This document shows positions 1 to 43,009 of a stretch of 43,009 bases of DNA, in pieces; positions within the stretch are counted from its first letter, which is position 1, and each line of letters starts with the position of its first letter. The position numbers and the translations under genes were made by a program. The DNA is from Halonatronum saccharophilum DSM 13868 (GTDB lineage Bacteria > Bacillota > Halanaerobiia > Halobacteroidales > Halobacteroidaceae), in assembly GCF_000517025.1 (NCBI RefSeq), contig NZ_KI912096.1, positions 62,252-105,260 of the forward strand, read 5' to 3'. Under the pieces are notes generated by a model. The model ran no database searches. It was not told where the DNA came from and saw only the letters and a program-made list of their open reading frames with translations.

Positions 1-273
1 ATACAGGGTATGGGTGTACTATGCCTAATTTTAGGCAATTAACTGGGTGATTTTTGTTTAAATTTTTTCTTGACATATTACCCTACCACTTAGTAGTTAT
101 ATATTAAAGTTTGCTTTAATTGTAATTATATATAATTACAATTAACAAGATTTTCTATTCTTGAGCTAGCATTTAGAGGGGGGAATCTTTTGGTATTTTG
201 AAGGTCTTTTAACTTAGATGCTTAAACTATATATTAAGATAATGATAATTATAATTCCAGAAGGAGTGATCAG
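1..273. other. Intergenic/5' region of cas6 with palindromes
   Basis: No convincing gene lies here. A 16-bp inverted repeat (TGCCTAA-TT-TTAGGCA) spans 22-37. A perfect 30-bp AT-rich palindrome spans 116-145 (half-site TTAATTGTAATTATA). A TTGACA hexamer lies at 70-75, but no good -10 sits 16-18 bp downstream, so I do not call a promoter. The cas6 ribosome site (AAGGAG, 261-266) is part of a small hairpin that resembles the CRISPR repeat; see findings. Confidence 0.6.
116..145. repeat. Perfect 30-bp palindrome upstream of cas6
   Basis: Bases 116-130 are the exact reverse complement of 131-145 (half-site TTAATTGTAATTATA). It lies 128 bp before the cas6 start. It could be a dimeric repressor operator or a cruciform/terminator-like stem; the sequence alone does not decide, and AT-rich DNA raises the chance background. 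Confidence 0.6.
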
Positions 274-1068
274 ATGTTATATAGTGTAATTATAAGGTTT
301 GAAGTTAAGAAGGAAGGAAGCATTAAGTATTATCCAGGAGAGGCCCTTCATGGGATGTTCTTTAATATCCTAGCCCAGGTAGATGAGCAGAAGGCAACCT
401 TGCTCCATGATGAGTATGATACCAAGGCCTTTACAGTCTCACCTATATTGCCTTATCCAAGATTCAAGAAGGGGAGGAGGGTGCTAGAGGGTGGTAAAGA
501 GTACTTCTTTAGGATTACCTTCTTAGAGGATGAATGGTACCTGCTTTTCATCGACCACTTCCTCTATAATGGATCCAAGCTTTCGCTACAAGGGGTAGAG
601 ATAGAGGTAATAGAGGTGCTGACCACCTCTAATGATGATAAGAGGTGCAATGCAATAGAGTATAAAGAGCTAAGGGAGAGGAGTAGTAGCAATAGGAGGA
701 TAGACCTACAATTCCATTCGACTACCACCTTTAGAGTTGGAGATAAGCACATTATCTTCCCTATGCCCGAATACCTCTTTTATAACCTACTAAAGAAGTG
801 GGAGGAGTTTAGTAGTATAGAACTATCATTGGAGCTAGAAGACTTTGAGAAGGTTTATGCTTCTAGGTACAAATTAGAATCTACTATGGAGACCTTTAAG
901 AGGTATAGAATCAAAGGATTTAGAGGTGAGTGCCAATACGAGATAGATCTTTGCCTGTCTAAGGATAAGGTAAGGGATATAAATTTATTGGTTGATTTCG
1001 CCTTTTATTGTGGTGTTGGTTATAAATCTACTATGGGCTTGGGGCAGGTTGCGAGGAAGAGCGGTTGA
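274..1068 (+). CDS. cas6: CRISPR-associated endoribonuclease Cas6
   Basis: 264 aa. Cas6 is the RAMP-fold endoribonuclease that cuts pre-crRNA within the repeats; here it would process transcripts of the two flanking arrays. The N-terminal stretch (VIIRFEVKKEG, then YYPGEALHGMFFNIL) and the C-terminal glycine-rich loop (FYCGVGYKSTMGLGQV, about residues 243-258) are typical of Cas6 of type I/III systems. The length is normal. The start is supported by AAGGAG seven bases upstream of the ATG. It stands alone upstream of array 1, with the other cas genes more than 1.4 kb downstream, so it probably has its own promoter. Its ribosome site is embedded in a repeat-like hairpin (254-267), which could permit autoregulation; that is inference. 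Confidence 0.9.
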   Translation: MLYSVIIRFEVKKEGSIKYYPGEALHGMFFNILAQVDEQKATLLHDEYDTKAFTVSPILPYPRFKKGRRVLEGGKEYFFRITFLEDEWYLLFIDHFLYNGSKLSLQGVEIEVIEVLTTSNDDKRCNAIEYKELRERSSSNRRIDLQFHSTTTFRVGDKHIIFPMPEYLFYNLLKKWEEFSSIELSLELEDFEKVYASRYKLESTMETFKRYRIKGFRGECQYEIDLCLSKDKVRDINLLVDFAFYCGVGYKSTMGLGQVARKSG

Positions 1069-1298
1069 GAGTTGAAAGTTGATAATTGAGAGTTGAAAGA
1101 TTAAGAGCAAAGGCGTTTACGCTGACTAAGTTCTGATAAGAGCTGACAAGTTCCCGACAAGAGCATAAAGAATAAAAAACAAAAAAGGTCTAGTCAGATT
1201 TTAGTCATCTTTTGTCTAGGACCTTGTCTGAGCTAATGCCTTTAATCTTTTAATCCCCTGTTGATTCCAGACTCCTAATTCCCGATTCCAAAAAAATC
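1069..1298. repeat. Dispersed intergenic repeat, partly palindromic
   Basis: Non-coding. It begins with tandem copies of a TTGAGAGTTGAAAG-like motif. An imperfect inverted repeat follows (AAAGGCGTTTACGCTGAC near 1108 against GAGCTAATGCCTTT near 1243), and it ends with a TTGATTCCAGACTCC block (1261 onward). Related sequence occurs at about 2137-2196 and, partly inverted, at 20.6-21.05 kb. It looks like a dispersed, possibly MITE-derived element; no gene is seen. Confidence 0.55.
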
Positions 1299-1583
1299 TT
1301 GCATTCCACCCATAAATGGTGTATAATGTTAATAGTGTCAAAAGAAGCACCGCCTTATCAGTAATGGTTCCTATCTCCGACCTCTAAAGTAGCAAAAAAG
1401 AGGGGGGGTTCGCGCAAATGGATCATAAGGGAGATAGAGTGAGTATTAGTGAGGATGATAAAGCTAATCAGATCCAGATTTTCGCACTTTTTCTGAGATT
1501 TTCAGAGAAAATAGTTCAAAAAGTGGGGGTCCGCGCAAATGCCATTTTGAGCCCAGTAGTTATAAGGGTTCGCGAGGGATGCT
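1299..1583 (+). promoter_or_regulatory. CRISPR array 1 leader with consensus promoter
   Basis: The leader starts with an almost ideal sigma-A promoter: TTGCAT (1299-1304), a 17-bp spacer, and TATAAT (1322-1327). About 250 transcribed bases follow before the first repeat. It contains a small hairpin (CCTCT 1381-1385 with AGAGG 1399-1403) whose loop carries AAGTAGCA, and two copies of a GGGG-T-[TC]-CGCGCAAATG motif. It aligns along its whole length with the leader of array 2 (17583-17865), with the same promoter. An open frame through it (1418-1609) is not believed to be a gene. Confidence 0.85.
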
Positions 1584-1917
1584 CTAACAATAATCATAAT
1601 TCCGCTTAAGGAATTGACACAATGTAGCAGTTGAGGATAATAGTTTATCTCTGTCGCCTAACAATAATCATAATTCCGCTTAAGGAATTGACACAAGATC
1701 AAACATTCCACATACCTTTTCGGCCAACTGTCCAGCTAACAATAATCATAATTCCGCTTAAGGAATTGACACTGTACCCAAGGGGTTCCATCTCCTACAG
1801 GCTCACCATCTCTAACAATAATCATAATTCCGCTTAAGGAATTGACACAGCAACTGCTTTCAGCCAAGCAATTGTTTCGCCTTTGGCTAACAATAATCAT
1901 AATTCCGCTTAAGGAAT
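1584..1917 (+). CRISPR. CRISPR array 1: 4 spacers, 37-bp repeat
   Basis: Four full repeats at 1584-1620, 1658-1694, 1736-1772 and 1812-1848, and a truncated terminal repeat at 1887-1917. Spacers are 37, 41, 39 and 38 bp. The repeat begins CTAACAATAATCATAA and ends AAGGAATTGACAC. It contains the stem AATTCC/GGAATT, which would present a Cas6 site, and its last eight bases, ATTGACAC, would be the crRNA 5' handle (type III handles are usually ATTGAAAC-like). The truncated end and the leader position agree on + strand transcription. The array is very short for a locus with cas1-cas2. Confidence 0.97.
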
Positions 1918-1956
1918 GAAGAGCAAGGGATAAGGGATAGTTAAAAATTCAAAATC

Positions 1957-2007
1957 AAAAGCCAAACACCATCACAAAGTAGCACTTGTGATGGTGTTTG
2001 GCTTTTT
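1957..2007 (+). terminator. CRISPR array 1 trailer hairpin/terminator
   Basis: A perfect 21-bp stem (1957-1977 with 1986-2006) with an 8-base loop AGTAGCAC, ending in a short T run, lies 40 bp after the last repeat. The stem contains GCCAAACACCATCAC and its complement. The same trailer follows array 2 (18160-18210) and, decayed, the orphan repeat (2290-2339), so it belongs to the array cassette and likely ends pre-crRNA transcription. Confidence 0.8.
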
Positions 2008-2205
2008 GTAATTAGGTAGTTAGGTGGGTAGGTGTTTGGGAAGTTCTTAACCCATCAACCTAAGGAGTTAAAAATTTAACTCCTTAGGTCTTTAATCAGA
2101 TATAATCGGCTTTTATTCTCTCTTATCCGTGCCTGACCTTTAATCTTTTAGTCTCTCACTGATTCCAGACTCCTGACTCCCGATTCCAAAGAAATCCTTA
2201 TCCAG

Positions 2206-2236
2206 CTAACAATAATCATAATTCTGCTTAAGGAAT
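2206..2236 (+). repeat. Orphan truncated CRISPR repeat
   Basis: This 31-bp copy matches the truncated terminal repeats of both arrays, with one change (CCGCTT to CTGCTT). It is followed by the same trailer text (GAAGAGCAAGG) and by a decayed trailer hairpin at 2290-2339. Immediately upstream is the sequence that normally precedes the leader, so leader and spacers appear deleted. Confidence 0.9.
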
Positions 2237-2486
2237 GAAGAGCAAGGGGTAAGGGATAGAGGATAAGGGATAGTTAAAAATTTAAAATCAAAAGCCAAAC
2301 ACCATCACAAAGTAGCACTTGTGGTGTTATTTGCTTTTTAGTTAATATATAAGTTGAGAAGTTGATATCTTTATAAATATCTAAAGGTGTCTATCTCATT
2401 TGAAATATCAAAGATATAAATAAGGCTAATTTAATCTCAAATAATCGGGAATGATAATGATATCAAATAGCTAAAGGGGGACTCTA

Positions 2487-3479
2487 ATGGAGCGAATATA
2501 TATTACAAAACGGGGAACAAAGATATCTAAGAGGGGAAAGAGGATTATAGTAAAGGAGGAAGGAAAGAAGATAGCCGATATTCCTTTAATCAATGTAGAT
2601 CAAGTAGTTGCTTTAGGGAGTGTAGGTATAACAGGTGCAACTATACAGCTTCTCCTGAAGGAAGGAATACCAATTACATACCTATCTTACTATGGGAGGT
2701 TTAAAGGGCGCTTGGTTCCAGAGTATTCTAAGAATTCTATATTCCGACTTAGGCAGTTTAGTGCCTACAATGATGAGAAGGTTTCTCTAAGACTTACTAA
2801 GGCCTTTGTAAGGGGTAAACTGAAGAATATGAGAACTGTATTAATGAGAGATAAGAATGGAAAAGGAGAAGCGGGTATAAAAGAGGGGTGCAGTAGAATA
2901 AAGGGGTTTATAAAAAGCTTGGATGAGGTAGATGATATAGAGAAAATTAGAGGGTATGAGGGTATAGGGGCCAAGGTCTACTTTGAAAACTTTAAGTATC
3001 TCTTAAAGGATGGTTTTGAATTTGCTGGTAGGAATCGAAGGCCACCAAAGGATCCAGTCAACTCTCTATTGAGCTTTGGGTATAGCCTCTTGTTAAATGA
3101 TGTTATAACCGCCTTATACCTATCAAGTTTTGATCCTTATATAGGCTTCTTCCACTCTATAAAGCATGGCAGACCTTCCTTAGCCTTAGACCTGATGGAG
3201 GAGTTCAGACAGCCAGTAGTCGATAGGCTGGTCAAAGCTCTTTTAAATAAGGGAATGTTGACTTTAGAGGACTTTAGAATAAAGGAAGAAGGAGTACTCT
3301 TAACAGAAGAAGGGCGTAAACTATTCTTAACTGAATATGAGAAGAAGTTGGAATCTCTTATCGCTCACCCTAGTTATCAAGAGAGTATTAGTTGGAGAAG
3401 GTGTATAGAGGAACAGTCTAGGCTGTTGCGCAAAAGTATTGAAAAAGGTGAAGATTATATAGCTATGGGGGTTAGATAA
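2487..3479 (+). CDS. cas1: CRISPR integrase subunit Cas1
   Basis: 330 aa, normal for Cas1. With Cas2 it captures and inserts new spacers at the leader end of the arrays. The catalytic metal site is visible: the Glu in YEGIGAKVYF (about residue 155), the His in FFHSIKHGRPSLALDLMEEF (about 220), and the Asp/Glu residues that follow it. There is no reverse transcriptase or Cas6 fusion, so acquisition should be from DNA. The ribosome site AAAGGGGG precedes the ATG. Its stop overlaps the cas2 start by one base (TAATG), so the pair is translationally coupled. It lies between the collapsed array and cas2 and would serve both arrays. Confidence 0.96.
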   Translation: MERIYITKRGTKISKRGKRIIVKEEGKKIADIPLINVDQVVALGSVGITGATIQLLLKEGIPITYLSYYGRFKGRLVPEYSKNSIFRLRQFSAYNDEKVSLRLTKAFVRGKLKNMRTVLMRDKNGKGEAGIKEGCSRIKGFIKSLDEVDDIEKIRGYEGIGAKVYFENFKYLLKDGFEFAGRNRRPPKDPVNSLLSFGYSLLLNDVITALYLSSFDPYIGFFHSIKHGRPSLALDLMEEFRQPVVDRLVKALLNKGMLTLEDFRIKEEGVLLTEEGRKLFLTEYEKKLESLIAHPSYQESISWRRCIEEQSRLLRKSIEKGEDYIAMGVR

Positions 3480-3760
3480 TGGTTAATTTGGTGATATCCT
3501 ATGATATATCTGATGATAAGAGGAGAAATAGAGTCTTTAAGACTTTAAAGGATTATGGTCAGAGGGTACAGTATAGTGTTTTTAGGTGTGATATTGATAA
3601 GGAGATTTATTTAGATCTTAGAGATAAGTTGGAGGGTGTTATTAAGAAAGGGGAAGATTCTATACACTTCTACTCTCTATGTGCCGACTGTTGGGATAAG
3701 TCTTATATCTTAGGTGAAAAGGACAAAACTAATATTGAGGATAGGGTTATTATTATATAG
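3479..3760 (+). CDS. cas2: CRISPR integrase subunit Cas2
   Basis: 93 aa, the usual Cas2 size, with the ferredoxin-fold start NLVISYDISDDKRRNRVF that carries the conserved Asp after the first strand, followed by LKDYGQRVQYSVFRC. Cas2 forms the central dimer of the Cas1-Cas2 integration complex. It is coupled to cas1 by a one-base overlap. A hairpin (3761-3792) and a T-rich terminator-like segment (about 3841-3876) follow, and 211 bp separate it from the next gene, so the adaptation pair is probably a transcription unit separate from the kinase/effector genes. Confidence 0.95.
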   Translation: MVNLVISYDISDDKRRNRVFKTLKDYGQRVQYSVFRCDIDKEIYLDLRDKLEGVIKKGEDSIHFYSLCADCWDKSYILGEKDKTNIEDRVIII

Positions 3761-3877
3761 CTTAGTTTAAAACCTTAATGTCTTAAACTAAGGTTCTAAG
3801 TTGATAGTTCACAATTATAATTTAGATAGTAAAACAAAGAAGGCAGTTTATTCAGATGAATTGCTGTTTTTTTACTT
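3761..3877 (+). terminator. Hairpin and T-rich terminator-like stretch after cas2
   Basis: A 10-bp perfect stem (CTTAGTTTAA 3761-3770 with TTAAACTAAG 3783-3792) is followed by a weaker imperfect stem (GCAG... ATTC / GAAT... GCTG, about 3843-3866) that runs into seven and then seven more Ts. It likely ends the cas1-cas2 transcript. The second stem is imperfect, so confidence is moderate. Confidence 0.5.
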
Positions 3878-3971
3878 TTTTTGCAGGAGATTATCAACTT
3901 TTGAATAAAGTATTTATTGGTATATCTTTCTAATTATATAATTATTTAAAATATATGATGGAGGTGGAGCC

Positions 3972-5042
3972 ATGGAGAAAGTAGGGGGTAAGAGCTCCAA
4001 GAAGATAGAGTCTAAGCTTGAAAGGTTAATTGATAAAGGGGTTAAGGTTGAAGATTTATATGAGAGTTTAGACCTGGATAAGGAGTCTTTTATAAAATTT
4101 TTAGAAGAGAAATTCTATGAAGAGAGGATATATATTTATGAGGATGGTTTAGAAGAAGGGATGAGAAGGGCCAACAAAACTTTACAAATGTTCTTAAAGG
4201 CCACAGAAGGTGATAAGGGCTACGTAAGAAGACGAGCCAACCTTATGGGTCAGATGGGTGATTTGATTTATTTCACGACTTCACATAAACAAGGGCTCAA
4301 AGGAGAAAAGGAGGCGATCTCCTGGTTAGAGAAAGCACTAGATGAAGATAGGGAGAACTACTTTGCTAAGGGGAGGCTAAAGGATTTAAAAAGGAGCCTA
4401 CTCTTGAGGCAGCAGATAGATAAGTTTAACCATGATGCATCCTCTAAGATATCCTTCTTAAGGGATAAGGTAAGAGGGATGATTAAGGAGGAAGAAAATA
4501 AACGTATAGAAGATGATTTGTTAGAGGTCTATGAGCAGATAGAGGTCATAGAAGGGATCTTTAGGTTGACAAAAGGGGAAGGTCCAAAGTTTGAAATAGT
4601 GAATATAGAAGAACTTTTGAAGAATTTAGTATTATCCTTTCCAGAGCTTGATGAGAAGGCATTATATATTAAAGGGGAATCCAGAGATATAGAGGTTGAT
4701 AGGAGTTATCTAATTATTGCTCTAAGAAATTTAATTAAAAATGCTTTGGATGCTTATCGAAGCCGAGGGATAGAGATCTCTGATAGGCCAATAATTTTGA
4801 CATTCAACTATGATAGGCTCACATTTAAGGTGAAGGATAAGGCAGGGGGGATTGAGGAGAAGCTCAAGGACAAGGATAGACTCTTCTCACCCTATGTTAG
4901 CTCTAAGGGCTCCTATCAGAATGTGGGTCTAGGGCTAGCTTTAGTAAAGGAGGCGGTCCAACTTCAAGGAGGAAGTATAGATTATTCTAATAAAGATGGT
5001 GGAGCAGAGTTTATTATAAAATTAGAGGAGGGTGAATTTTAG
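3972..5042 (+). CDS. Soluble sensor histidine kinase (kinase 1 of CRISPR island)
   Basis: 356 aa, no membrane segment. A helical N-terminal part (about 1-145) ends in a TPR-like helix pair (AISWLEKALDEDRENYF). An H-box follows, KFNHDASSKISFLRD, with the candidate phospho-His at residue 154, and then a HATPase_c domain: N-box NLIKNALDA (about 253-261), G1 DKAGG, F-box LFSPYVSSK and G2 VGLGLA. It is cytosolic, so it should sense an intracellular cue or partner. RBS GGAGGTGGA. It overlaps the response regulator by one base (TAGTG), and its last 280 residues resemble the second kinase at 6756. Two-component kinases are not standard type III-B genes. Kinase identity is sure from the motifs; its role in defence is inference. 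Confidence 0.85.
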   Translation: MEKVGGKSSKKIESKLERLIDKGVKVEDLYESLDLDKESFIKFLEEKFYEERIYIYEDGLEEGMRRANKTLQMFLKATEGDKGYVRRRANLMGQMGDLIYFTTSHKQGLKGEKEAISWLEKALDEDRENYFAKGRLKDLKRSLLLRQQIDKFNHDASSKISFLRDKVRGMIKEEENKRIEDDLLEVYEQIEVIEGIFRLTKGEGPKFEIVNIEELLKNLVLSFPELDEKALYIKGESRDIEVDRSYLIIALRNLIKNALDAYRSRGIEISDRPIILTFNYDRLTFKVKDKAGGIEEKLKDKDRLFSPYVSSKGSYQNVGLGLALVKEAVQLQGGSIDYSNKDGGAEFIIKLEEGEF

Positions 5043-6004
5043 TGAAAAGAGAAGATTTTAAGATTCTTTTTATGGATGATGAGATAGATATAACTGGACA
5101 AGCAAAGCTTGGTTACCAAAACTTAATAGATAGTGGGTATCAAGTAGATAAGTCTGATAAGATATCTGAGGTTATAGATGGCTTTGATGATAACTTTTAT
5201 CATCTTTATATCTTGGATATAGATATGCAGAAGGTGGATGATGTAATTAAAGGTACCGGAATGACTGTAGGTGAGACTCTAAAGCGCTTAAGTTCAATCT
5301 CTGAGATATTGATCTTTAGTGCCTTAGGTAATGTAGAGGACTGGTTTGAAGCAGCTAACTACGGCTTTAGGGGTTATGTACATAAGCAAGAAGGTATAGA
5401 GAGACTCTTAGAGAAGATCGATGAGTTTAGGCAGAACTATCAATTAGATGATACTTTCTCTTTAAGGATAGATAAGCCCAAAGAGGATAAGGCCCTACTT
5501 TATTATAAGGGTGGCGATAAAGTCTTAGAAAAAGATAGAATAGTAGATCTTTTAAAGACTAAGGGTATAAAGGAAGTTGATAAGGTCAGCAAGTTAAGTA
5601 AAGCACTAGAGAAAGTAAAGAAGGAAGATTATAAGATTATACTATTTTTTGCAGATACCTTCCCAAATAGGGGGAGAGTATATGAGCCATTAATGGAGGT
5701 GGCTAAGCTATCGCCATCCCCACATATTATAATAGGCGTTTATGGTGATGAAAGAAGTAGAAATGATATTATTCCCCTCGTTAATTTAAGGCCCTTTAGA
5801 TTATTAAATTTAGGATGGGCTAACTTAATGACACGTCTAGAAGAAGGGGTAGAGGATGCCTTGACTTGGTATGGAAGAAGAGAGATACTAGATCTTCCAG
5901 AAAAGGAAGGAGCAATATCTAAAGGCTTGGATAGTAGAGATTTTAAAGGATTAATAGAAGAGTCGGGTATTTTATTAGAGGAAGAGGGTGATGGTAATGA
6001 GTAA
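5042..6004 (+). CDS. Response regulator with tandem receiver-like domains, no output domain
   Basis: 320 aa, GTG start overlapping the kinase stop. The first receiver (about 5-130) keeps all key residues: acidic pair D12/D13, phospho-acceptor D59 in YILDIDM, S93 in IFSAL and K115 in YVHKQ. The second half (about 150-290) looks like a degenerate receiver (KIILFFADTF, then a PHIIIGVYG strand). No HTH, cyclase or other output domain is visible. A REC-REC protein with no output fits a phosphate buffer, a relay, or a regulator that acts by protein contact. Coupling to kinase 1 and overlap with the PIN gene suggest a signalling unit controlling nuclease activity; this is inference. Confidence 0.82.
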   Translation: MKREDFKILFMDDEIDITGQAKLGYQNLIDSGYQVDKSDKISEVIDGFDDNFYHLYILDIDMQKVDDVIKGTGMTVGETLKRLSSISEILIFSALGNVEDWFEAANYGFRGYVHKQEGIERLLEKIDEFRQNYQLDDTFSLRIDKPKEDKALLYYKGGDKVLEKDRIVDLLKTKGIKEVDKVSKLSKALEKVKKEDYKIILFFADTFPNRGRVYEPLMEVAKLSPSPHIIIGVYGDERSRNDIIPLVNLRPFRLLNLGWANLMTRLEEGVEDALTWYGRREILDLPEKEGAISKGLDSRDFKGLIEESGILLEEEGDGNE

Positions 6005-6698
6005 GGAGAAGATATTTATACCTGATACCAATGTACTGTTATTTTTAACATCATTTTATCTTGATGATGCCCCGGATAATTGGCAGAATGCTAAGGCAAA
6101 GAAGTTTTATAATAAGGCTAAGGATAGAATCTATATCCTTGATCTAGTTTGGGCTGAGTTTTTAGGTATCTTCCTCCATAAATCAATTAATTTTTCTCGC
6201 TATGATCTCTGGTATAGAAATAGAAGATCATTGATTGAGAAGTTGTTTAGTGAATTTATAAGGGAAGGGGTTAATTATATAAGTATTAATGATGGTGATA
6301 GCTATAAAGATTTATTTGAGATATCCCGTTCTTTTACTAATGGTCTTCATATTAAAGGTATAGCTAAAAAGATTAATGAAGATAGTGTTAGTAAACTGCA
6401 AAAAAAGATAAAAAAAGCAAAGAGATGGGGAGATAGAAATAAGGTCTGGTCGCTCCAAGATACGGTAAAGAGAATAAAAAGTGATGGAAAGATATTTGAT
6501 GGTATAGATTCTGCTTTAGCAGTCTATGCTTATTTGGTCTCCAAGGACAATCCTAAAAAAGAGGTTATATTAGTAACTGCCGATAAAAGCTTAGAGGTAG
6601 GGATTAATTACTGTAATAAGATTGAATATTCTTTTGCTAAAGAAGAGAAGTGGGATATAAAAGCAGTTGGCCTTTATAATGCAATTGAGTATTGTTAA
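5997..6698 (+). CDS. PIN-domain ribonuclease
   Basis: 233 aa from the chosen ATG at 5997, which has GAGGG about 8 bases upstream; upstream in-frame GTG/ATG codons at 5988 and 5991 are possible. PIN domains are metal-dependent RNases. The acidic set is present: D10 in IPDTNVLLF, Glu in VWAEFLG (about 51), Asp in DGIDSALAVYAY (about 173), and Asp in LVTADKSLE (about 200). It is larger than a VapC toxin because of a central basic helical insert (KLQKKIKKAKRWGDRNK). It overlaps the response regulator by 8 bases and no antitoxin gene is next to it. It could be the effector of the kinase module or an accessory type III nuclease. The function assignment is from motifs; the target is unknown. Confidence 0.8.
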   Translation: MSKEKIFIPDTNVLLFLTSFYLDDAPDNWQNAKAKKFYNKAKDRIYILDLVWAEFLGIFLHKSINFSRYDLWYRNRRSLIEKLFSEFIREGVNYISINDGDSYKDLFEISRSFTNGLHIKGIAKKINEDSVSKLQKKIKKAKRWGDRNKVWSLQDTVKRIKSDGKIFDGIDSALAVYAYLVSKDNPKKEVILVTADKSLEVGINYCNKIEYSFAKEEKWDIKAVGLYNAIEYC

Positions 6699-6755
6699 AT
6701 TTAGTGTCTTATTTAGATAGGATATATAGGCTTAATCTGTAAAAGGGGGAGAGCA

Positions 6756-8360
6756 ATGATAGTTAGTATTGACTGGGATAGGGGTAGTGATTTTAAAGAT
6801 AAAGCTAGGCAATCCTTTGCCCATGAAGATTATCTAAGTACAGTCAAAGTTCTAGAAGAGTATTTAGATAGGTACTTAGATGAAGTGGAGGGGCTATTTA
6901 CTAAAGAAAGGGAGGTTATAACCTCTTTAATTGTTTCTAGCATATCGCCTTCTAATCTAAAGCAGCTAAGATTATCATCTAAGAGAAGAGATCTAGTCTT
7001 TCAAAGTTTCTGTCAAGAGTATCTTAATGCTTATCTCAGTAGTTTGGAGGGTTATCTGCGGGATAAGGTGGATATTTTAGATATGCTAATGGTCTCTTAT
7101 TATAATCTAATTAAGGAAGGTGTCTATGATTTAAATAAAGTCGGAAGTTTTGAGATTTATAGAAGTGAGTACTTTGAGATTGCTAGGTGGTTTAAGGAAG
7201 AAGGTAAATTAAAGAGCTGGAGTGAGGCAAAGCTTGAGAATCTGATTCGTTATAATATAGAAATCATATTTAAGAAATTTACAGAAGTTAGGTGCCAATC
7301 CCTTAAGCAGATGGAGGTTCAAATTAAAGGAAAATTAAGGGGGCTTCTCTCTAGTTTTCTCTCTACCTTCACCCCAACTTTCTCTGAATATCTCTTTATT
7401 AAGCAGGTACTAGTGAATATATATGATGAACGCCAGAATTTTAGGAGAAAGGGGTGGGATAGGTATCAGAATATAAGAAATACAGAGTGGCTTATAGATA
7501 TATTCTTGGAATTTACTCAAGGTAATGAGGAGTATAGAGATGTAAGGGGAGATCTAATGAATTTGATGGCCGATATAACTTACTTTTTCAGTGAAAATCA
7601 AGGTGATAGAGGAAGAAGAGAGAGAAGGGCAATCAAATGGTTAGAGAGAAGTTTAGAGGAATTTTCTGATAATCGCTTTACTGAAAGCAGGATCAAAGAG
7701 TTAAGAAGGAATATAACTACAAGAGATCAGATCAATAAGTTTAGACATGATACTATAAATAAGATCCACTTTCTGCGTGAGAACCTAAGCCTTCTCCTAG
7801 CAGAAGGTAGGTCTCAAGAAGAGATGAAAACTGATATAAAAAAACTTATCCAAGAGGTAGAGGATATAGACCTTCTCTTTAGAGTTACAAAAAGGGAAAG
7901 CCCTAAATTTGAAGTATTTAGCCCAGAAGAGATAATAAAAGAGATAGAAGCAAATCTTCCTTCTAAGCCTAAACTTTCTCTAACCTTTAAGGGGGAAGAG
8001 AGGGAGATTGAAGGTGATAGGGGCTACTTTAAGATAATCTTGGAGAACTTAATTGAAAATAGTCTTGAAGCTTATAAAAGGATTGGGGTTGGTCCAGAAG
8101 CTTCTCAGGTCATAGTCGAGGTAGACCCTCAAAGTATGGAGTGGAAAGTTATAGATAATGCAGGAGGTATTCCAGAAGAATTTCAAGAAGGTAATAAATT
8201 ATTTGAGCCTTATATAAGCTCTAAAGGAGTTTGCCAAGATGTAGGCTTGGGGTTGGCCCAGGTATCTGCCGCCGTTGAGGTACAAGGTGGAGAGATAGAT
8301 TATAGTAGTGATTCTAAAGGTACCGAGTTTAGAATTAAGATCCCTTTAGAGGAGTATTAG
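6756..8360 (+). CDS. Soluble sensor histidine kinase (kinase 2 of CRISPR island)
   Basis: 534 aa. Residues about 240-534 are homologous to kinase 1: a helical segment, a TPR-like pair (AIKWLERSLEEFSDNRF), H-box KFRHDTINKIHFLRE with H331, then HATPase_c with N-box NLIENSLEA (about 431), G1 DNAGG, F-box LFEPYISSK and G2 VGLGLA. The extra N-terminal 230 residues are all-helical with no membrane segment and no family I recognise; this is probably the distinct sensor. RBS AAAGGGGGAGAG. It sits 57 bp after the PIN gene. Two divergent kinases around one regulator suggest two inputs, or a kinase/phosphatase pair, acting on one REC protein. Confidence 0.84.
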   Translation: MIVSIDWDRGSDFKDKARQSFAHEDYLSTVKVLEEYLDRYLDEVEGLFTKEREVITSLIVSSISPSNLKQLRLSSKRRDLVFQSFCQEYLNAYLSSLEGYLRDKVDILDMLMVSYYNLIKEGVYDLNKVGSFEIYRSEYFEIARWFKEEGKLKSWSEAKLENLIRYNIEIIFKKFTEVRCQSLKQMEVQIKGKLRGLLSSFLSTFTPTFSEYLFIKQVLVNIYDERQNFRRKGWDRYQNIRNTEWLIDIFLEFTQGNEEYRDVRGDLMNLMADITYFFSENQGDRGRRERRAIKWLERSLEEFSDNRFTESRIKELRRNITTRDQINKFRHDTINKIHFLRENLSLLLAEGRSQEEMKTDIKKLIQEVEDIDLLFRVTKRESPKFEVFSPEEIIKEIEANLPSKPKLSLTFKGEEREIEGDRGYFKIILENLIENSLEAYKRIGVGPEASQVIVEVDPQSMEWKVIDNAGGIPEEFQEGNKLFEPYISSKGVCQDVGLGLAQVSAAVEVQGGEIDYSSDSKGTEFRIKIPLEEY

Positions 8361-8474
8361 ATAAAATAAAGCGAAATAAATATAGAAGTTATAGATTATG
8401 TAATTAAAGTACTCATTATAGCAATAATAATAGTAGCAAAGGGTTAAAAACTAGAAGGGGTGTGGTGGGTAGTT

Positions 8475-9224
8475 ATGAAAGATTACCTATTCTTATTGGG
8501 CGGTAAGGACTTAGAGATGGTAGAGATAAGGAAGATTCTCGAGAATGAAGGGTTAAATTTTATAGATAAGGACTTAAGCTGGGGAGCAAAGCTTAGCCAT
8601 TATAAGGAAGAGATAGGAGAGATAACTGAAGATAAAACCATTGTTGGAATTGAGCTTTTAAAGGATATGGAGGTGGGTCAGGAATATATAGAGGTAGACC
8701 ATCATAACCAGAGTACAGATAAGCCTTCATCTATTGAGCAGATAGCAAAACTCTTAGATATAGACCTTAATAGGTTTCAGAGGCTGGTAGCAGCTAATGA
8801 TAAGGGGTATATAGATGCAATGAAGGATCTTGAAGCAACTAAAGAGGAGATAGAAGAGGTAAGGCTTAGAGATAGAAGGGCTCAAGGGGTGAGTCGAGAG
8901 GATGAGAGGTTGGCCCGAGAGTCTATAGAAGATAACAAGAAGATCTATGGAGATCTAGTAGTCGTTAAGGCCAAGACCGACAAGTTCTCTCCAATAGCAG
9001 ATAGGCTCTATCCAACTGAGAAGCTATTGATCTATACCGATAAGGAGTTGACCTACTATGGTGTGGGAGCAAGGGAGTTAGGTGAGCGATATATGAAGGA
9101 GTATGGAGAGGAAAAGGTCTACTATGGAGGGGGTGATGATGGATACTTTGGCTTTGGCAAAGGGGCTTTTAGTAGTGAGAAGATAGAAAAGAGGGTAGAG
9201 GAGGTAATCGAATTTGGAGGATAA
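8475..9224 (+). CDS. DHH-like phosphoesterase (candidate SAM-AMP hydrolase, NrN-like)
   Basis: 249 aa from ATG 8475 (GGTGGG five bases upstream; a GTG at 8460 is possible). It has the DHH signature IEVDHHN (D75-H76-H77), an AANDKGY motif typical of DHH region III, and a C-terminal YYGGGDDGYFGFG that recalls the GGGH loop of DHHA1 domains. The usual first motif (HxxPDxDA) is not obvious; the N-terminus reads LLGGKDLEMVEI. It overlaps the CorA gene by 11 bases. In CorA-type III systems known elsewhere, a DHH-DHHA1 protein (NrN) degrades the SAM-AMP second messenger, so this gene is the natural candidate for that off-switch. It is shorter and more divergent than DHH-DHHA1 proteins, so catalysis and substrate are inferred. 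Confidence 0.7.
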   Translation: MKDYLFLLGGKDLEMVEIRKILENEGLNFIDKDLSWGAKLSHYKEEIGEITEDKTIVGIELLKDMEVGQEYIEVDHHNQSTDKPSSIEQIAKLLDIDLNRFQRLVAANDKGYIDAMKDLEATKEEIEEVRLRDRRAQGVSREDERLARESIEDNKKIYGDLVVVKAKTDKFSPIADRLYPTEKLLIYTDKELTYYGVGARELGERYMKEYGEEKVYYGGGDDGYFGFGKGAFSSEKIEKRVEEVIEFGG

Positions 9225-11190
9225 TAAGCTAAATAGTTATCACATCTTTATGTTCCCTTTTAAATGGGACTATAAGGCAGAGGATAAAGCTTTAAATGAG
9301 ATAAGCTTTGAGAAGAGAACGAGTGTAGAGAAGGTACAAGAGATCTTAGAAGAGGGTGAATGGGAAGAGGGAGAATTTGATGTAAATAAAGAGGATAGAA
9401 ATTATAATGAATATGTCTACTTCCATGAGCATGTCAGAAGGGTAGTCTACAATAATAAGGATAATAGGGTTACGAAGTACTTTTACTATGAGGGTGGCGA
9501 GAATGGTAAGTATAATATTACTATTAAAAAAGGCGATAGGTGCATAAAAAGTAATTTAGATAGTATAGATGAGGAAAACAAATTAATTTTTGGCTATGAT
9601 CACCTTTATTTATATAAAAAGAATAACAAAAAAGAACTTTGCATATTTGATGGTCTAATGGCTGAAGAGATTGATGAAGAAGTTTTAAATGATTATGAAA
9701 AAATTGAGTTAAAGGATGTAAAGATATCTATAGAGGATGAAAAAAAATTAATACTAGAAAAAGATAGCGAAGTAATAGTTAGAACTGATAATATCAAGGA
9801 AAAACTATATTATAGTTTAGAATTGGATGGGGTAGCATTAAGGCTTTATGATACTGGTATAGGGGTCTTATCTTACCATCTAAAAAACAGTAGGTATAGC
9901 AAAAAAGAGGATATCTTGAAGATAAATGAATATGGTAGGAGGATATATCCTCAATACTTACCTATTAATAAAGTAAAAAATTCTTTTCTGGCAGACAGGT
10001 TAGAGCTAAAGATGGATAAGAAGGATCCTATCTGTGAAGATTTTGAGGGGGGTTGCGGTCCTTCTGATGATTATGAACTTGGGAGATTATCTAAAACGGT
10101 TATGGACCTACTTGGAGACAAATTTAGAGAGAAAGATTTTATAGGTAAAAGTGTGAAAAAAGGTGAGGTTGTTATCTGTCCAGTGATTGATGATAGAATG
10201 TTTACTATCTCTTGGTATCTAAATGATGAAATAGCTAATGAATTAAAGCGTTCTGGTTATAGAGGAGAATACAAGTACTTGAAAGATGATTTTTGGCATA
10301 GATATACATTTGTAGATGGTGGGGATAAGAGCTGCCACCATCGAGATATGTTCAAGGACTTTAATAGAGATATAACTTACGAAAGATGGGTGGATTATGG
10401 TAGCTTTTTTGGTATAACTAGATACTCTTTTGTTTTTTTAGGGTACGAATCTGACTTTAATAATGATGTTATATTAACGCATATAAGGACAATGTACTAT
10501 CAATTGGTAGTTCTAGCCTTAGTGCAGAGGGCATCTATATTAAGGTTCTCTGAAGAGGTCTTTAATATTTCTGAATTGGAAGAGAAGAAAAATATCTACA
10601 ATCTGGTTGATAGGATTAGGGAGTTGCACAAGCATTATATACAATTTATAAATAAGATCTACTTTAGGGATATTACAGCCCAAGAGCAGGGGGCTGAACT
10701 TTATAACAAGTTATTGCAAGCAATGGATACCGAAAGGGAAATAAAAGATTTGGACAATGAGATAGATGAATTGCATAAGTATGCTACTCTTATAGAAGAG
10801 AATGAAAGAAATAAGAGGTTAAATTGGTTAACAATAATAGGAGCTTTATTTGTAATACCTTCTTTCTTCACAGGATTTTTTGGAATGAATATAGTCGATA
10901 TAAATAATGAGTTATTTACATCGGATGGTCCTTTGACATTAGGTAGGGTTTTGTCAGCGCCTTCATTTTGGGATTGGGCATTCACATATCTAGTATTACC
11001 AGCAACTCTTATTGGATTTTTTATTTGGAGATTAAAGGACTGGTTATATAACTTTTATAGATCTAAGAAAAAGGTAGGAAATGTATTGTTCTATCTATTA
11101 ATATTTATAAGTTTTTTAGTATCATTAGTTGGAATTGAAACTCTGTTTTCCTTCATAAATAAATTCATCAAATGGATATTAAGGAGTTGA
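9214..11190 (+). CDS. CRISPR-associated CorA-type membrane effector
   Basis: 658 aa, TTG start overlapping the DHH gene, with GAGGAGG upstream. A large soluble N-terminal region (about 1-540), ending in a long coiled helix (about 440-535), precedes a CorA-like membrane part: TM1 with FFTGFFGMNI carrying the GMN selectivity motif at residues 557-559, TM2 (about 590-612), and an extra hydrophobic segment near 625-650. CorA proteins form pentameric channels. In CRISPR loci they act as membrane effectors that respond to SAM-AMP made by Cas10. No CARF domain protein is in this locus, so this is the likely main effector. The order DHH-corA-cmr1 with minimal spacing supports co-expression. Ion specificity cannot be read from the sequence. 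Confidence 0.85.
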   Translation: MEDNKLNSYHIFMFPFKWDYKAEDKALNEISFEKRTSVEKVQEILEEGEWEEGEFDVNKEDRNYNEYVYFHEHVRRVVYNNKDNRVTKYFYYEGGENGKYNITIKKGDRCIKSNLDSIDEENKLIFGYDHLYLYKKNNKKELCIFDGLMAEEIDEEVLNDYEKIELKDVKISIEDEKKLILEKDSEVIVRTDNIKEKLYYSLELDGVALRLYDTGIGVLSYHLKNSRYSKKEDILKINEYGRRIYPQYLPINKVKNSFLADRLELKMDKKDPICEDFEGGCGPSDDYELGRLSKTVMDLLGDKFREKDFIGKSVKKGEVVICPVIDDRMFTISWYLNDEIANELKRSGYRGEYKYLKDDFWHRYTFVDGGDKSCHHRDMFKDFNRDITYERWVDYGSFFGITRYSFVFLGYESDFNNDVILTHIRTMYYQLVVLALVQRASILRFSEEVFNISELEEKKNIYNLVDRIRELHKHYIQFINKIYFRDITAQEQGAELYNKLLQAMDTEREIKDLDNEIDELHKYATLIEENERNKRLNWLTIIGALFVIPSFFTGFFGMNIVDINNELFTSDGPLTLGRVLSAPSFWDWAFTYLVLPATLIGFFIWRLKDWLYNFYRSKKKVGNVLFYLLIFISFLVSLVGIETLFSFINKFIKWILRS

Positions 11191-11194
11191 TTAA

Positions 11195-12310
11195 ATGCCA
11201 AGGTTGAATGTTAAGTTAAAGCAACACACCCCTATGATCCATTTTCAAGCTGAACAGAAGGGTGCTACTTTAAGAGCTACTGAGTTAAAACCTAAGTTGG
11301 ACAAGTTTCTGATTGATAAGATGAGTGCTAATGGGTCTGATAGTTATAAGAAATATTTAATTGGTTATAAAGAAGGTAATAAAAATGATGGTTCTTCTGA
11401 TATTATGTCATTAAACTATAAAGTTAGAGTTCTGAATCCTATATCTTGGACGAGAGAGAAGATTGATGATAAATATCCTTTGTTTTTTGCTAACATGGGT
11501 GAGGGTAAGGATAAAGAGTTTACCTTCTGTAAAGAGTTAACGTTAGAGTTTTTTAGTTTAAAAAGTGATTTAATAGAGAATATAAGAGATAATTTAGCCC
11601 AATTTTTAATGTATAATAATTTTGGGACTAGACAGTCAAAGGGGTTTGGTTCTTTTTATATTGATCCATCAGATGATTTATACGAGGAGAAGAAACTAAG
11701 GTATCAATTTGATGTTTCCGTAGGTAAAGGTCTGGATGAACTTGACTCATCTAGGAAAGTTTTTGAAGAAATAGAGGTGTTCTATAATTCGATGAGAAAA
11801 GGTCTTAATTATAATAAGTTTGATCCTATGATAAAGAAGTATTGTGATTTTAAAAAGATAAAGTGGGATAAACAAGTTATAAAAGAGAGGTATTTTAATG
11901 AAAAGAAGAAGCATGGTTATAATGAAGAAAATCTATTAATGAAAGATCTTTTTGGGTTATCGGTCGAAGAAAAGTGGATTAATCAAAAACCAAGGGGAAA
12001 GATTAGTAAAGAAGATGTTAATGAGAATGTTACAAGGTTTAAATCCCCTATATTATTTAAGCCGATTAAGTTATCTGCAAAAAAATATAGAGTCTATTTT
12101 GAGGCTTTTGAGATTAATAAGGGTTTCTTAGGTACAGAGTTTAAGATTAAAAATTGGGGGAAAGGCGATTTGAGATTAAAGATACCTGAAGAATTTGATT
12201 TCAATGATTTTTTCGATTATATCTTTAATAATGATATTAATTATGGGGACGCAACTGGGGTTTATAAAAAAATCAAGGATAATTATAAAATAGGTGATAA
12301 TAATGGATAA
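11195..12310 (+). CDS. cmr1: Type III-B RAMP protein Cmr1
   Basis: 371 aa. It begins NVKLKQHTPMIHFQ and carries the RAMP glycine-rich loop GTRQSKGFGSF (about residues 145-155), as in Cmr1-type proteins, which cap the 3' end of crRNA in the Cmr complex. It follows corA by four bases with AAGGAG upstream and overlaps the cas10 start by 8 bases. The classic EIRGSxLKG motif is replaced by TLRATELKPKLDKFL, which I associate with the CorA-linked III-B branch, so the subtype assignment rests partly on gene order. Its C-terminal half is lysine-rich and divergent. Confidence 0.82.
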   Translation: MPRLNVKLKQHTPMIHFQAEQKGATLRATELKPKLDKFLIDKMSANGSDSYKKYLIGYKEGNKNDGSSDIMSLNYKVRVLNPISWTREKIDDKYPLFFANMGEGKDKEFTFCKELTLEFFSLKSDLIENIRDNLAQFLMYNNFGTRQSKGFGSFYIDPSDDLYEEKKLRYQFDVSVGKGLDELDSSRKVFEEIEVFYNSMRKGLNYNKFDPMIKKYCDFKKIKWDKQVIKERYFNEKKKHGYNEENLLMKDLFGLSVEEKWINQKPRGKISKEDVNENVTRFKSPILFKPIKLSAKKYRVYFEAFEINKGFLGTEFKIKNWGKGDLRLKIPEEFDFNDFFDYIFNNDINYGDATGVYKKIKDNYKIGDNNG

Positions 12311-13976
12311 AAAGTATATTGGAGTTACCATTGGGCCAATAATTAAGACGTTAAACAATTCTAAAAAGACAGGCCAACTTTGGGGTGGTAGTTACATTTT
12401 TTCTTATCTGATGAAGAATATCATTTCGATGGTTAAAGACAAGGGGTTAGCTAAGAATATCATATTACCTTATGCAGAAAAGGATGAGGTATTTAATGAA
12501 AAGTTAGGCGTTGGACGACTTCCAGATAGGTTCATATTTGAGGCAGAAGATAATGCATTTGAAGATATGGGAAAAGTGGTAGAAGGGGTCTTAAATAATT
12601 TAGCAGAAGAGATTAGCGAAGAAATTTCTAAAGATAAAGAGAAGGTTAAGACCTTCTTAGATGAGTATATACAGATATACTATTTAGAGAAAGAGCTAGA
12701 AGATAGTTCTAATCCTATTTTGGAGTTATCACCCCATTTAGATATCTTGGAATTGAATGAGAAGGTAGTTGCCAAAGAAGAAGAAAATTACTTAATGGAG
12801 TTTTTGAAAAATAAAACTGTAAAGAAGAGTTTTCTAGTAAAAGATGCTTTTAAAAAAAATGAAGTTAAAACTCTTAATTTCAAGAAAGATAAAGAGACTG
12901 GCGAACTAAAAGCATATAATAAATCTGAGATGAATATAAAGTCAATACCCGAGATTGCAGTATCAGGAACTGAACTGGATGAAGAGGATATAGCTAAGGT
13001 AGCTTATAAAGCTCAAAAAGAAGATAAAGATTTTTATAAAGTATTGAAGAGGGAATATCCAAAGATAAAGTTGAATAAATATCACAAATATATAGCAATT
13101 GTACAAGCAGATGGCGATAATATAGGGAAGGTAATTAAGAATATAGATAAACTTTATGGAGATGAAGATCTTAATCAAATGAGCCAATATGAATTCTTCT
13201 CAAAAAAACTCTTCGATTATGCTAAAGATGCAGTTAAGATTATAAAAAGCTATGGTGGTTTTCCCATCTATGCAGGGGGAGATGATCTACTATTCTTTGC
13301 TCCTATAGTAGGAAAGAAGTCGAATATCTTTGAAATGTTGGATAGCATATCTGATGAATTTAACTCTAAATTTCAAGTAGAGATTCAAAGTGATACTTTG
13401 AAGAAGAAGCCGTCTCTATCCTTTGGCTTGTCTATCTCTTATTATAAATATCCATTATATGAAGCATTAAATAGTGCATTAGGGCTTTTATTTGGTGAAG
13501 CAAAGAGTTTTAAGTCTAAAGATAAAGGAAAGGATGCAATTGCTTTTAAAGTTTTAAAGCACAGTGGTCAATACTATGGTGCTACAGTTGGAAAGAGTAG
13601 TGACTCATATGATAAGTTCAAAAAGCTATTGAAAAAAAATATAAATGATAACAATTTCTTAAGCTCATTGCAGTATAGAATACAGGAAGATAAGGTATTG
13701 ATTAGTGAAGCTTTAAATAGAGAAGGTGGAAATTTAACTGCTTACTTTGACAATAACTTCGATGAAGATGCTCACGAGGAAGCAGGAGAGTTTTTAGAGG
13801 GTGTAAAGGAATTAATTGAAGTAACTTATGAGGAAGTAATCACTAATGAAGATAATAATAAAAGCAAACAAGATGGAGATGAAAAGAAGAAAATTGATAC
13901 TACCTTCATTGATATAGTTCATTCTTATTTGAGGTTTATTAAGTTTTTAAATGTAGAGGAGGGGGAAAATGCCTAA
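12303..13976 (+). CDS. cas10: Type III-B Cas10 (Cmr2), GGDD present, HD domain absent
   Basis: 557 aa from ATG 12303 (AGGTGAT upstream; the longer GTG start at 12294 is less likely). Cas10 is the large signalling subunit. The first palm-like strand AIVQADGDNIGKV and the nucleotide-polymerising motif YAGGDDLLFF (GGDD at about 325-328) are intact. The N-terminus begins directly with VTIGPIIKTLNNSKKTG, and I see no HD nuclease domain, so the complex should signal rather than cut DNA through Cas10. With CorA and a DHH protein next door, the likely product is SAM-AMP rather than cyclic oligoadenylate; that is inference from context. It overlaps cmr1 and cmr3 by 8 bases each. Confidence 0.92.
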   Translation: MDKKYIGVTIGPIIKTLNNSKKTGQLWGGSYIFSYLMKNIISMVKDKGLAKNIILPYAEKDEVFNEKLGVGRLPDRFIFEAEDNAFEDMGKVVEGVLNNLAEEISEEISKDKEKVKTFLDEYIQIYYLEKELEDSSNPILELSPHLDILELNEKVVAKEEENYLMEFLKNKTVKKSFLVKDAFKKNEVKTLNFKKDKETGELKAYNKSEMNIKSIPEIAVSGTELDEEDIAKVAYKAQKEDKDFYKVLKREYPKIKLNKYHKYIAIVQADGDNIGKVIKNIDKLYGDEDLNQMSQYEFFSKKLFDYAKDAVKIIKSYGGFPIYAGGDDLLFFAPIVGKKSNIFEMLDSISDEFNSKFQVEIQSDTLKKKPSLSFGLSISYYKYPLYEALNSALGLLFGEAKSFKSKDKGKDAIAFKVLKHSGQYYGATVGKSSDSYDKFKKLLKKNINDNNFLSSLQYRIQEDKVLISEALNREGGNLTAYFDNNFDEDAHEEAGEFLEGVKELIEVTYEEVITNEDNNKSKQDGDEKKKIDTTFIDIVHSYLRFIKFLNVEEGENA

Positions 13977-15048
13977 ATATATGATAAGGTTAAAGCCACT
14001 TGGAGAGTTCTTCTTTGGTGGTGAAGAGGGATTTGAGGACAAAAAATGGGGAAGATCTGAAGATAATCAAACTAATATAATCAAGTCTAGGCGTTTCCCA
14101 CAGCAGACTGCTCTTTTAGGGATGCTTAGAAAAGAGGTTCTTATACAGGATGATGAGTTTGAATTGAAAGCTTCTTTCAATTATAAAGACAAAGAATGTA
14201 AAAGGATGAAAAGTTTAATAGGTAAAGGAAGTTTTAATATAGAGAATAGTAAGCAATCTTTTGGATTGATAAATAGTATTTCACCGTTATTACTCACAAA
14301 AAAAATTGATGAACGCCATTTTTATATGCCAACGCCACGAGACCATAGTAAAAAGGGTCATGGTGAGAAGAAAGAAAAAATGAATACCTCATATTCTCCC
14401 TTTGAAAGGGAAGAAGGTGAGACAATTAGAACCAATTTTGGTGAAATAAAAGCCTTTAAAAAAGGTAGTTTTGATGCTAAAGAAGGTTTGAGTGACTCTT
14501 TTATAGATTTAACTGATAAAAAGAAGATTATAAAGTCTGAGAAGAGTGGTAGCGATGAAGGTATCTTCATTAATTTTGAAAGGGTAGGTATTGAAAAGAA
14601 GGGTGAAAAAGATGCATTCTATAAGCAAAGTTTCTATAAATTGAATAAAGGTTTCGAATTTGTCTTCTTTGCCGATGTTGATACTCCTTTAAAGTCTAGC
14701 ATAGTAGAGTTAGGTAAGGGGAGGTCAACCTTTAAGATGGAGGTTGAAGAGATTGATATAAGTTACAAAGACATTGTTGGAGGATTGAATAATGAAAGTG
14801 ATAAAATTATCTTAACAAGTGATGCTTATATTGAAGAAGATATAGATAAGGTGATAGACTTCTCAATTAAAGGAAGTATATCCTTTAGAAATATAAAGAC
14901 TGATAAGAGGCTTATTAGGTCAAAGAAGAAGTATAACTTTTGGCAACGAGGGTCGGTAATCTACTTAAAAGATGAAAAAAAAGAAGATGTAATTGAAAAG
15001 ATTAGAAAGGAAAATTTAAACAAGATAGGCTATAATAAATTTGTATAG
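13969..15048 (+). CDS. cmr3: Type III-B RAMP protein Cmr3
   Basis: 359 aa. The N-terminus YMIRLKPLGEFFFGGEEGF matches the Cmr3 pattern (xLxPLxxxFFxxG). Next comes SRRFPQQTALLGMLRKEVL, the family's xFPxPxTxxGxLR region. Cmr3 pairs with Cas10 and binds the crRNA 5' handle. The ATG overlaps the end of cas10 by 8 bases, with GAGGGGG as ribosome site. It ends 12 bases before cmr4. The length is normal. Confidence is high from both sequence pattern and position. Confidence 0.88.
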   Translation: MPKYMIRLKPLGEFFFGGEEGFEDKKWGRSEDNQTNIIKSRRFPQQTALLGMLRKEVLIQDDEFELKASFNYKDKECKRMKSLIGKGSFNIENSKQSFGLINSISPLLLTKKIDERHFYMPTPRDHSKKGHGEKKEKMNTSYSPFEREEGETIRTNFGEIKAFKKGSFDAKEGLSDSFIDLTDKKKIIKSEKSGSDEGIFINFERVGIEKKGEKDAFYKQSFYKLNKGFEFVFFADVDTPLKSSIVELGKGRSTFKMEVEEIDISYKDIVGGLNNESDKIILTSDAYIEEDIDKVIDFSIKGSISFRNIKTDKRLIRSKKKYNFWQRGSVIYLKDEKKEDVIEKIRKENLNKIGYNKFV

Positions 15049-15060
15049 GAGGAGATATAG

Positions 15061-15891
15061 ATGAAAATTGATATTTATAATATAAGAGCGTTGACCAATA
15101 TGCATGTAGGTAGTGGTGATGTTAACTTTGATATTATTGACAATCAGGTACAAAGAGATGTAGTCAGTAAATTTCCGACAATTAATTCTTCGAGTTTAAA
15201 AGGGGCATTGAGAGAGCATTTTGATAGTAAAGAAGGATTTGCATCAGTAGTTGAGATATTTGGAGGTAAAAAAGAGAAGGAAAAGGATAATATAACTGGG
15301 ACACATAGATTTTTTAGTGGGAATCTTTTATCTTATCCAGTTAGAAGTAATAAGCGTCCATTTTTTAGAGCAACCTGCCCTATGATCATAGAGGAGTTTA
15401 TATCTACTTTGGATAATTTCTCTTTAGAGTATGATTTGAAGGATGAATTAGAAGAGTTTGGCAATTTGTTTGATGAGAGTTTTGATGAGAGTGATGAAGA
15501 AAAAGTATTAGTCTTCGAAGAGAGTCTTGATGGAGCAGTTATAGAAGATAAGGAAGCAGAATACAATGATTTTTCAGAAGTTAAAGCCTTAGAGGGTTTA
15601 TTTGGTGAAAATATAGTGTTGTACTCAAATGAAGATTTTAAAGATTTAATGGATGAACTGCCTGTAATAGCTAGAAATAAGCTTGAAAATGGAGAGAGTA
15701 AGAATCTTTGGTATGAAGAGGTGGTGGCAAGAGAGAGTAGATTCTATTGTGTAATTATAGATTCAAGCAAAAATGATAATAATGATTTTGAGAAAGCCTT
15801 AGAATCAGATATAATTCAAATCGGGGCCAACGCCTCCATCGGTTATGGGTATACTAAATTCAATAAGATAGTTGGTGGTAGCAATGGGTAA
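15061..15891 (+). CDS. cmr4: Type III-B backbone RAMP nuclease Cmr4
   Basis: 276 aa. Cmr4 forms the helical backbone and cleaves target RNA at 6-nt steps. Visible marks: ALTNMHVGSGD at the N-terminus, IIDNQVQRD with D27 in the position of the catalytic Asp of characterised Cmr4, FPTINSSSLKGALREHF (the conserved IPGSSLKGALR motif), and the C-terminal GANASIGYGYTKF glycine loop. The residues around 140-180 are strongly acidic. It follows cmr3 closely with GGAGGAGAT and overlaps cmr5 by 8 bases. Confidence 0.93.
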   Translation: MKIDIYNIRALTNMHVGSGDVNFDIIDNQVQRDVVSKFPTINSSSLKGALREHFDSKEGFASVVEIFGGKKEKEKDNITGTHRFFSGNLLSYPVRSNKRPFFRATCPMIIEEFISTLDNFSLEYDLKDELEEFGNLFDESFDESDEEKVLVFEESLDGAVIEDKEAEYNDFSEVKALEGLFGENIVLYSNEDFKDLMDELPVIARNKLENGESKNLWYEEVVARESRFYCVIIDSSKNDNNDFEKALESDIIQIGANASIGYGYTKFNKIVGGSNG

Positions 15892-16309
15892 GAAGAGGAT
15901 TGAGAATTATATTCCAAAGGCTATAGAAGTTATAGAGAAAGAGTTTAAAGGTGAGTCAATACCAAAGGTTTATAAGAGTTATATATCCTCCTTTGGTGCG
16001 AGTATAGTACAGAGTGGTTTAAAGCCTACCCTTGCTTTTTATGAGAAGGATGATAATGTTTCTCAAGGTGATAAAGGGTCTAAACATGATAAAGGTCCTA
16101 AACATGATAGAAGTAGACTGAGTAGGATGATATTGAAGTTGATTGATGATAGTGAAGGCTCCTTGCTTAGATATGTAATCGAGGAGGAGGAGCAGGGAAA
16201 GGATGGAAGGAGTTTAAGGGAAAAAATTAAAGATGCTGCTATAGCTATAAAGTTAGCTCTAAGAACCTTTAAATTGTCTGAAGATAGTGGTGGTAATGAT
16301 GAAGGGTAA
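15884..16309 (+). CDS. cmr5: Type III-B small subunit Cmr5
   Basis: 141 aa from ATG 15884 (GGTGG just upstream; a TTG at 15872 is also in frame). It is a helical protein with the Cmr5 pattern YKSYISSFGASIVQSGLKPT (about 30-49) and a C-terminal IAIKLALRTFKL helix. Cmr5 forms the inner filament that lines the target RNA. A short hydrophilic insert with a repeated DKGSKHDKGPKHD sequence follows the conserved part. It overlaps cmr4 and cmr6, in the tightly coupled operon. Confidence 0.88.
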   Translation: MGKKRIENYIPKAIEVIEKEFKGESIPKVYKSYISSFGASIVQSGLKPTLAFYEKDDNVSQGDKGSKHDKGPKHDRSRLSRMILKLIDDSEGSLLRYVIEEEEQGKDGRSLREKIKDAAIAIKLALRTFKLSEDSGGNDEG

Positions 16310-17471
16310 TTATAGTGGGAATTTGGGCTGGTTATTTCATAATGATTACTATCGTAAGAATGATTTGAGTACCGTAATCAATAAGGATTGGCTTAAAATT
16401 AACTATGAGGAAGAAGATAAAAAGATTAAAGCTGAAATAAATCGTGTGCTAGATAAAAAGAATAAACAATTATTAAGCTTTAAGTTAAAAGGAAGAAAAA
16501 ATGATAATATAGGTAAGCAGAAGATTGAATGTAAGACTATCTATCCTGGTCTTCTAATTGGAAGCGGGTTAATTCATGGTATCGGAGAGAAGGAAGATTT
16601 CACTATAGGTTTTCAATTTGATCATACTAGTGGGTTGCCTATTATCCCAGGGTCTTCTGTTAAAGGGCTTTTAAGGAGTGTGTTTCCAGAAGATGGGGAT
16701 GTCTATAAGGAAGAGAAAGAGGAGTATATAAGGTCGCTTATAGAAGATATCACTGAAGTTCAGGTAGATATAGAGTCTTTAAGAGATGAAATATTTGAAG
16801 GTAGACTTAAGGATGGAAAGAGGATGCCTCTTGCAAAGCGTGATATATTCTTTGCTGCTCAGGTAATTAAAGGGGATAGAGATAATATGGTATTAGGTGA
16901 GGACTATATAACTCCACATGGAGATCCCCTTAAAGATCCACAGCCATTGAAGTTTTTAAAGGTACTACCAGATGTTGTCTTTGAGTTTAACTTTGATTTG
17001 AAGGATAGTAATTTAGGGTTTAGTAAGAAGGATAAGTTAAAATTATTTAAAGATATAATCCTAGATTTTGGTGTAGGGGCCAAGACTAATGTAGGCTATG
17101 GATATTTTGATAGGGATTATACAGATAAGATGATTAGAAAGAGGGAGGAAGAGTTGGAAGCTAAGAAAGAAGAGGAAGCACGTAAGAAGAGAGAAGCAGA
17201 GTTGGCAAAGATGAGTGAGTTAGATAGAAGGTTAGCTACAGTTTTTGATGACCCTAACATAAATGAAGTAGAGAAAGAGTTAAAGGAGTTATTTGATGAT
17301 CTCGATGAATTTGGTGAAGAAGATAAAATGAAAGTAGCAAAGTTCTTAAAAGATGGATATTTGAGGGTGGAGGCTGAGAAAGAAGAGGCTAAGTGGAGTA
17401 AAAAATTTGGTAAACCAAGCAAGAGACAGAAGAAGAAGATTAAGAAGATAAAAGGTATTTTAGGTGAGTAG
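16296..17471 (+). CDS. cmr6: Type III-B RAMP protein Cmr6 with C-terminal coiled-coil extension
   Basis: 391 aa from ATG 16296 (a second ATG follows at 16299). The RAMP core spans about 1-275: a Gly-rich GLLIGSGLIHGIG, IPGSSVKGLLRSVFP, DYITPHGDPLKDPQP, and C-terminal FGVGAKTNVGYGYF. Cmr6 caps the crRNA 3' end of the complex. An additional 115 residues follow: a highly charged coiled coil (about 280-310, KREEELEAKKEEEARKKREA) and a helical Lys/Glu-rich tail ending in basic KKKIKKIKG. This tail is beyond the usual Cmr6 and could bind RNA or a partner. A terminator follows at 17484. Confidence 0.9.
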   Translation: MMKGNYSGNLGWLFHNDYYRKNDLSTVINKDWLKINYEEEDKKIKAEINRVLDKKNKQLLSFKLKGRKNDNIGKQKIECKTIYPGLLIGSGLIHGIGEKEDFTIGFQFDHTSGLPIIPGSSVKGLLRSVFPEDGDVYKEEKEEYIRSLIEDITEVQVDIESLRDEIFEGRLKDGKRMPLAKRDIFFAAQVIKGDRDNMVLGEDYITPHGDPLKDPQPLKFLKVLPDVVFEFNFDLKDSNLGFSKKDKLKLFKDIILDFGVGAKTNVGYGYFDRDYTDKMIRKREEELEAKKEEEARKKREAELAKMSELDRRLATVFDDPNINEVEKELKELFDDLDEFGEEDKMKVAKFLKDGYLRVEAEKEEAKWSKKFGKPSKRQKKKIKKIKGILGE

Positions 17472-17483
17472 TAAGAGTTAGAG

Positions 17484-17518
17484 GATCTTCGATAGTATTA
17501 TCGAAGGTCTTCTTTTAT
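17484..17518 (+). terminator. Terminator after cmr6
   Basis: An 8-bp perfect stem CTTCGATA (17487-17494)/TATCGAAG (17499-17506) with loop GTAT, extended by flanking pairs and followed by TCTTCTTTT. It lies 15 bp after the cmr6 stop and ends the effector operon before the array 2 leader. Confidence 0.75.
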
Positions 17519-17582
17519 ATTTAAGAGAAGAGAACCCTCTCTTTAATTCTTTCCCTGATAAGGAGAGGAGAGAAAAAATCTC

Positions 17583-17865
17583 TTGCATTCCATCCATAAA
17601 TGGTGTATAATGTTATCAGTGGCAAATGAAGTGCTATCTTATCGGTAATAGTTCCTATCTCTGACCTCTAAAGTAGCAAAAAAGAGGGGGGGCGCGCAAG
17701 TGGAGTATAAGGGAGATAGAGGGAGTATTGTTGAGAATGATGGAGCTAATCAGATCCCGATTTTTGCACTTTTTCTGATAATTTCAGCGAAAACAGTTCA
17801 AAAAGTGGGGGTCCGCGAAAATGCCATTTTGAGCCCAGTAGTTATAAAGGTTCGCAAGGGGTGCC
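17583..17865 (+). promoter_or_regulatory. CRISPR array 2 leader with consensus promoter
   Basis: TTGCAT (17583-17588), a 17-bp spacer and TATAAT (17606-17611), as in leader 1, then about 250 bp to the first repeat. The small hairpin with the AAGTAGCA loop (CCTCT 17665-17669, AGAGG 17683-17687) is conserved. Leader 2 aligns with leader 1 almost without gaps. Differences fall at all codon positions of the shared open frame, which argues for conservation as DNA/RNA, not as protein. Confidence 0.85.
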
Positions 17866-18120
17866 CTAACAATAATCATAATTCCGCTTAAGGAATTGAC
17901 ACTGTAGCCTTAGGGTCAAATAGTCCACCCTCATACTCCTAACAATAATCATAATTCCGCTTAAGGAATTGACACCTCATTTACAACAATATACAACCAA
18001 GATTTCGAATCGTTGCTAACAATAATCATAATTCCGCTTAAGGAATTGACACTCAAATCTTTTTTTCCATTGCTTACTACCCATTACATCTAACAATAAT
18101 CATAATTCCGCTTAAGGAAT
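17866..18120 (+). CRISPR. CRISPR array 2: 3 spacers, same 37-bp repeat
   Basis: Full repeats at 17866-17902, 17939-17975 and 18016-18052, and a truncated terminal repeat at 18090-18120. Spacers are 36, 40 and 37 bp and differ from those of array 1. Repeats are identical to array 1, and the terminal repeat is cut at the same base (…AAGGAAT then GAAGAGC). The array lies downstream of cmr6, so the two arrays bracket the cas genes. Confidence 0.97.
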
Positions 18121-18159
18121 GAAGAGCAGAGGATAAGGGATAGTTAAAAATTCAAAGTT

Positions 18160-18210
18160 AAAAGCCAAACACCATCACAAAGTAGCACTTGTGGTGGTGT
18201 TTGGCTTTTT
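18160..18210 (+). terminator. CRISPR array 2 trailer hairpin/terminator
   Basis: The left arm 18160-18180 is identical to the array 1 trailer; the right arm 18189-18209 differs by one base that still allows a G-U pair. The loop AGTAGCAC is conserved, and a T run ends the stem. Confidence 0.8.
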
Positions 18211-18820
18211 CTAATAGAGGATAAATTTGATCATAGATTAATAAATAGGCATGCTTTATTAAGAGCTGAAATTGGAGGTTGGAGAGGAAGGGATTATCGT
18301 CTTTTTTTTGAGAGGAGGTTTTAAAACACTAATTCAAGTAAAAGTGATTTTTATTATTTGATTGGTTTAACTTAATGGGAGCAGATCAAGAAAAGAGTGT
18401 TGACCTTTCTTAATTTGCAAATTAAGTTGCCGACATTTTGCCGACATTCTGCCGACAAATTAAATGAAAGCTAATTTTATTTATGATAACTTATGTTATA
18501 CACGATGCACAAACCCTCTAATATAGAGGGTTTAATGCTTTTAATTTTTAGTTAAGAAATCCTTTAACATAGCTGGGGCTTGGGGTGGATGAGTTAACTT
18601 TATAGTTTTAAAGTCTTAATATTTATAGATAAGAGAGTTCTGAAAGGAAATATTTTTTATAGTCTTATTTGATTTTAATATATAATCTTACTGAAATAAA
18701 TGGATCCTTTTAAGTCTATACTTTCTTTTTTCCTCAATATTACTTTTAAATATAAGAAATTATGTTATAATAAATACTGATACATACAATAAAGCACTTG
18801 TTCTAAAGGAGGAAATATAA
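18211..18820. other. Intergenic region between array 2 and miaB
   Basis: No credible gene. It holds a perfect 18-bp palindrome (18409-18426, CTTAATTTG/CAAATTAAG), followed at once by three near-tandem TGCCGACA units (about 18427-18460), and a hairpin AAACCCTCTA-ATA-TAGAGGGTTT (18511-18533) with a weak T-rich tail. A TATAAT (18766-18771) without a clear -35 may be the miaB promoter. Confidence 0.55.
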
Positions 18821-20155
18821 ATGTCAAAACATAAAGATAAACTCGCGTGTATCATCACCTACGGTTGTCAAATGAACGAGCACGACTCCGAAAAGTTAGC
18901 TGGAGTCTTAGAAGGAGAAGGATATAAAGCAACAAAAGAGCTAGAAAAAGCCGATATAATAATCTTAAATACCTGTTGTGTCCGTGAAAATGCAGAGCTT
19001 AAGGTCTATGGTAAGGTGGGCCAACTTAAGAGGCTTAAAGAAGAAAATCCCGACCTTATAATCGGTATTTGTGGATGTATGATGCAACAAGATGAGGTTG
19101 TAAAAGAGATTAAAGAGAAGTATCGCCATGTAGATATCGTCTTTGGAACTCATAATATCCACCACTTCCCTGAACTATTACAAAAGGCCAAAGAGGATAA
19201 GAACCCTCTGGTTAGAGTCTGGGACGAATCAAAGGAGTTAATTCCAGATATGCCGGTACAAAGAACCGATGACTATCGAGCATGGGTCACCATTATTTAT
19301 GGATGTAATAACTTCTGTACATACTGTATAGTTCCTTATGTTAGAGGAAGAGAGAAGAGTAGACCTTTAGAGAATATTGTAGGAGAGATTAAAGGCTTGG
19401 TAGAGGATGGCGTCAAAGAAATAACTCTTCTTGGCCAAAATGTTAACTCTTATGGAAATGACTTTGAGGATGGTACAGACTTTGCCGATCTATTAGCAGC
19501 AATTAATGAGGTTGAAGGTTTAGCTAGAATTAGATTTATGACCTCCCACCCTAAGGATTGTAGCGATAGGCTTATCGAAGCTGTAGCTAAATTGGACAAG
19601 GTATGTCCTCACTTCCACTTGCCTGTACAAGCTGGTAGCAATAATGTATTAAAAGCTATGAATAGAGGATATACTAGAGAGGAATATTTAGAACTGGTAA
19701 GTAAGATACGAGAGAGTAATCCAGAAGCATCTATAGGTACAGATGTTATAGTTGGATTCCCAGGAGAAACAGAAGAAGACTTCCAAGATACCTTAGATTT
19801 ATTTAAAAAGGTTAAGTATGATATGACCTATAACTTTATCTACTCTAAGAGAACTGGGACTCCAGCAGCTAAAAAAGAGGATCAAGTATCTGAGGAAGAG
19901 AAGAAAGAAAGATTACAAAGGTTGATCGATCTACAAAAAAATATCAGTATGGAGAATAATCAGAAGTATTTAGGGGAAACTGTAGAGGTATTGGTAGAAG
20001 GTGAAAGTAAGAACAACCCAGATAGGTTAACTGGTCGAACAGATACCAATAAGATTGTCATCTTCGAGAGTGACGAGGATTTGACAGGTGAATTGGTAGA
20101 TGTTAAAATAGACAAAGTGCAGAGTTGGACATTATATGGAAATTTGGTTGATTAA
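18821..20155 (+). CDS. miaB: tRNA-2-methylthio-N6-dimethylallyladenosine synthase MiaB
   Basis: 444 aa, normal length. This radical-SAM enzyme adds the methylthio group to i6A37 of tRNAs. Domains in order: the N-terminal UPF0004/MTTase domain with three Fe-S cysteines (YGCQMNEHDS, NTCCVREN, GICGCMMQ); the radical SAM domain with the CxxxCxxC motif in GCNNFCTYCIVPYVRGRE (about 165-182); and a C-terminal TRAM domain (about 378-442). The ribosome site AAAGGAGG is strong. It begins a block whose order (miaB, ymcA-like, mutS, mutL, miaA) is shared with Bacillus and Clostridia. It makes the last step of the modification started by MiaA, encoded at 26042. Confidence 0.96.
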   Translation: MSKHKDKLACIITYGCQMNEHDSEKLAGVLEGEGYKATKELEKADIIILNTCCVRENAELKVYGKVGQLKRLKEENPDLIIGICGCMMQQDEVVKEIKEKYRHVDIVFGTHNIHHFPELLQKAKEDKNPLVRVWDESKELIPDMPVQRTDDYRAWVTIIYGCNNFCTYCIVPYVRGREKSRPLENIVGEIKGLVEDGVKEITLLGQNVNSYGNDFEDGTDFADLLAAINEVEGLARIRFMTSHPKDCSDRLIEAVAKLDKVCPHFHLPVQAGSNNVLKAMNRGYTREEYLELVSKIRESNPEASIGTDVIVGFPGETEEDFQDTLDLFKKVKYDMTYNFIYSKRTGTPAAKKEDQVSEEEKKERLQRLIDLQKNISMENNQKYLGETVEVLVEGESKNNPDRLTGRTDTNKIVIFESDEDLTGELVDVKIDKVQSWTLYGNLVD

Positions 20156-20189
20156 CTCTGTCTAATCAGAATAAGGGGGACATTATTTT

Positions 20190-20561
20190 ATGTCAATTAT
20201 GAAAAAAGCTGAAGAATTAGGAGAAGCTATTGTAGCCTCTCAAGAATATGATCAAATGAAGGGTGCTGAGGATAAGATGCAAGCTGATGAAGCAGCTAAA
20301 GCTATCCTACAAGAGTTCCAAACTAAGCAAAGAATGGCACAAATGGCACAGATGAATGGTCAACAAGTAACTGAAGATATGCAAAAAGAACTTCAAGCGA
20401 TCCAAGCTAAGATGCAAGGTAATGAGAACATTAAAAACTTTATGGAAGCTCAAGAGAAATTCAATAAAGTTATGCAAACTGTAAACCAAGTTATCACTGC
20501 AGCCTTAACTGGTGAAGAACCACAAGAGTGTGGTTCAGATTGTGGCGCTGGATGCTGCTAA
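20190..20561 (+). CDS. ymcA: YlbF/YmcA family protein (RicA-like)
   Basis: 123 aa helical protein of the YlbF/YmcA family. In Bacillus, YmcA, YlbF and YaaT form a Fe-S/FAD complex that controls RNase Y-dependent mRNA maturation, sporulation and biofilm genes. The core (about 1-105) is amphipathic helices rich in Gln and Met (KQRMAQMAQMNGQQ). The tail ECGSDCGAGCC gives four cysteines that could bind the cluster. Its position directly after miaB is the same as ymcA in Bacillus, which supports the YmcA rather than YlbF assignment. It is 34 bp from miaB and likely co-transcribed; a strong terminator follows. Confidence 0.8.
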   Translation: MSIMKKAEELGEAIVASQEYDQMKGAEDKMQADEAAKAILQEFQTKQRMAQMAQMNGQQVTEDMQKELQAIQAKMQGNENIKNFMEAQEKFNKVMQTVNQVITAALTGEEPQECGSDCGAGCC

Positions 20562-20577
20562 TTAAATAGAATTTATC

Positions 20578-20611
20578 AAAACCTCTAGGCGACTAAGCTT
20601 AGAGGTTTTTT
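20578..20611 (+). terminator. Terminator after ymcA-like gene
   Basis: A 10-bp stem AAAACCTCTA (20578-20587)/TAGAGGTTTT (20600-20609) with a T run lies 17 bp after the stop codon. It ends the miaB-ymcA unit, so mutS-mutL needs its own promoter. Confidence 0.85.
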
Positions 20612-21177
20612 CTTGTTTAGGTATCTGGAATTAGGAATCAGGAGTCTGGAGCCTGTAAGGTCAAAGCATTGACTTAAAACCTTAAGTTCAAAGAATTGAC
20701 GCTGACAACACCTACGACTAAACCTTTGACTGGATCTGACTAGACCTCTTTTAATTTTATTTTTTTATGTTCTTGTCCTGGTTTTGTCAGCCTTTGTCCG
20801 AACTTAGTCAGAGTCCAGCCTTTGATTTTGACCTTCTTAAAACCTCAAATTCAAAGACTTAGCACCGATTAACGCAGATCAGATCTGATTAAGTCTGATT
20901 TCAAAGCTTTTTAATATTATCTTTAAATGCTTTGATCGGATTTTTATCGGCTCTTATCAGATCTAATCAGCGCAAAAGTCTTTAGTTTTTATCTTTTTAA
21001 AATCTTGACTTTGAACTATGCTCTTACAGATTCCTGATTCCTGATCACCCTTTAAAAGAAACCTCTTTTATGATATAATGTCCTTTTAGTAATGCAGGAT
21101 CAAATTAGAATTCTAAAATTTACATAAATCTTTTAGCTGACGACTGATGGCTGAAAGCTATACAGGAGGTATTTAAA
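20612..21177. repeat. Intergenic dispersed-repeat cluster before mutS
   Basis: No gene. It contains an inverted copy of the block seen upstream of array 1 (GGAATCAGGAGTCTGGA near 20634), TTGTCC/GTCAG-rich segments as at 1130-1240, and a long imperfect inverted repeat (GATTAACGCAGATCAGATC near 20867 against CAGATCTAATCAGCGC near 20957). A second TTCCTGATTCCTGAT block lies near 21030. A TATAAT at 21074-21079, with a poor -35 (TTTAAA 21051-21056), is the probable mutS promoter. Confidence 0.6.
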
Positions 21178-23826
21178 ATGGCAAAGTTGACACCGATGAT
21201 GCAGCAGTACTTATCGATAAAAGAAGAGAACCAGGATGCTATTCTCTTTTTTAGGTTGGGTGATTTTTATGAGATGTTCAACGAAGATGCTAAAATTGTA
21301 GCTAAAGAGTTGGAATTGACTTTAACAGCACGAAATAAAGGGAAGGGCCAACCTACTCCTATGGCTGGAGTTCCTTATCATTCGGCTGAGTCTTATATCT
21401 CCCAACTAATAGAGAAAGGCTATAGGGTAGCAATCTGTGAGCAGGTTGAGGATCCTAGTGAAGCTAAGGGGATCGTTAAAAGAGAAGTTGTTCGAGTTAT
21501 AACCCCAGGAACTGTAATTAATAATAAAATACTAAAGGATAAGGATAATAACTACTTAGTCTCTTTAGTTGGATCCAAGGATGGTTATGGCTTCTCCTTT
21601 GTTGACATATCTACAGGGGAGTTTGGACTGACCCAAATAGATGGACAAGATTCTATAGACAAGGTGATAGATGAGATATCTAGGATAAATCCAGCTGAGG
21701 TGATAATAGATGAGACGATAAGTTCTTCTAAGAGAATTATGAATTTTATTAAGTCTAATATTACATCAATAATTACAGATATAGAAGAGTCATTTAATTA
21801 TGATCGAGCCTATGAACTGTTGACTGATAGCTTGGAAACTATGAGTCTAGATGGCTTTGGATGTGAAGGACTTAATATCGGTATTGAAGCAGCAGGAGCT
21901 ATTATAGATTTTTTAAACAAAACTCAAAAGAGGAGTTTATCCCATATCAACTCTCTTCTTACATATTCGACCCTTGATTATATGGTTATGGATGCCAATA
22001 CCCGTAGAAACTTAGAGTTGGTTAAGACTATGCGGGATAAGAGAAAGAAAGGAAGCTTACTGTGGGTAATAGATAAGACTGTAACGGCTATGGGTGGGAG
22101 GATGTTAAAGAAGTGGTTAGAACAGCCTCTTTTGGACGTTAAAGAGATAAATAAACGTTTAGATAGTGTTGAAGAGATATCTAAGAATATCTTACTCAAA
22201 GAAGAGTTAAGGGATCTTTTAGACCAAGTTTATGATATTGAGAGGTTAATTGGTAAGGTTGTCTATGGCTCAGCCAATGGTCGAGATCTGATAGCTTTAA
22301 AGAACTCTTTGATCATACTTCCAAAGTTAAAGGAGGTATTAGAGCAATTCTCAACACCTAAGTTAAAGGATCTAAAGGAATCCTTAGACAATTTAGAGGA
22401 TGTAACAGCTTTGATTGAAAGTTCTATCCAAGAAGAGCCACCTACAACAATTACTGAAGGTGGTCTGATTAAAGAAGGATATAATGAAGAATTAGACAAG
22501 TACCTAGATGCTATGAATAACGGCAAGGACTGGATTGTTGGACTTCAAAAGCAAGAAAGGGCGAGAACGGGAATTTCCTCGCTTAAGGTTGGACATAACA
22601 AGGTCCATGGTTATTATATCGAAGTTACCAAGGCCAATTTAGATGCAGTACCTGAAGATTATGTTAGAAAGCAGACTCTAAGTAATAGCGAAAGGTATAT
22701 AACTCCAGAGTTAAAGGAGAAGGAGTCACTCATCTTTGAAGCCCAAGAAAAGAGCGTTGATTTAGAGTATAAGATTTTTCTTGAGGTTAGAAAAAGAGTT
22801 GGTAAAGAGATTGATAGAATCCAAGGGTCAGCCCAAGGCTTGGCCCAGTTGGATGGGCTTATATCCTTAGCTGAGGTGGCATTGAATAATAATTATAAGA
22901 AGCCTATAGTTGATAATGGAGGTACAATTAAGATTGAAGGTGGGCGTCATCCAGTTGTAGAGGAGACCATTGAAGAGGAGGTCTTTGTTCCTAATGATAC
23001 TTATTTAGATGGAGAAGGGAGCAGATTCTCTATTATTACTGGGCCAAATATGTCCGGTAAATCTACCTATATGAGACAGGTTGCTCTTATTACCTTGTTG
23101 GCCCAGATTGGAAGCTTTGTCCCAGCCTCTAAAGCCCAGATTGGGATCGTCGATCGGATATTTACTAGAGTTGGAGCCTCTGATGATCTTAGTACAGGCC
23201 AAAGTACCTTTATGGTGGAGATGAATGAGGTGGCAAATATCTTAAATAATGCTAGTGATAAGAGTTTAGTTATCCTAGATGAGGTAGGGAGGGGAACCAG
23301 TACCTATGATGGTCTAAGTATAGCTTGGGCAGTAATTGAATATATTAGCGATAAAGAGAAGATAGGGGCCAAATCTCTCTTTGCTACCCACTATCATGAA
23401 CTAACAGAGCTAGAGGATAATCTCCCAGGGGTCAAGAATTATAATGTAGCTGTTAAGGAAGAGGGAGAGGATGTAGTTTTTTTAAGAAAGATAGTCCCAG
23501 GTGGAGCCGATCAGAGTTATGGAATCGAGGTAGCCAAGAGAGCAGGTGTTCCTTATCAAGTAATAGAGAGGTCAAAGGAGATATTGGCCCGTTTAGAAGA
23601 AGGGGAGGAGAGAACCCTTCAACTTGCTAAAGAGGATAGCTTTGTAGAGAAGAAGGTAGAAAAAGATCCTTCTAAGGTAAAAGAATCTCCAGCCCAGCTA
23701 CCTTTATTTAGTGAGCCTAATGATGAAGTGGTTGAAGAACTCTTAGAGTTAGACATAATGTCTATGAACCCTCTAGAAGCTATGAACGCCCTACACCAGC
23801 TACAGCAAAAAGCGAAAAACAGATAA
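21178..23826 (+). CDS. mutS: DNA mismatch repair protein MutS
   Basis: 882 aa, full length. MutS recognises mismatches and recruits MutL. The N-terminal mismatch-binding domain carries the Phe-x-Glu motif in RLGDFYEMFNEDA (about 26-38). The connector, lever and clamp domains follow. The ABC-type ATPase domain has Walker A GPNMSGKST (from residue 622), Walker B LVILDEVGRGTST, and the His loop ATHYHEL. The C-terminus has an oligomerisation tail ending in LPLFS, which resembles the beta-clamp binding motif QLPLF. RBS ACAGGAGGT. It is 24 bp upstream of mutL, so the two form a mismatch-repair operon. Confidence 0.98.
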   Translation: MAKLTPMMQQYLSIKEENQDAILFFRLGDFYEMFNEDAKIVAKELELTLTARNKGKGQPTPMAGVPYHSAESYISQLIEKGYRVAICEQVEDPSEAKGIVKREVVRVITPGTVINNKILKDKDNNYLVSLVGSKDGYGFSFVDISTGEFGLTQIDGQDSIDKVIDEISRINPAEVIIDETISSSKRIMNFIKSNITSIITDIEESFNYDRAYELLTDSLETMSLDGFGCEGLNIGIEAAGAIIDFLNKTQKRSLSHINSLLTYSTLDYMVMDANTRRNLELVKTMRDKRKKGSLLWVIDKTVTAMGGRMLKKWLEQPLLDVKEINKRLDSVEEISKNILLKEELRDLLDQVYDIERLIGKVVYGSANGRDLIALKNSLIILPKLKEVLEQFSTPKLKDLKESLDNLEDVTALIESSIQEEPPTTITEGGLIKEGYNEELDKYLDAMNNGKDWIVGLQKQERARTGISSLKVGHNKVHGYYIEVTKANLDAVPEDYVRKQTLSNSERYITPELKEKESLIFEAQEKSVDLEYKIFLEVRKRVGKEIDRIQGSAQGLAQLDGLISLAEVALNNNYKKPIVDNGGTIKIEGGRHPVVEETIEEEVFVPNDTYLDGEGSRFSIITGPNMSGKSTYMRQVALITLLAQIGSFVPASKAQIGIVDRIFTRVGASDDLSTGQSTFMVEMNEVANILNNASDKSLVILDEVGRGTSTYDGLSIAWAVIEYISDKEKIGAKSLFATHYHELTELEDNLPGVKNYNVAVKEEGEDVVFLRKIVPGGADQSYGIEVAKRAGVPYQVIERSKEILARLEEGEERTLQLAKEDSFVEKKVEKDPSKVKESPAQLPLFSEPNDEVVEELLELDIMSMNPLEAMNALHQLQQKAKNR

Positions 23827-23850
23827 CAGATAACAAAAGGGGGTGTAAAA

Positions 23851-25743
23851 ATGGGAAAGGTAAAGTTATTATCTGAGGAGGTAGCTAATAAGATAGCTGC
23901 CGGTGAAGTGATAGAGAGGCCTGCCTCTGTGGTCAAGGAATTGGTTGAGAACTCAATAGATGCAGGAAGTGATAGGATAGAGATCAAGGTTAAAGATGGT
24001 GGTAAGTCCCTGATTCAGATAATCGATAATGGCGAAGGGATGGATGAAGAGGATGCAAGGCTTGCCTTTGAGCGCCATGCCACCAGTAAAGTAGAAAGGG
24101 CCAACGACCTTTTTGCTCTAAGGACCCTTGGTTTTAGAGGGGAAGCTTTGTCTAGTATTGCTGCAATATCTCGCCTAACCCTAATTACTAAAACCAAAAG
24201 CTCCTTAAGTGGGTCCAAAATTAGAATTGTAGGAGGAGAGGTGGAAAAGGAAGAGAGCTGTGGTGCACCTGTAGGTACCAACATTAGCGTTAAAGATCTC
24301 TTCTTTAATACCCCAGTTCGTTATAAATACTTAAAGCAGACTTCAACAGAGATTGGTCATATTAGTGATATAATTAATCGACTTAGCTTGGCTTATCCTA
24401 ATATATCCTTTTCTCTAGAGCATAATGGGAGAAAGATATTAGAGACTACAGGTAATGGAAATTTAATTGATGTGATCTTTAATATCTATGGAAAAGATCT
24501 AGCTAAAGAGATGATAGAGATCGATTATTCAGATGATTATATGTCAGTGAAAGGTTATGTCTCTAAACCAAAGGTTACTCGCTCTTCAAGAAAACATCAA
24601 TCTTTCTTTGTCAATGGAAGGTATGTTAAGAGTTATCTAATGAGTAAAGCGGTTGATGATGCCTACCACACCTTATTAACTGTTAATCGATACCCAATTG
24701 TAACCTTAAGCCTTAAGTTAAATCCTATTCTTGTTGATGTGAATGTTCACCCTACCAAGTTAGAAGCCAAATTTAGCCGTACTGATAATGTATATGATCT
24801 AGTTAAGATAGGTGTTAGGAAAGCTTTGGGAAATAGTGATCTAGTTCCTAAGTTAGAGCTGAAAAATCAAGTTAAAAAGAAAGAAAAGCTAGTAGAACAA
24901 GGAGAATTGGAATTAAAGAAAAAGAAACTTTCTTCTCCCAAGAAGGCTAAAGAAGCTAAAGACTACTCTAAAGCTAAAAGCTCTTATAGAGGTAATTATG
25001 ATAACTTTAAGCCAAAAGATAGCAAAGAAGAGCGAAGAGAAAAGATAGAGAAGCTCTTTGGGGTGAATAAAACTGGAGGTAAAGAGGGTATTAAGGTTAG
25101 TAAAGTTGAAGATATTAATGTTCCTAAAGAAAGTATCAAGGAGGAGCAGGGAGAATATAAAGAGGATCAAGAACTTAACTTGATTCCCATAGGTCAGATA
25201 CACCAAAGTTATATAGTTGCTCAAGGCTTGGATGGGATGCATATTATAGATCAGCATGCAGCCCATGAGAGGGTTATGTATGAGCAATTGACCAAGGAAT
25301 TTAAAGGTGGAAAGCTTAGATCTCAAGAATTATTAATTCCCTTGACTTTAGATCTTACTCACCAAGAAGTGGAGGTTCTAAAGGAGCGAGGGGAAGAACT
25401 CCAAAAGGTAGGTTTTTCTTTAGAGGAGTTTGGCGGTAATAGTTATCTACTCAGATCAGTTCCCGTAGGCCTCTTTAACTTAAATAATGAAGAGTTGATT
25501 TATAAATGTATAGATTCTTTGTTAGAGGGCCAAGAGATTGATGGATATAAATTAATTGAAGATATTTTAATAACAATCTCCTGTAAGAGTGCAATTAAGG
25601 CTGGAGATAAATTATCTTCACAAGAGATGAATAAATTAATTGATGATATGGAAAAGTATGGAGTAACCAACTGTCCTCATGGAAGGCCAGTAATGATGCA
25701 CTTATCTAAAAGTCAGTTGGAGAAGGAATTCAAGAGGAAATAA
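23851..25743 (+). CDS. mutL: DNA mismatch repair endonuclease MutL
   Basis: 630 aa. The N-terminal GHKL ATPase shows VVKELVENSIDAG, DNGEGM and TLGFRGEALSSI. The linker (about 340-445) is Lys/Glu-rich. The C-terminal domain has the endonuclease metal motif DQHAAHERVMYE (about residue 467 onward) and CPHGRP near the end, so this is a nicking MutL, as expected in an organism that lacks MutH. RBS AAAGGGGGTG. It directly follows mutS. Confidence 0.97.
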   Translation: MGKVKLLSEEVANKIAAGEVIERPASVVKELVENSIDAGSDRIEIKVKDGGKSLIQIIDNGEGMDEEDARLAFERHATSKVERANDLFALRTLGFRGEALSSIAAISRLTLITKTKSSLSGSKIRIVGGEVEKEESCGAPVGTNISVKDLFFNTPVRYKYLKQTSTEIGHISDIINRLSLAYPNISFSLEHNGRKILETTGNGNLIDVIFNIYGKDLAKEMIEIDYSDDYMSVKGYVSKPKVTRSSRKHQSFFVNGRYVKSYLMSKAVDDAYHTLLTVNRYPIVTLSLKLNPILVDVNVHPTKLEAKFSRTDNVYDLVKIGVRKALGNSDLVPKLELKNQVKKKEKLVEQGELELKKKKLSSPKKAKEAKDYSKAKSSYRGNYDNFKPKDSKEERREKIEKLFGVNKTGGKEGIKVSKVEDINVPKESIKEEQGEYKEDQELNLIPIGQIHQSYIVAQGLDGMHIIDQHAAHERVMYEQLTKEFKGGKLRSQELLIPLTLDLTHQEVEVLKERGEELQKVGFSLEEFGGNSYLLRSVPVGLFNLNNEELIYKCIDSLLEGQEIDGYKLIEDILITISCKSAIKAGDKLSSQEMNKLIDDMEKYGVTNCPHGRPVMMHLSKSQLEKEFKRK

Positions 25744-26041
25744 ATTTAGAACGATTGATAGTTGAAAATTTAGAATGAAGAATTAATAGGTTGTGAGGTT
25801 ATTGTATAGTATAAATTAAAAGATCAAAAAAGTTAAAATCTTTTTTGGAACCACTAATAGGTACTAATTAACACTAATATAATTTAAATTATTATTAGAT
25901 TATAGTGTATATATAGGAGGTTTATTAAATTAAGATAGATTAGATGTTTTAATTTTTTATTCGTATTCATTAGTGGTAAAAAAGATTTTATTTTTGGTTT
26001 TAACTCTCAACTATTAATTAACTTAGGGGAGGTTTTTATTA
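25744..26041. repeat. MITE-like intergenic element between mutL and miaA
   Basis: The element has inverted ends TTGATAGTTGA (25755-25765) and TCAACTATTAA (26007-26017), and inner inverted copies of a CCACTAAT motif (near 25851 and 25970). The span is about 263 bp. No ORF. The interior ACTAATTAACACTAAT text is of a type common in dispersed intergenic repeats. The miaA ribosome site (GGGGAGG) lies just after it. Confidence 0.5.
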
Positions 26042-26980
26042 ATGCGAGAGCCTTTATTGGCAATTGTCGGGCCAACGGCTGTGGGAAAGACTAGACTTTC
26101 TTTGCAGTTGGCCCAAGATTTAAAAGGAGAGATAATATCTGCTGATTCTATGCAGGTATATAAGGGGATGGATATAGGAACTGCTAAGGCTTCTAAGAAG
26201 GAGCAGGAGTTAGTTCCTCATCATCTAATAGATATAATAGATCCTAAAGAAGAGTTTAGTGTAGCAGATTTTCAAGAAAAAGTAGATGGGTTGATCCCGC
26301 AAATTTATAATAAAGGTAAATTACCAATGCTTGTAGGGGGTACAGGACTTTATGTTAAGTCAGTAATTGAAGGTTTTATCTTTCCTGAGATGGAGACTAA
26401 TTGGGACTTAAGAGAGAGCTTAGAAGAAGAGGCAAAAGAATTAGGTAATCAACATATCCATAATAAGTTAAGGGAGGTAGATCCAGATTTAGCAGATAAA
26501 CTCCACCCAAATGATCTAAGAAGGGTAATCCGGGGGATTGAGGTTTATAAGCAGACTGGAAAAACTACAACTCACTTCAAAAGGTTGGCCCAAGAGAGAA
26601 AGCCGCGTTATAAAGCACTGAAGATAGGTTTAAAAAGGGATCGAGAATCTTTATATCGAAGGATAAATAAGAGGGTAGATTTAATGATAGAAGAAGGATT
26701 GCTAGAGGAGGTTAGAGAATTATATAATAAAGGTTACCATCGTGATCTTATATCTATGCAAGGTCTTGGTTATAAGGAAATATTAGCTTATTTTGAAGGT
26801 GAGTATGATTTAAAAGAAGCAATTAGGTTAATTAAAAGGGATACTCGCCACTTTGCTAAGCGTCAATTTACTTGGTTTAAAAGGGATAAGAGTATTAAGT
26901 GGTTTGATGTAGATAGGTATGAATTTGAGAATCTTCTTATTGAGGTTAAGAAAATGGTTAATAATAAGTTTAGGACTTAG
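26042..26980 (+). CDS. miaA: tRNA dimethylallyltransferase MiaA
   Basis: 312 aa. It transfers a dimethylallyl group to A37 of tRNAs reading UNN codons, making the substrate of MiaB. The P-loop IVGPTAVGKT (about 8-17), ISADSMQVYKGMDIGTAK, the LVGGTGLYV segment and the C-terminal RDTRHFAKRQFTWF motif are all present. RBS GGGGAGG. It lies after mutL, separated by the repeat element. hfq, which often follows miaA directly, is here about 3 kb away behind a sporulation/GTPase cluster. Confidence 0.97.
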   Translation: MREPLLAIVGPTAVGKTRLSLQLAQDLKGEIISADSMQVYKGMDIGTAKASKKEQELVPHHLIDIIDPKEEFSVADFQEKVDGLIPQIYNKGKLPMLVGGTGLYVKSVIEGFIFPEMETNWDLRESLEEEAKELGNQHIHNKLREVDPDLADKLHPNDLRRVIRGIEVYKQTGKTTTHFKRLAQERKPRYKALKIGLKRDRESLYRRINKRVDLMIEEGLLEEVRELYNKGYHRDLISMQGLGYKEILAYFEGEYDLKEAIRLIKRDTRHFAKRQFTWFKRDKSIKWFDVDRYEFENLLIEVKKMVNNKFRT

Positions 26981-27027
26981 TTTAAAATCGAACTTGATTG
27001 TTATGACTTAAGTTGGGAGTGAGCAAT

Positions 27028-27324
27028 TTGCTAAAGTATAATGAAGAGATTGCCAAGTTATTACTTAGGTTGAAGAATAAGAGTGATGTGAAGGATATAA
27101 AGAAGGATGACGCTATAAAGGGGAAGGTTAACTGTCCTATTTGTAACTGTGAAAGTCAAGAGCATGAAGAGTACAGTTATTGTGAAGTAGTCTCCTCTTA
27201 TATCTGTGATATCTGTTGTCGTTATGAAGTCTGTAATGATTACAAATTAGTAAATAAAGCACTAAAAAAAGAAGTTTTTAAAGATAATAAAGAGCTTATA
27301 GCCTTATGCGAATACTGTAACTAA
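27028..27324 (+). CDS. Cys-rich small protein, probable zinc binder, unknown function
   Basis: 98 aa from a TTG at 27028, preceded by GGGAG eight bases upstream; a TTG at 27013 is also in frame but lacks a site. It has ten cysteines in the C-terminal two thirds, in CPICNC, YICDICC, YEVC and LCEYC groups, spaced like paired zinc knuckles. The N-terminal 30 residues form a basic helix. I do not recognise the family. It lies between miaA and a spoVK-like gene and is followed by a strong terminator, so it may be read with miaA. Confidence 0.65.
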   Translation: MLKYNEEIAKLLLRLKNKSDVKDIKKDDAIKGKVNCPICNCESQEHEEYSYCEVVSSYICDICCRYEVCNDYKLVNKALKKEVFKDNKELIALCEYCN

Positions 27325-27351
27325 GGACACCCAAGGTGGGTGTCCTTTTTT
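27323..27351 (+). terminator. Terminator after Cys-rich gene
   Basis: A perfect stem AAGGACACCC/GGGTGTCCTT with loop AAGGT, followed by a T run, begins at the stop codon. Confidence 0.9.
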
Positions 27352-27470
27352 ATGTTCAGCTTAAAGTTTAAATTACTAGTAATAAAGCTCAGCTTTATTA
27401 CTTTTATCAATTCTATTTTACTTCCCTTTAAGCATATAATATAAAAGAAGTTATAAAGGGGGTATTGTAG

Positions 27471-28430
27471 ATGCCCTTAAATAGTATAAAGAGAAGGGAA
27501 CTTTTAAGGCGCTTTGAAGCTGGTGATATCTCACTTACCCAATTCTTTAAGATGGCAGATGATACTAAAGAGATGGATTTAGACAGGCACGATTCTTCTA
27601 AGCTAAGTGAAGAAGGGATAGAGGAGATCTTAAAAGACTTAGATAGTATGATAGGATTAAAAAAAATCAAAGAATTAGTGACTCAACTAAGGGCTTTTGT
27701 TATGGTACAAAGAGAGAGAGATAGGCAGAATTTAAAGGTTGATTCTTTAGTCTTGCATATGATCTTTAAAGGAAATCCTGGTACCGGAAAGACTACAGTT
27801 GCTAGAATACTAGCAAAATTTTTTAAGGAGTTAGGGGTCTTAGAAGATGGTGGCTTTAAAGAGGTAGATAGGGGAGATTTAGTAGGAGAATATATAGGCC
27901 ATACAGCCCAAAAGACAAAGAAAGTGATTAAAGAAGCTCTAGGAGGGATATTATTTATCGATGAGGCTTACTCCTTAGCTAGAGGTGGTCATAGGGATTT
28001 TGGTAAGGAGGCTATAGATACTATGGTAAAAGCAATGGAGGATAAAAGAGATAATCTAGTTATAATCTTAGCAGGATACCCAAAGGAGATGGAAACCTTC
28101 CTTAGCAGCAATCCAGGTTTAAGATCTCGATTCCCAATACAAGTAGACTTTGAAGATTATTCCCTAGAAGAATTAATCGAAATAGCCAAGATGATGATAG
28201 CTGAACGGGAGTATAAGCTTACTAAAGGTGGGGAAGCAAAACTTTACAATATCTTAAGTACAATTAGAAAGGGTGTTGGCCCAGAAGAGGGTAATGCTAG
28301 AACGGTACGCAATATAATTGAGGAGGGAATTAGAAATCAAGCTTTAAGGTTAATGAAGAAGGATAAAGTAACTAAAGAAGATCTAATGGCTATTACTAGA
28401 GAAGACTTGAGTCTAATTCTTAACTCTTAA
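27471..28430 (+). CDS. spoVK: AAA ATPase, stage V sporulation protein K-like
   Basis: 319 aa CbbX/SpoVK-type AAA protein. Walker A FKGNPGTGKTTVA (about 100-112), Walker B GGILFIDEAYSLA (about 158-170), sensor region LVIILAGYPKEM and an arginine-finger region PGLRSRFP are intact. SpoVK is needed for spore maturation in Bacillus, where it lies next to hfq; here hfq is about 1.5 kb downstream. RBS AAAGGGGG. A GTPase and membrane protein gene follow within 30 bp, so a four- to five-gene unit is likely. The family is certain; the sporulation role is by analogy. Confidence 0.85.
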   Translation: MPLNSIKRRELLRRFEAGDISLTQFFKMADDTKEMDLDRHDSSKLSEEGIEEILKDLDSMIGLKKIKELVTQLRAFVMVQRERDRQNLKVDSLVLHMIFKGNPGTGKTTVARILAKFFKELGVLEDGGFKEVDRGDLVGEYIGHTAQKTKKVIKEALGGILFIDEAYSLARGGHRDFGKEAIDTMVKAMEDKRDNLVIILAGYPKEMETFLSSNPGLRSRFPIQVDFEDYSLEELIEIAKMMIAEREYKLTKGGEAKLYNILSTIRKGVGPEEGNARTVRNIIEEGIRNQALRLMKKDKVTKEDLMAITREDLSLILNS

Positions 28431-28460
28431 CTCTTAATTAATATAACGCGAGGTGATAAA

Positions 28461-29060
28461 ATGGTATCGGTTTTAATAATAGGTCAACCTAATGTTGGGA
28501 AGACCTCCTTTCTTCTTAATTTTGCTAGATATTTAGGTTTAGAAGAGGTTAAATTTATGATAAAACAGCCAGCAGGTTTTATCTCTACTAGAACATATAC
28601 ATTAGACCAAGCCTACGATACCTTAATATCAGATGATCCTCATAAGACTGATAATATTCATAGTATAAAACTTAACCTGCCTGTTGGCAAGCATAATAAG
28701 GTAATACGTTTAGTTGATAGTTGTGGTCTAAGTGATGAAGGAGATATTAATATAAAAAATAGAAAGGCTATGGCTCAAACTCTCCAAGAGTTAATAGAGT
28801 CTGAGATAATCCTTCATATGATAGACTTAAGCCAATTTCAATCTGATTTCCATTTAGGGGTTATTGATCAAGAAATTTATAGTTTTTTATTCAATAAAGC
28901 AGGTTATAAGGTATTGGCCAATAAGGTAGATTTAGATTTTGGGTTTAAGAAATTATCTAAGTTAAATAAAGTAGTAGATAAGCGTTTAGTAATTCCAATT
29001 TCAGCTCTTTATCAAGAAGGATTTACCAAGGTTAAATCGTTTTTATTAGAGAATGTTTAG
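28461..29060 (+). CDS. P-loop GTPase of unknown function
   Basis: 199 aa, with all GTPase motifs: G1 IIGQPNVGKTS (residues 5-15), a switch-I Thr region (ISTRTYT), G3 LVDSCG, G4 NKVDL and G5 ISALY. It resembles Era/TrmE-type small GTPases but has no added RNA-binding domain. GAGGTGAT lies six bases before the ATG. It follows spoVK by 30 bp and precedes a membrane protein by 9 bp. Its partner and process are not known; the context suggests spore or envelope function. Confidence 0.8.
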   Translation: MVSVLIIGQPNVGKTSFLLNFARYLGLEEVKFMIKQPAGFISTRTYTLDQAYDTLISDDPHKTDNIHSIKLNLPVGKHNKVIRLVDSCGLSDEGDINIKNRKAMAQTLQELIESEIILHMIDLSQFQSDFHLGVIDQEIYSFLFNKAGYKVLANKVDLDFGFKKLSKLNKVVDKRLVIPISALYQEGFTKVKSFLLENV

Positions 29061-29069
29061 GGGGATAAT

Positions 29070-29627
29070 ATGGAAGGATTGAATGATTTTTCGGTTATCT
29101 TCTTGACCGGTTTGGTAATTAAATTGATGGACGACTATCTAGACCAGGAGATTGATAGATTAAATGGACGCAAGACCTTGGTCCTGAGATTAGAGAGGGG
29201 AATTCTTCCTTATGTACTTATATTGATGACATTTTCATCTTTGATAGATCCTTATCTGACAGTATCTCTGTTTTGGGCTAGTTATATAATTGGAATGGGT
29301 ATGGATATGGATGGAAATAAGTTACCTACTGGATTAAAAGCTTATCAAGAGGTTATAGTAATGTTAGGACTAGGATTTATAGCTTTAGATAAGGAGGAGT
29401 TTATCTTTTCTTTAGCAATAATGCTTTTCATACAGTTACTAGATGATTATATAGATTATTATTTAGAAGAGTTTATTAATAGGGATAACTTTATCAATTA
29501 TTTGGGTAAAGGGGGGACAGTTTTATTATCTTTTTTATCTCTTGTAATATCCTTAGGGATAAGTTGGGAGAGAAGTGTAATTGTTATTTTTGCTACACCA
29601 ATAGTTGTATGGCTTCTTCATAGATAA
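29070..29627 (+). CDS. Polytopic membrane protein with two Asp-rich motifs
   Basis: 185 aa with about five to six hydrophobic segments. Two acidic motifs face each other in the sequence, MDDYLDQEIDR (about 18-28) and LDDYIDYYLEE (about 128-138). They recall the two DxxxD motifs of UbiA-type prenyltransferases, but the protein is roughly 100 residues shorter than UbiA and lacks other recognisable UbiA text. It sits 9 bp after the GTPase gene. I cannot assign a function. Confidence 0.65.
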   Translation: MEGLNDFSVIFLTGLVIKLMDDYLDQEIDRLNGRKTLVLRLERGILPYVLILMTFSSLIDPYLTVSLFWASYIIGMGMDMDGNKLPTGLKAYQEVIVMLGLGFIALDKEEFIFSLAIMLFIQLLDDYIDYYLEEFINRDNFINYLGKGGTVLLSFLSLVISLGISWERSVIVIFATPIVVWLLHR

Positions 29628-29644
29628 TGATGGGAGTGAATTAT

Positions 29645-29839
29645 ATGATTTATAGAATATTAATAATCGTACTATCTTCTATGCTGTTTGGTTATCTTTT
29701 AGGAAGAAAATTAGGCCGGGAAGAAGGGCTAAAAGAAGGAATATTATTTACCCCAATTATCTTAAGAAAGAGAAGTTTAGAAGAAGGTAAGTGTACTAGC
29801 TGTGGTAGAGAGTACTTTGATTTAGACGGTCAAAGTTAA
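29645..29839 (+). CDS. Small single-TM protein with CxxC tail
   Basis: 64 aa from ATG 29645 (GGGAGTG six bases upstream; an earlier in-frame start at 29627 would overlap the previous stop). It has one membrane segment (RILIIVLSSMLFGYLLG) and a basic/acidic stretch, then GKCTSCGREYF near the C-terminus, a possible metal or redox site. Unknown function; likely the last gene of the spoVK-GTPase unit. Confidence 0.6.
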   Translation: MIYRILIIVLSSMLFGYLLGRKLGREEGLKEGILFTPIILRKRSLEEGKCTSCGREYFDLDGQS

Positions 29840-29856
29840 AGTTGAGTTGATAAATG

Positions 29857-29913
29857 GGTAATGAGTAATATTAAAATTTAGCCTCAATATGTCTTGTGAT
29901 TTTACTCATTACC
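29857..29913. promoter_or_regulatory. 12-bp inverted repeat upstream of hfq
   Basis: GGTAATGAGTAA (29857-29868) and TTACTCATTACC (29902-29913) are perfect inverted copies separated by 33 bases, ending 24 bp before the hfq start. No T run follows, so it is more like an operator or leader hairpin than a terminator. Confidence 0.5.
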
Positions 29914-29937
29914 AGTAATAAAAAAGGAGGAAGGTTA

Positions 29938-30168
29938 ATGAAAGGGCAGATAAACTTGCAAGATAATTTCTTAAATGAGTTAAGAAAGAGAGAAGAGGAA
30001 GTAAAGGTCTTTTTAGTTAATGGTTTCTGTTTATCAGCAGTAATAGAAGGTTTTGATAGTTTTGTGCTTGTAGTAAGAGAAGGAGAAAGACAGCAGATGA
30101 TATATAAACATGCAATATCTACAATAGTTCCACAAAATTTAGTTGATAATCTTTTTGAAGATAATTAA
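29938..30168 (+). CDS. hfq: RNA chaperone Hfq
   Basis: 76 aa from ATG 29938, which has AAGGAGGAAGG just upstream; an upstream frame extension to 29896 has no ribosome site. Hfq forms a hexameric ring that pairs small RNAs with mRNAs. Sm1 (QDNFLNELRKREEEVKVFLV) and Sm2 (the YKHAISTIVPQ core motif) are clear. The usual NGFQL loop reads NGFCLSAVIEGFDSF, an unusual Cys in the Sm1 loop. The C-terminal tail is short, as usual in Firmicutes. Confidence 0.94.
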   Translation: MKGQINLQDNFLNELRKREEEVKVFLVNGFCLSAVIEGFDSFVLVVREGERQQMIYKHAISTIVPQNLVDNLFEDN

Positions 30169-30345
30169 TCTTACAAAGAATTAAGAAATATTGTTTTTGT
30201 ATTTATCTTTTATATTAAGCAGGTATAAGCTCCTGATCTATTGAATAATGTAATTAAGTAAGAAAAACTTGCTATTGTAGTTTCTGTCGGGGTATAGTTA
30301 AAGTATAGATTACATTTAAATCATATAGATTACGGAGGGATTAAT

Positions 30346-30957
30346 ATGAGAAAAGTATTATTCTTTTTTATGATTATATTGGTATTATACTCATCAACCT
30401 CTTTTGCAAGCAGTAGATTTGAAGAACAGTGGCAAGAAGCATTAAGGATTAATGAAGATTTAAGAAGTGAATCAGGTGAAGAGAATATAGTGTTAGATTA
30501 TCAATTAGCTGTTATTTATGCCAATTTTGGAAAAATAGAAGATTCTATGGATGTCTTACAATCTATAGATAAAAGTGAAGGGCGTGAGAAGTTAAGAGAT
30601 ATTATTCCTGAATACGAAGAAAGGTTTTCAATTAATCCTTTAGATATAGTAAATAGTAATTATTTGGCTTTTGCTTACTATATTGTAAAGGATTATGAAA
30701 AAGCAAGGGAGGTCTTTACAGAACTTAGTTATATAGACGATCAAAATATCTGGACATATAATTATCTAGCAGTTGTAGAGCATCAGTTAGAGGATTACGA
30801 TAAGGCCCATAAAACTTTAGAGAGGTCATTAGAAATTGAAGATAATGAATATACCCACTTTCTTTTAGGTGTTAATTATTATAAGAATGGGAGTTACTTT
30901 AGAGCTATGAACCATATTAGAAGAGGGAGAAGGGGAGTTAGGTTATTTTTAGATTAG
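30346..30957 (+). CDS. Exported TPR protein
   Basis: 203 aa. An N-terminal signal sequence (MRKVLFFFMIILVLYSS, cleavage probably near FAS-SR) is followed by tetratricopeptide-like helices: IVLDYQLAVIYANFGKIEDS (about 45-64), YLAFAYYIVKDYEKAREVF (about 105-123), and two more repeats. It should be a periplasmic or membrane-anchored scaffold. RBS GGAGGG. It stands alone, with intergenic DNA on both sides. No specific partner is evident. Confidence 0.75.
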   Translation: MRKVLFFFMIILVLYSSTSFASSRFEEQWQEALRINEDLRSESGEENIVLDYQLAVIYANFGKIEDSMDVLQSIDKSEGREKLRDIIPEYEERFSINPLDIVNSNYLAFAYYIVKDYEKAREVFTELSYIDDQNIWTYNYLAVVEHQLEDYDKAHKTLERSLEIEDNEYTHFLLGVNYYKNGSYFRAMNHIRRGRRGVRLFLD

Positions 30958-31327
30958 CTTTAAAAATCTTAGGTACCATAATTATTTAGCTTGATATTAA
31001 TATAAGTCGAATTGTTTATAATTTTCCAAGAGATATATTTCTAGGTGATATAATAATAATAAATTTTGATATTGGATCACCTGCCACTTTAAGGTTTAAT
31101 TATCATTAATAGGCTATAAAACCCTTTAATTTTACTGCTTTTTCTGTTATAATGAGGGTAGTTAATAATTTTGGTGCTTATATTCCTCGATTTTTTCTAA
31201 GCTTAAGGAGGAATTTTTTTAGATATGGAGAAAAAAGTAGAGAGAAGTTTATATAATAATTGTATCTATATTGGGAATAATATGATGTAGTAGTAGATGT
31301 GCTACTGTGCTGGAAGGGGAAGCAATT
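30958..31327. other. Intergenic region before ispH, with promoter and 21-codon ORF
   Basis: A -10 TATAAT (31148-31153) with a weak -35 (TTTAAT, 17-bp spacer) is the probable promoter. A 21-codon ORF (31225-31290) follows a strong AAGGAGG, but the 13-base spacing is long; it may be a leader peptide or a remnant. Nothing else is seen. Confidence 0.4.
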
Positions 31328-33322
31328 ATGGAGATTATCTTAGCAAAGCATGCAGGATTTTGTTTTGGTGTTAACCGTGCTATGGATCTAGCTTTAGAGA
31401 TTGGTGATAAAAAGGAAGGTGCAGTACATACCCTTGGCCCTTTAATTCATAACCCTCAGGCTGTTAAAAAACTTGAAGGTGTTGGGATAGGAGTAGAAAA
31501 AGAGATAAAGAATATAGAAGAGGGAACAGTAATAATTAGATCACATGGTGTCCCTCCAAATATAATCAACCAAGCTGAAGATAAAGGTTTAGAGGTTGTT
31601 AATGCAACCTGTCCTTTTGTTAAAAGAGCCCAAGATAAGGCTAGAGAGTTACTAGAAGATGGATACCAAGTTGTAATAAGTGGAGACAAGGATCATCCTG
31701 AAGTAGTAGCTATTTTAGGGTATGCAGATAATAAGGCAATTGTTGTAGAAGATGAATCAGATTTTTCAAAGTTAGATACTTGTAAAAAGGTTGGAGTTAT
31801 CGTCCAAACTACTCAGTCTTTGGATAGATTACAAAAGCTAAGTAACTTTCTCTTAGAAAGGGTTGGAGAATTGAAAGTTTATAATACCATCTGTACTACA
31901 ACAGGTCAACGTCAGGATGAGGCGGGTCGATTATCTCAAAAGGTAGATTTAATGATAGTTATAGGTGGTTACAATAGTGCTAATACCAATCGTTTAGCCC
32001 AAATCTGTCGTCAAAATGATGTACAAACTTATCATATTGAATCTGCAGATGAGTTAAAAAATGGTTGGTTTGCTAATAATATTAATAAAGTGGGTATTAC
32101 CGCAGGGGCATCAACCCCTAATTGGATAATTAAGGAGGTCTTAAGTCGAATGACAGAAATTAATGAAGAAGTTCAAGAGAATTTTGAAGCTGTTGAATTA
32201 AGTAAAAATGAAGTAATTAGTGGAAAAGTAGAGCAGGTGAATAGTGATGGTGCTTATGTTAATATAGGTACTAAAACAGAAGGGTTTGTGCCTGCTAATG
32301 AAGTTAGTGATGCAGGAAAGGAAGTAAGTGAAGTTCTTTCTGTAGGAGATGAGGTTAATCTTTTAGTTTTAGAAGTAGAAGATGAAGAAGGAAAAGCTAT
32401 ACTATCCAAAAAGAGGGTGGATAGAGAGCAAGCATGGGAAAAAGTAGAAGAGCTTGTTGAAAGTGGTGAAGTTATAGAAGCAGAAGTGACAAGAGAGGTA
32501 AAGGGTGGCTTAGTTGCTGATATCGGTCTAAGAGGTTTTATTCCTGCTTCTCATGTTTCAGTAGACTATATAGAAGATTTAAGTCAATTTGTTGGAGAAA
32601 AATTAGAATTAAGGGTTATTGAAGTTGAAAGAGAAAATAATAATGTAGTTCTTTCTCACAAGGTAATCTTAGAAGAAGAGCTAGAAGAGAAGAAAAAAGA
32701 AGTTCTAGCTTCTTTAGAAGAGGGTCAAGAAATAGAAGGTGAAATTACAAAACTTGTAGACTTTGGTGCTTTTGTAGATTTAGGAGGAGTAGAAGGGTTA
32801 TTACACATATCTGAAATTTCTTGGGGAAGAATTGCACACCCTTCTGAAGTTTTAGAAGAAGGAGAGACAATTAAGGTTAAGGTCTTAGGTGTAAATCCTG
32901 AGAAAGAAAGAATCTCTTTGGGATTAAAGCAGATTCAAGCAGATCCTTGGGATGAATTTATTGAAGAGAGTGAAGCAGGAGATAAGGTTAAAGGAAAGAT
33001 AACTAAGATAGTAGATTTTGGAGCCTTTATGGAAGTTAAGCCTGGTGTAGAAGGTTTAATTCATATTTCTCAACTATCTAGAGAGCATATCGATAAAGTA
33101 GAGGACGTATTAACTGTTGGTCAAGAAGTTGAAGCTAAGGTTATTAATATAGAACCTGGAGATAGAAGGGTTGGTTTAAGCCTGAAAGAGTTAGAAGAAG
33201 CACCAAAGGTTAAAAAGAAAGTAGCTAAAAAGACTTCAGCTCCTAGAACCGAGCAAGTTAATGATGATGAAGGTTCTGGAGTAAAATTAGGTGATGTGTT
33301 TGGAGATTTATTTAATAAATAA
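31328..33322 (+). CDS. ispH: IspH (HMBPP reductase) fused to four S1 RNA-binding domains
   Basis: 664 aa from ATG 31328 (AAGGGG upstream; a GTG at 31307 is in frame). Residues 1-280 are IspH, the 4Fe-4S enzyme that makes IPP/DMAPP in the last step of the MEP pathway, with cysteines in GFCFGVNRAM, NATCPFV and NTICTTTGQRQDEA. Residues 300-630 are four S1 domains as in ribosomal protein S1 (for example GEITKLVDFGAFVDLGGVEG and GKITKIVDFGAFMEVKPGVEG). This IspH-S1 fusion is known from several Clostridia and relatives. A basic linker and acidic tail end the protein. A terminator follows. Confidence 0.95.
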   Translation: MEIILAKHAGFCFGVNRAMDLALEIGDKKEGAVHTLGPLIHNPQAVKKLEGVGIGVEKEIKNIEEGTVIIRSHGVPPNIINQAEDKGLEVVNATCPFVKRAQDKARELLEDGYQVVISGDKDHPEVVAILGYADNKAIVVEDESDFSKLDTCKKVGVIVQTTQSLDRLQKLSNFLLERVGELKVYNTICTTTGQRQDEAGRLSQKVDLMIVIGGYNSANTNRLAQICRQNDVQTYHIESADELKNGWFANNINKVGITAGASTPNWIIKEVLSRMTEINEEVQENFEAVELSKNEVISGKVEQVNSDGAYVNIGTKTEGFVPANEVSDAGKEVSEVLSVGDEVNLLVLEVEDEEGKAILSKKRVDREQAWEKVEELVESGEVIEAEVTREVKGGLVADIGLRGFIPASHVSVDYIEDLSQFVGEKLELRVIEVERENNNVVLSHKVILEEELEEKKKEVLASLEEGQEIEGEITKLVDFGAFVDLGGVEGLLHISEISWGRIAHPSEVLEEGETIKVKVLGVNPEKERISLGLKQIQADPWDEFIEESEAGDKVKGKITKIVDFGAFMEVKPGVEGLIHISQLSREHIDKVEDVLTVGQEVEAKVINIEPGDRRVGLSLKELEEAPKVKKKVAKKTSAPRTEQVNDDEGSGVKLGDVFGDLFNK

Positions 33323-33332
33323 TTTCTTCTTA

Positions 33333-33378
33333 AATAACCCCAGCTGTTAACTCAGCTAGGGTTATTCTTATTTTTGAG
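33333..33378 (+). terminator. Terminator after ispH-S1
   Basis: A stem AATAACCC-AGCTG/CAGCT-GGGTTATT with loop TTAACT lies about 10 bp after the stop, followed by a CTTATTTTT tail. Confidence 0.8.
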
Positions 33379-33466
33379 TTATAATTTAATTGGGCCAACA
33401 TTTATTTTTTATCATCCTTCATATCCCTTCTAATAGGACCATAAAATTAAATTAGGAGGGATGAAT

Positions 33467-34057
33467 ATGTTAAATAAGATATGGTGGATAATGATAATTG
33501 GTGGAATAATAATTGGAGCTATAAATGGGAGAATGGAAGAGGTCTCTATAGCAATCTTGGAATCTGCTCAAAATAGTGTTCAGATAGTTATTAGATTAAT
33601 AGGGCCAATGGCTCTTTGGTTAGGATTGATGAAGATTGCTGAAGAGGCTGAATTGACTAAAGTCTTAGCTAAATTATTTAAACCTATAGCCAGGGTCTTA
33701 TTTCCAGAGATACCAAAAGACCATCCAGCATTGGGGTCGATAGTTATGAATTTAAGTGCTAATTTATTGGGCTTGGGTAATTCGGCTACTCCATTAGGTA
33801 TCAAAGCTATGAAGGAGTTACAAGAGTTAAATAGAGATAAGGAATCTGCATCAAATGCTATGTGTACTTTTTTAGTTATAAATACCTCTAGTGTAACCTT
33901 GATTCCTACAACAGTTTTGGCCTTGAGGGTAGGAGCTGGGTCTAGTAGTCCAACTCAAATTATTGGAACGACTATCTTTGCTACAGCAGCCTCTACTTTA
34001 GCTGGAATAAGTGCTAATAAGTTACTAGCTAAGCTGAGAGGTAATTTTTATGATTGA
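33467..34057 (+). CDS. spmA: Spore maturation protein A
   Basis: 196 aa from ATG 33467; an ATG at 33461 abuts the AGGAGGG site and is too close. SpmA, with SpmB, is a nucleoside-recognition (Gate) family membrane protein needed for spore core dehydration and heat resistance. It has several TM helices and the family text GPMALWLGLMKIAE (about 43-56) and NLLGLGNSATPLGIKAM (about 103-119). It overlaps spmB by 8 bases. Its presence shows the organism is or was a spore former. Confidence 0.93.
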   Translation: MLNKIWWIMIIGGIIIGAINGRMEEVSIAILESAQNSVQIVIRLIGPMALWLGLMKIAEEAELTKVLAKLFKPIARVLFPEIPKDHPALGSIVMNLSANLLGLGNSATPLGIKAMKELQELNRDKESASNAMCTFLVINTSSVTLIPTTVLALRVGAGSSSPTQIIGTTIFATAASTLAGISANKLLAKLRGNFYD

Positions 34058-34583
34058 GTTGGTTAATAACATATCTCAGTGGGCTATCCCAATTATAGTG
34101 GCAATTATTTTAGTAACTGCAATAACTAAAAAGGTAAATGTATATGATACTTTTACTGAAGGTGCTGTAGAAGGAATTGGAGTTGGAGTTAAGATATTAC
34201 CCTATTTGGTTGCTATGCTAATGGCTATCTCTATATTTAGAGCGTCTGGAGCCTTAGATCTATTACTAGGAGTAATTGCCCCTATATCTACTGCTTTAGG
34301 TATTCCTGAGGAAGTCGTTCCTTTAGCATTGCTTCGCCCTTTATCGGGAACAGCATCATTGGGTATTGTAAGTGATCTAATTAGTGAATATGGTCCTGAT
34401 TCTTTTATAGGTAGATTAGCCTCTACTATGCAAGGAAGCACAGAGACTACTTTTTATGTGGCTGCTCTTTATTTTGGTTCAGTTGGAATTAAGAGAAGTC
34501 GCCACTCTATTGTAGCAGGATTAATAGCCGATTTTGTAGGATTTTTGGCAGCAGTTTTTATCTGCAAGTTGGTCTTTTTTTGA
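34050..34583 (+). CDS. spmB: Spore maturation protein B
   Basis: 177 aa, normal length. A Gate-domain membrane protein that partners SpmA. Family text: YDTFTEGAVEGI (about 32-43), LPYLVAMLMAISIFRASGA and LRPLSGTASLGI, and a C-terminal STMQGSTETTFYVAALYFGS segment. The ATG lies within the spmA 3' end (8-base overlap), so the two are translationally coupled. No clear terminator follows. Confidence 0.93.
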   Translation: MIELVNNISQWAIPIIVAIILVTAITKKVNVYDTFTEGAVEGIGVGVKILPYLVAMLMAISIFRASGALDLLLGVIAPISTALGIPEEVVPLALLRPLSGTASLGIVSDLISEYGPDSFIGRLASTMQGSTETTFYVAALYFGSVGIKRSRHSIVAGLIADFVGFLAAVFICKLVFF

Positions 34584-34793
34584 AAGAGGTTTTTTATTTA
34601 TTATATAGAAGTAGTTATTTAGAGAAAAGATAAAATTAGTGTTTATAGATAGTATATTTTAAAGATTGCTTAGTTTTAGTATGGTTTTAAGGTTTTTAGC
34701 TTAAAGCACATAGCTTATTTTATACTAGTAGAGTAATCGATTTTGTGTTAAAATAAACTTAGTATGCAAAAATAACAGAGTAGGAGTGGAGAT

Positions 34794-35618
34794 ATGTCTG
34801 AAAAATACGTTGATTTACATTTACATACTACTGCTTCTGATGGGAGTTTTACTCCTAAGGAGCTGGTTAAAAGAGCTGTAGAATTAGGTTTTAGTGCAAT
34901 AGCTATTACAGATCATGATACAGTAGGTGCTTTAAAAGAAGGAGTAGAGCTTGCTAAAGAAAACGGGATTGAAATGGTACCTGGAATTGAGTTAAATACA
35001 GACTATGAGAATACAGAGATTCATATCTTAGGGTATTATATCGATTTTTCAGATGAAAAATTAGTAAATAAGTTGATTTCTTTACAAGAGGCTAGATATA
35101 ATAGAATCAAGAATATTGTCCAAAAGCTAAATGAAGTGGGAATTGATATTGATTTTGATAATGTTGCTAATCTTGCCCAAGATGCTGCTTTAGGTCGCCC
35201 TCATATTGCTCAACTGATGCTAGAAAAAGGCTATGTTAAAGAGTGGAGTGACGCCTTTGATAAGTATATAGGTAAGGGTTGTCCAGCTTATGTAGAAAGG
35301 AAGAAGCTAACCCCTAAAGAAGCAATCCAATTAATTAAGGGGGTTGGAGGTGTTCCCATTCTTGCTCATCCAGTTTTAATGGAGAGAGATGATCTACTTC
35401 CTAAATTGATTGAGTGGGGAATTGAAGGTTTAGAGGTCTATCATACAGAGCATGATAAAGGGGATATAAAGAGATATTTAGAATTTGTAAGGGAGAATAA
35501 GCTCTTGATGACAGCAGGTTCAGATTGTCATGGACCAAAGAGGAAAAAAGAGATATTAATGGGTAAGATCAAAGGGCCAATTTCAATCTTAGAAGAATTA
35601 AAGTCTGCTAAAAAATAA
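34794..35618 (+). CDS. PHP-domain phosphoesterase (YciV/RNase AM-like)
   Basis: 274 aa. PHP metal-binding motifs are intact: DLHLHTTASDGSF (residues 7-19), AITDHDTVGAL, GIELNTDY, a HPV segment (AHPVLMER) and GSDCHGP near the C-terminus. The family includes 3',5'-nucleoside bisphosphate phosphatases and the 5'-3' exoribonuclease RNase AM (YciV). RBS GAGTGGAG. It appears monocistronic between spmB and the exbB operon. The substrate cannot be fixed from the sequence; the YciV type is the best match in length and motif order. Confidence 0.85.
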   Translation: MSEKYVDLHLHTTASDGSFTPKELVKRAVELGFSAIAITDHDTVGALKEGVELAKENGIEMVPGIELNTDYENTEIHILGYYIDFSDEKLVNKLISLQEARYNRIKNIVQKLNEVGIDIDFDNVANLAQDAALGRPHIAQLMLEKGYVKEWSDAFDKYIGKGCPAYVERKKLTPKEAIQLIKGVGGVPILAHPVLMERDDLLPKLIEWGIEGLEVYHTEHDKGDIKRYLEFVRENKLLMTAGSDCHGPKRKKEILMGKIKGPISILEELKSAKK

Positions 35619-35903
35619 CTTAAAAGATCTTCTGCCACGAATCTAAACTAATAAAAGCTTAAAAATAAATTATAAAGTTTAAAAATAGTTTTGATTTGTG
35701 GCTAAGTAATTATAGTTGATAATTTTTAGAATTTGATCTTTAAATTTCAATTAAAATCTAAAGTCAATATTACTCATAAGATTCGTTGTTGAAGTAAAGA
35801 TGTTTTCAGATGGATTGATCTTTTAATTTAACTTGGGACATACTCTAGTTGCAAATTATTAGATTATAAAAAGAAAAATTCACAACAAAGAGGAGGAGAA
35901 CTT
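35619..35903. other. Intergenic region before exbB, no feature seen
   Basis: 285 bp of AT-rich DNA with no ORF, no strong hairpin and no consensus promoter that I can point to. The envelope operon promoter should lie here. Confidence 0.4.
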
Positions 35904-36527
35904 ATGTTAGAAATTTTAAAATCAGGTGGAGTTACAGTCATACCTCTAGTAATCTGTTCAGTTATTAGTCTTGCAGTTGCTTTAGAAAGGTTTATTTATT
36001 TAAAGAAGGCTAAAGCAAATAATTTCAAGTTGATTAAAAAGGCTAAGTTGAAGATGGATAGTGGTAAATTTGTTGAAGCTAAAGCAATTATTGAAGAAGA
36101 GAGAGGGCCAGTTGCTGGTATTTTAAGAGAAGGCATGAAGTATTATGGTAAGGAAAAGAGTGAGATTAGAAGTAATTTAGAGTTGATAGGTCAAAATGAG
36201 GTTAAAAAGATGGAGAAAGGTCTTAATGTTTTGGATGTAATTGCTACAATTGCACCATTGCTAGGACTTTTAGGTACTGTTTTAGGAATAATAGATAGTT
36301 TTAATATTTTGGCAGGTGCTCAAGGTATGGCATCACCTAGTGCTTTAAGTGTTGGTATCTCCCAAGCACTAATCAGTACAGCAGTTGGTTTGATAGTAGC
36401 TATTCCTACTATGCTAATGTATAGTTACTTGGTTAGTTTAGTTAATGATAGAGTAAAGGAGATCAATACTTGGTTTGTAGATTTGGCGGATCTTCTAAGT
36501 CAAGGTGATCAGAATGTTCAAATCTAA
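35904..36527 (+). CDS. exbB: MotA/TolQ/ExbB proton channel family protein
   Basis: 207 aa with three TM helices: about 11-30, 108-130 (IATIAPLLGLLGTVLGIIDSF) and 150-175 (QALISTAVGLIVAIPTMLMY). The TLGxxGTVxGxI and ALxTTAxGLxVAIP patterns are those of ExbB/TolQ. With ExbD it forms the proton-driven motor that energises TonB. RBS AGGAGGAG. Its end overlaps exbD. In this operon the partner is a TonB gene, so ExbB rather than TolQ or MotA is chosen. Confidence 0.92.
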   Translation: MLEILKSGGVTVIPLVICSVISLAVALERFIYLKKAKANNFKLIKKAKLKMDSGKFVEAKAIIEEERGPVAGILREGMKYYGKEKSEIRSNLELIGQNEVKKMEKGLNVLDVIATIAPLLGLLGTVLGIIDSFNILAGAQGMASPSALSVGISQALISTAVGLIVAIPTMLMYSYLVSLVNDRVKEINTWFVDLADLLSQGDQNVQI

Positions 36528-36924
36528 CTTAAAGAGAACCCCTAATATTCAAATATTACCGATGATTGATGTTATATTCTTTCTTTTAGTATTCTTTATG
36601 CTATTTACTACCTTTAAGGTAAGTCCAACTGGTTTGGAGATTAATTTGCCTACAGCAAGGACTGTAACTGAGCAAGAAGAAGATTTGCAGGTTAACATAA
36701 CAATTGATAGTAATGGTGAGGTTTATTTAGATGATGAGAAAGTAGAGATGAGATACTTAGAGTTTGAAATAAGTAAGTATATTAATGATAGTCCTGATGC
36801 CTTATTCATTATCAAAGGTGATAATGATGTAAAATATGAGAGCATAGTTAAAGTTATGGATATTGTAAGAGATATGGGTGGTTATCGATTAGCTTTAGCA
36901 GCCGACAAAGAAAGTTTAAATTAG
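36514..36924 (+). CDS. exbD: ExbD/TolR family motor protein
   Basis: 136 aa from ATG 36514 (AAGGTGATC upstream; a GTG at 36505 is in frame). A short cytosolic N-terminus is followed by one TM helix with the essential Asp, ILPMIDVIFFLLVFFMLF (Asp at about residue 19). The periplasmic TolR-like domain follows, ending in DIVRDMGGYRLALAAD. It overlaps exbB by 14 bases and precedes tonB by 8 bases. Confidence 0.93.
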   Translation: MFKSNLKRTPNIQILPMIDVIFFLLVFFMLFTTFKVSPTGLEINLPTARTVTEQEEDLQVNITIDSNGEVYLDDEKVEMRYLEFEISKYINDSPDALFIIKGDNDVKYESIVKVMDIVRDMGGYRLALAADKESLN

Positions 36925-36932
36925 GTGATAAT

Positions 36933-37874
36933 ATGAAAAATGACAATGGATCTAGAGGGAAATTTTTCAAATATCTATTTTCTTCTTTATTAATCCACTT
37001 AGTAATTCTCTTCTTATTCTCAACTATAACTGCTGGTATTCAGCCAGCTTTTCAAAGTCAGCCTACTGATAAAGTAAGTCAGTTGAATTTAATTCATTTA
37101 GAAGAGGAAGTTATTGATGAGTCTGATTACTCTACTAAGGTTGATGAAGAAGTGGTAGATGAGGTAGAAGAGGATGAAGAAGAAGAGTTAGAAGAAGATC
37201 TTAAAGAAGGTGACTTAGAAGAGTTACAAGAAGAACCTAAAGATGAGATTGAAGAGGTTGCTGGAGAGTTAGAAGAAGAGAGTGAGCAAGAAGTTGTACA
37301 AGAAGAGGTTGGTTCAGAGGAAAAAATCATAGAAGATGAAGCTGAAGATATCCCTGATGAGCCTACTATAGACGAAGATCAAGAGGAAGAGTCTGAAGAT
37401 ATATTGACAAGTGAAGATAGCACAGAAGAGGTTAAGGTCTCAGAAGGTGAAGGTGAAGAGAAGCAGAAAGAAAAAGATTCTACCAAAGAGGAAAATGAAG
37501 AGATCAAAGAGGGTGAAGAAGTAGAAGGTGAAGAGGTTAAAGAAGAAGCTAAAGAGGATCCTCCACCACCTCCAGTAGCACAAGATATGATCTTTTCTAA
37601 TATAATTCCAAGTTACCCTAAAAATGCAGCAAATGCTGGAGTAGAGGGTGAAGTGGAGTTATTGGTTAGAGTTAGTGCAGATGGTAGTATTCAAGGAGTA
37701 GATATTGTAGAATCTTCTCAAAATCAGAATCTTGATAATGTAGCAAAGCTTACTGTTGAAAGAGGTTGGGAGTTTGAGCCTTATAACTCTGACTATAGTA
37801 TTCGCTTACTGGTCACCTTTGAGGATAGAAATCACGTTGATGTTAAGTATTTAGATCTCTCTTTTGAGGAATGA
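36933..37874 (+). CDS. tonB: TonB family energy transducer with long acidic linker
   Basis: 313 aa. An N-terminal membrane anchor (YLFSSLLIHLVILFLFSTI, about 14-32) is followed by a very long Glu/Asp-rich linker (about 60-210, around half acidic) in place of the usual Pro/Lys-rich one, then PPPPP and a TonB C-terminal domain (PSYPKNAANAGVEGEVELLV, and the GWEFEPY segment). TonB spans the periplasm to drive outer-membrane transporters, so an outer membrane is implied. The acidic linker may reflect a high-salt setting. The coding DNA of the linker is GAAGAA-rich; its mirror frames are spurious. Confidence 0.9.
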   Translation: MKNDNGSRGKFFKYLFSSLLIHLVILFLFSTITAGIQPAFQSQPTDKVSQLNLIHLEEEVIDESDYSTKVDEEVVDEVEEDEEEELEEDLKEGDLEELQEEPKDEIEEVAGELEEESEQEVVQEEVGSEEKIIEDEAEDIPDEPTIDEDQEEESEDILTSEDSTEEVKVSEGEGEEKQKEKDSTKEENEEIKEGEEVEGEEVKEEAKEDPPPPPVAQDMIFSNIIPSYPKNAANAGVEGEVELLVRVSADGSIQGVDIVESSQNQNLDNVAKLTVERGWEFEPYNSDYSIRLLVTFEDRNHVDVKYLDLSFEE

Positions 37875-37885
37875 GGTGTTAATAG

Positions 37886-39871
37886 ATGAATTGGAAGTTG
37901 AAATTTAGTCTTTTGTTAGTATTAGTGATGATCGTTCTTGTTTCTTCTCTTGTCTATGCTAATACAGACGAATATGGTAACTTGCAGTTGAAAAATGAAT
38001 ATGTAGAGATTATTGTTAATCAAAATGAACTTAATAATGGACGATTCGGTATTAATGTTACAGGGGGAGATCCTATAAGAAGTGATGATAATAATAAACC
38101 ATTACTATATGGATATCCTTACCCTTGGAGTTCTTATACTACAATCAGAATTGATGGTGAGAACTATATCTTTGGTGGTGAGACTGACAAAAGAGCTGGT
38201 AAGTCTGGCAGTTATGGAAAAGTTGTAGAAGATCCAAGGATAAAGGACGATAGCATTTCAACTAAATATAGGTTTGATGATATCTTAGTTGAACAGGTAC
38301 TTTCATTTGTCCAAAGTACTACTACTGGTTTACCAGATACAGTACAGATTGAATATAGAGTTGAGAATAAGGGCCAAGAGCTTAGAGATGTTGGAGTAAG
38401 AGCTATGATTGATACTATGTTAGGGGAGAATGATGGTGCTCCTTTTAGAGTTGGTGATGAAGCAGTAACAGGCGATAAATTATACTCTAAGGACGATATG
38501 CCAGTTTTTTGGCAAGCCTTTGATCAATTGAGTAATCCTAAGGTAATGGCCCAAGGGACTGTTATTGGACCAGGCTTAACTACACCTGATAAGATGTACT
38601 TTTCAAATTGGGGTAGTTTGGCTGATGAGGCATGGGAATTTGATTTTAATCCAGGAAGAGAGTTTATTAGAAAAGGGGAATTTGAACTTGATAGTGCTAT
38701 GGCACTATTTTGGGATGAAGAGCCATTAAAGCCAGGTGAGAGTAGGAGGTATACTACTGACTATGGTCTTGGTGGAATCACTTTGGTTCCAGGAATATTA
38801 TCTTTAGGTGTTACTTCACCTGCTGAAGTTGTAGTAGATGAACGTGGTAATCAGGTTCAGATTGTTGCTTACATTCAAAATACAGCCAATATTACTGCTA
38901 AAGATGTAAATATTGACTTAGATCTTCCAGAAGGTCTTAAGTTGAACTCTCCATCTAAGAGAATATCTATTGGAGATTTAGAAGCTGGAGGAACAGCTCA
39001 GGTAATGTGGGAGGTACAACCTGAAGGAGTAGCAAAGAGTGAGGTCGAGTATCAAGTTAGAGCAAGTGCAGAGAATACTGATGATAATAGAGTAAGCAGG
39101 TCCTTAGGAATCATTGGACCGCCTAATTTAGAGGTGGAATGGTTTGGCCCGAAGGGAATTGGAAGAGTTGATAATTCACTAGTGGCTGATATATTTAGGG
39201 CTAGAGCAATGATAATTAATCGTGGTGCTTCGCCAGCCTATGGTGTTGATACTTATTTAGCACTTCCACCGGGCTTAGCTTTAAGTAGAGGTGAGAGATC
39301 TGATAAATATATAGGTTCTTTGCAACCAGGAGAGTCTATAGAGGTGCCTTGGTTATTGAGAAAGGTAGGGAGTGTAAATGGTGATCTTCCTTATTCTATT
39401 TATGTAGATAGTAGTAATGCAGGTAATGTTGAAGAAGGAAATACTATTTTTATACCTGAATTGAGCAATGAAGTAAGGTTAGAGCCTTTAAAAGATAAGA
39501 GGTATGAAGTAGGAGATTATATGACGATTCAAGTAAAGGCTAAGAATGTAAAGGAATTTTATGGTTTTAGAGGAGAACTTGGATTTAATGAAGAGGTCTT
39601 AGACCCTATATATGTATCAAGGGGTAGGCTTTTTATTGACAATGGAGAACTTCTAAGTTGGAATAAGCCAAGTGTTGATTATCAAGCAGGTTTGGTTGAA
39701 GGGATCTCTGCTTCCTTGGATAAGCCTACTGAGGTTCAAGAGGGTATTATAGCAAATATCCACTTTAAGATAAAGGGTGAAGGAGATTTTGATTTTGAAT
39801 GGGTTGATCTTAACCTGTATGATGGATCAGATAGTAAGATAGATATAGAAATTATAAATAACCGGTTTTAA
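37886..39871 (+). CDS. Secreted protein with a C-terminal cohesin-type domain
   Basis: 661 aa. Signal sequence at 1-25 (LVLVMIVLVSSLVYA). Residues about 30-300 are a beta-rich domain I do not recognise (LQLKNEYVEIIVNQ, GINVTGGDPI). Two Ig/DUF11-like segments follow (VQIVAYIQNTANITAKDV and AMIINRGASPAYGVDTYLAL). Residues about 525-655 resemble cohesin/dockerin-type beta domains (RYEVGDYMTIQVKAKNVKEF, then YGFRGELGFNEEVL). It should be exported to the periplasm or surface. Its place between tonB and an SLH gene suggests envelope assembly or a TonB-linked surface role; no enzyme motif is seen. Confidence 0.72.
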   Translation: MNWKLKFSLLLVLVMIVLVSSLVYANTDEYGNLQLKNEYVEIIVNQNELNNGRFGINVTGGDPIRSDDNNKPLLYGYPYPWSSYTTIRIDGENYIFGGETDKRAGKSGSYGKVVEDPRIKDDSISTKYRFDDILVEQVLSFVQSTTTGLPDTVQIEYRVENKGQELRDVGVRAMIDTMLGENDGAPFRVGDEAVTGDKLYSKDDMPVFWQAFDQLSNPKVMAQGTVIGPGLTTPDKMYFSNWGSLADEAWEFDFNPGREFIRKGEFELDSAMALFWDEEPLKPGESRRYTTDYGLGGITLVPGILSLGVTSPAEVVVDERGNQVQIVAYIQNTANITAKDVNIDLDLPEGLKLNSPSKRISIGDLEAGGTAQVMWEVQPEGVAKSEVEYQVRASAENTDDNRVSRSLGIIGPPNLEVEWFGPKGIGRVDNSLVADIFRARAMIINRGASPAYGVDTYLALPPGLALSRGERSDKYIGSLQPGESIEVPWLLRKVGSVNGDLPYSIYVDSSNAGNVEEGNTIFIPELSNEVRLEPLKDKRYEVGDYMTIQVKAKNVKEFYGFRGELGFNEEVLDPIYVSRGRLFIDNGELLSWNKPSVDYQAGLVEGISASLDKPTEVQEGIIANIHFKIKGEGDFDFEWVDLNLYDGSDSKIDIEIINNRF

Positions 39872-39888
39872 GACTAGGGGGGATCGAT

Positions 39889-40551
39889 ATGAGAGTAAGG
39901 ATAGGTAGTTTTATTTTAGTAGCTTTATTTTTGATAAATCTTAGTACTCCAGCTTTGGCCAGTAGTAATATTGAGGATCTCCCAAGAGATCACTGGGCCT
40001 ATGAAAGCGTGGTAGAGTTGGTAAATAGGGGGTATATGTCCCTTCATCAAGATAATAACTTTAATGGTGATAATGAGGTAAGTCGTTATGAATTGGCTAA
40101 TGTTGTAGCTAGGATACTACGTGATATCGAAGGAGGAAGATTCGTAGCAGAAGAGGGAGATATCTTAACTCTTAAGAATTTAGCAACTGAGTTTCGCGTA
40201 GAATTAGTAGAGATAATGAGAAGTAATGAGAGTTTAAGAGATGACCTTGATAAGATTGAAAAGGATCAAGCTATAGTTAAAGAAGACCTTGTTGATACAA
40301 ATTATAGAGTTAATAGTGTAGAAAGACAGGCTAAAAGAGTATTAGATAGTTTAGAGAATGAAGCCATTAGAATTGCTAAGTTAGAAGTAGAATTAAATGA
40401 ATTAAAGAATAATAATATAGAGTTACAATCTAGAGTTAATAATTTGGAGAATAGATCAGGTAGTCAAGAAGATGTAGAGAAGTTAAATAATAGGATCTTT
40501 TGGTTAACTGGAGGATGGATAGTATCTACTCTGTTATTATTAAATAATTAG
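39889..40551 (+). CDS. SLH-domain, coiled-coil envelope protein
   Basis: 220 aa. Signal sequence (SFILVALFLINLSTPALA), then one S-layer homology domain (LPRDHWAYESVVELVNRGYM, about 29-75), a long coiled coil (about 95-195, heptads such as RVNSVERQAKRVLDSLENEA) and a C-terminal hydrophobic segment (FWLTGGWIVSTLLLL). SLH domains bind peptidoglycan-linked polymers. In diderm Firmicutes, SLH proteins with coiled coils tether the outer membrane, but here the C-terminus is a single helix, not a beta barrel. RBS AGGGGGGAT. Confidence 0.85.
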   Translation: MRVRIGSFILVALFLINLSTPALASSNIEDLPRDHWAYESVVELVNRGYMSLHQDNNFNGDNEVSRYELANVVARILRDIEGGRFVAEEGDILTLKNLATEFRVELVEIMRSNESLRDDLDKIEKDQAIVKEDLVDTNYRVNSVERQAKRVLDSLENEAIRIAKLEVELNELKNNNIELQSRVNNLENRSGSQEDVEKLNNRIFWLTGGWIVSTLLLLNN

Positions 40552-40567
40552 AAAGAGGGTAAGTAAG

Positions 40568-41152
40568 ATGAAGAAATCCTTTAGAGTAATTTCTTTGACT
40601 TTGATTTTTTTATTACTTTTTCCTTATTTAGCTTCTTTTAATTCGCCTTATAAGCATATAGCCTATGCAGAAGATTTAGAAGATAAGACTGTATATAAAG
40701 GTGTTGCCGTTGCCCTTCTTTTGATGTACTTTGCTAATCGTTTTAGTAGTTCAGGTAATAGGAGTTCTTCTAGAAGGGGAGCAAGAATTGATTACAGTAG
40801 CTCTGATTTGAATGTTTTGGCTAGGGCAGTTCATGGTGAAGCTAGAGGGGAGCCCTATGAAGGGCAGGTGGCTGTAGCTGCAGTGATAATTAATCGGGTC
40901 TTAAGCGATGAATTTCCTAATAATATCTATGATGTTGTTTATCAAAAGGGCCAATTCTCTGCTGTTGATGATGGTCAGATAAACTTAACGCCAAATGAGA
41001 CTTCATTTAAAGCAGCTAAAGAAGCTTTATATGGAAGTGATCCATCTCTTGGTGCATTATATTTCTACAATCCAAGGACAGCTAGAACCTTATGGTGGTT
41101 AGAGACTAGACCAACACTAATTGATATAGGAAACCACAGATTTGCTGAATAG
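40568..41152 (+). CDS. Cell wall hydrolase, SleB/CwlJ family
   Basis: 194 aa. Signal/anchor at 1-37 (ISLTLIFLLLFPYLASF), then a Hydrolase_2 domain (about 78-190): LNVLARAVHGEARGEPYEG with the catalytic Glu, VAAVIINRVLSDEFP, YQKGQFSAVDDG and FYNPRTARTLWW. The family are lytic transglycosylases that open spore cortex (SleB, CwlJ) or vegetative wall. As the last gene of the tonB operon rather than near sporulation genes, a general wall-remodelling role is possible. A strong terminator follows. Confidence 0.9.
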   Translation: MKKSFRVISLTLIFLLLFPYLASFNSPYKHIAYAEDLEDKTVYKGVAVALLLMYFANRFSSSGNRSSSRRGARIDYSSSDLNVLARAVHGEARGEPYEGQVAVAAVIINRVLSDEFPNNIYDVVYQKGQFSAVDDGQINLTPNETSFKAAKEALYGSDPSLGALYFYNPRTARTLWWLETRPTLIDIGNHRFAE

Positions 41153-41156
41153 ATGA

Positions 41157-41190
41157 AAAAAGAGACCCAACAGGGTCTCTTTTGTTTTTT
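41157..41190 (+). terminator. Terminator of the envelope operon
   Basis: A stem AAAAGAGACCC/GGGTCTCTTT with loop AACA lies just after the hydrolase stop, followed by a GTTTTTT tail. Confidence 0.92.
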
Positions 41191-41200
41191 AGTGTAGGTT

Positions 41201-41242
41201 TATAGTGATATAGTGGCACAAAAGTGCAACTATATCACTATA
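41201..41242. repeat. Long hairpin beside the IS30 element
   Basis: TATAGTGATATAGT (41201-41214) pairs perfectly with 41229-41242. An inner GCAC/GTGC stem (41216-41219, 41224-41227) with loop AAAA is separated by a single mismatch. It lies 36 bp outside the left end of the IS element. IS30-type elements often insert at palindromes. Confidence 0.8.
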
Positions 41243-41277
41243 AGGTGTTATTTAAGAAAAAGGAACATTGTATAATT

Positions 41278-42486
41278 AAATGCACGGATAGTGCAAAAAA
41301 TAAATGACACATATGAATACCTCATATATAATGTTAAATAACCACAAATAACATAAAGTGAGGTATTGATATGTGCCAAGATAATTATAACACAAATGAG
41401 AACAAAGGTGAACACTTAAAATGGGAAGATAGAAAAGTAATAGAACACTTGTATAATCAACAAAACAAGTCTCCCAAAGAGATTGCACAAGAGTTAGGTA
41501 GACATAGAACTACAATAAGCAGAGAGGTTAAAAAAGGCAAAATAGAGCTATTAAATTGGGACTATACAATTAGAATAGAATATGATGCATTAAAGGCTCA
41601 AAAGGTATATGATCAAAATGCTACAGCTAAAGGAGCTAAAATAAAAATAGGTAAAGATCACAGGTTAGCTGAGTTTATAGAGGAAAAAATCAAAGATAAG
41701 TATTCTCCAGAAGTAATTGCAGATATGATAAAAAATAGTGAAGATTTTGAAATAGAATTACATTGGAAGACTATCTATAATTATATAGATAAAGGCATCC
41801 TATTTGTAAGTAGAGAAGAGTTGACCTATGGTAATTATAAAAAGTCTAAAAAGACAAAGAAGAAAGAAAAAGAATCAACTAAAAGACGTAAAGAAGGTAG
41901 AAGAATATCAGATAGGCCTAAAGCAGCTGATGAGAGGTTAGAAGTAGGTCATTGGGAAATGGATCTAGTAGAGGGTAGAAAGGGAAAAGGAGAGCCTTTC
42001 TTATTAGTTCTAACGGAGAGGTATAGTAGAAAAGAAATAATAGAGATTATACCTAATAAGACGCAGGAAGCTGTAATAAGAGGTCTGGATCGAATAGAAA
42101 GAAGAATAGGAGTAAAGAAGTTTAGAGAATTGTTCAAGACTATTACAACTGATAATGGGAAAGAATTTTATAACTATACAGGAATAGAGACTTCTTTACA
42201 AGAAGTAAATTCCAAGGACAAAGCAATATTATGCTGATGCTTACTCTTCTTGGCAAAGAGGGAGTAATGAGAACTTAAATAAAATGATTAGAAGGTTTTT
42301 GCCAAAAGGAAGTAGCTTTAAGAATCTTAGTAGAAATCAAATTAAAAGAATTGAAAAATGGATTAATAATTATCCTAGGAAGATGTTTGGTTTTAAAAGT
42401 TCTAATAATATATTTGAAATAGGTTTAAATGTAGCATAAATAAACACATCATATGAGGTGTTTTTTTCCATAAAGGCTGTGCATTT
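41278..42486 (+). mobile_element. IS30-family insertion sequence, degenerate
   Basis: About 1.2 kb. It surrounds a frameshifted IS30 transposase. Proposed ends are AAATGCAC (41278-41285) and its inverse GTGCATTT (42479-42486); further inside, both ends carry related CTCATAT/ATATGAG text. The match beyond eight bases is imperfect and no clear target duplication is seen, so the exact ends are uncertain. Confidence 0.65.
41371..42439 (+). pseudogene. IS30-family transposase, frameshifted
   Basis: The first frame (41371-42237, 288 aa) has an N-terminal HTH (SPKEIAQELGRHRTTISREV) and the DDE core with Asp in GHWEMDLVEG and TTDNGKEFYNY. It ends early at TGA 42235-42237. The +1 frame from about 42221 continues with the rest of the family sequence: YYADAYSSWQRGSNENLNKM with the catalytic Glu, then RRFLPKGSSF and FEIGLNVA, and stops at 42439. 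Joined, they would give about 355 aa, the usual length. The junction (about 42212-42225) has no typical A-run slip site, so this is a mutation rather than programmed frameshifting. Confidence 0.85.
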
Positions 42487-42528
42487 TATATTGCAATTTT
42501 CATTATTTAAGAAAAATATATTTTACAG

Positions 42529-42557
42529 TTGGAAAATGATTATAAATATGTTATAAT
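42529..42557 (+). promoter_or_regulatory. Promoter of the structured leader
   Basis: TTGGAA (42529-42534), a 17-bp spacer and TATAAT (42552-42557), just outside the right end of the IS element. It points at the leader and partial gene downstream. Confidence 0.65.
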
Positions 42558-42563
42558 ATAAAA

Positions 42564-42731
42564 AGGATATATTTAACACAAAAAACAAATTAGTCATAAC
42601 AATGTTATTATATCAAACTGGATATATATTAGAGTGAAGAAGCATAACTTGTTAATTTGGTTGCCTTGAGTTATGTAGAGCTAATGGCAAACCCACCAAA
42701 AGAAATTATTCTTTTTTTGGTGGGTTTTTTA
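42564..42731 (+). ncRNA. Structured leader: candidate pseudoknot plus terminator
   Basis: After the promoter comes a segment with CATAACT (42643-42649) paired to AGTTATG (42669-42675) and, interleaved, TTGCC (42661-42665) paired to GGCAA (42686-42690). The order is that of an H-type pseudoknot. A terminator stem (AACCCACCAAA with TTTGGTGGG) and T run follow at once (about 42689-42731), 83 bp before the next ATG. It looks like a riboswitch, attenuator or small RNA, but it matches no class I can name. Confidence 0.45.
42689..42731 (+). terminator. Intrinsic terminator in the leader
   Basis: AAACCCACCAAA pairs with TTTGGTGGGTTT across a loop of about 12 bases and is followed by a T run. The 5' arm abuts GGCAA, an arm of the candidate pseudoknot, so the two structures could compete. 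Confidence 0.85.
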
Positions 42732-42813
42732 TATACAAAGTAATAAGTATAGAAGGAGATACTATATAAAATTAAATTGACCGAACTACTAAGATGAGAA
42801 AGGAGGATAGATA

Positions 42814-43009
42814 ATGGTTAAAATAAGCTGGGAAGATAGTATCTTTTCTGATGTATCTAAAAATTTTGTCAATAACCCAAACCCTGACTTGGGTGAGAAG
42901 GTTGAAATTTTATTTAGAGTATTAAAAGGAGCGCCAATAAAAAGTGTTATACTTTGTTATGTACGCAATGGAGATGAAAATATCATTGTAACTAATTACA
43001 GCACAGGTG
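42814..43009 (+). CDS. N-terminal part of a GH13-like (alpha-amylase family) protein, cut by window end
   Basis: 65 residues are visible, with AAAGGAGGAT before the ATG. The text SWEDSIFSDVSKNFVNNP, then GEKVEILFRVLKGAPIKSV and VILCYVRNGDEN, resembles the Ig-like N-terminal domain of neopullulanase/maltogenic-amylase type GH13 enzymes. The catalytic domain is outside the window, so this is tentative. It is preceded by the structured leader. Confidence 0.5.
   Translation, partial: MVKISWEDSIFSDVSKNFVNNPNPDLGEKVEILFRVLKGAPIKSVILCYVRNGDENIIVTNYSTG

Follow-up and report, generated by a model that had tools for sequence, protein, structure and literature searches.

A soluble kinase, receiver and PIN-like gene cassette in a SAM-AMP type III-B CRISPR locus of Halonatronum saccharophilum, with a possible role in defence

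Two-component proteins in defence and in type III CRISPR loci

Detocs is a defensive two-component system in which the effector, DtcC, is fused to a receiver domain. Among type III CRISPR effectors, Cam2 is the only one for which the effector census reports a REC domain, and the absence of a histidine kinase is remarked on there (PMC11229360). Cam2 is membrane-bound (TM plus REC), has no partner kinase and is a proposed nucleotide binder. In Marinomonas mediterranea, the kinase/regulator pair PpoS/PpoR controls the expression of type III-B and I-F systems (PMC8523701), and the SAM-AMP locus of Bacteroides fragilis holds a CRISPR-linked RNase of the PIN superfamily, NYN (PMC11346440). Neither histidine kinases nor receivers are mentioned in the 2025 classification text (PMC12669027), and HATPase and REC figure among the domain labels of predicted, untested systems in DefensePredictor (PMC13092281).

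The locus described here lies in a stretch of 43,009 nucleotides of H. saccharophilum DSM 13868, hereafter the window, and carries the genes K1, REC, PIN and K2 in this order (Table 1). No report of this set in a type III-B locus was found in the open-licence literature, in line with the original prediction, in which no standard type III-B locus was known to contain it. With Detocs the cassette has in common a soluble kinase, a receiver and an effector in a short operon, as well as the defence-island setting (see below); soluble sensor kinases with intact H, N and G boxes are found in both, a trait equally true of many kinases. Unlike Detocs, it comprises two kinases and one canonical receiver with a doubtful second domain, and its effector is a separate PIN-like ORF instead of the receiver-fused protein that defines membership. 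No Detocs model of PADLOC 2023 matched the cassette. The Detocs parallel, drawn already in the original prediction, is architectural only: it holds for the kinase/receiver/effector arrangement but not for the fusion of effector and receiver.

Cam2 is likewise a REC-domain protein of type III CRISPR loci, whereas the cassette has kinases and no membrane segment, and REC lacks the N-terminal membrane segment that accompanies the receiver in Cam2. PpoS/PpoR likewise comprises a histidine kinase and a response regulator, with effects on phage resistance and on a type III-B system, but the two are BarA/UvrY-like global regulators of expression and do not form a soluble cassette that includes a nuclease. 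The NYN gene of B. fragilis encodes, like PIN, an RNase of PIN-superfamily type and likewise neighbours NrN/CorA in a SAM-AMP locus; in contrast, the PIN protein has no NYN match in Pfam (E up to 10) and is coupled to receiver and kinase genes.

Table 1. Features of the cassette and its flanks (window positions)
Feature	Position	Strand	Evidence
cas1-cas2	2487..3760	+	Cas1 1.3e-102 (Pfam); Cas2-like 93-aa ORF at 3479
Terminator-like hairpin with T-run, between cas2 and K1	3837..3873	+	weak: 13/200 shuffles fold equally well
K1, soluble histidine kinase, 356 aa	3972..5042	+	Pfam HATPase_c 5.8e-15; boxes; Shine-Dalgarno
REC, receiver protein, 320 aa	5042..6004	+	Pfam Response_reg 8.2e-14
PIN-like probable RNase, 233 aa	5997..6698 (ATG 5997)	+	sub-threshold Pfam PIN_4/PIN; acidic motifs
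K2, soluble histidine kinase, 534 aa	6756..8360	+	Pfam HATPase_c 1.3e-13; K1 alignment 39%
NrN, DHH SAM-AMP phosphodiesterase family	8475..9224	+	PADLOC DHH_CorA 6e-137
CorA-type membrane effector	9214..11190	+	PADLOC CorA 1e-149
cmr1, cas10, cmr3, cmr4, cmr5, cmr6	11195..17471	+	Pfam, PADLOC
Terminator-like hairpin (15 pairs), directly 3' of cmr6	17480..17513	+	

The four genes and their products

The cassette consists of four intact ORFs, all on the forward strand, between cas1-cas2 and the NrN-CorA-cmr1-6 operon. K1 is preceded by a strong Shine-Dalgarno sequence (GGAGGTGG) and overlaps REC by one base (TAGTG), the last base of the K1 stop codon TAG opening the REC start codon GTG. REC and PIN overlap by 8 bases (ATGAGTAA) with the PIN start taken as ATG 5997, which was preferred over the possible start at 5988; gaps of 57 and 114 bases separate PIN from K2 and K2 from NrN, respectively. 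A 19-residue Kyte-Doolittle scan revealed no membrane segment in K1, REC, PIN or K2 (no value above 1.2, compared to 2.46 for CorA), and no transcription-output domain was detected in the cassette. Composition and codon use resemble those of neighbouring and host genes, a lack of contrast that leaves no trace of foreign origin either way.

Both kinases gave HATPase_c matches far above the Pfam cut-off, and inspection of residues showed that the N, G1, F and G2 boxes of each protein are intact, as are H154 in K1 and H331 in K2. The two proteins are 39% identical over their common part, i.e. the entire catalytic core and about 110 residues preceding it, and the N terminus of K2 extends about 180 residues beyond K1 as a helical region and putative sensor. 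As the K1–K2 pair scores 228 bits and the next most similar kinase of the same genome only 26 bits, K1 and K2 are considered paralogues of one rare type. The H-box fragments of K1 and K2 gave no HisKA-family match (Pfam, E up to 10), despite a His-Asp at the expected position of both phosphotransfer helices. Four residues after the phosphorylated His, K1 has a Ser (D-x-x-S158) and K2 an Asn (HDTIN, D-x-x-N335). In HisKA kinases, a Thr or Asn at this position supports phosphatase action; the difference suggests that K1 and K2 may act as opposed kinases, by an argument borrowed from HisKA, whose Pfam models neither protein matches. The original prediction had proposed 1-base and 8-base overlaps, soluble proteins, intact H, N, G and F boxes and homology of K2 to K1, all of which were borne out by the junction sequences, the hydropathy scan, residue inspection and the kinase alignment, respectively.

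Residues 7–126 of REC form a canonical receiver with D12, D59, S93 and K115, scoring 60 bits against a receiver HMM (reached by 0 of 2000 shuffles). The conserved residues of a two-component pair are thereby all in place, His in the kinases and Asp, S/T and Lys in the receiver. Conversely, residues 141–285 score 6.1 bits against the same model, a result that 6 of 2000 shuffles equal and that is generous even so, because the shuffles lack strand/helix rhythm. This region has no Pfam match, and the acid pair, S/T and K are all missing. The REC-REC architecture expected earlier is confirmed for the first receiver, but the C-terminal half is a doubtful second one, at best degenerate. No DNA-binding domain was found in REC, which, together with the translational coupling to PIN, makes protein contact rather than DNA binding its likely output.

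The PIN protein matches PIN_4 (E 0.0028, 18.4 bits versus a cut-off of 21.9) and PIN (E 0.06) below the curated Pfam cut-offs. It has four acidic motifs in the expected order (D10, E54, D168/D171 and D196), and their contexts are typical (IPDTN, LVWAEF, DGIDSAL and LVTADKS). Its earlier designation as a PIN nuclease is supported by the motifs, with a profile score short of the curated cut-off. Single-sequence AlphaFold2 models of PIN and REC were uninformative, with a pLDDT of 44.5 and 34.8, respectively.

The CRISPR locus and the search for relatives

Upstream of the cassette are cas6, array 1 and cas1-cas2, and array 2 follows cmr6. Cas10 shows no HD domain match and an intact GGDD at 324; an HD-less GGDD Cas10 with a conserved Asp is consistent with the SAM-AMP synthases that Chi et al. 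described (PMC10600005). Asp74 of Cas10, in a PDRF motif, is conserved with two other NrN-CorA loci (L043 and L046) and, matched by position, is presumably the counterpart of the acidic acceptor-site residue D70 in B. fragilis. The features of SAM-AMP type III-B systems are hence assembled here, i.e. cmr1-6, CorA, a SAM-AMP-degrading enzyme and an HD-less Cas10 with GGDD. NrN, CorA, Cmr1-6 and this type of Cas10 are common to the SAM-AMP type III-B CorA-1 cluster, to which the present locus adds K1-REC-PIN-K2 upstream of NrN. Just upstream of the window (contig 46059-60764), a PAPS-reductase-type gene, DUF4007, a cysteine-desulfurase-type gene, a HerA/TrwB-like ATPase and a GmrSD gene were found, and this phosphorothioation-type cassette points to a defence island. 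Terminator-like sites are located only before K1 and after cmr6, with none in the intergenic gaps between these genes, so that K1 to cmr6 may be a single transcript; the cassette and the NrN-CorA-cmr genes are probably co-transcribed.

The two flanking arrays have leaders (window 1290-1620 and 17574-17902) that share 86-89% identity along some 330 bases, so similar that the whole stretch from cas1 to cmr6 could be lost if they recombined. A hairpin element follows each array end, in three copies (window 1958-2005, with 20 pairs at 1958; 2270-2335; 18160-18210).

Relatives of the cassette were sought in several collections. The kinase profile found its own genome only, both among 59 genomes of the class and 299 of the phylum, where a few sub-0.01 fragments were far weaker than the K1–K2 pair. 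Three further groups, with 296, 200 and 190 genomes, yielded nothing credible, the latter two sets having no positive control. Eleven weak matches in the 296 genomes, which represent the phylum of the Prolixibacteraceae locus, were rejected; three of these loci were inspected and showed neither an F-x-H-D motif nor a kinase-like ORF. The PIN protein was likewise confined to its own genome (61 and 189 genomes). Matches to REC in 299 genomes were generic receivers, matches to K1 in plasmids generic kinases, and PHROG matches generic kinase and receiver parts; plasmids held no relatives of REC or PIN. Pattern scans, sensitive to close relatives only, gave no relative of the kinases in 85k species plus viral contigs, nor of REC or PIN in viral contigs.

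A scan for NrN returned five loci, three of the NrN-CorA-cmr type and two with solitary NrN. Kinase, receiver and PIN relatives are absent from all three other NrN-CorA-cmr loci fetched. A second NrN in the same genome (contig 146162-148379, 63% identical), followed by broken-CorA fragments, is found some 41 kb past the end of the window, where it adjoins a separate CRISPR locus with another repeat; this orphan pair has neither cmr genes beside it nor a K1-REC-PIN-K2 cassette. The cassette is thus an addition to this CRISPR type rather than one of its components. The solitary NrN-like genes belong to two alphaproteobacterial assemblies (L044:9989-10858 and L045:2712-3611), where the sequence retrieved around them matched neither CorA nor cmr, and a type III-B locus of Sulfurovum encodes a natural NrN-CorA fusion of 794 aa (L046:2747-5131).

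The cassette is real, intact and so far unique among the genomes searched. Within the reach of these searches, it shows the single occurrence that the original prediction had set as a refutation. With a single occurrence, conservation neither supports a CRISPR link nor excludes chance insertion. An ordinary two-component set could have come to lie, by chance, with an unrelated toxin-like PIN gene in the CRISPR island, without any link to immunity. Besides the single occurrence, the lack of the cassette in the three CorA-type loci and next to the orphan NrN/CorA pair agrees with such a placement, as does a composition that resembles neighbours and host, albeit this leaves no trace either way. 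Chance placement nonetheless appears rather unlikely in view of how tightly the kinase, receiver and PIN genes are coupled, the lack of a DNA-binding output and the likely co-transcription with NrN-CorA-cmr.

Possible roles of the cassette

The explanation we favour, with a probability of roughly 40%, is a two-component defence cassette of soluble proteins that forms part of a SAM-AMP type III-B operon. We infer a Detocs-like arrangement with the PIN RNase as output, riding on or feeding SAM-AMP type III immunity. The intact boxes, canonical receiver, gene overlaps and PIN motifs argue for this reading, as do the absence of membrane segments and of a transcription output, the terminator placement, the SAM-AMP locus, the defence island and the NYN precedent of B. 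fragilis. It is weakened by the single occurrence, the three other loci without the cassette, the sub-threshold PIN score, the uninformative AlphaFold2 models and the missing HisKA match. Of the defence or control module within a type III-B locus that was originally predicted, the location is borne out by the cas1-cas2 and NrN-CorA-cmr1-6 flanks, and an intact, soluble and probably co-transcribed cassette stands, but conservation lends it no support.

In the mechanism we propose, K2 would most likely sense an intracellular infection or CRISPR-activation cue via its extra N-terminal helical region. K1 and K2 would autophosphorylate on H154 and H331 and then set the phosphorylation of REC at D59, where K2, with its phosphatase-linked D-x-x-N, may hold REC off and K1, with Ser, may drive it on. 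REC would in turn hold or release the PIN RNase by protein contact.

Two further roles were weighed against this defence cassette. A CRISPR control unit, with phosphorylation adjusting the activity of Cmr, CorA or NrN and with PIN as the enzyme that trims crRNA or target RNA, would suit the position of the cassette at the head of the NrN-CorA-cmr operon. Precedents are the NYN RNase of B. fragilis, for which such trimming has been proposed (PMC11346440), and the Marinomonas kinase and regulator (PMC8523701), but the latter act on expression level as BarA/UvrY-like global regulators. As cas6 is already present for crRNA processing and other CorA-type loci manage without the cassette, control of CRISPR is judged unlikely. 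Alternatively, a second, stand-alone Detocs-like system might share only a promoter or the island with the CRISPR genes. Its sensor-kinase/receiver/effector logic is complete, and the defence island and the 114-base gap before NrN are compatible with independence; since no free-standing copy was found elsewhere, the effector is not receiver-fused and PADLOC gave no match, we consider this quite improbable.

Functional integration of the cassette with CRISPR is a plausible proposal. A far-reaching version, in which SAM-AMP type III-B immunity includes a His-Asp phosphorelay as a functional layer, with two opposed soluble kinases sensing infection or CRISPR activation and unleashing, via a receiver adaptor, the PIN RNase so that it joins CorA as a second effector, is for now a doubtful proposition. 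The cassette is small, and the SAM-AMP assays already available make it testable in E. coli. Found nowhere else in our search, it may represent a new wiring of phosphate signalling into CRISPR immunity. If so, the REC domain, a proposed nucleotide sensor in Cam2, would gain a counterpart that is truly phosphorylated. Type III CRISPR signals through nucleotides; were a phosphorelay to act from the same operon, a single immune response would combine two signalling chemistries.
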